Below are positions 1 to 32,264 of a DNA stretch of 32,264 nt, in pieces. A program made the position numbers and the translations under genes. The notes under the pieces were generated by a model. It did no database searches and had not been told where the DNA came from. It saw nothing but the letters and a program-made list of their open reading frames with translations. Every line of letters starts with the position of its first letter. Position 1 is the stretch's first letter. This stretch comes from Andreprevotia chitinilytica DSM 18519 (GTDB lineage Bacteria; Pseudomonadota; Gammaproteobacteria; Burkholderiales; Chitinibacteraceae). The DNA lies in NCBI RefSeq assembly GCF_000711875.1, contig NZ_JONM01000032.1:1-32264 (forward strand), written 5' to 3'.

Positions 1-1293
1 GCCGAACTCAAAACGCCGCTGCCGCATGCAGCCGGCAGCCTTGCGGATACCTATGGTGATTTCCAGCGGCTGGTGCAGCCCTATATCGCCGGCAATATCC
101 ACCCGCGCTTCATGGGCTGGGTGCAGGGTGGCGGCAACCCGGTGGGCGTGCTGGCGGAGATGCTCGCGGCCACGCTCAATGCCAATCTGGGCGGGCGTGA
201 TCATGCGCCGATCGAGGTCGAGCGCGAGGTCATCCGCTGGTCGGCCGAGATGCTGGGTTTCCCCACGACGACGACGGGCGTGCTCGTCACCGGCACCTCG
301 GTCGCCAACCTGATCGCCTTGCTGGTGGCGCGCACCCAGGCCATGGGGGCCGGCGTGCGCAAGGAGGGGCTGGCCGGGCACAAGCTGGTGGCCTATACCT
401 CGCCGGCCACGCATAACTGCGTGCTGCGTGCGATGGATATGGCGGGCCTTGGCACCCAGGCGCTGCGCCTGATCCCGTTGGATGAGCACCACAAGATCAG
501 CCTGGTCGAGCTGGCCGCCGCAGTCCGGCGTGACCGGGAGGCGGGCCTGCAGCCATTCCTGGTGATTGGCACTGCCGGCACGGTCGACACCGGCGCGGTG
601 GATGATCTGACCGGCATCGCCCGCTTTTGCCAGCAGGAGTCACTGTGGTTTCACGTCGATGCGGCCTTCGGGGCGCTTGCGATGCTGTCCCCGGCGCAGC
701 GGCCGTTGCTGGCCGGTATCGAGGCGGCGGATTCGGTGGCCTTCGATTTCCACAAATGGGCGCAGGTGCCGTATGACGCCGGCTGCGTGCTGGTGCGGGA
801 TGGGGTGAAGCACGCCGCCGCCTTCGCGACTCACGTGAATTACCTCCACCGCGAGACACGCGGTCTGGCCGCCGGCCATCCGTGGCCCACCGACTACGGC
901 CCCGATCTATCCCGTGGATTTCGTGCACTGAAGGTGTGGATGACATTCAAGGTTTATGGGGCGGACAAGCTGGGCCAGATCGTGGCGCAATGCTGCGATC
1001 TGGCGCAGCGGCTGGCGGCGAGGGTTGAAAGGGAGCCGGAGCTGGAGCTGCTGAGCGCAGTAACGCTCAACGTCGTTTGTTTCCGCTTCACGGCCTCCAG
1101 CCAGGAGCTGGATCGCCTGAATACCGATATCGCCATCGATCTGCAGGAATCCGGCATCGCGGTGCCTTCCACCACCAAGGTCGACGGCAAGCAGGCGATC
1201 CGTGCGGCCATTGTGAATCACCGCACGACTGCGGAAGACATCGACATTCTGCTGGATGCGGTGATTGCGGCCGGTCGGCGCTTGGGGGGATGA
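1..1293 (+). CDS. PLP-dependent (group II) decarboxylase, 5'-truncated by window edge
   Basis: The reading frame is open from the first base, so the true start lies outside the window and about 430 residues are visible. This is a fold-type I, group II pyridoxal-phosphate decarboxylase (aromatic amino acid / glutamate decarboxylase superfamily), which removes CO2 from an amino acid in the cytoplasm. Visible hallmarks are the early NIHPRFMGW and PVGVLAEM segments, the cofactor-region HVDAAFGA motif, and DFHKW, whose lysine (visible residue 252) should form the Schiff base with PLP. The C-terminal small domain ends in a typical AIVNHRTT-x-EDID run. Full members are about 470-500 residues, so only a short N-terminal part is missing. 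The substrate cannot be read from the sequence. It ends 238 bp before a convergent TetR gene, and no operon partner is visible. Confidence 0.9.
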   Translation, partial: AELKTPLPHAAGSLADTYGDFQRLVQPYIAGNIHPRFMGWVQGGGNPVGVLAEMLAATLNANLGGRDHAPIEVEREVIRWSAEMLGFPTTTTGVLVTGTSVANLIALLVARTQAMGAGVRKEGLAGHKLVAYTSPATHNCVLRAMDMAGLGTQALRLIPLDEHHKISLVELAAAVRRDREAGLQPFLVIGTAGTVDTGAVDDLTGIARFCQQESLWFHVDAAFGALAMLSPAQRPLLAGIEAADSVAFDFHKWAQVPYDAGCVLVRDGVKHAAAFATHVNYLHRETRGLAAGHPWPTDYGPDLSRGFRALKVWMTFKVYGADKLGQIVAQCCDLAQRLAARVEREPELELLSAVTLNVVCFRFTASSQELDRLNTDIAIDLQESGIAVPSTTKVDGKQAIRAAIVNHRTTAEDIDILLDAVIAAGRRLGG

Positions 1294-1357
1294 GTGGGGC
1301 GGTAGGGGTGGAGTGGCGCATGTTCGCAGCCCCATGTGTTTCTGGTCGCTTGGAGTT

Positions 1358-1470
1358 CCCCCTTTTTTAGAGGGGGCTAGGGGGGGCTGCGGCATTTCAA
1401 GTTGTGATGACGTCGAAATCCCCCTCAATCCCCAATACCTGGACGAATCAAAGATTCGCACGGCACAAAA
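1358..1470. repeat. Degenerate C/G-rich intergenic palindromic repeat
   Basis: The 238 bp gap between the decarboxylase and the convergent TetR gene contains a CCCCCT / AGGGGG stem (1358-1363 with 1371-1376) around a T-rich loop. A G-run follows, then a C-rich segment (AATCCCCCTCAATCCCC) about 40 bp on that can pair back to it. Alternating runs of C and G like these are typical of short dispersed palindromic repeats between genes in many proteobacteria. The element could end transcription from both sides, but only the hairpin potential is seen. A GAATC-AAA-GATTC hairpin (near 1444-1457) lies just downstream. Confidence 0.5.
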
Positions 1471-1531
1471 AGGGGAAGTAACACCTTGAAGCGCTTCGAA
1501 CAGGCGGCTTTGCAAACATCGTAAACAGACT

Positions 1532-2113
1532 CTAAGAGAGAAATCGCCGCGCAAATTCAGGCGGTGGTGGCAGTCGCTCAAGAATCCATTGCACCGCACG
1601 GACCACCCCCTCGTGCCCATCGTCGTGGCCGAGTCGATGCATGCATGCGCCGGTCAGTGTCAGCCGGATCGCCAGAATATCGGGGGCAAGATTCTGATCG
1701 GCTGCGGCGCCGAATACCCGTTCGAACATAGTCGTGAGGATTGGATTGATTCGCGTGGCGAGTTTGGCGTCCCCGCGCGTGGCCATCCAGATTTCCAGGA
1801 TCACCAGCAGGTTGGATTGGGCCGGGTTGTTCAGGATGCCATAGAGCATCAGGTAAACCCGCTCGCGTGGATCGATCGGGCCGGCAGCCGCGAGTTCGGC
1901 GCTTTGCCGCTCGATCAGTTGCTCAAGCAGCATCGGCAATAGATCGTAACGGCCGCTCGGGTAGTGATGACGTAACGCCCCGCGGGTGACCCCCGCCCGT
2001 GCGCAAATGCGGCCTTCGCTGAGCGCCGCATATCCGTGCTCGGCAATCTGCATTTCTGCTGCGGTTAACAGGTCTTGTTGCGTCTGGGCTGAGCGTTCGA
2101 TTTGAGTTGGCAT
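1532..2113 (-). CDS. TetR/AcrR family transcriptional regulator
   Basis: A 193-residue protein of normal TetR size. Residues 10-60 form the helix-turn-helix domain: TQQDLLTAAEMQIAEHGYAAL, then RICARAGVTRGALRHHYPSG, where the AGVTRGALRHHYPS recognition region is characteristic (usually GVSKGTLYHHFPS). The C-terminal half is the variable ligand-binding and dimer domain. It follows the PfkB kinase on the same strand after a 94 bp gap, so it may be read through from the sugar operon or have its own promoter. It could repress that unit or the convergent decarboxylase; the sequence does not decide. The ATG at 2113 puts the HTH at the expected distance from the N-terminus. Confidence 0.88.
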   Translation of the reverse strand: MPTQIERSAQTQQDLLTAAEMQIAEHGYAALSEGRICARAGVTRGALRHHYPSGRYDLLPMLLEQLIERQSAELAAAGPIDPRERVYLMLYGILNNPAQSNLLVILEIWMATRGDAKLATRINPILTTMFERVFGAAADQNLAPDILAIRLTLTGACMHRLGHDDGHEGVVRAVQWILERLPPPPEFARRFLS

Positions 2114-2207
2114 GGCGTGTTTCCAATGAAGAGACGTACTTGCGGCGTGAATGGCTGCTCACGCGGGCATTGATCCGGAAATCCGTGGGGTAATCCGACC
2201 TGGCCGA

Positions 2208-3161
2208 TCACCATATTTCCGATTCATGGCGCTCCAGCTGCTGCCGGGTGGGGAGCCCGGTCATATCGCCCGCTGCATGCATGGCCAAGGTGCCGATCCA
2301 GTTGCCGCGCGCGATGGCCGCCTCAAGCGGGCGCTGTTCGAGCAGGGCGCTGATCACACCGGCGGCAAAGCCTTCGCCCTCCCCCGTGGTGATGCTGTCG
2401 GCGGGTGGTGCGCCAGCGCAGACATAGCCGTCTTGGCCGTCGTGGCTGCTGAAGTACGCGCCCTGGTGGCCCAGCTTGACCACGACATGCTTGACGCCGA
2501 ATTGCAGATAGCGGGCGGTGATGTCTTCCGGGGCATGTAGCCCGGTCAGCAGACGGCCTTCCGCCAGGCTCAGCAACAGGTAATCCGCTTTGCAGGCCAG
2601 CGGGTTGATCTGCTTGATCATCACTTCTTGCGATGGCCACAGAGGCTCGCGCAGATTCGGATCGAACGAGATGCCCTTGCCGGACAAGCGCATGAAGTCC
2701 ATCGCATGCTGGGTAAAGTGCATCGCCGAGGGCGACAAGGCCGGGGCGATGCCGGTGACGTGCAAATGGCGGGCGCCGCGGAAATAGGCCGGGTCGAAGT
2801 CCTCAACCGAGAGACGGCTGGCTGCCGACCCTTTCCGGAAAGACTCAACCACCGGCACTTCGCCGTGCAGCGGCCTGGATTTGAATTGAAACCCGGTGGG
2901 ATGGTGCAGATCGGTCTGCACGCAGGTCAGATCGACGCCTTCGCGCAGCAATACCGAGCGGATGAAGGGCGCGAACGAATCATTGCCCAGACGGCTGACC
3001 CAGCCAGTACGGAAACCCAGCCGGGCCATGCCGATGGCGAATTGGCTCTCGGCCCCGGCCAGCCCGCGTAGATATTGATCCGCCGTGATCAGATCGCCGG
3101 GCTCCATGGCCAGGAACATCGCCAAGGCTTCGCCAAAGGTGACGATATCCACCGCGCTCAT
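2208..3161 (-). CDS. PfkB-family sugar kinase, 2-keto-3-deoxygluconate kinase-like, with altered catalytic motif
   Basis: A 317-residue ribokinase/PfkB-fold kinase, closest in style to 2-dehydro-3-deoxygluconokinase (KdgK). It would phosphorylate a sugar or sugar acid with ATP in the cytoplasm. Seen: VDIVTFGEALAMF at the N-terminus, LAGAESQFAIGMARLG (the PfkB N-terminal motif, usually GGA-x-N-x-A), ISFDPNLREPLW, and VVKLGHQGAYF. The C-terminal signature reads TTGEGEGFAAG instead of canonical TTGAGDGFAAG, so the catalytic base Asp is Glu (residue 263) and the neighbouring Ala is also Glu. The start at 3161 is chosen because its ATG overlaps the upstream gene's TGA (ATGA) and begins right at the domain; a longer open frame upstream only overlaps that gene. 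Function as KdgK is inferred; activity is uncertain because of the motif change. Confidence 0.85.
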   Translation of the reverse strand: MSAVDIVTFGEALAMFLAMEPGDLITADQYLRGLAGAESQFAIGMARLGFRTGWVSRLGNDSFAPFIRSVLLREGVDLTCVQTDLHHPTGFQFKSRPLHGEVPVVESFRKGSAASRLSVEDFDPAYFRGARHLHVTGIAPALSPSAMHFTQHAMDFMRLSGKGISFDPNLREPLWPSQEVMIKQINPLACKADYLLLSLAEGRLLTGLHAPEDITARYLQFGVKHVVVKLGHQGAYFSSHDGQDGYVCAGAPPADSITTGEGEGFAAGVISALLEQRPLEAAIARGNWIGTLAMHAAGDMTGLPTRQQLERHESEIW

Positions 3162-3958
3162 GCCGGCGTTCCCGCTTGGGAAGGGGGCTGGGCGATCAGA
3201 TCCACATACCGCCTGGTCGCCTCGGCGAGATCGGCACCGACGATTGGAAAAGCGATACCGCGCAATGCGGTACTCGGCAGCAGCTTTAACAACGAGCGCC
3301 AGGCGGGGTCGTCCGTCAGCGGGAAGGTATGCAAACCGCCGCTGCTGCGGCGCACGGATTTGCAATGGATATATTCAACGAAGGGGCTGAAGTGCCGCGC
3401 TGCCTCGAAAGGATCGACGTCGTTCCAGTGCCAGTTGCCGGTATCGAAGGCCATGCCGACGGGCACGTCGTGACGCGATGCCTGAGCAAAAAAAGCGGCG
3501 AGCGGCGCAATGGTGCCGCCATGCCGGGATTGATCGTTGGTAATCCAGAGCCGCACCTGGCTGGTCGCGAGCAACAGCCCGAGTCGCTCAAGATGGGCAC
3601 CGTCGTCGTAGCATCCGAGCGTCATGTTGACGGCCTTGGCGCCCAGCACGCTTGCTTCATGCAGCAGCCGCGCCACTTTCCCCAGAGCGAGGTATTTCGC
3701 ATCCGGCCAGAGCGCGGTTGAGGTCGAATAGACGCACGGCAATTGGTGCCGACGGATTTCATCGCCCAGATGCCGCAAGGTGTGGTCATCATGCTCTGCT
3801 TGCAATTCCCGGCAGATTTCAATCCCGTTCGATCCGGCTGCCGCTACGATCGGCACGAAATGGGCGTGCCCCAATTGAATGACCCGTCTTGCCCCATAAG
3901 CTGATGTTGCCACTGCAACCCGATTGCCCGTTTCGAGTACTTCATGTTGATTCTTCAA
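3158..3958 (-). CDS. Sugar phosphate isomerase/epimerase (AP endonuclease 2-like TIM barrel)
   Basis: A 266-residue protein with the pattern of the xylose-isomerase-like TIM-barrel family (sugar phosphate isomerases/epimerases such as IolE, Hyi and related proteins). Supporting segments are NGIEICRELQ early in the barrel, GAKAVNMTLGCYDDGAHLERL in the middle, LWITNDQSRHGG, then GMAFDTGNWHWNDVDPFEAARHF with the DTGN metal-site strand, and VEYIHCKSV near the C-terminus. It is the first gene of a leftward unit and its stop overlaps the start of the PfkB kinase by 4 bp, implying translational coupling. The pair therefore probably interconverts and then phosphorylates one sugar or sugar acid. The exact substrate is not readable. 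No strong RBS is seen before the ATG at 3958. Confidence 0.75.
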   Translation of the reverse strand: MKNQHEVLETGNRVAVATSAYGARRVIQLGHAHFVPIVAAAGSNGIEICRELQAEHDDHTLRHLGDEIRRHQLPCVYSTSTALWPDAKYLALGKVARLLHEASVLGAKAVNMTLGCYDDGAHLERLGLLLATSQVRLWITNDQSRHGGTIAPLAAFFAQASRHDVPVGMAFDTGNWHWNDVDPFEAARHFSPFVEYIHCKSVRRSSGGLHTFPLTDDPAWRSLLKLLPSTALRGIAFPIVGADLAEATRRYVDLIAQPPSQAGTPA

Positions 3959-5044
3959 TGAAAGGTGTCGCTTTTTGAATTGATGTACTGATTCTTTGGT
4001 ATTGGCATGAATAAAAAGCGTGATGCAGCCGCAATCAACTGCCTGGATACAGCCTCTTTCCTTTTCAGCGGAATGCCTCGGGGAGGGATATAAACAATTC
4101 CAATACTCGCCAGACGATCCGGGTTAAATGAATGGTCTGCTCATCGATAGCAAGGATGACGCGGTCGGGCTCTGTGCGGCCACTCCCTTTGCCCTGAGCG
4201 AGTCGCCGCCAAGCCGGTGGCTACCTTGCCTGTTTTTGATTCGTATTAGAATGTTTGGATGTTGCGTCGATATTTGTTCAAATCATGCATGGGTGGTGTT
4301 TGTGACGCTTTTATTGCAGGATTGGCGGGGTTTTGCGTTCAAAATATGAATTGCAGGCTTTTATTACTAGCCACAAACAATGACCTTACTTTGTATGCTT
4401 TTGAGACGTGTGGCACATCTTGCCCTGAAAGCAGTTTGGCAAGACCGGTCAATGGCGATGAGGGTAGATGCCACTCACTTGCCGTTGACGAATACAGTGC
4501 CGATATAAGCTGGCGAGCCGCGTGATGCGGCGGATAGGACCGGCCCGGCAGCCAGCTTGATCTGCGCCTTGATATCGGTTCGCTTACGTTGCGCCTTTTG
4601 ACACCCAAATGGCGTGGCAATATCGATATCCCCGGCCGGTTTGTCTTGATATGACAGTCGGCATTGCCGCCCAAGCCTGCATTGCTGAATACTGTGTATT
4701 TTTTTGCGCGGTGATATCGACCAGCAGGGGGTCGTGCGGGTGAAAATTATTTTCAGGCGCGATGACCGATGGACGATTGCATGAAGATAATATGCTTATA
4801 TCGGATTGATATCGTGGCTTGCTTTTCAGATGTTGAATAAGCCACTAAATGCTTTCGTCAGAATTTGAATGCCTCCCACCCTGCTTGGCAAGTACTGACG
4901 AACGGTTGTTCTTGAATGGTTTTTTAAGAAAATACTTACAGGTATGTTTAAACGGGCATTTTATCGGGCGCGCTTAGGCAATGTGTATTCACAGCGTGCA
5001 GTAATATCGCCAGATCAGAAATAAATGTATTCGAGCTGCATATC
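3959..5044. other. 1.1 kb AT-rich intergenic region between divergent genes
   Basis: This gap separates the leftward sugar unit from the rightward AraC regulator and is visibly more AT-rich than its surroundings, especially 4200-4440 and 4780-5030. It must carry the promoters of both flanking units. The short open frames on the plus strand show no recognisable domain or convincing start. One minus-strand open frame without a start codon (4475-4795) is listed separately as a possible gene remnant. No tRNA or clear riboswitch was recognised. Confidence 0.5.
4475..4795 (-). pseudogene. Possible remnant of a gene 3' end (start-less open frame)
   Basis: On the minus strand a frame is open for about 106 codons from just after a TAA (4796-4798) to a TGA at 4475-4477, with no in-frame ATG that I can find. 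Its last ~50 residues look protein-like (for example QIKLAAGPVLSAAS and PAYIGTVFVNGK before the stop), while the upstream part is basic and low-quality. A second minus-strand frame over the upstream part also reads plausibly (IAPENNFHPHDPLLVDITAQ), which would fit a frameshift between the two. I do not recognise the family. It may be chance. Confidence 0.25.
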
Positions 5045-5950
5045 GTGTCGACGATCTATCAGGAATTCTTTGATGTTGCTCCCAGCAACGAGCAGCACTA
5101 CATCGGCTCGGCCCCCTTTTGTTATCCCAATCTGAGCGGCCTGGGCGATCATGGCGTGTCGATGGCCGGGGTGTCGTACATCAATGCGCGGCTGCACGTT
5201 GAACGGATTGGCGCGCCGTTTCACGTTGTGCTGGTCAGCGTGGAAGGGCACGGCGAGTTGATCGAAGGCAAGGGGACCCGCCCGCTCGGGCCAGGGCAAT
5301 TGGCGATCTTGCCGGCACATGGCCACAGCGGTTTCAGGTTCACCGGACAGCCATGGCGATTGGTGTGGTTCCTGCTGGAGGATGTCCCCGCCTGGGATGC
5401 CCTGCACGGCCCGCAGGTGAGCACGCGCCAGGTCAGCCGCGCGGAAAACCTCTTCCACGCCGTCGCCTTGCTGTGTGAGGAAGTGAAGCAGCCGCACGAT
5501 GCGTTCAGTGCTGCAGCCATGCTGCTCGCCGTCGATCTGCTCAAGCGCATGTTGACCAGTACCGAGATGGGGGACGAGATCACATCCCGGTTGCGGGTGC
5601 TGTTTGATGCCGTGCGGCGCGAGCCGGCCAAGCCGTGGCGGGTCGATCAATTGGCCGCCCAATACGGCGTCTGCCGTGCGCAGCTCCAGCGCTTGTGCGT
5701 GCGCTACCTCGGCGCGCCGCCGCAGCAGATGATCATCAATATGCGCATGGCACGGGCCAGGGAGCTGCTCTGGGCCGGGTTTGGCAACGTGGGCGAGGTG
5801 GCAGAAGCGGTGGGCTATGAGGAGGTTGCCAGTTTCTCGCGCCGCTTCACCCTGCATTTCGGCAGCGGGCCAAGCGATCTATTGCGCGAGCGCGCCCGGG
5901 CGCAGACAAAAATCCTGCCCGGTTCTGCTGCAAGCGCTGCGGGCCATTAA
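5045..5950 (+). CDS. AraC-family transcriptional regulator
   Basis: A 301-residue AraC/XylS-type activator. Residues ~40-130 form a cupin-like sensing domain (VSVEGHGELIEG, RPLGPGQLAILPAHGHSGFRF). Residues ~190-290 hold the two C-terminal helix-turn-helix motifs: WRVDQLAAQYGVCRAQLQRL, then ARELLWAGFGNVGEVAEAVG and EEVASFSRRFTLHFGSGPSDL, the standard AraC signature. The start is GTG at 5045; the only nearby upstream ATG (5025) is out of frame. The sensing domain suggests response to a small molecule, often a sugar, and the gene faces away from the sugar-kinase unit across a long AT-rich gap, so controlling that unit is plausible but inferred. A strong terminator follows immediately. Confidence 0.88.
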   Translation: MSTIYQEFFDVAPSNEQHYIGSAPFCYPNLSGLGDHGVSMAGVSYINARLHVERIGAPFHVVLVSVEGHGELIEGKGTRPLGPGQLAILPAHGHSGFRFTGQPWRLVWFLLEDVPAWDALHGPQVSTRQVSRAENLFHAVALLCEEVKQPHDAFSAAAMLLAVDLLKRMLTSTEMGDEITSRLRVLFDAVRREPAKPWRVDQLAAQYGVCRAQLQRLCVRYLGAPPQQMIINMRMARARELLWAGFGNVGEVAEAVGYEEVASFSRRFTLHFGSGPSDLLRERARAQTKILPGSAASAAGH

Positions 5951-5966
5951 CCTTACGGGGGGAATT

Positions 5967-6006
5967 TCCGTCTGGCACCGCTCGTCGCTGACAGACGGAG
6001 ATTTTT
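5967..6006. terminator. Rho-independent terminator between convergent genes
   Basis: An 8-bp perfect stem, TCCGTCTG (5967-5974) with CAGACGGA (5992-5999), is followed on the plus strand by GATTTTTCC. It sits directly after the AraC stop and just before the convergent HD-GYP gene's stop codon, so it most clearly terminates the AraC transcript and may work in both directions. Confidence 0.75.
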
Positions 6007-6013
6007 CCTCTGA

Positions 6014-7582
6014 CTACTTCATTTCGGCATAGCGGGCCTGCAAAACCTCGATCTCTGGCAGGACACGAAAGAAAGCGGCGACGACCGCAGGATCGAAATG
6101 GCTGCCGCTACCGGCTTGAATCGTCTCCAGCACCTTGTCTCGCGGCCAGGCCGCTTTATAACAGCGTGCTTGCGAGAGCGCATCATAGACATCGGTCAGT
6201 GCCGAAATACGCCCCGCGATATGAATTGCGTCGCCGGATAACTGATTCGGGTAACCAGTGCCATCCCATTTTTCATGATGCTGATGCGCAATAATGGCCG
6301 CGATCTGCAAAACGCGTGAATTGAGGTTGTTCAGCATCTGATATCCCAATTGCGCGTGGGTATCCATGATTTTTCGCTCTTCTGCATCGAGCGCACCGGG
6401 TTTATGCAACACGTAATCCGGAATGCCGACTTTACCGATATCGTGCAATGGCGATGCCATCCGGATGGCTGCCGCTTCTTCTTCGGGAAGTCTTAATTCT
6501 TTCGCCAGCAAGTAGGAATACTCCGCCATGCGATGAATATGATAACCGGTATCCTGCGAGCGGTTTTCGACCACTTCGGACAAGGTATAGATAATGCTGC
6601 GCTGGGTTTCTTCCAATTCAGTGGATCGCAGCAGGCTCTCGTAGGCCACACTGACATTGCGGAAAAACAGCTCAATCAAATCCTGGTCGATGTAAGGGAA
6701 GGGCGCCGGGCCTTCAATGAGAAATAACCCGATTCGCCCTTGCTGGCTTTCAAAGAAGCCCACGAAGTGATTTTCGGCACAGATACTATGCTTGAGCGCG
6801 ATGGCCGTATTGACCGCCCACTGCAGGCGCGCCACGTTTTCAGCGGACAGCGCTTTGTTTTCCAGGCCAGCATATGACCCCGTCGCTTGCAGAATCTCCA
6901 ACTCCTCGGGCGGGCCGCATGCAATCAGGGTGCCGGTGATTTCGATGGTGCTGCCGGGTAGATTCAGGAAAAGAACCGATTGCAGCTGCGTCATCACGCC
7001 TTCGATCAATTCAATCATCGACGCGGTCTGATAAAGGACTTGCGATGCTTCATTGACCTTCATGAGACCTTGGCGATTGATATTCAGCGCTTGCCGCTGA
7101 TATTCAATCAACATCAGATCATGATAGGAGCGCAGCCCGCCAAACACCGCCGTATAGAGCTGATCGCGCGTAAGCTCGGTCTTCGCTTTATAACAGTTGA
7201 TATCGTAATTCTCGATCACGAATCGGCTGGGGGCCGCGCCGGGTTCACCCGTGCGCAAGATAATGCGCATCTGGTGATTGCCCAGTAATTCGCGAATCGT
7301 TTGTATTGCCCGCAAACCTGCATCATCGGATTCCATCACGACATCAATCAGGGCCAGCGCAATATCGGTACGATGCGACAAGAATTCGATGGCTTCTTGT
7401 CCTGAATAGCAGGAATGCGTCTCTACCCGGCGATCCCTGAAAATAAGCCCCATGAGGGCCAATTGCGTAACCTTGTGAACATCAGGCTCGTCGTCGACGA
7501 TCAGGATATGCCACGCTGCTTCCGTGGCAGGTGGTGCAGGCTCATCACGATCATCAATAAGCCATTGATCTGCTGCAGACAT
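6014..7582 (-). CDS. Response regulator with DUF3369 and HD-GYP domain (cyclic di-GMP phosphodiesterase)
   Basis: A 522-residue protein in three parts. Residues 25-145 are a receiver domain (HILIVDDEPDVH, phosphoacceptor Asp80 in LALIDVVM). Residues ~165-325 match the DUF3369/GAF-like sensor segment usual in this architecture. Residues ~325-515 are an HD-GYP phosphodiesterase, with the HD pair at 380-381 in SPLHDIGKVGIPD, IAHQHHEKWDGTGYP with GYP at 443-445, and ISALTDVYDAL. The protein should hydrolyse the second messenger cyclic di-GMP when its receiver is phosphorylated, affecting motility or biofilm. All metal and signature residues I can check are intact, so it is probably active. No cognate histidine kinase is adjacent. 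The domain set and the 522-residue length are normal for the family. Confidence 0.93.
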   Translation of the reverse strand: MSAADQWLIDDRDEPAPPATEAAWHILIVDDEPDVHKVTQLALMGLIFRDRRVETHSCYSGQEAIEFLSHRTDIALALIDVVMESDDAGLRAIQTIRELLGNHQMRIILRTGEPGAAPSRFVIENYDINCYKAKTELTRDQLYTAVFGGLRSYHDLMLIEYQRQALNINRQGLMKVNEASQVLYQTASMIELIEGVMTQLQSVLFLNLPGSTIEITGTLIACGPPEELEILQATGSYAGLENKALSAENVARLQWAVNTAIALKHSICAENHFVGFFESQQGRIGLFLIEGPAPFPYIDQDLIELFFRNVSVAYESLLRSTELEETQRSIIYTLSEVVENRSQDTGYHIHRMAEYSYLLAKELRLPEEEAAAIRMASPLHDIGKVGIPDYVLHKPGALDAEERKIMDTHAQLGYQMLNNLNSRVLQIAAIIAHQHHEKWDGTGYPNQLSGDAIHIAGRISALTDVYDALSQARCYKAAWPRDKVLETIQAGSGSHFDPAVVAAFFRVLPEIEVLQARYAEMK

Positions 7583-8271
7583 GCTTGCTCCCCTTGTATA
7601 TCAATTCTTATTTTTTATCAGCGGATTTCGTCCCCATTCCATGGATGAGGACGCGTAATTGGTTTTTGATGTTTTTAAAATAGACTGAAAGCGATCATTG
7701 AAGCGATAAGCGGTATTATGCGTGCATAGTTCGGCGTGTCAATTTGGCGCTTCATAAAAAATGACAAACGGTCGATGATGCCTTTGGTGATGATTTCAAG
7801 ACGGTGTATTTAAATACAGGCCGGACTGATTCTTTTTGCTTGTGCTGGTCTATATTTAACTTTTCCACTTTCATCAGGCAGCAATAACACTGTGCGGCAA
7901 AGTGCGGTATTTTCTTGTGCCAAGTGCACTGGATCATCATTCAGTGCAATGCACCCGCATGGTGCGCTTTATCGCTTTTGATTGTCGATTTTCGACCAAT
8001 GCTGGCATGGGGCGGACGAGCGGTCGATTTGTGTATTCTCCTTACGAACGTACTGACATGTATTCAGGTTTTATTTGGCTTGTGACACAATCCGATTCCA
8101 AATTGAGACCTTGTCTTGATACATTAACCGGGTTGCTTGATGGCAATTCATTTCGATCCAGCCAATCAGGCACACATACGTGTGGACTTGAGAAATTCAA
8201 ATCCACGCCAGCGCTACGCCAGAAACCGTTCGCTGAATAAGCGGCAAAAATCGGTCACACATGGAGGGAGA
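7583..8271. other. 689 bp intergenic region, no recognised gene
   Basis: This AT-rich gap lies between the divergent HD-GYP regulator and the solute-binding protein and must contain both promoters. Small open frames on both strands show no recognisable motif. An ATG at 8137 is in frame with the downstream gene, but the extra residues look like non-coding translation. Nothing else convincing was found. Confidence 0.5.
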
Positions 8272-9024
8272 ATGGATAGACGTCAAATCTTGCGAGGCGC
8301 TTTGGCTTTGACCGGGGGCTATCTGTTACCGGCACAAGCAATGGTGCCACCGCGTATACGCATGGGGTATTTCGAAAATTATCCGCCATTCAGTTTTCAT
8401 GTCCCGAATGGCGCCATGTACGGTGCATTGATTGATGGCGTTGAATTGGTCGGGCATGGCGCGGGCTTCACGTTTAGCCATCACGGCTTTCCTTGGGCGC
8501 GCGCCCAGGCGATGGTGGAGGGCGGGGAGCTGGACGGTTTTTGCACCACGATCACCAAGGCGCGCCAGGCTTATGCCGAGTTCTGCCCGACACCGATCGT
8601 GAGCGTCCGGTTCGGTATTTACCATCGAGCCGATGACCCTCGACCGCTCAATATCCATTCGATCGCAGATATGCGGGCATTCAGGCAAGGCAATTTTATC
8701 GGCGCCGGTTATCCGAAAGAGCATCTTGAGCCCGATCATATCCAATGGGTCAAAGATGAAGAAACGGTACTCCGCATGATCGATGCCGATCACCTGGATA
8801 TTTATATCGAGGGCGAGATCACCACCGGTCGCAAATTGCTGCAGATGGGCCTGGCAAAACGTTTTACCTTCACGCCCGCGCCATTCTTGCCCCCGGTTAA
8901 TTTTTGCTTTGGGTTACGGCATTCCTTTCCGGATGTCAGCGCGATTGTCGCAAAAATGGAAATTGCGGCGCAGGCGGCAAAGAAATCGGGTGAGCTGGAT
9001 GCGATTCTTGCCAGGTTTCGCTGA
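8272..9024 (+). CDS. Periplasmic solute-binding protein, family 3 (amino-acid-type)
   Basis: A 250-residue exported protein of the family-3 extracellular solute-binding fold. The start is the ATG at 8272, with a strong GGAGGGAG ribosome site a few bases upstream, followed by a typical signal peptide (MDRRQILRGALALTGG ... AQA, cleavage about residue 23). The mature part begins IRMGYFENYPPFSF, the usual first strand of this family, and continues through FCTTITKARQAYAEFC and NIHSIADMRAF to a C-terminal helix (SGELDAILARFR) common to these proteins. No ABC permease or ATPase genes are adjacent, so it is an orphan: it may serve a distant transporter or act as a sensor-type binding protein. The ligand is unknown. 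Confidence 0.82.
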   Translation: MDRRQILRGALALTGGYLLPAQAMVPPRIRMGYFENYPPFSFHVPNGAMYGALIDGVELVGHGAGFTFSHHGFPWARAQAMVEGGELDGFCTTITKARQAYAEFCPTPIVSVRFGIYHRADDPRPLNIHSIADMRAFRQGNFIGAGYPKEHLEPDHIQWVKDEETVLRMIDADHLDIYIEGEITTGRKLLQMGLAKRFTFTPAPFLPPVNFCFGLRHSFPDVSAIVAKMEIAAQAAKKSGELDAILARFR

Positions 9025-9037
9025 ATGGTGAGAGGGC

Positions 9038-9055
9038 GTGCTGCATTTTCAGCAC
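9038..9055. terminator. Hairpin after solute-binding protein gene
   Basis: GTGCTG-CATTTT-CAGCAC, extendable by a GGGC / GCCC pair outside it, lies 14 bp after the stop codon. No T-run follows, so intrinsic termination is not certain; it may instead stabilise the mRNA end. Confidence 0.4.
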
Positions 9056-9103
9056 ATATCGCCCGGCCTATCTTGCCATTGCCCATCCTTCCCCATGCCG
9101 GGA

Positions 9104-9430
9104 TCAGCTCACCAGCCATGACTGGTGGACATCCTCGGGCGAGGCCCATTTGTTGTTCACGGCCTGCAGCGTCCAGTGATAACTGAATTTGAGCGGATCG
9201 GTGCCACGCGACCAATCGCGGTTGCAGGTCATGCAGCGGTAGTGCGCATAGTCGATGCCGGCTTCGTTATGGTTCGCCATGGCCGGCTGCAGATGTGCAT
9301 GCGGCTGCTTGGCGTCCGGGTTTTGCAGCAGCGCCAGACAATCGGCGCACAGGCTGCGGCGCATCAATTGTTGCGTCATGGCGATGGCGGCACGCCGCGC
9401 TGGAGAGAGGTGTTTGGCGTTGGGTTGCAT
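9104..9430 (-). CDS. Small four-cysteine (putative zinc ribbon) protein, unknown function
   Basis: A 108-residue protein that I do not recognise. It has two CXXC knuckles, LCADC about a third of the way in and YRCMTCNRDW in the second half, spaced about 40 residues apart, a layout consistent with one structural zinc site. The ATG at 9430 is preceded at good distance by AAGGAGAAA, a clear ribosome site; the longer open frame upstream lacks support. The N-terminus is basic (LSPARRAA) and no membrane segment or signal peptide is evident, so it is probably cytosolic. It is convergent with the solute-binding protein gene and stands alone. No function is proposed. Confidence 0.65.
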   Translation of the reverse strand: MQPNAKHLSPARRAAIAMTQQLMRRSLCADCLALLQNPDAKQPHAHLQPAMANHNEAGIDYAHYRCMTCNRDWSRGTDPLKFSYHWTLQAVNNKWASPEDVHQSWLVS

Positions 9431-9780
9431 GGCTGTTTCTCCTTGCTGATGTAATGGGAAGTTCTGCCATTTCAGCGTACCGGGTGCCGTTGTCAGCTTG
9501 CGTCGGATGCAAATGGAATATTGCGTAGGAATCCTCCCACGCCGAATCTCACCCCCTTCAAACATCCCCAAAACCCGTCATGTAGGACGGCACTGACAAG
9601 GAAACCGGGCAGAGCACGACAGTATTGCCGGCCGGTTCGTGGATACATTGGTGCCATGTCTTGCCGGGGCAGGGTGGTGGCGTGGTTTTCTTGCCGGTGC
9701 ACTCCACGGCCCCCGTTCAAATCCGGATTCAATTCCAGACGCCATGCCGGACTCAAGCGCCGGATACAGGAGAAACGATC
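9431..9780. other. 350 bp intergenic region upstream of entericidin gene
   Basis: A divergent promoter region between the four-Cys protein and the entericidin-like lipoprotein. Some open frames cross it but have no recognisable content. No clear promoter motif or RNA structure was identified. Confidence 0.4.
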
Positions 9781-9915
9781 ATGAAACGCATCAGCTTGCT
9801 GGCGATCTTGCTGGCCACCCTCGCCGTGACCGGTTGCAACACCATGAAAGGGTTCGGACAAGACCTGCAAAAAGGCGGCGAGAAAATTGAAAACAGCGCT
9901 GAGCGGCATAGTTGA
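9781..9915 (+). CDS. Entericidin EcnA/B-family small lipoprotein
   Basis: A 44-residue lipoprotein. It has a basic N-terminus (MKRIS), a hydrophobic core, and a lipobox LAVTGC whose Cys (about residue 19) would be lipidated after signal peptidase II cleavage. The mature part is NTMKGFGQDLQKGGEKIENSA, the signature of entericidin A/B proteins. These are membrane-associated peptides linked in E. coli to stationary-phase or stress-induced lysis, with EcnA as antidote to EcnB; many proteobacteria carry a single copy like this one. The ATG at 9781 is preceded by AGGAGAAACG, a good ribosome site. The longer open frame that starts upstream is not supported. Envelope-stress control is known for the family but not shown here. 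Confidence 0.9.
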   Translation: MKRISLLAILLATLAVTGCNTMKGFGQDLQKGGEKIENSAERHS

Positions 9916-10106
9916 TTACAGCTGCCGAGGGAGCCGGAATCCCAGCCGCATCATCTGGCGAAGATTGGCGCGTATCTGTCGGAGGAATGGCATTTCGCGC
10001 TGGATATGCCCCGAGCTGAGACGTTGGATCGGCTCGGCGCACCGCGAACCGTGAATCGGATGACGGATCGGCGTGAGCACGGGACTACGGTTGCGGAGCG
10101 CCGACT

Positions 10107-10189
10107 ATCCCCTCTCCCTCACCCCCGACCCCTCTCCCACTTTCCCTGAACAAGGCTAAAAGCCTTGCACGGGATGTGAGAGGGGAGAT
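10107..10189. repeat. Inverted intergenic repeat with internal hairpin
   Basis: ATCCCCTCTCCCTCAC (10107-10122) is nearly complementary to GTGAGAGGGGAGAT (10176-10189). Between them lies a perfect AAGGCT-AAA-AGCCTT hairpin (10152-10166). C/T-rich arms like these are typical of dispersed short palindromic repeats in proteobacteria. The element sits between the entericidin gene and the convergent AbiTii gene, so it may also end transcription. Confidence 0.55.
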
Positions 10190-10198
10190 AGAGCCCGC

Positions 10199-10918
10199 TC
10201 AGGCGAACTGGCGTTTCCGGATGAGTGCCGCGTAGTTGTCCAAACCATCCCGCTGCGCAACCCCTTTGTGCAGCACATGACTCGGCAACTGGTATTCCGC
10301 TTCGTCCAGCACCAGCAGCAAGCGATGCCGCACGGCGTCGAGCAAGGTGCGGATTGCGCTGCCTGGCATGCGGGTCCAGCCGCCGACGCAATTGAGCGTC
10401 TGAATGAATGCCGGGTAGTTGATCTCGCCGACAAAGCGCGTCGGCCAGCTTTCCTTGGTGTCGTTGTCGCTATAGCGGCTGGGCAGGAAGGACAGGTAAT
10501 CCCGCACTGCGTTGCGGAAATGGCATTGGCCAATGTCTTGCCTGGTGCGTGCGGGCACGAATTGCAGCGGCACCAGCACGCAATCAGGGTCGATGTGCAA
10601 GTCGAAATGCTCGCCGCTGTGAGGGTCGGTGGTTGGGGGCACGGCGACTTTGCGGTAGCTGGGGAGCGCTTGCGATGACGGGTAGCCGTTGAGTTCGTAT
10701 TCCAGCCAGCGGCTGGTGGCCAGGGCGTTGCGTCGGTGGGTGTGTTCCAGCGTGCGGCTCAACAGGCTGGCCAGATCGGCCTGGTCGTTGAGCAGATCGT
10801 TGCGGATGGATTGGATGGTCGTTTCGATATCGCTCTGGTCATTGGGCGCCTGGGGTTTGTCCGGGAGGCGGGGGCCGAGCCCGGCAATGGGGGGAACAGC
10901 TTTGTGGGTGGTGCGCAT
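10199..10918 (-). CDS. AbiTii-domain protein (abortive-infection associated), orphan
   Basis: A 239-residue protein. After a ~28-residue proline-rich, probably disordered start, residues ~30-95 match the AbiTii domain: IRNDLLNDQADLASLLSRTL, then SRWLEYELNGYPSSQALPSYR. The pattern of helix, D-LL-D, ELNGYP and LP-YR is distinctive for AbiTii proteins, which are linked to phage abortive infection and often found in toxin-like or defence contexts. The C-terminal ~100 residues include WTRMPGSAIRTLLDAVRHRLL and are of unknown function, though similar tails occur in other AbiTii proteins. No defence gene is adjacent: it lies alone, 280 bp after the entericidin gene and convergent to it. The domain call comes from pattern memory; function in defence is inference. 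Confidence 0.7.
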   Translation of the reverse strand: MRTTHKAVPPIAGLGPRLPDKPQAPNDQSDIETTIQSIRNDLLNDQADLASLLSRTLEHTHRRNALATSRWLEYELNGYPSSQALPSYRKVAVPPTTDPHSGEHFDLHIDPDCVLVPLQFVPARTRQDIGQCHFRNAVRDYLSFLPSRYSDNDTKESWPTRFVGEINYPAFIQTLNCVGGWTRMPGSAIRTLLDAVRHRLLLVLDEAEYQLPSHVLHKGVAQRDGLDNYAALIRKRQFA

Positions 10919-11247
10919 GGCATGCCTCTTCAGATCTTCGGAGTAGACGAAAAATGCTGCGTTGGCCTCAGCCGCGTGGTGATCAAAATGCGGAGAGCGC
11001 GGACTTACATCCTATGCGTAAGGTCGTTGCCTTACTGTCGGTGCAGCGCGCACTGTTTGTAGGAGAAACCCTGAAAACGCGTCGAGCCACGCTGTCGTTT
11101 TCCAGCATGCGGCGGGTTACGCCGTTGCCGGCTAACCCGCCCTACGAGTGGTGGAGCGGTGTCGAGGGAGTGTGAACCGTAGCCCGGACGGCTTGCCGGC
11201 CGGGGCTGCGATGCCGGCAAATTCCGTACCGCAACGAATGGCAGCAC
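10919..11247. other. 329 bp intergenic region containing a palindromic repeat
   Basis: The gap between the AbiTii gene and the histidine kinase gene (both leftward) contains no credible gene. It holds a GGCGGGTTA ... TAACCCGCC inverted repeat (11111-11141, listed separately) and a further GC-rich segment (near 11190-11220) with GCCGG motifs. Confidence 0.45.
11111..11141. repeat. GGCGGGTTA / TAACCCGCC intergenic palindrome
   Basis: GGCGGGTTA (11111-11119) and TAACCCGCC (11133-11141) are perfect 9-bp arms around a GC-rich 13-nt centre, followed by CTACGA. This form, a GGGCGGGTTA-type palindrome, is a widespread dispersed intergenic repeat in proteobacteria and has no known coding role. Confidence 0.65.
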
Positions 11248-12672
11248 CTAGGGAATTGCCACCGACGGCGGCGTTTCCTTGCCCGGCCGGCTGGGCAACA
11301 AGGCCAGCGTGAACAGTCCTTCACCCGGCCGGCTGGTGAAGTTGATCTTGCCACCAATGGCGTTGACGCGATAACGGATGCCTTGCAGGCCGTGCGTATT
11401 GGCGGGCAGGGCATCCAGATCGACGCCGACGCCGTTGTCTTCGATTTCCAGCTTCAGGTGTTCGTGATCGATCAACAGGCTGATGCTGAGTTTCGATGCC
11501 TTGGCGTACTTGGCCGCGTTGTTCAGGGTTTCCTGCACGATGCGGTAGGTGATCAGCGCCAGCAGGTCGTTGACCTGCACATCGTCATCCGGCAGCGTGA
11601 GCGTGAGTGCCCAACCGCAACGTTGCGCGGCCTCTTCGGCCAGGGAGCGGATCGAGGCGACCAGCCCGAAGCTGGCGAGCAGCGATGGATGCAGCTCCTG
11701 CACGATGCGCCGCTTGAACTGAATACCCTGATCCAGATTGATCAGCGTGCGCTTCAGTTTCTCGCTGACTTCCGGGTGGCTGTTGCGAATCTCCCGCTGC
11801 ACCCAGGACACGTCCATCTTGGTCGCGGTCAGGATCGAGCCGAGTTCGTCGTGCAATTCGCGGGCGAGCTTGGCTTGCTCGCGCTCGATGCCCAACTGAT
11901 ATTCCATGGCGACGTCTTGCAGCGCCTGCGTTTGCCGCAGCACCTTGCCGTGCAGTTCGTGATGGCGACCGGCAATCGCCTTGGCCTGCCGATAACGGCG
12001 CGCAATCTGGCCGGACAACATCAACACCAGCCAGATTTCCAGCACCAGCAGGATGCCCCACAGATAGAAGCTGGTGGTTCGCACCACCGCCTGCACCTTG
12101 GCGCGTTGTTCCAGTTGGGCATTCCAGTCCAGTGTTTCTTCGTGGAGCAGGGCGGTGATATGGCGTTCGATCTGGCTCGCGAGTTCAAAGCCACGGTTGG
12201 TATTGAGCAGCTCGCGGGCGCGTTCCAGCTTGCCTTCGCGTGCGTAGCCCACGCTGATGTCCATTTCGGACAACTTTTCGCCGAGCTGCAGCGATAGTTG
12301 TTGCACCTGTTTGCTGCTGCGCGAGTCTGGCGCATCCAGCACCTTGTTGTAGCGTTCGAGCAAGGCGGCGCTGAGCTGGCTGATGCGTGGGCGTACCAGG
12401 TCGTAGCTCATCTGGTATTGCAATTCGCCGTTGACCAGAAAGCCGCGTTGCGATGATTCGGCGTTGAGGATCAGGTTCTGCAGATCGCGCAGCGCGAGCA
12501 CGCGCTCCCGCGTGGCGGCAATTCTGTTGTTGTACGACGTGGTCGTTGCCAGCCAGTAGTCGGACAGCAACGCCGCGATCAGCGGAAGCAACAGGCACAG
12601 CAGCACGCAGAGCCGTATTTTCCAGCCCGCGGAGAGGATGGCTTCTTGCAGGTTTCGCAGCAATTTCTTCAT
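11248..12672 (-). CDS. Membrane sensor histidine kinase with CHASE3 domain (HisKA_3 / NarL-partner type)
   Basis: A 474-residue sensor kinase. A first membrane helix (about 20-42) is followed by a periplasmic helical CHASE3-type domain (about 43-195, with LQNLILNAESSQRGFLVNGE, a characteristic CHASE3 stretch). A second membrane helix (about 201-221) comes next, then a coiled linker. The phosphoacceptor is His274 in KLARELHDELGSILTATK, the HisKA_3 form that pairs with LuxR/NarL-type regulators. The ATP-binding domain follows, with the N-box (IVQETLNNAAKYAKA), DNGVGVD and a GLQGIRYRV lid region. It is divergent from, and should phosphorylate, the LuxR-type response regulator 376 bp away. The signal is unknown. 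It is complete, with no missing catalytic residue seen. Confidence 0.92.
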   Translation of the reverse strand: MKKLLRNLQEAILSAGWKIRLCVLLCLLLPLIAALLSDYWLATTTSYNNRIAATRERVLALRDLQNLILNAESSQRGFLVNGELQYQMSYDLVRPRISQLSAALLERYNKVLDAPDSRSSKQVQQLSLQLGEKLSEMDISVGYAREGKLERARELLNTNRGFELASQIERHITALLHEETLDWNAQLEQRAKVQAVVRTTSFYLWGILLVLEIWLVLMLSGQIARRYRQAKAIAGRHHELHGKVLRQTQALQDVAMEYQLGIEREQAKLARELHDELGSILTATKMDVSWVQREIRNSHPEVSEKLKRTLINLDQGIQFKRRIVQELHPSLLASFGLVASIRSLAEEAAQRCGWALTLTLPDDDVQVNDLLALITYRIVQETLNNAAKYAKASKLSISLLIDHEHLKLEIEDNGVGVDLDALPANTHGLQGIRYRVNAIGGKINFTSRPGEGLFTLALLPSRPGKETPPSVAIP

Positions 12673-13048
12673 TGCCCAAGCCTAAGAAGGTTCGCAATTA
12701 ACCCAACGCAGATTAACGGGACGGCGATGACGTATCCGCCGGTCATCGGTTGGATGTGCCGTAGGCGTCGTCCTACAACGAGTTCAGCGGCGTCCTTATC
12801 CTGGCGGCATGTCCTGCCGTTTACAATGAAAACCATCACTGGCGAATACGGCAAGCTGAGGGTAGGGCGCTTGGCGGATGTGCGCCACTTGGCGCGTAAA
12901 TGACTGATGGCGCGCGTTTATTTTTTGATAATACCTGCGCGTTACGACGGTGATGTATCGGTCATGGCGTGGCAGACAATCGGTGCGGGGCAATATGGCT
13001 CCGATCCAATCTGAGGCAGCAGGCGATGCAATCGCCGCTGGAAACATC
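12673..13048. promoter_or_regulatory. Divergent promoter region of the two-component pair
   Basis: 376 bp separate the start of the kinase gene (minus) from that of the response regulator gene (plus), with no credible gene inside. Promoters for both must lie here. I could not assign -10/-35 boxes or an operator with confidence. Confidence 0.45.
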
Positions 13049-13699
13049 ATGGTCAATGGCGTGATGAAGAAGCGGGTTCTGTTGGTGGATGATCACGGCA
13101 TCGTCCGTTCCGGATTGCGCGCGCTGATCGAACAAGAGCCCGACATCGCGGTCACTGGCGAGGCCGGCACCGGGGTCGAAGCCATCGCGCTGGTGCGCAA
13201 GGAAGACTTCGATATCGTGCTGCTGGATATCGCCATGCCGGACAAGGATGGCGTCGATACCCTGCGCGACCTGCGGCGGCTCAAACCGGAACTGCCGGTG
13301 CTGATTCTCAGCGGCTATGCCGAAGAACTTTACGCCACCAACCTGATTCGCTCGGGCTGCCGTGGTTATCTATCCAAAGACGCGGACCCGGATGAAATCA
13401 TCAAGGCGATCCGCACCATCTGCAACGGGCGGCGCTATGTATCGGCGGAGCTGGCCGATCTGCTGGCGACCCAGCTCACCAAGCCTACCGATAAACAAGT
13501 GCACGAAACGCTATCGCAGCGCGAGTTCCAGGTGTTCTACAAGCTGGCTGGCGGCAAATCGCCCACTGAAATCGCCAATGAATTGTTCCTGAGTGTGAAG
13601 ACCGTCAGCACTTATCGGGCACGGGTGCTGGAAAAAATGAATCTGAAATCCAATGCCGATCTGACGTATTACGCCATCAAGAATGAACTCATCAATTGA
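13049..13699 (+). CDS. LuxR/NarL-type response regulator
   Basis: A 216-residue two-domain regulator. Residues 7-125 form the receiver: VLLVDDHGIVRSGL with acidic pocket, phosphoacceptor Asp60 in IVLLDIAMPDKDG, switch Ser/Lys in LILSGYAEE and GYLSKDA. Residues ~148-212 are a LuxR-type HTH (LSQREFQVFYKLAGGKSPTEIANELFL...). It should bind DNA after phosphorylation by the divergent CHASE3 kinase. Start choice is uncertain: ATG at 13049 has a weak GGAAA before it, and ATG at 13064 would begin right at the receiver. The longer open frame from 12950 adds non-domain residues and was not used. It is followed after 82 bp by a stand-alone receiver gene on the same strand, which may share the transcript. 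Confidence 0.93.
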   Translation: MVNGVMKKRVLLVDDHGIVRSGLRALIEQEPDIAVTGEAGTGVEAIALVRKEDFDIVLLDIAMPDKDGVDTLRDLRRLKPELPVLILSGYAEELYATNLIRSGCRGYLSKDADPDEIIKAIRTICNGRRYVSAELADLLATQLTKPTDKQVHETLSQREFQVFYKLAGGKSPTEIANELFLSVKTVSTYRARVLEKMNLKSNADLTYYAIKNELIN

Positions 13700-13781
13700 A
13701 CATCAATTGAATGAATGTTGAGTGAATTGAATAAACCCGGCAGGCGACGTGGTTGCAATTACGCAACCGCATGGGGGATAT

Positions 13782-14201
13782 ATGGATGCCGCTCAATCGG
13801 TGCCGCTTGGCAATACCGTGAAAACGCTGCTGGTCGAGGATTCCAGCCTGATACGCGAAGCCTTGATGGCGGCGCTGGGGCACACGACCAATGTGGAGTT
13901 CGCGGCCATTGCCGCCACGGCACGCGATGCCATTACGGCGCTGCAAAAGCAGCAATTCGACCTGGCCGTGATCGACCTGGAGTTGCTGGAAGGCACCGGA
14001 TTCGAAGTCCTCGCCTATATCACCCAAGCCGTCGCGCAGCCCCCCGTGCGCATGGTGCTGACCAATCATGCTTTTCCGCTCTATGAGCGACGGGCTCGTG
14101 CGCTGGGCGTCGATTTCTTTTTTGATAAATCCATGCATTTTGAAGAGGCCATCCAGGCCATCGAAAACATGGCGCATGGTGATCTGCCACTACAAGGTTG
14201 A
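13782..14201 (+). CDS. Stand-alone receiver-domain protein (single-domain response regulator)
   Basis: A 139-residue protein with only a receiver domain: KTLLVEDSSLIREAL at the N-terminus, phosphoacceptor Asp65 in LAVIDLELLEGTGFEVL, switch Thr in VRMVLTNHAFP, and Lys in FFFDKSMHFEEA. All phosphotransfer residues are present. There is no output domain, so it probably works by protein contact or as a phosphate sink, like CheY/Spo0F-type proteins. The ATG at 13782 is preceded by GGGGGATAT, giving a reasonable ribosome site; an upstream GTG at 13749 in the same frame is less likely. It follows the LuxR-type regulator and the CHASE3 kinase, so a three-part phosphorelay or a modulator of the pair is plausible but unproven. 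Confidence 0.85.
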   Translation: MDAAQSVPLGNTVKTLLVEDSSLIREALMAALGHTTNVEFAAIAATARDAITALQKQQFDLAVIDLELLEGTGFEVLAYITQAVAQPPVRMVLTNHAFPLYERRARALGVDFFFDKSMHFEEAIQAIENMAHGDLPLQG

Positions 14202-14204
14202 GCG

Positions 14205-14226
14205 CGGATCGCTTTCGGATCGCTTT
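14205..14226 (+). repeat. 11-bp perfect tandem duplication
   Basis: CGGATCGCTTT occurs twice back to back, 4 bp after the stop codon of the stand-alone receiver gene. It is a direct repeat, not a hairpin, and is probably a small slippage duplication. Confidence 0.7.
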
Positions 14227-14362
14227 AGTAGTGGGTATGGCTAAGTCATTACCAAAACGGGCCGCCGGCCCAGGTATCGCGTCGAACTGACGCTACGTGT
14301 TGCCAACGTCCGGCCAAGCCCAGGTGTTGGCTGCGGGATGTAGCATCGGATCAAGGCGATAT

Positions 14363-16309
14363 ATGGGAAGCAAAACCCGGAAAGCCGCAATTTGGCTGCT
14401 GGCACTGACCACGCTGACCACCTTGCTGATCGCAGTGGCGGTGCACCTGTTTGAGTGGAACATGCTGCGCGGCATGATCGGCCAGCGTGTCAGTCAGTCC
14501 ATCGGCCGACCGTTTGCCATCAATGGCGATGTGCAGGTGCATTGGTCCGCCCAACCCACCATCACGGCGGATCGCCTGTCGTTCGGCAATGCCCCGTGGA
14601 GCAAGACGCCGACGATGGCGCAACTGGATCGCCTCACGATCCGGGTCAACCCGCGCGCACTGCTCCATTGCCAGTTGGAGTTGCCCAGTGTGGTGTTGTC
14701 CCACCTTGATCTGTTGCTGGAAAAAAACGCTGCTGGTGCAAAGAACTGGGCGCTCGGTTCGCCATCCGCCACGCAAAAGGCGGGCCCGCTGCCGCTGCCG
14801 GAATGGCTCAAGCTGGGACTAGTCAATATCGAGGAAGGATCGGTGCGCTATGTCGACCCCACTGAATCGACCGACATTACCGCGCATGTTGCGACCCGGC
14901 ACGGCATTGAAGGGCGCGATGCCGTCATGGCGGTGGACGCCAGCGGGCGCTACCGCAATATGGGCCTGCACGTGGCCGGTAGCGGCGGGGCGCTGCTGGC
15001 ATTGCGTGATGCCAAGCTGCCGTATCCTATTGATCTAAAGGGTGAGATCGCCGAAACCCGCTTCAGCGCCAAAGGCACGGTCACTGATCTGAACCAGCTT
15101 GCCGGCCTGGATCTGGATTTCTCCTTGTCCGGCCATAATCTGGCGCAGCTCTATCCCATTCTGAAGCTGCCATTCCCGCCCTCCGCGCCTTATCAGGTCG
15201 CCGGTAGCCTGCAGCATGAAAACAAGCGCTGGGCCTTCCACGATTTCTCCGGCAAGGTGGGCCGAAGCGATATGGCCGGGTATTTCTCGGTCGATCTGGC
15301 GCAAAAGCCCAAATACATCCAGGCCGATCTCACTTCCAAACAGCTTGATCTGAAGGATTTGTCCGGCTTCATCGGTGCCCGGCAGGAAAGCGGGGCACCC
15401 ATCCAGCTGGCTGGAGACCGCATTCTGCCGCAGCGTGAGTTCGACTTTGGCAAGCTGAGCAGCGCCAATGCCGATGTCCGGTTGCGGGGCCTCAGTATCC
15501 TGAATGCCTCCGCCACATGGCCACTCGATGATCTCGTCGCCAATCTCAGGCTGCGCGATGGTCGGCTGCAGCTCGATCCGCTCAATGTCGGCGTCGCAGG
15601 CGGCCAGTTCATCAGCCGTTTGCAGATGGACAGCACCACCAACCCGATCAAGAGTCAGTTGACCATTTCGGCCAGCAAGCTGCGGCTAGAGCGGCTGTTG
15701 CCGGCCTTGGGCAAGAACAAGAAGGTCAACGCCGGTGTGGTGGGCGGGCAGGCCAAGCTGGTTACCTACGGCAACTCGATCGCAAAAATGCTGGCCTCGG
15801 CCGACGGGAACCTATCCGTCATCATGAACGGCGGCGAAATCAGCAAATTGCTGCTGCGCCTGTCCAACCTGGATATCGCCAACCTGATCCCGATCCTGCT
15901 GGCCGGCGACAAACCGGTGCCGATCCGTTGCCTGGTCGCCGATATGCATATGAGCAACGGGAACGCCAAGGTACGCACGCTGATTCTGGATACCGACAAG
16001 CAGGTCATCGTCGGGGATGGCAACATCGACTTCCGTGGCGAGCGGCTCAATCTGGTGCTCAAGGTGCACCCGAAGGACAACAGCCTGGTTGCCCTGCGCG
16101 GCCCGATTCTGGTGACCGGTTCATTCAAGCAACCCGAGGTCAAACCGCAACTGGGGCAAGCCACCGGCAGGACCGTACTCGCCGTCGCGTTGGGCCTGGT
16201 TGCGCCACCGCTGGCCTTGTTGCCACTGGTTGAATTCGGCGGCGCACCCGACACGCCTTGCCGGCAGCTGATCAAGCGCGCGGATACACATGCTCAGGGC
16301 ACGCGCTGA
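14363..16309 (+). CDS. AsmA-family envelope protein
   Basis: A 648-residue protein anchored by one N-terminal membrane helix (KAAIWLLALTTLTTLLIAV). The rest is a long beta-rich periplasmic body with AsmA features: GQRVSQSIGRPFAINGDVQVHW near the start, a pattern of repeating strands, and a C-terminal AsmA-like segment (ISKLLLRLSNLDIANLIPIL, VGDGNIDFRGERLNLVLKVHPKD, LRGPILVTGSFKQPEVKPQL). AsmA proteins belong to a group related to VPS13-like lipid bridges and are thought to move or balance phospholipids at the outer membrane. The ATG at 14363, with AAGGCGA before it, begins just before the membrane helix; the longer open frame from 14297 was not used. Its 3' end overlaps the convergent MFS gene by 16 bp. 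Confidence 0.9.
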   Translation: MGSKTRKAAIWLLALTTLTTLLIAVAVHLFEWNMLRGMIGQRVSQSIGRPFAINGDVQVHWSAQPTITADRLSFGNAPWSKTPTMAQLDRLTIRVNPRALLHCQLELPSVVLSHLDLLLEKNAAGAKNWALGSPSATQKAGPLPLPEWLKLGLVNIEEGSVRYVDPTESTDITAHVATRHGIEGRDAVMAVDASGRYRNMGLHVAGSGGALLALRDAKLPYPIDLKGEIAETRFSAKGTVTDLNQLAGLDLDFSLSGHNLAQLYPILKLPFPPSAPYQVAGSLQHENKRWAFHDFSGKVGRSDMAGYFSVDLAQKPKYIQADLTSKQLDLKDLSGFIGARQESGAPIQLAGDRILPQREFDFGKLSSANADVRLRGLSILNASATWPLDDLVANLRLRDGRLQLDPLNVGVAGGQFISRLQMDSTTNPIKSQLTISASKLRLERLLPALGKNKKVNAGVVGGQAKLVTYGNSIAKMLASADGNLSVIMNGGEISKLLLRLSNLDIANLIPILLAGDKPVPIRCLVADMHMSNGNAKVRTLILDTDKQVIVGDGNIDFRGERLNLVLKVHPKDNSLVALRGPILVTGSFKQPEVKPQLGQATGRTVLAVALGLVAPPLALLPLVEFGGAPDTPCRQLIKRADTHAQGTR

Positions 16310-17790
16310 TCCTGCGGCTCAAGCCCCAGATCGACCGGTGCGATTTTGCGTGAGCGGTTCTGGCGAGTTTGCCGACGGTAAGCGCCAATCGCGACGGTGA
16401 GTGCGATGGCGATCAGGATGGCCGCAATAGCGAAAGTGGTATGCATGCCGGTGGCAATGGCAGCGGGGCGTGCCGTGGTGATGTCAGTCGTCGCCGCCGC
16501 GAACGCGAATACTGCGCCCATGACCGATGCACTGGTAATGAGCCCCAGATTGCGCGACAAGCTGAGCATGCCGGAAATGACCCCGCGTTGGTCGGGTCGG
16601 ATATCGGTCATGACCGCGGTGTTGTTGGCCGCCTGAAACAGCGCATAGCTGGCAGTGGTGCAGACGATGGGGATGACGTACCCGGTGATGCCGAATGTCG
16701 CCGGTATCAAGGCGAGTGCCAAGCAACCGGCCACCATCCCGATGAGCCCGGCGATGGTCATGCGCTGCGCGCCCAAACGATCCACGATACGGCCCGCCGG
16801 CACGCCAGTGAGCGCGGAGACCAGCGGGCCGGCCGACAAGACGAGCCCGACCAGAGCGGTGTCGAGCCCAAGCGCCCGAGAGAGATAGAACGGCCCGACC
16901 ACCAGCGTCGACATGATCACCGTCGCGACGAGCAAGCTCATGGCAAGGCTCGCACTCAGTGCCGGATTGCGGAACATCGCCAACCGGATCAAAGGGGAGG
17001 TGGTCGTTGCCTCGATGCGTACGAACAGCGCGATGCCGACGACGGCGGCCGATAGCAGCGCCATATTGAGTGTGCCGAATCGGCCTTGTCCGAGCGTCAT
17101 GGCCAGCGCATAAGCCGCGAGTGTCAGTGCCAGTACCAGCGTACCGGCGTTGTCGAAGCCGGCCCGATCCGCCTTCGGCTCCCGGCGATCAACCGGCAGG
17201 TAACGCCGCGCGAGCAGAAAATTCAGGATGCCCAGCGGCACGTTGACCAGAAAGATCGCACGCCAACCGAGACCGGCGATCAGCAGCCCGCCAAGCGATG
17301 GCCCGAGCGTGGTGCCGATCGCAGACATGGTTCCGAGCAGGCCCATCGTACTACCGGTCTTTTCCTTCGGCACCGTCTCGCTGACACACGCGATGGTGAG
17401 GGCCAGCATGACGGCTGCGCCAAGCCCCTGCGCCGCCCGGGCCGCGATGAGGAACCAGAGCGTAGGCGCAACGCCGCACAGCACTGAGGCCACGGTGAAC
17501 AGGACAATGCCGGCCAGTAGCAAGCGGCGGCGGCCGAGGATGTCGCCGAGCCGGCCGACGCTGACGATCAGGGTGGTAATGGCAAGCAGATAAGCGAGGA
17601 CGATCCACTGCACGGCCTGGAAGGAGGCCGTGAACGTCTGAGCCAACGTCGGCAAGCCCGCGTTGGCGATGCTGGTATCCAGCGAAGGCATCAGCATGGA
17701 CAGGCAGAGGCTGGCCAGCGCCCAGCGAACCGAAGGCGTGCGTTCCGCACTGCCAGTGACGACTTCATTTGCAAGGATTGGCTTCAACAT
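16294..17790 (-). CDS. MFS multidrug exporter, DHA2 (EmrB/QacA) family
   Basis: A 498-residue integral membrane protein with the 14-helix DHA2 layout. Signature segments are LDTSIANAGLPTLAQ in helix 1 (the D-x-T-x-x-N-x-A-L-P motif of drug exporters), VGRLGDILGRRRLLLAGI (motif A) after helix 2, ARAAQGLGAAVMLALTIA, and the motif C region GTTLGPSLGGLLIAGLGWRAIFLVNVP. It probably exports small toxic compounds using proton exchange. The start at 17790 is preferred because GGAGCGC precedes it; a start at 17832 would add 14 residues. It is divergent from a LysR gene 123 bp away, the common layout in which the regulator controls the exporter. Its stop lies inside the 3' end of the convergent AsmA gene. 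Confidence 0.92.
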   Translation of the reverse strand: MLKPILANEVVTGSAERTPSVRWALASLCLSMLMPSLDTSIANAGLPTLAQTFTASFQAVQWIVLAYLLAITTLIVSVGRLGDILGRRRLLLAGIVLFTVASVLCGVAPTLWFLIAARAAQGLGAAVMLALTIACVSETVPKEKTGSTMGLLGTMSAIGTTLGPSLGGLLIAGLGWRAIFLVNVPLGILNFLLARRYLPVDRREPKADRAGFDNAGTLVLALTLAAYALAMTLGQGRFGTLNMALLSAAVVGIALFVRIEATTTSPLIRLAMFRNPALSASLAMSLLVATVIMSTLVVGPFYLSRALGLDTALVGLVLSAGPLVSALTGVPAGRIVDRLGAQRMTIAGLIGMVAGCLALALIPATFGITGYVIPIVCTTASYALFQAANNTAVMTDIRPDQRGVISGMLSLSRNLGLITSASVMGAVFAFAAATTDITTARPAAIATGMHTTFAIAAILIAIALTVAIGAYRRQTRQNRSRKIAPVDLGLEPQDQRVP

Positions 17791-17913
17791 GCGCTCCGTG
17801 GGCAACGCTCGACATGGCGTTATCCGAAACATATGCTCATGCCTGGCATGGCGGAAGACGCACCATTTGCACTTTATTCATGCGTTTGACGCCACATCAA
17901 AGGATGCGAAACC
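17791..17913. promoter_or_regulatory. Divergent MFS / LysR control region
   Basis: This 123 bp gap between the divergent exporter and LysR genes should contain both promoters and the LysR operator. AT-rich stretches with several CATG / ATGC patches lie in the middle (17820-17860), but no single T-N11-A box can be called with confidence. Confidence 0.5.
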
Positions 17914-18828
17914 ATGTCGACCCCGGATTTCAACCTGCTGATCACGCTTGATGCGGTACTCACCGAAGGGAGTGTTGCGCGTGCAGCCCAACGGTTGCGC
18001 CTGAGCCCGTCGGCCATGAGCCGCGCACTGGCGCGATTGCGGGAGACGACGGGCGATCCGCTGCTGGTCAGAGCCGGAAGGGGGCTCGTCCCCACGCCCA
18101 GAGCGCTTGAGCTACGCGAACGGGTCAGCCAGCTGGTTCAGGATGCAGAAGGGGTTCTCCGTCCGGTTGAGCAGCTCAACCTCAAGCAGCTCGTCAGGAC
18201 GTTCACGCTGCGTGTTCGCGAAGGCTTTGTCGAAAACTTCGGCCCGGACCTCATCGCTCGCGTCAGCGAGGCAGCGCCTGGCGTGCAGCTCTGCTTCGTG
18301 CAGAAGCCCAACAAGGAGAGCACGCCGCTGCGCGATGGCACCATCGATCTGGATACGGGCGTGATCGGAAAAACAACGGGGCCGGAGATCATTGCGCGCT
18401 CGCTGTTCAGGGATCGCTTCATCGGCGTCGTACGCATGGGGCACCCGCTGAGCCAGGGCGAGATTACGCCTTCTCGTTATGCCGGCGGCAAGCACATCAG
18501 CATCTCTCGGCGGGGGCTCGACAAGGGCTCGATTGATGAAGCCTTGCAGCCGCTCGGGCTGGCGCGAGAGATCATCACGATCGTCGGCAGCTTTTCAGCC
18601 GCGCTGGCGCTCGCTCGGGCCACCGACCTGATCGCCACGGTTCCCGAACGCCAAACCGGCAACCTGCGTGCCGGAATGCATAGCTTTCCGCTGCCGGTTT
18701 CCATAGCGGCGTTCACGATTTCATTGCTCTGGCACCCGAGAATGGATGCCGATCCAGCGCATCGCTGGTTGCGGGGTATGGTTCTGGATGCTTGCGCGGC
18801 TGGAGTGCCGGAATTCACAACGGGCTGA
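17914..18828 (+). CDS. LysR-family transcriptional regulator
   Basis: A 304-residue LysR-type regulator of standard length. Residues 1-62 carry the winged HTH: FNLLITLDAVLTEGSVARAA, then RLRLSPSAMSRALARLRE and GDPLLVRAGRGLVPTPRA. Residues ~90-295 form the two-lobe effector domain, recalling the NodD/LeuO-like group in VLRPVEQLNLKQLVRTFTLR and the LPVSIAAFTISLLWHPRMDADPAHRWLR tail. It faces the DHA2 exporter gene and probably controls it in response to an exported compound (inference from layout). The ATG at 17914 lies a few bases after a weak GGATGCGAAA ribosome site. Confidence 0.92.
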   Translation: MSTPDFNLLITLDAVLTEGSVARAAQRLRLSPSAMSRALARLRETTGDPLLVRAGRGLVPTPRALELRERVSQLVQDAEGVLRPVEQLNLKQLVRTFTLRVREGFVENFGPDLIARVSEAAPGVQLCFVQKPNKESTPLRDGTIDLDTGVIGKTTGPEIIARSLFRDRFIGVVRMGHPLSQGEITPSRYAGGKHISISRRGLDKGSIDEALQPLGLAREIITIVGSFSAALALARATDLIATVPERQTGNLRAGMHSFPLPVSIAAFTISLLWHPRMDADPAHRWLRGMVLDACAAGVPEFTTG

Positions 18829-19044
18829 GACCAGTCCCGCGGACTTGCCTATTGTCAGCAACTTATCCTGCACGCGCGACAAGGGCTCGGCGGGATTGAT
18901 TTACAAAAAAATACAAGCTGATATTTTTTGGGGGGAGTCCCAAAAGGGCCTGAAGACCGCCCGGCCACCGTCACTTTACGCGCCCATCATATGGATTTTC
19001 TTGGACGCTGTTACACTCCGGAAAAAAATAGGGAGGGGAGTGTA

Positions 19045-21450
19045 ATGACTACGTGGTTCAGCCGTCGAAAACCGATTTTGCGACGCACCTTGATCGGGCT
19101 GGGCGTGCTATCGCTACTGCTGGTCGCCGCAGTGGTCATCGGGGTGATTTATCTCCGCAGCAGCCGGCCTGTGCTCGATGGCAGCTTGTACGCACAAGGT
19201 CTGCAGGCTGATGTAAACATCGTGCGCGATGCCGATGGCGTGCCCACGGTGTCGGGCTCGAACCGGGAAGACGTGGCGTACGCAACCGGTTTTCTGCATG
19301 CGCAGGAGCGGTTTTTTCAAATGGACCTGTTGCGGCGCTCGGCCTCTGGTGAAGTCGCCGAGCTGATGGGACCTGCGGCGTTGCCATTTGATCGGGAGCG
19401 CCGCATTCATCGCTTTGCCGCGCGTGCGACACAGGCGTTGGCCAAGCTGCCAGCCAGTGAGCGGAAGGTATTGGATCACTACGTCGCCGGCGTCAATGCC
19501 GGGCTGGCCCAGCTCTCTGCCCGGCCATTCGAATACGCAGTGCTGGGCGTAGCGCCACGCCCTTGGCGCGCAGAGGACACGCTGCTCGTCAATTGGTCGA
19601 TGTATTTCGAATTGCAGGGGCAGCAACTCCACCGCGAATTTGCGCGTGGCTGGTTGCGAGACCAATCAACCACGCCCCAGCAGCTGGCCTTCCTGCTGCC
19701 CAAGAGCAGTGAATGGGATGCGCCGCTTGATGCCGCAACGGTGGCCGATGTGCCACCGCCCTTACCCAGCGCCGCCCCGGAATGGTTTGGCGGCCGCCCG
19801 CTCAAGACGGTTGCCGAAGTCGCGATGGATAACAGCGTAGGGAGCAGCAACTGGGCGCTTGCCGGCAAGCGGACAACCCACGGCGGCGCGATCATCGGTA
19901 CCGATATGCACCTCGGGCTGCGACTGCCGCAAATCTGGTATCGGGCCGTGCTGGAATACCCGGCGGCCGACAACAAGAAAGTCCGCCTGACCGGCATCAC
20001 CTTGCCGGGCACACCGCTCATGGTTGCCGGCACCAATGGCACGGTCGCCTGGGGCTTCACCAATAGCTACGGCAATTATCTCGACCTGGTCGAGCTGGAA
20101 TGGGATCCAAAGGATGCGACACGCTATCGCGTAGCCAACGGCACCGAGCCGGTGACGTTTCACGATGAGCGCATCGAGGTGAAGGGCGGCAAGCCGGAGG
20201 TGCTGCGCGTCGCCGATACCCGCTTTGGCCCGGTGTGGAAGAAAGGCGAGCAAAGCTTTGCGGTACGTTGGCTGGCCCATGACGAAGGCGCGGTAAACCT
20301 TGGTCTAATGGCGATGGAGCATGCACAAGACGTCCCCAAGGCATTGGCCGTGGGGCAGTACGCAGGCATCCCGGCACAGAATATGGTGGTGGGGGACAGC
20401 GCCGGGCATATCGGCTGGACGATCGCCGGCCCCTTGCCAGACCGGCGTGCGCTGAATGGCTTTCCCTATCGCGTCGGGGATGAGCATGCCGGCTGGCAAG
20501 CGCTGGCAGCACCTGAGCAGCACCCAAGCTTGATCGATCCCGCCTCCGGCCAGCTCTGGACGGCGAACTCCCGGCAATTGGCCGGCGCTGAGTACGACCG
20601 GATCGGTGACGGCGGCGCGGATTTGGGTGCCCGCACCAAGCAGGTCCGCGATGACCTGACCCAGCTGGGCATCACCGATGAAGCTCACGCCTATCAAGTC
20701 AGCCTGGATGACCGGGCGTTGTTCATGGGCACTTGGCGTGATCGGGCACTGCATGCACTCGACGACGCGGCGCTGGCGGGGCATCCGCAGCGTGCCGAAT
20801 TCAAGCGCTTGCTGCGGGAGGGGTGGAGCGGCCATGCCGACGTTGCCTCGGTGGGCTACCGCCTTAGCCGGGGTTACCTCAACAGTTTGTATGGTCATCT
20901 GTTCGGCGCGGCAGACGAAGCAATCCAGAAAATCGACAGCCAGGCCAGCGTGGCATTGGCGACTTCCAGATGGCCGGTCGTGATCGGCAGACTGCTTGAT
21001 GAACGCCCCGCCGGCTGGCTGCCGCGAGCGGACAAGGATTGGCATGCCGTTGAACTGGCGGCAATCGACGACACGATCTCGAAATTGACGCCAGGCGGCA
21101 CGCCCTTGCGTGAGGCCACCTGGGGCCGGCGCAACACGGCCCACATCGGGCATCCGTTTACGATGGCGATGCCATTCTTGTCGCGCTGGCTCGCCGCACC
21201 GCCCGATCAATTGGCCGGCGACGGCAACATGCCGCGCGTGGCTGCGCCGGAGTTTGGTCAATCGGAACGGATGGTGATTTCACCGGCACGTGAAGCGCAG
21301 GCGATCTTCAATATGCCCGGCGGCCAGAGCGGACACCCGTTAAGTGATTACTTCCTGGCCGGGCACGAGACGTGGGCGCATGGCAAGCCGGCACCGTTGC
21401 TGCCGGGGCCGCAAGCGCATGCATTGACGTTGATGGCGAAGCTGCCTTGA
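19045..21450 (+). CDS. Penicillin-acylase-family N-terminal-nucleophile hydrolase
   Basis: An 801-residue precursor of the penicillin/acyl-homoserine-lactone acylase family (S45), which hydrolyses amide bonds, often of acylated amines. A membrane-spanning or signal segment occurs at residues ~12-35. The alpha-chain region shows IVRDADGVPTVSGSN and VAYATGFLHAQERFFQMDLLRR, a strong family hallmark. The beta chain begins at VG|SSNWALAG: Ser267 should become the new N-terminal nucleophile after self-cleavage, followed by GTDMHLGLRLPQIWYR and GTNGTVAWGFTNSYGNY. Length is typical (750-850). The ATG at 19045 has a near-perfect GGGAGGGGAG ribosome site. Substrates in this family include penicillins, AHL signals and lipopeptide acyl chains; which applies here is not readable. 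It stands alone, pointing toward the NRPS-related cluster. Confidence 0.93.
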   Translation: MTTWFSRRKPILRRTLIGLGVLSLLLVAAVVIGVIYLRSSRPVLDGSLYAQGLQADVNIVRDADGVPTVSGSNREDVAYATGFLHAQERFFQMDLLRRSASGEVAELMGPAALPFDRERRIHRFAARATQALAKLPASERKVLDHYVAGVNAGLAQLSARPFEYAVLGVAPRPWRAEDTLLVNWSMYFELQGQQLHREFARGWLRDQSTTPQQLAFLLPKSSEWDAPLDAATVADVPPPLPSAAPEWFGGRPLKTVAEVAMDNSVGSSNWALAGKRTTHGGAIIGTDMHLGLRLPQIWYRAVLEYPAADNKKVRLTGITLPGTPLMVAGTNGTVAWGFTNSYGNYLDLVELEWDPKDATRYRVANGTEPVTFHDERIEVKGGKPEVLRVADTRFGPVWKKGEQSFAVRWLAHDEGAVNLGLMAMEHAQDVPKALAVGQYAGIPAQNMVVGDSAGHIGWTIAGPLPDRRALNGFPYRVGDEHAGWQALAAPEQHPSLIDPASGQLWTANSRQLAGAEYDRIGDGGADLGARTKQVRDDLTQLGITDEAHAYQVSLDDRALFMGTWRDRALHALDDAALAGHPQRAEFKRLLREGWSGHADVASVGYRLSRGYLNSLYGHLFGAADEAIQKIDSQASVALATSRWPVVIGRLLDERPAGWLPRADKDWHAVELAAIDDTISKLTPGGTPLREATWGRRNTAHIGHPFTMAMPFLSRWLAAPPDQLAGDGNMPRVAAPEFGQSERMVISPAREAQAIFNMPGGQSGHPLSDYFLAGHETWAHGKPAPLLPGPQAHALTLMAKLP

Positions 21451-21471
21451 GGGGGGAGTCTTTTTCAGTTC

Positions 21472-21792
21472 TGCGCCTGCGGCGCGGATAAAGGCATTAC
21501 AGCGGGAGTCCGTCCCGCGGCCGTGGAAGGGCCTTTGTCTCGCCAAAGGCCCCTCCACCCCAAAGGCGACCCTGCGCCTTACGGTCCTCTGGACTACCCT
21601 CGGTCGGTCGCGAGCCTAAGGTCTCGCTCCACTCCCTCGGCGCTTAGCGCGAAGGGGAGAAAAGCGCGCAGTTCAACCATTGCGCAAACAAAGTAATAGC
21701 AGCTGGTTTGCACGGTATGCAGTTCGTAGGGCGCAATCCCCGTCGCGTGCGAATCTATGATTCGCTCAGCAAAGGGCATTGCGCCGCATCTG
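21472..21792. repeat. Intergenic repeat, copy A (MITE-like, ~321 bp)
   Basis: The gap between the acylase and thioesterase genes holds the first of two long non-coding repeat copies. It begins TGCGCCTGCGGCGCGG, contains a conserved CTTTGTCTCGCCAAAG hairpin-like part and a GGTCTCGCTCC-type stretch, and ends with a 70 bp block (21723-21792) identical to copy B. That block has near-palindromic ends (GGGCGCAATCCCC near the left, GGGCATTGCGCC near the right) and a perfect inner hairpin GCGAATC-TAT-GATTCGC. An open frame beginning MIRSAKGIAPHL arises in both copies and is a by-product of the repeat. No transposase is encoded. Confidence 0.8.
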
Positions 21793-21805
21793 CCTCCTGG
21801 CCCGA

Positions 21806-22684
21806 TCAGACCACCCCAACACCTTGAGCGACTTCCAGCCACTCATTCAGCAAGCTGCCAAGCGCCGCAACATGCGGCAATGACAGCATGGTCACGTGGT
21901 TGCCCGATATCTGCAGGTGCTCCAGCGTGCCCACATACCGACGCCACCCATCGATGCGCTGCTGCGTCTGCAGCGCATCCCCTTCCTGGGCGCTGATGAA
22001 CTGCACCGCCCCGGCGAAATGCCCGCTGGGTGCATAGCGGGTTGCCAGATTGGCATCCATCACCTGCACCACGCCGTCCAGAATCTTCTTCTGCGTTTTC
22101 GGATAGAAAATGCCGGCTTTCACCAAGGCTTGATGCAGCAAGGCGATCTGCTGCTCCGCGCTCAGCCCGACAAAGTGCCGCGCCGTCAGTGCCAAAGGTT
22201 GATCCAGCCGCATCTCGTACAGCTCGATCAGCTTCAGCAAAGTCGGGATTCGACCGTGCGGCCGAGCCGCGTCATCTGCATCGTTGGGCGCACGGCTATC
22301 GACGATGACGAGGTTAGCTACCAGCTCGCCTTGTGCGACCAGCAGCAAGGCCAGCTCGAAGGCGATCCAGCCGCCAAAGGAATGGCCGAGCAAATGATAG
22401 GGGCCGTGCGGCTGCACTTCCCGAATGGCATGCAAGTACGCCTGGGCTGCGCTGGCGACATCGGCATAAGGCGCCAGCTCGCCATCGAGGCCACGCGCCT
22501 GCATGCCATGCATCGGAATGTGCACCGACAGCGTTTGCGACAATTCATAGAAGCTGGAGACGCTGGCCCCGGCCCCCGGAATGCAAAACAGCGGCGTAAC
22601 GCCAGATGCACCGCTATGAATGGTGACGCGCGGTTGATAGGCGTGTAGGGCGGTTTCGTCGGGATTCAATCGATGCATTGTCAT
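21806..22684 (-). CDS. NRPS/PKS-type thioesterase (alpha/beta hydrolase)
   Basis: A 292-residue stand-alone thioesterase. Segments are VTPLFCIPGAGASVSSFYEL (oxyanion region), GPYHLLGHSFGGWIAFELA with nucleophile Ser102 in GHSFGG, VIVDSRAP with the likely acid Asp129, and GNHVTMLSLPHV with base His263. The triad is therefore complete. Such proteins either release finished peptides or remove stalled or wrong acyl groups from carrier domains; the opening segment resembles terminal thioesterase domains. The start ATG overlaps the upstream oxidase stop as ATGA, implying translational coupling. It is the last gene of the leftward precursor unit and fits the adjacent NRPS. Confidence 0.9.
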   Translation of the reverse strand: MTMHRLNPDETALHAYQPRVTIHSGASGVTPLFCIPGAGASVSSFYELSQTLSVHIPMHGMQARGLDGELAPYADVASAAQAYLHAIREVQPHGPYHLLGHSFGGWIAFELALLLVAQGELVANLVIVDSRAPNDADDAARPHGRIPTLLKLIELYEMRLDQPLALTARHFVGLSAEQQIALLHQALVKAGIFYPKTQKKILDGVVQVMDANLATRYAPSGHFAGAVQFISAQEGDALQTQQRIDGWRRYVGTLEHLQISGNHVTMLSLPHVAALGSLLNEWLEVAQGVGVV

Positions 22685-23838
22685 TTCGAATAGGTCTGCG
22701 GCGCTTTGAATAACACGGATTGATCCACCTGCTTCACATCGGTGATGCCACAGAGGCTCATCGTGATTTCCAGTTCTTTGTGGATGATTTCCAGGCTTCG
22801 GGATACACCGGCTTCGCCCATTGCCCCTAAGCCGTAAATGAAGGCGCGACCGATATAAACGCCTTTGGCACCCAGCGCGAGTGCCTTGAGGACGTCCTGC
22901 CCGGAGCGAATGCCGCTATCCAGATGGATTTCCATTTCATGGCCTACCGCCTGGACAATGCCCGGCAGCGCGGCAATGGAGGAGGGCGCGCCATCGAGCT
23001 GGCGGCCGCCGTGGTTGGATACGACGATGGCGTCGACACCATGCCGGGTAGCCAGTCGCGCATCTTCCGCATCCAGAATGCCTTTCACGATCAACTTGCC
23101 GTGCCAGCGCTGGCGAATCCACCGGATGTCATTCCAGCTAACGGATTGGTCGAGCTGCTGCGCCGTCCATTGCAATAACGACGCCGTATCCGACACCTCA
23201 GGGACATGCCCGACGATATTGCCGAAACTGTGGCGCTTGGTGCCCAGCATGCCAGTCCACCAGCGGGTTTTATGCGCTACGTTGAGCAGATTGCGCAGGG
23301 ATAGCTTGATCGGGACCGAAAGGCCGTTTTTCAGATCCTTGTTGCGTTGTCCCATCATCGGCAAATCGAGGGTCACGACCAGCGCCGAGCAGCCGGCGGC
23401 TTCAGCGCGTGCGATCAAGCGGCTTGTGAAGTCCCGGTCTTTCATGATGTACAGCTGAAACCAGAACGGCTTGGTGGTACGGGCGGCGATATCCTCGATG
23501 GCGCAGATACTCATCGTGGACAAGGTAAACGGCACGCCAAATTGCTCTGCCGCCTTGGCCGCGAGGATTTCACCATCGGCATGCACCATGCCGGTCAGAC
23601 CGACCGGGGCGAGTGCCACCGGCATGGTCACATCCTGACCCACCATCTGCGTCTGTAACGATCGGTTGGCGACGTTGATGCCGACGCGTTGCCGCAGCTG
23701 GATGCCTGCAAAATCATCCCGATTGGCGCGATAGGTGGATTCGGACCAGGAGCCGGAATCGACATAGTCGTAGAAGATGCGCGGTACCCTTTTTTGGGCG
23801 AGGACGCGCAAGTCCTCGATGTTGGTGATGATGGCCAT
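22681..23838 (-). CDS. FMN-dependent alpha-hydroxy-acid oxidase (Hmo/LldD type)
   Basis: A 385-residue TIM-barrel flavoenzyme that oxidises an L/S-2-hydroxy acid to the 2-keto acid. Seen: FYDYVDSGSWSE near the start, LAPVGLTGMVHADGE, FWFQLYIMKDRDF, the catalytic SNHGGRQLDG (His276 and Arg279), and the phosphate-binding DSGIRSGQDVLKALALGAK with IGRAFIYGLG. Housekeeping L-lactate dehydrogenase and mandelate dehydrogenase share these motifs. Context favours a role as 4-hydroxymandelate oxidase (Hmo), the second step of hydroxyphenylglycine synthesis: the other two steps' enzymes lie directly upstream on the same strand, and a coupled NRPS thioesterase follows. Repeat copy B lies directly before it. 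The name Hmo is inferred, so no symbol is assigned. Confidence 0.88.
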   Translation of the reverse strand: MAIITNIEDLRVLAQKRVPRIFYDYVDSGSWSESTYRANRDDFAGIQLRQRVGINVANRSLQTQMVGQDVTMPVALAPVGLTGMVHADGEILAAKAAEQFGVPFTLSTMSICAIEDIAARTTKPFWFQLYIMKDRDFTSRLIARAEAAGCSALVVTLDLPMMGQRNKDLKNGLSVPIKLSLRNLLNVAHKTRWWTGMLGTKRHSFGNIVGHVPEVSDTASLLQWTAQQLDQSVSWNDIRWIRQRWHGKLIVKGILDAEDARLATRHGVDAIVVSNHGGRQLDGAPSSIAALPGIVQAVGHEMEIHLDSGIRSGQDVLKALALGAKGVYIGRAFIYGLGAMGEAGVSRSLEIIHKELEITMSLCGITDVKQVDQSVLFKAPQTYSK

Positions 23839-23863
23839 CCTTTTGTCCTAAAAGGCTTTTTTA

Positions 23864-24211
23864 TGCGCCTGCGGCGCGGTTTTAAAAGCGTTACAGCGCG
23901 TTCCGCCGCGCGGACGGGGAAAGGACTTTGTCTCGCCAAAGCCCCCTCCACTCCAAAGGCGACCCCCGCTGGGCGGCTCTGGCTGAACGAAGCAAAACTT
24001 CGCACGCCACAGGCTTCCCTCAGTCGGTCGTGAGCCTGGGGTCTCACTCCGCTCCTTCGGCGCTTAGCGAAAGGGGGGAGAAAACCGCTCGGCGTAACCA
24101 TTACGGAAATAACGACGGCACCTGTTTGCGAAGTCTGTTGTTTCGTAGGGCGCAATCCCCGTCGCGTGCGAATCTATGATTCGCTCAGCAAAGGGCATTG
24201 CGCCGCATCTG
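23864..24211. repeat. Intergenic repeat, copy B (MITE-like, ~348 bp)
   Basis: A second copy of the element seen at 21472-21792, in the same orientation. It starts TGCGCCTGCGGCGCGG, shares the CTTTGTCTCGCCAAAG region and a GGTCTCACTCC-type stretch, and ends in a 70 bp block (24142-24211) identical to copy A. The left and middle parts have diverged and differ by about 27 bp in length. It fills most of the 412 bp between the oxidase and aminotransferase genes, which are otherwise likely to be one operon. No coding content is credible. Confidence 0.8.
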
Positions 24212-24250
24212 TTCGCGGAACCGACTTCTCAAAAAATCGTGAACAGACCC

Positions 24251-25555
24251 TTATCGCCCAACCGCGCCCGTCGCCAAACGATCCTTGATGAAAGCGGCAA
24301 ATCGTTGCACGCCGTCCTCGATCAATGCCGGTGTGATATTGCTGTAGGCCATGCGCACGCGGTAATCCTGTTTTTCATCCAGCGCAAAATAAGACAAAGG
24401 CATCACCAGCACTTTGTATTCCTTCGCGCAGCATTCCGCCTCTTGCCGCTTGAATTCAAAGGGCAGGGTGATGTTCAGGAAGAAACCACCGGTTGGCGTA
24501 TTCCACGTGATCTGATCGGCGTAATCCGCAAAGGCGGCCTGCAGGCAATGGATCAGCGCATCCCGATTGCGGCGGTAGATGGATACGACAGGCGCAACCA
24601 GCTGCGCGACGCTGCACCCCTCGGCCAATAGCAAGCCACCTGCAATCGCTTGCGTGATCTGGCTGGTATTGACCGCAGCAAAACTCTTGGCTTGCGACAA
24701 GCGCCCCAACAACGCTGCCGCAGCGGCTTTACTGCCGAACAAGTGCGCCGGAACCACCACGAAGCCAATCCGCAACGTCGGGCAGATGGTCTTCGAATAA
24801 GTACCCAGGTAAACCACACAGCCCTGCGTATCGAGCGCCTGCATCGGTTGAATGCGCTCACCCTCGAAGCGGAACATGCCGTAGGGGTTGTCTTCCAGCA
24901 CCACAATCCGCTTCGCCGCGCAGAACGCAATCACGTCTTCCCGTGTCTGGCGCGACAGCACTTCGCCGGTGGGATTGTCGAAGTCTGGTACGAGGTACAA
25001 CACCCGTGGGCATTTGCCTTGCTGCTCCAGTTCTCGCACCTTTTCCTGCAGCGCCGGCAGCAGCAGCGCCTCGGAATCGGCGGTAAAAGCGGCCAGTCGT
25101 ACCCCGTTCAGCTCTGCCGCGCCGGTGATGCCGATGTAGGTCGGGCTGCGTACCAGCACCACGTCGTCCGCGTCCCGGCACAAGACCTTCACGCACAAAT
25201 CCATCGCTTCCTGGCACCCGGCGGTGATGAGGACTTGGCTGCTGGCGCACTCGATGCCTTCGTCGGTACCCACCTGACGGGCGATCAACTCATTGATGAC
25301 CCCGTTGGTGCGGCCATATTGCGCCAGTTGATTCATGGCCCGAGCAAAGTCGATTTGCTGGCGATCCGCGTAGTAATGCACGAATTCGGGGATGCGCTTT
25401 ATCCAGTGCTCCAGGTCGAAAAACTGTTCGCTGGGCCGCCCGGAAACAAACGAGATGGCGTCGGGAAAGTCATTCGCCATCTCATTGAGGAAATTCATCA
25501 CATCCAGGCGGGACGATTCGATCGAAACCTCGGCCGGGGGTGCCAGCGTGTTCAT
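24251..25555 (-). CDS. HpgT-like PLP-dependent aminotransferase
   Basis: A 434-residue fold-type I aminotransferase. It opens with SSRLDVMNFLNEMANDFPDAISFVSGRP and has QYGRTNGVINELIARQ, features that recall the hydroxyphenylglycine aminotransferase HpgT. Cofactor residues are in place: TAGCQEAMD phosphate loop, PDFDNPTG (Asn194), EDNPYG (Asp222), YSK (Schiff-base Lys255) and LRIGF (Arg262). HpgT adds the amino group to 4-hydroxyphenylglyoxylate to give the arylglycine. The ATG at 25555 is chosen for the GGAAG 7-8 bp upstream; ATGs at 25573 and 25579 are alternatives. It starts 57 bp after the VOC dioxygenase gene, on the same strand. An alternative is a general 2-aminoadipate/valine-pyruvate type transaminase. 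Confidence 0.85.
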   Translation of the reverse strand: MNTLAPPAEVSIESSRLDVMNFLNEMANDFPDAISFVSGRPSEQFFDLEHWIKRIPEFVHYYADRQQIDFARAMNQLAQYGRTNGVINELIARQVGTDEGIECASSQVLITAGCQEAMDLCVKVLCRDADDVVLVRSPTYIGITGAAELNGVRLAAFTADSEALLLPALQEKVRELEQQGKCPRVLYLVPDFDNPTGEVLSRQTREDVIAFCAAKRIVVLEDNPYGMFRFEGERIQPMQALDTQGCVVYLGTYSKTICPTLRIGFVVVPAHLFGSKAAAAALLGRLSQAKSFAAVNTSQITQAIAGGLLLAEGCSVAQLVAPVVSIYRRNRDALIHCLQAAFADYADQITWNTPTGGFFLNITLPFEFKRQEAECCAKEYKVLVMPLSYFALDEKQDYRVRMAYSNITPALIEDGVQRFAAFIKDRLATGAVGR

Positions 25556-25612
25556 GGTGCGCGCTTCCTTCATCAACAATTCTGTTCGTGGCTCAGCTTG
25601 GTCGAGACGTGC

Positions 25613-26116
25613 TCAGTACGCGCCCGATTTTTCAAGCTGTGCAAAGAGTTCGGTCACATTCTCTTCGAGAAACCCTTGTTCGCCGCTGCGCTCGATGAAT
25701 TCAAAGCTCAGCCCGGTGTTCGAATCGCGGCTTGAAAACACCTGCTTGAGCCCGGCGCCGTTGATGACCGTCGTATCGAACTCCATGCCCTGATCGCTTA
25801 ATTGCCGGGCGGTTTCCTCGACGTCATCCACGGCTAGGGCAATGTGCGCCACGCCGGGGCCGAAATTCTCGATCAATCGCGAAACCTGCGATTCCGGCTC
25901 GGTGCCTTGGCACAACACGAACTTGATGCCGTTTTGCTCGATTTCGGCCGATACCATGCCGGTTCGTTGTCCGGCGATGACGCGGCGGCGAATAAGATCA
26001 AAACCGAGCACATTGACGAAGTAATCGATCGCGGCATCCAGATCCTTTACCGCAAAGGCAATGTGGTCGATCTTCTTGAATTGGGTTTTTCCATGCGACT
26101 TCTCTTTCTCAAACAT
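25613..26116 (-). CDS. Half-length HPPD / 4-hydroxymandelate-synthase-like VOC dioxygenase
   Basis: A 167-residue vicinal-oxygen-chelate protein. It matches the catalytic half of 4-hydroxyphenylpyruvate dioxygenase and its relative 4-hydroxymandelate synthase (HmaS): the three iron ligands fit His18 in KKIDHIAF, His91 in GVAHIALAVDD, and Glu139 in SFEFIERSGEQGF, and the C-terminal EENVTELFAQLEKS helix corresponds to the lid helix of HPPD. Usual family members are ~350 residues with two VOC repeats; this has one, so a dimer would be needed or the reaction may differ. HmaS turns 4-hydroxyphenylpyruvate into 4-hydroxymandelate, step one of hydroxyphenylglycine synthesis. The ATG at 26116 has GGAGGA upstream. 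It is probably first in the leftward unit. Substrate (phenyl- or hydroxyphenylpyruvate) is open. Confidence 0.82.
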   Translation of the reverse strand: MFEKEKSHGKTQFKKIDHIAFAVKDLDAAIDYFVNVLGFDLIRRRVIAGQRTGMVSAEIEQNGIKFVLCQGTEPESQVSRLIENFGPGVAHIALAVDDVEETARQLSDQGMEFDTTVINGAGLKQVFSSRDSNTGLSFEFIERSGEQGFLEENVTELFAQLEKSGAY

Positions 26117-26553
26117 CGGATCATTCCTCCAGGCACATGGTGCGTATCTTTATATTGGCCAGACGCATTGCCTGGCGGGTCGGTGACGAAATCGGTGTGT
26201 TCAAGTTCGCATCAAATCCGCGATCAAGTCATTCGCAATCCAGCGGCAAAATGCGGGATGCTTAATTCAAGCCTCGGCACTGCATTCGCCAAACCATCCC
26301 CCTTGGTGACACGGGTCTGGTCGGGTTGGATGAGCCAAGCTTGCGTAGAGGGGCAAGCCGTGCTGTCGGTGGTCATGGTGTCTCTATTTTGTTCGTAAGC
26401 TAATACCAGCGGACCCAGCCACGTGAGGCCTTTCCTATGTGCCGGAAGTGCTACCGAATGGGCTGTATGCCGCAAGCAGCGGTGCTTCCATGCTTGATTA
26501 CGTGCCAAACGCTGGCCGTGTCAGCGAACGAATCATATGCACGCTTGTTCGGG

Positions 26554-26595
26554 AAGATACCACTTGACGATGACAATAAGATACCACTTGACGAT
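26554..26595 (+). repeat. Paired 18-bp direct repeat, 24-bp period
   Basis: AAGATACCACTTGACGAT occurs at 26554-26571 and again, exactly, at 26578-26595. The 24-bp period places the copies a little over two helical turns apart. It lies in the divergent control region and is a candidate operator, though no regulator gene is adjacent. Confidence 0.65.
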
Positions 26596-26749
26596 CATTT
26601 TCCGAGGCACTACTCTTTCCTGCGCCGCAAAAAAGGCGCATCAGAAAAATCATAAGAGATCGCTATCCGCGTGCCCGCTGGGTATTCCGCAATGACCTTC
26701 AACATATTTTCAACATATTGATCTTTGGCTGCAGTGTTTCATGCCCGGT

Positions 26750-26776
26750 TCGGGATTGTTACATTCCCGATTTTTG
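26750..26776 (+). terminator. Terminator-like hairpin in the leader region
   Basis: TCGGGA (26750-26755) pairs with TCCCGA (26765-26770), followed by TTTTTG. The stem is short. If transcription of the exporter/NRPS unit starts upstream of it, it could attenuate; otherwise it may close an unseen short transcript. Confidence 0.35.
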
Positions 26777-27050
26777 TTGCGGCCAGGTGTCAATTGACCA
26801 ATGAATGCTTTTCTGTCGAGGCGCGTATTGCCTCGCGTGTTTCAAACGAGGTGTTGTTGCGCGAATCAGCGTCATTGATGTCAGGACGAAGTGCCAGATA
26901 ACCCTTTCCCGTAGTTGATTGGCCAGGTCGATCCTTTGCTTATTAGTGGCTGTGCTTTTCTTGAATTGAGTGCCAGGAAGAGCAGGGTATTCATATGGCG
27001 GCGAATTCCTGCCGGGATCTGTTCTTAAACTTGCCAGACGAAATTTCCCG

Positions 27051-28712
27051 ATGAATTTGTTTCTATACCTCTATCGGCAATCGCGATCCGCGCTTTTGCT
27101 GTCCATCATCGGTTCGCTCATCAGCGGTCTGGCAGGGGCATCGCTCGTGGGCATCATCAGCCGGGCGATTGATGGGGCGCAGCATCTTCCCGCGCTGGCT
27201 GGCCTGTTCTTCGGCATGTGCCTGGTGTTCCTGATTGCCAAGTCGGCATCGGAACTCCTGCTGCTGCACCTGACGCAAAACGCGATCCTGCGGCTACGCA
27301 TCAGCCTGAGTACCAAGCTGCTCGCCACCCCGCTGTCCAAACTGCAGGAACTTGGCAAGCACGGTCTGCTGGCGGTGTTGACCAAGGACATCGATACCTT
27401 CGTGCAGGCTTTTCAGCTGGTTCCGCTGGTCTTTGGCAATGCCGTGCTGATCGCGGTTTGCCTCACTTATCTGGCCTGGCTGTCCTGGCCGCTCTTTCTC
27501 GTGTTGACGGCGTGCCTGTGCGTGGGCGGGTATGGCTTCCACCTGGCGGAGCGGCGACCGCTGCGGTTGATGACCAAGGTGCGCGATCAGGTCGATACGC
27601 TGTATCAGCACTTCAGAAGCCTGATCGATGGCAGCAAGGAGCTGCAGCTGAATGCGCAGCGCGGGCATGCGTTTGTCAGCGAGGTGATCGCGCCGGGCGC
27701 GGAATACTTCCGGCAGATCTTCACCCGGGGCATGACGAACTACACCTGGGTGCTCAACATCGGCGGCATCCTGTTCTATGTGGTGATCGGCGTCATGGTC
27801 TTTGTCACGCCGATCTGGCTGCCGTTGCCGCGTAGTCAGCTCATTACGGCCACCTTGATCCTGCTGTATTTGATCGGGCCGATCAGCGTGTTGCTGGGCT
27901 CCTTGCCGTCGCTGCGACAAGCCGGCATTGCGCTGCGGAAAATGCAGCGGCTGGATGGGGCGCTGGATGCGCCGACGGCTGGTGCCAACCGGCCCGATCT
28001 CCACGCTGATCCATTCTCCAGGGCCGTCCCGCTGCGGCTCGAACTGCAGAACGTGGTGCACCACTACCCCGGCGACGTGCAAGACAGCCGCTTCAAGCTC
28101 GGCCCACTGAACCTGACGATTCAGCAGGGCGAAATCGTCTTCATCATCGGCGGCAACGGCAGCGGCAAGACCACGCTGGCGATGCTGCTGGTGGGCTTAT
28201 ACGACATCGAGGCCGGGGCGATTCTGCTTAACGGCGTCCCGATGGATGCCAGCAACAACGCGTTTTATCGGCAGCGTTTTGCCGCGGTCTTTGCCGATTT
28301 CCATCTGTTCGAGCAATTGTTGACCGCCGGGCCGGAGGTCGCCGACAAGGCGAAACGCTACATCGACGCACTGGGCATCGGCCACAAGGTCACGGTGGTG
28401 GACGGCAAGTTCTCCACCGTCAATCTCTCTACCGGACAGCGCAAACGCCTGGCGCTGGTGTCCTCCTATCTGGAAGACCGCCCCATCTATCTCTTCGATG
28501 AATGGGCGGCCGATCAAGACCCAGCCTTCAAGCGCGTGTTCTACGCCGAGTTGCTGCCCGACCTGAAAGCACGCGGCAAGACCGTGATCGTCATCAGCCA
28601 CGATGACGCCTATTTCGGCCACGCCGACCGAATCATCAAGCTGGAAGAAGGGCGCCTGAAAGAGCGCAGGCCCTCGCCGCATGCCTTCACAGAAGACGTC
28701 ACCTCAAGCTGA
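27051..28712 (+). CDS. Cyclic-peptide/siderophore ABC exporter (PvdE/SyrD family)
   Basis: A 553-residue half-transporter with membrane domain first and ATPase second, as in the cyclic-peptide export family (SyrD, PvdE). Residues 1-300 contain about six membrane helices (for example ALLLSIIGSLISGLAGASLVG and a LITATLILLYLIGPISVLLG segment). The ATPase has Walker A GGNGSGKTT (Lys373), signature LSTGQRKR, Walker B IYLFDEW followed by AADQDP, and switch His in VISHDD. It works as a homodimer in the inner membrane, moving the peptide or precursor to the periplasm. The ATG at 27051 fits the family start; the longer open frame from 26970 is unsupported and the ribosome site is weak. It lies 16 bp before the NRPS gene, so the two are probably one operon. 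Confidence 0.92.
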   Translation: MNLFLYLYRQSRSALLLSIIGSLISGLAGASLVGIISRAIDGAQHLPALAGLFFGMCLVFLIAKSASELLLLHLTQNAILRLRISLSTKLLATPLSKLQELGKHGLLAVLTKDIDTFVQAFQLVPLVFGNAVLIAVCLTYLAWLSWPLFLVLTACLCVGGYGFHLAERRPLRLMTKVRDQVDTLYQHFRSLIDGSKELQLNAQRGHAFVSEVIAPGAEYFRQIFTRGMTNYTWVLNIGGILFYVVIGVMVFVTPIWLPLPRSQLITATLILLYLIGPISVLLGSLPSLRQAGIALRKMQRLDGALDAPTAGANRPDLHADPFSRAVPLRLELQNVVHHYPGDVQDSRFKLGPLNLTIQQGEIVFIIGGNGSGKTTLAMLLVGLYDIEAGAILLNGVPMDASNNAFYRQRFAAVFADFHLFEQLLTAGPEVADKAKRYIDALGIGHKVTVVDGKFSTVNLSTGQRKRLALVSSYLEDRPIYLFDEWAADQDPAFKRVFYAELLPDLKARGKTVIVISHDDAYFGHADRIIKLEEGRLKERRPSPHAFTEDVTSS

Positions 28713-28728
28713 TCCGAGTAAAAACGAC

Positions 28729-31700
28729 ATGAACCAGTCATTGACACCCAGCCTGGCGACGCTGTTCGACGTCGTTCGATTCCGTGCCTCGCACTCGTCC
28801 GGCACGGCGGATCGCCCCGCCTTCACGTATTTGAATGACGGCGAGAACGTCAGCGGTGCATTGACTTACGCACAACTCGATCAGGCCGCGCAGAAACTGG
28901 CGGCGCGGCTGCAGCAGATCACCCGGCCCGGCGATCGGGTCATGCTGATTTACCCGCCCAGCCTCGATTACATCGTCGCGTTCTACGCCTGCGTGTATGC
29001 CGGCGTGATCGCCGTGCCGGCCTTGCCGCCAGCCAATGCCCGCACCTTGCCCCGGCTGCGTTTGATGGTGGAAGACGCGCAACCCGCCATAGCGCTCACC
29101 CTGGCCAGCATTAGCGCCAGCGTGGCAGAGATGGACAGCGCGGATGACGATGCGCTGCAGCAGCTGCGCTGGATCGCGACTGACGATGCGCATAATAAGG
29201 CGGTGGCGTGGGTGCCGCCCACCTTGCAGCCATCCGACATTGCCTTCCTGCAATACACCTCGGGCTCTACCGGCAACCCCAAGGGGGTCATGGTCAGCCA
29301 CGGCAACGTCATTGCCAATGCCACGCTGGGCAAGGGCAGCTATGGCTTGGCAATGGGTGACGTCTTTGTCTCCTGGTTGCCGCCGCATCACGATTTCGGG
29401 CTGATTGGCGCGATCATCTTTCCGGTTTTCGTGGGCGGCCATAGCGTGCAGTTCCCGCCGGCCTCGTTCCTGATGCGGCCCTATCGCTGGCTGGAACTGA
29501 TCTCGCGTTATCGCGGGCGCATCACGGGTGCGCCCAATTTTGCCTACCAGCTATGTGCCCAGCGGATCACGGAAGCACAAAAGCAGACGCTGGATCTGAG
29601 CAGTCTGGACATCGCCGTCAACGGCGCCGAACGCGTTCGCTATGAGGCGATCCAGCAATTCGCCGAGGCGTTCGCGAGCTGCGGCTTGCGGCCGGAAACC
29701 ATGACGCCTTCGTACGGCATGGCGGAATCGGTGCTGCTGGTCAGCGCGAGCATGCGCAAGCTGCCCGGCCAGCTGCCGGGGGCGCGGCGCATCAGCAAAT
29801 CCGCACTGGAATCGGGCCAGATCGAAGCATCTGCCGACTCGGTGGATGGCATCGATATCGTTTCTACCGGCACGACGCACGGCAGCGCACACCGCATCTT
29901 GATCGTTCAGCCCGAGGCATTGACCGAGCTGCCGGAAGCGCAGATCGGCGAGGTATGGGTCACCGGTGAATCGGTGGCGCGTGGTTACTGGGGGCAGGAC
30001 GAAGCCAGCCGGCAAGCGGTCTTTGGCGGCAAGGTCGCCGGCTACCCGCAGAACTGGCTGAGGACTGGCGATCTGGGTTTCCTGAGTGATGGCGAGCTGT
30101 ATATCACCGGCCGCCTCAAGGAAATGATGATTTTCAACGGCCGCAACGTCTATCCCCAAGACGTTGAGATCACGGTTGAACATGCCGATGCCGCCTTCCG
30201 TACCAACGGCTGCGCCGCATTCTCGCTGGAGGAGGGCGACACGACGCGCTTGGTGGTCGTGCAAGAGGTCGAGACCCGCAAGCAGCCCGACACCGCCAAC
30301 CTGATCGGCAAATTACGCGCCGAACTCGCCGAACGCCACGACATCCTCGACCTGGCCGCTGTGCTGCTCGTCAAGCCGGGCCGCATTCCGCGCACATCGA
30401 GCGGAAAGATTCAGCGGGTGCGCTGCCGGCAGCTCTTTCTTGCCGACGAGTTCGAAGCAAGCTGGTCCTGGCGCGCCGCACACGAGGCGGATGCCGCTGC
30501 AGTCGCAGCTGAGCCGCAAACCGAGACCGAACGGCGCTTGCTGGATATCTGGCAGCAGCTATTTGATCGCCCCTCGCTCTCGACCACCGACAACTTCTTC
30601 CACCTGGGCGGCCACTCCTTGCTCGCCACGCAGCTGGTCGCCCGCGTGCGCACGGTCTTCGAGGTGGAACTGCCGCTGCGCACGCTGTTTCAGGCTTCGA
30701 CCGTGGTGGCCTTGGCCGCCGAGATCGACCGCGCCGCAGCGCAATCCGGCTCGCTGTTGCCGCCGATTGCGCTGGTAACACGGGATGAGCCGCTGCAGTT
30801 GTCATGGGCGCAGCAACGGCTGTGGTTCCTGAATCAGCTCGATGCCAATGCGGGCGCGGCGTACCACATGCCGGCTGGCTTGCGGCTGCACGGCCAGCTG
30901 GATCGCGCTGCGTTACGGGCGACGCTGGATCGCATCGTGGCGCGGCATGAAGCGTTGCGGACTTGCTTCAAGTCGGATGGCGGTGAGGCGGTGCAAGTGA
31001 TTGCGCCGGCCGATGTTGGTTTCAGCTTGGTGGAGCATGACCTACGCGTATTGACTGGCCCGGATCGATCCATTCGCGTTGAGCAACTCAGCCAAGCCGA
31101 AGCAGTGCAACCCTTTGATCTATCGACCGGTCCGCTGATTCGCGGCCAGTTGCTGCAGCTGGCCGATGACGAGCATCTGCTGCTGATCACCCAGCACCAC
31201 ATCATTTCGGATGGCTGGTCGATTGGCGTGCTGGTGCGGGAAGTGAGCGCGCTTTATACCGCCTTCCACCAAGGCCAAGCCGATCCGCTACCGCCACTCG
31301 CCATCCAGTACACCGACTACGCTGCCTGGCAACGCAGCTGGTTGCAGGGCGAGGTGCTACAAACCCAGGTCGATTTCTGGCAACAGCACCTGACTGGTGC
31401 ACCAGCCTTACTCGATCTGCCAACCGATCGACCGCGCCCGGCAGTGCAAAGTTATGCCGGCGGCCAAGTGGCACTGAACTTGTCACCCGCGCTGACGAAC
31501 AGCCTTAAACAATTGAGCCAACGCCACGGCACCACCTTGTTCATGACACTGCTGGCCGGCTGGTCAGTATTGCTGAGCCGCTGGAGCGGGCAGAACGATG
31601 TGGTTATCGGCACGCCAGTGGCAAACCGCCAGCGCAGCGAGCTGGAAGGCTTGATGGGCTTCTTCGTCAACACCCTGGCCTTGCGGGTGAAGCTGGACGG

Positions 31701-32264
31701 CAACCCTAAAGTGGATGAACTGCTGAGCCAGATCAAAGCCAGCACCATCGCCGCCTATGCGCATCAAGACCTGCCGTTCGAGCAGGTGGTGGAAGTGCTG
31801 CAACCGGCACGTAGCCTGAGCCACAGCCCCGTATTCCAGGTCATGCTGGCGCTGAACAACACACCCAACGATGGTGAGCTCAGTTTGCCGGGCTTGGTGC
31901 TGAACCCGGTGGAACAGACGAGCACGACAACGCAGTTCGACTTGTCGCTCTCGCTCACCGATACCGTGACGGGGCTGGTCGGCAGGCTGGACTACGCCAG
32001 CGACTTGTTCGACGCGCAAACCATCGAGCGATTGGCGGGGCATTTGGAAACGCTGTTCGCTGGCTTGATAGAAAACGATCAACAGCCGATTGACCAATTA
32101 CCGCTGCTGTCGGCGTCAGAGCGCCAGCAAGTGCAGGTGGATTTCAATGCCACCGCAGTGGACTACCCGGCCGAGGCACTGATCCATCAGCTGTTTGAAG
32201 CCCAAGCGGCAGCGCAACCTGATGCCATCGCACTGGTGTGTGAAGACCAGACGCTGAGTTACGG
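28729..32264 (+). CDS. Lipopeptide NRPS: FAAL - carrier - condensation - adenylation (3'-truncated by window edge)
   Basis: The frame from ATG 28729 stays open to the window edge (about 1,178 residues visible). Residues ~1-590 are a fatty acyl-AMP ligase (FAAL): YTSGSTGNPKGVMVSH at ~176-191, SWLPPHHDFGLIG, PSYGMAESVLL, WLRTGDLGFL, and GRLKEMMIFNGRNVYPQDVE. Residues ~597-668 are a carrier domain, with Ser630 in FFHLGGHSLL for phosphopantetheine. Residues ~684-1130 are a condensation domain (LSWAQQRLWFL; catalytic HHIISDG, His823-His824 to Gly829; NRQRSELEGLMGFFVNTLALRV). An adenylation domain begins at ~1145. Thus a fatty acid is activated, loaded and joined to the first amino acid. The LGGHS carrier is PCP-like rather than ACP-like. 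The amino acid cannot be read, as the A-domain pocket is outside the window. Confidence 0.93.
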   Translation, partial: MNQSLTPSLATLFDVVRFRASHSSGTADRPAFTYLNDGENVSGALTYAQLDQAAQKLAARLQQITRPGDRVMLIYPPSLDYIVAFYACVYAGVIAVPALPPANARTLPRLRLMVEDAQPAIALTLASISASVAEMDSADDDALQQLRWIATDDAHNKAVAWVPPTLQPSDIAFLQYTSGSTGNPKGVMVSHGNVIANATLGKGSYGLAMGDVFVSWLPPHHDFGLIGAIIFPVFVGGHSVQFPPASFLMRPYRWLELISRYRGRITGAPNFAYQLCAQRITEAQKQTLDLSSLDIAVNGAERVRYEAIQQFAEAFASCGLRPETMTPSYGMAESVLLVSASMRKLPGQLPGARRISKSALESGQIEASADSVDGIDIVSTGTTHGSAHRILIVQPEALTELPEAQIGEVWVTGESVARGYWGQDEASRQAVFGGKVAGYPQNWLRTGDLGFLSDGELYITGRLKEMMIFNGRNVYPQDVEITVEHADAAFRTNGCAAFSLEEGDTTRLVVVQEVETRKQPDTANLIGKLRAELAERHDILDLAAVLLVKPGRIPRTSSGKIQRVRCRQLFLADEFEASWSWRAAHEADAAAVAAEPQTETERRLLDIWQQLFDRPSLSTTDNFFHLGGHSLLATQLVARVRTVFEVELPLRTLFQASTVVALAAEIDRAAAQSGSLLPPIALVTRDEPLQLSWAQQRLWFLNQLDANAGAAYHMPAGLRLHGQLDRAALRATLDRIVARHEALRTCFKSDGGEAVQVIAPADVGFSLVEHDLRVLTGPDRSIRVEQLSQAEAVQPFDLSTGPLIRGQLLQLADDEHLLLITQHHIISDGWSIGVLVREVSALYTAFHQGQADPLPPLAIQYTDYAAWQRSWLQGEVLQTQVDFWQQHLTGAPALLDLPTDRPRPAVQSYAGGQVALNLSPALTNSLKQLSQRHGTTLFMTLLAGWSVLLSRWSGQNDVVIGTPVANRQRSELEGLMGFFVNTLALRVKLDGNPKVDELLSQIKASTIAAYAHQDLPFEQVVEVLQPARSLSHSPVFQVMLALNNTPNDGELSLPGLVLNPVEQTSTTTQFDLSLSLTDTVTGLVGRLDYASDLFDAQTIERLAGHLETLFAGLIENDQQPIDQLPLLSASERQQVQVDFNATAVDYPAEALIHQLFEAQAAAQPDAIALVCEDQTLSY

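What the first reader, a model, noticed from the sequence alone, without database searches (positions are those of the whole stretch)
22681..26116. Three-enzyme (hydroxy)phenylglycine cassette beside a lipopeptide NRPS
Transcribed together on the minus strand are an HPPD/HmaS-like VOC dioxygenase, an HpgT-like aminotransferase and an FMN 2-hydroxy-acid oxidase. Seen: metal ligands, PLP lysine and the flavin-oxidase SNHGGRQLD motif. Known: HmaS, Hmo and HpgT convert hydroxyphenylpyruvate to hydroxyphenylglycine, best characterised in actinomycete glycopeptide, calcium-dependent-antibiotic-type and nocardicin clusters. Inferred: this proteobacterial cluster makes an arylglycine for the adjacent NRPS. 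Such a cassette in a Gram-negative lipopeptide cluster would be uncommon.
Basis: partly seen in the sequence, partly recalled or inferred. Interest (0 to 1): 0.85.

Follow-up and report, generated by a model that had tools for sequence, protein, structure and literature searches.

The report
Arylglycine cassette with half-size dioxygenase
Next to a bacterial lipopeptide assembly line lie three genes that probably make an unusual aromatic amino acid, (hydroxy)phenylglycine; the set recurs across Gram-negative bacteria, but its first enzyme is only half the size of the known one and its oxidase resembles a lactate-oxidising family.

Summary
The three genes are present as described, beside a FAAL-started (lipopeptide) NRPS and a cyclic-peptide exporter. 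Arylglycine supply remains the best reading. (1) The aminotransferase groups with enzymes of actinomycete arylglycine-type cassettes (5 of 5 opened). (2) The VOC family lies in NRPS loci of beta-, alpha- and gammaproteobacteria, with the same aminotransferase in 11 of 19 other loci; 5 of those 11 also hold an FMN oxidase or an unrelated Ldh_2 dehydrogenase. (3) Six of the 11 show an adenylation code of aryl type (e.g. DILHLGCTFK, printed as also accepting Hpg). This genome has DAWHLGCTF on a contig that shares 95 identical bases with the window's end. Corrections: the VOC has 167 aa, about half of HmaS/HPPD, and by sequence alone is no closer to HmaS C-domains than to some single-domain VOCs; the oxidase belongs to the LldA L-lactate-dehydrogenase clade, not Hmo, though both same-genus genomes lack it. 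Hpg in Gram-negative lipopeptides is already known (Burkholderia haereogladins, burriogladins). A half-size putative hydroxymandelate synthase, and VOC loci lacking the aminotransferase whose aryl-type A domain has lost Asp235, were not found in the papers searched. No activity is shown. New variant of a known kind.

The parts
25613..26116 (-). Half-size VOC protein, 167 aa: putative (hydroxy)mandelate synthase; H18, H91, E139 as predicted metal ligands; GGAGGA ribosome-binding site upstream
24251..25555 (-). HpgT/PglE-type aminotransferase (likely ATG at 25555, 434 aa; open frame from TTG at 25579); PLP lysine in YSKTICP
22681..23838 (-). FMN-dependent 2-hydroxy-acid oxidase/dehydrogenase, LldA clade, putatively recruited as (hydroxy)mandelate oxidase
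21806..22684 (-). Stand-alone thioesterase, 4-bp overlap with the oxidase gene
   Evidence: 44% identical to the thioesterase domain just before the oxidase gene in Duganella lactea
26970..28712 (+). Cyclic-peptide export ABC transporter (TIGR01194)
28681..32262 (+). NRPS start: FAAL - PCP - C, open at contig end; last 95 nt identical to C31:28130-28224, where the DAWHLGCTF A domain begins
18928..21450 (+). Penicillin-acylase-type hydrolase; an acylase of this family also lies near the VOC in Duganella, G561 and Vibrio europaeus

Best explanation
The three genes supply an arylglycine, most likely 4-hydroxyphenylglycine (phenylglycine not excluded), to the adjacent lipopeptide NRPS. Inferred steps: (1) the half-size VOC protein, probably as a homodimer with an H-H-E iron site in each chain, converts 4-hydroxyphenylpyruvate with O2 to 4-hydroxymandelate; (2) the LldA-type FMN enzyme oxidises this to 4-hydroxyphenylglyoxylate; (3) the HpgT-type aminotransferase makes Hpg; (4) an A domain with the aryl-type code DAWHLGCTF loads it. 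Shown here: gene content, family placement, recurrence and A-domain codes. Not shown: any activity, substrate or product. Step 3 is the best supported, step 2 in this window the least.
For: Aminotransferase: among the 20 best plasmid records listed of 1481, the hits outside proteobacterial NRPS loci are Streptomyces or Embleya at 36-40%. Five opened, 5 of 5 beside arylglycine-type genes: type III PKS with enoyl-CoA hydratases, hppD-hydroxyacid oxidase-prephenate dehydrogenase, two like hppD-NRPS-halogenase loci without an annotated oxidase, PglA-E-like genes. Paralogues branch outside. VOC: TIGR01263 (HPPD) 79.4 bits against 56.1 for methylmalonyl-CoA epimerase; best solved-structure hit 7yvv, titled R-4-hydroxymandelate synthase AcmP1. 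Linkage: this aminotransferase in 11 of 19 other VOC loci; 5 of those 11 also hold an oxidase or dehydrogenase (Duganella, G664, G308, G424; Vibrio europaeus with an unrelated Ldh_2). G664's oxidase scores (S)-mandelate dehydrogenase and 4-hydroxymandelate oxidase highest among chains of ordinary length. In S. meliloti the VOC is fused to a chorismate mutase and abuts a PDH_N protein. Codes: DILHLGCTFK in 3 loci, DAWHMGCTF and DAWHLGCTFK in 2 more, DIVHLGLVLK in Vibrio; PMC12283262 section 9 prints DAMHLGCTFK/DILHLGCTFK as also accommodating Hpg. Here DAWHLGCTF on C31; 0 of 17 A domains read on C33, C49 and part of C8 have H-x-G at positions 4-6.
Against: Like for like, a profile of 20 half-size proteins scores two single-domain VOCs at 71.8 and 64.9 bits, the three HmaS C-domains at 58.6-62.2; in the PDB search the C half of 7yvv adds up to about 69 bits, epimerases reach 67, and the better whole-chain E-values of HPPD/HmaS come partly from both halves matching. 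Gln70 is nearly invariant, close to where epimerase-type VOCs carry a fourth ligand (recalled). The oxidase is in the LldA clade. No such A domain is on the window itself; the C30-C31 link rests on one 95-nt overlap. The printed code also serves Leu-group domains. Four VOC+AT loci showed no aryl-type code (G538 with 5 A domains read, G732 and G549 with 1 each, G664 with 0), G308 only a partial likeness. Six of the 11 VOC+AT loci showed no oxidase in the stretch read. No prephenate dehydrogenase among the 20 window ORFs scanned.
Confidence: 0.7

Rival explanations
1. VOC and aminotransferase belong to the arylglycine pathway, but the oxidase is an ordinary L-lactate dehydrogenase (LldA) that merely lies there; step 2 is done by another enzyme.
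For: 66% identical to an annotated LldA and 66-70% to LldA-type enzymes of Caballeronia and other genomes, against 60% to the Duganella cluster enzyme and 36-38% to the mandelate-type cluster enzymes and Hmo. A 412-bp gap separates it from the aminotransferase. Six of 11 VOC+AT loci have no oxidase in the stretch read.
Against: It is the only match at E <= 0.001 in this genome, has no match at E <= 1e-30 in both same-genus genomes, and is present in 2 of 25 genomes of its family, own included. It overlaps the thioesterase gene by 4 bp. At column 160, 11 of 15 LldA-clade proteins have Gln, one Thr; Pro in the window, Ala in the Duganella cluster enzyme and in G549's, which lies beside an acylase gene and a weakly matching ABC gene. 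Mandelate-type cluster enzymes have Ala, Hmo Pro; but E. coli LldD also has Pro, and the column was picked after looking at ten motifs, so it is only suggestive.
Confidence: 0.25
2. The VOC is not an oxygenase but an epimerase or glyoxalase-like protein acting on another cluster intermediate.
For: Single-domain size and ligand spacing fit methylmalonyl-CoA epimerase. The family profile scores two single-domain VOCs (L040, L006) above HmaS C-domains. Foldseek ranks epimerases first, though on a poor model (mean pLDDT 55.9). Near-invariant Gln70.
Against: NCBIfam HPPD 79.4 bits against epimerase 56.1, both under their cut-offs. A C-terminal pattern (L-x-Q-x-F, E-[LIVF]-[IVL]-x-R..N...LF), written after seeing the alignment, occurs in 19 of 20 half-size proteins and 3 of 3 HmaS C-domains, not in 3 HmaS N-domains, 4 other single-domain VOCs or the two parts of L009; the HMM matches HmaS C-domains to position 164-165 but the two best single-domain VOCs only to 142-143. 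Fusion to chorismate mutase and the shared aminotransferase and oxidase slots.
Confidence: 0.18
3. The cassette makes a different glycine, e.g. unsubstituted or 4-amino-phenylglycine, or an aliphatic branched one.
For: The printed code is shared with Leu-group domains; two rhizobial relatives carry pabB and chorismate mutase genes near the VOC, one of them also a class IV aminotransferase.
Against: pabB plus a class IV enzyme can also mean PABA, which haereogladins carry next to Hpg; the aminotransferase family is tied to aryl- and hydroxyarylglycines.
Confidence: 0.2

Closest known systems
Actinomycete Hpg cassette HmaS-Hmo-HpgT (glycopeptides, CDA: recalled; example seen: Streptomyces angustmyceticus plasmid)
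   Same: Three-step logic, HpgT-type aminotransferase, flavin oxidase, NRPS client
   Different: HmaS there is a two-domain protein (347-369 aa in the three examples), here 167 aa; oxidase from the LldA clade; no prephenate dehydrogenase among the window ORFs scanned
Hpg-containing Burkholderia lipopeptides haereogladin, burriogladin, haereoplantin, burrioplantin (PMC9581180, passages read)
   Same: Gram-negative linear lipopeptides with Hpg
   Different: Their Hpg biosynthetic genes could not be read here (Yoshimura 2020 not held; Thongkongkaew 2018 known only through the review); no B. gladioli or B. plantarii genome could be addressed by name
Phenylglycine pathway PglA-E (pristinamycin; PMC7089894, passages)
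   Same: Homologous aminotransferase (37% to the PglE-like protein on a Streptomyces plasmid)
   Different: Uses a dehydrogenase complex and thioesterase instead of VOC and FMN oxidase
4-hydroxyphenylpyruvate dioxygenase (TIGR01263)
   Same: Homologous to its catalytic C-terminal half, 79.4 bits
   Different: Half length, far below the 277-bit cut-off
Single-domain VOC proteins such as methylmalonyl-CoA epimerase
   Same: Size, two-module fold, similar profile scores
   Different: TIGR03081 56.1 bits, under its cut-off of 114.95; lacks the HPPD-like C-terminal extension

Membership tests
HmaS-Hmo-HpgT Hpg cassette | Two-domain HmaS of about 350 aa | tested here: not met
   167 aa; TIGR01263 79.4 bits against cut-off 277; upstream minus-strand frames reach at most 103 aa before the exporter gene and the two longest have no Pfam match at E <= 1
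HmaS-Hmo-HpgT Hpg cassette | H-H-E metal ligands and HPPD/HmaS C-terminal extension | tested here: met
   H18, H91, E139 invariant in 18 of 18; aligned with HmaS and HPPD; extension. H-H-E is shared with other VOCs, so this alone does not prove membership
HmaS-Hmo-HpgT Hpg cassette | Sequence clearly closer to HmaS/HPPD than to other VOCs | tested here: inconclusive
   NCBIfam favours HPPD, like-for-like profile scores do not
HmaS-Hmo-HpgT Hpg cassette | Oxidase of the Hmo/mandelate-dehydrogenase group | tested here: not met
   LldA clade; a mandelate-type enzyme is present in relatives G664, G308, G424
HmaS-Hmo-HpgT Hpg cassette | HpgT-type aminotransferase | tested here: met
   Tree and neighbourhoods
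HmaS-Hmo-HpgT Hpg cassette | Client NRPS with an Hpg-type A domain | tested here: inconclusive
   DAWHLGCTF on contig C31, joined to the window only by a 95-nt overlap
HmaS-Hmo-HpgT Hpg cassette | Hpg formed from 4-hydroxyphenylpyruvate | not testable with these tools
   Needs enzyme assays or LC-MS
Housekeeping L-lactate dehydrogenase LldA/LldD | Sequence in the LldA clade | tested here: met
   66% to LldA; PRK11197 444.8 bits over cut-off 376, LldD exception model 400.8 under 550
Housekeeping L-lactate dehydrogenase LldA/LldD | Core gene of the genus or family | tested here: not met
   0 of 2 same-genus genomes; 2 of 25 family genomes including this one, at E <= 1e-30
Methylmalonyl-CoA epimerase | Match to the family above its cut-off | tested here: not met
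   TIGR03081 56.1 bits, cut-off 114.95

The most novel reading that the evidence does not exclude
Proteobacterial NRPS loci carry a distinct single-domain (half-HPPD) hydroxymandelate synthase family. Where an HpgT-type aminotransferase is present it feeds arylglycine modules. Where it is missing (G733, G645, Paraburkholderia sabiae plasmid) the aryl-type A domain has lost Asp235 (GVLHLGLIVK, GVLHLGLIVK, SILHLGCTFK) and would load 4-hydroxymandelate, or its keto acid, directly, giving arylglycolate-containing lipodepsipeptides. All 7 VOC+AT sources with such a domain (this genome and 6 loci) keep Asp235; 3 of 3 VOC-only loci with one do not, though G733 and G645 look closely related and only the plasmid of P. 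sabiae was searched.
Probability: 0.35. Interest if true: 0.75.

Novelty: new variant of a known kind. Interest (0 to 1): 0.57.

Why it matters
If true, hydroxymandelate synthase chemistry does not need the two-domain HPPD architecture, and a minimal enzyme of about 165 residues becomes available for study and for making Hpg, a beta-lactam side-chain precursor. It also gives a gene marker for mining Gram-negative genomes for arylglycine lipopeptides outside Burkholderia (Duganella, rhizobial plasmids, Vibrio), and the loss of Asp235 where the aminotransferase is missing is a cheap, testable rule for hydroxy-acid-loading modules.

Tried and rejected
That compares two-domain with one-domain chains. 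The like-for-like test does not favour HmaS, so I lowered the main reading from 0.74 to 0.70 and the novel case from 0.40 to 0.35, and raised the epimerase-like rival from 0.12 to 0.18.

First A-domain regex was too strict. Pairwise code extraction misread this genome's C31 code as DAWHFQCTF; a joint alignment gave DAWHLGCTF, and reading more of G645 gave GVLHLGLIVK there. The pairwise codes should not be used. The FAAL filter caught nothing, so FAALs appear there as odd codes (DLTGYASVF and the like) and were set aside by eye. C33's DVRHLALLAK was considered as the Hpg domain and dropped: matches of the window's condensation domain to C33 are about 67%, to C31 72-84%. The shared DLFNNALTYK of C8 and Duganella was rejected as a link. 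Structure prediction of the VOC had 3 sequences and mean pLDDT 55.9; its Foldseek list is weak evidence. In one search, 15 of the 20 loci named as outgroups gave no sequence, so the VOC module tree has only 12 outgroup modules and is not used as evidence. A viral-contig scan found no relative. Promoter and terminator scans were at or below chance.

Against the pattern: Sinorhizobium garamanticum (L057) has two VOC copies without the usual C-terminus and no annotated NRPS in 24 kb; G059 has VOC but no A-domain motif in 60 kb. Plasmid hits H4, H5 and H9 (60.3%, 60.3% and 47.7%, same figures as opened ones) and those below H10 were not opened. Of 1481 plasmid records with an aminotransferase match 20 were listed and 5 actinomycete ones opened. 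A domains on contigs C1, C2, C3 and C17 of this genome were not read.

Papers: PMC12283262 section 9, one part of its reference list and passages; PMC9581180, PMC7866175 and PMC7089894 passages only; the rest search listings. Searches behind 'not found in print'; the library holds open-licence papers only.
Full report
Observation. The window is a complete contig (C30) of a 5.15-Mb, 61-contig genome. Three minus-strand genes lie at the stated coordinates: VOC, aminotransferase, FMN oxidase, followed by a thioesterase overlapping the oxidase by 4 bp. Divergent to them are a cyclic-peptide exporter and an NRPS opening with FAAL-PCP-C that runs off the contig. An acylase of the penicillin amidase family lies at 18928-21450.

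The VOC. It has 167 residues. It matches TIGR01263 (HPPD) with 79.4 bits, best stretch at model positions 149-265, far under the cut-off of 277, and the epimerase model TIGR03081 with 56.1. The best solved-structure hit is 7yvv, which titles AcmP1, R-4-hydroxymandelate synthase. H18, H91 and E139 are invariant in 18 of 18, Gln70 nearly so. In a profile search of the PDB, HPPD and HmaS lead (whole-chain E 3e-29 to 4e-27; epimerases about 1e-17), but both halves of the two-domain chains add to their scores; the C half of 7yvv sums to about 69 bits, level with single-domain VOCs at 67-69. A like-for-like run of a 20-sequence profile gave 71.8 and 64.9 bits for two single-domain VOCs and 58.6-62.2 for three HmaS C-domains. 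What does point to HPPD/HmaS is the C-terminal extension after the Glu ligand, matched to position 164-165 in HmaS C-domains and only to 142-143 in those two single-domain proteins. Relative to HmaS/HPPD the protein lacks the N-terminal domain and roughly 35 residues of the C-terminal one (alignments). It is not a local truncation: minus-strand frames upstream reach at most 103 aa with no Pfam match in the two longest, open frames of the relatives are 166-263 aa, and five intact annotated plasmid copies are 180-182 aa. The substrate assignment therefore rests on context more than on sequence.

The aminotransferase. NCBIfam gives only distant names. Its listed best plasmid hits are NRPS-linked proteobacterial proteins (39-47%), then Streptomyces and Embleya proteins (36-40%). 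The five Streptomyces ones opened lie beside type III PKS and enoyl-CoA hydratase genes (Dpg-like, my reading), hppD-NRPS-halogenase genes (two similar loci), hppD-hydroxyacid oxidase-prephenate dehydrogenase genes, and PglA-E-like genes. In a tree, paralogues from this and other genomes fall outside a group holding all of these. This is the best-supported of the three assignments.

The oxidase. It is 66% identical to an annotated LldA, 66-70% to LldA-type enzymes of Caballeronia and other genomes, 60% to the Duganella cluster enzyme, 38% to an actinomycete Hmo, and 36-37% to cluster enzymes of G664, G308 and G424. So it is an LldA-clade protein. It is the only match in this genome, absent at E <= 1e-30 from both same-genus genomes and present in 2 of 25 genomes of the family, own included. 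Within 15 LldA-clade proteins (60% or more to the window), column 160 is Gln in 11, Thr in 1, and Pro, Ala and Ala in the window, Duganella and G549 enzymes. The last two are sisters (91% bootstrap) and the window enzyme is not their sister, so recruitment looks independent. G549's gene lies beside an acylase gene and a weakly matching ABC gene, 80 kb from its VOC on one contig. The column was chosen after viewing ten motifs, and whether it lines the substrate pocket was not tested.

Relatives. The VOC at E <= 1e-15 occurs in 3 of 399 genomes drawn from the order (own included) and 11 of 392 from the family of Duganella lactea (Duganella included); the plasmid collection gave 32 records at E <= 1e-5, which include ordinary HPPDs and epimerases. 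I read 19 loci besides this one (13 genomes, 6 plasmids). An A-domain or FAAL motif is present in 17 of 19 (not G664, a 5.3-kb contig, nor G059). An HpgT-type aminotransferase is in the locus in 11 of 19: G538, G664, G732, G549, G424, G308, Duganella, S. chiapasense, Rhizobium T136, Vibrio europaeus, Bradyrhizobium 187 (split gene). Of those 11, an FMN oxidase is in the locus in Duganella, G664, G308 and G424 (28 kb away across the NRPS), and an Ldh_2 dehydrogenase in Vibrio europaeus; in the other 6 none was seen in the stretch read. A different family of 2-hydroxy-acid dehydrogenase in the same slot is an argument for the chemistry of the slot. In S. meliloti T073 the VOC is fused to a CM_2 domain and followed by a PDH_N protein, which argues for an arylpyruvate substrate. 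A twentieth locus (S. garamanticum) shows altered VOC copies without NRPS.

Adenylation codes (joint alignment). VOC+AT loci: DILHLGCTFK (S. chiapasense, Rhizobium T136, Bradyrhizobium 187), DAWHMGCTF (Duganella; last position unlike the usual Lys), DAWHLGCTFK (G424), DIVHLGLVLK (Vibrio); partial likeness only in G308; none seen in G538 (5 A domains), G732 (1), G549 (1), G664 (0). PMC12283262 section 9 prints DAMHLGCTFK/DILHLGCTFK as also accommodating Hpg. That DIVHLGLVLK and GVLHLGLIVK resemble the actinomycete Hpg code is recalled. VOC loci without aminotransferase in the locus: SILHLGCTFK (P. sabiae), GVLHLGLIVK (G733), GVLHLGLIVK (G645); none seen in G561 (4 A domains; an aminotransferase 38% identical lies on another contig), S. 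meliloti (2), G430 and G782 (FAAL only), G059 (none). In G733 and G645 the best aminotransferase in the whole genome is a 32-33% paralogue; for P. sabiae only the plasmid was searched. In this genome DAWHLGCTF is the last A domain of C31, cut by the contig end; none of 17 A domains read on C33, C49 and a 32-kb part of C8, and none of the 8 others on C31, has H-x-G at positions 4-6. The last 95 nt of the window are identical to C31:28130-28224, where that A domain starts (28154), and the window's condensation domain is 72-84% identical in DNA to those of C31. The likeliest reading is that the first A domain after the window is a near-copy of it, but this is inference from an assembly break.

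Mechanism and judgement. The gene set, the HpgT-type aminotransferase, replacement of the oxidase by another 2-hydroxy-acid dehydrogenase family, the chorismate mutase-VOC fusion and the Hpg-compatible codes together make arylglycine supply the best explanation (0.70). Hpg against Phg is undecided. Hpg in Gram-negative lipopeptides is established in Burkholderia, so the product class is known. What seems new, within the papers searched, is the half-size enzyme family and the link between a missing aminotransferase and loss of Asp235. That Asp235 binds the substrate amino group, that HpgT can use tyrosine as donor, and that epimerase-type VOCs use a fourth Gln ligand are recalled, not from calls.

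Noticed in passing
L054, G733 (L085), G645 (L108): VOC loci without HpgT-type aminotransferase have an aryl-type A domain lacking Asp235 (SILHLGCTFK, GVLHLGLIVK twice), suggesting direct loading of 4-hydroxymandelate.
   Followed up: partly
L062:7902-8681 (-): Sinorhizobium meliloti T073 plasmid: chorismate mutase fused to the half-size VOC, next to prephenate dehydrogenase, pabB, class IV aminotransferase and NRPS genes; possibly Hpg plus PABA supply as in haereogladins.
   Followed up: partly
L061:37679-40540: Vibrio europaeus plasmid: VOC, aminotransferase and an Ldh_2-family dehydrogenase in the slot of the FMN oxidase.
   Followed up: yes
window 1-1280: PLP decarboxylase stretch identical over 1280 bp to the end of contig C42, which carries a paralogous FAAL-NRPS start (68% DNA identity); C49 ends in its first 228 bp. 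Two sister lipopeptide clusters seem to exist.
   Followed up: partly
contig C31 (L030, L031), about 2443 and 21927: Two A domains with code VDTTVSFGDK, lacking Asp235, similar in pattern to beta-alanine codes (recalled); a PLP decarboxylase copy lies at the window start.
   Followed up: no
window 18928-21450; L039:11203-13629; L061:1-1220; L174:1074-3650: Penicillin-acylase-type genes recur in the VOC clusters, suggesting deacylation of a lipopeptide precursor.
   Followed up: no
window 10199-10918 (-): ORF with an AbiTii domain (Pfam PF18864, 60.7 bits), a candidate phage-defence gene.
   Followed up: no
window 26554-26595: Two perfect 18-nt direct repeats (AAGATACCACTTGACGAT) 24 nt apart between the VOC and exporter genes; possible regulator sites.
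   Followed up: no
L057: Sinorhizobium garamanticum plasmid with two altered VOC copies and no annotated NRPS nearby: possibly a decayed cassette.
   Followed up: no
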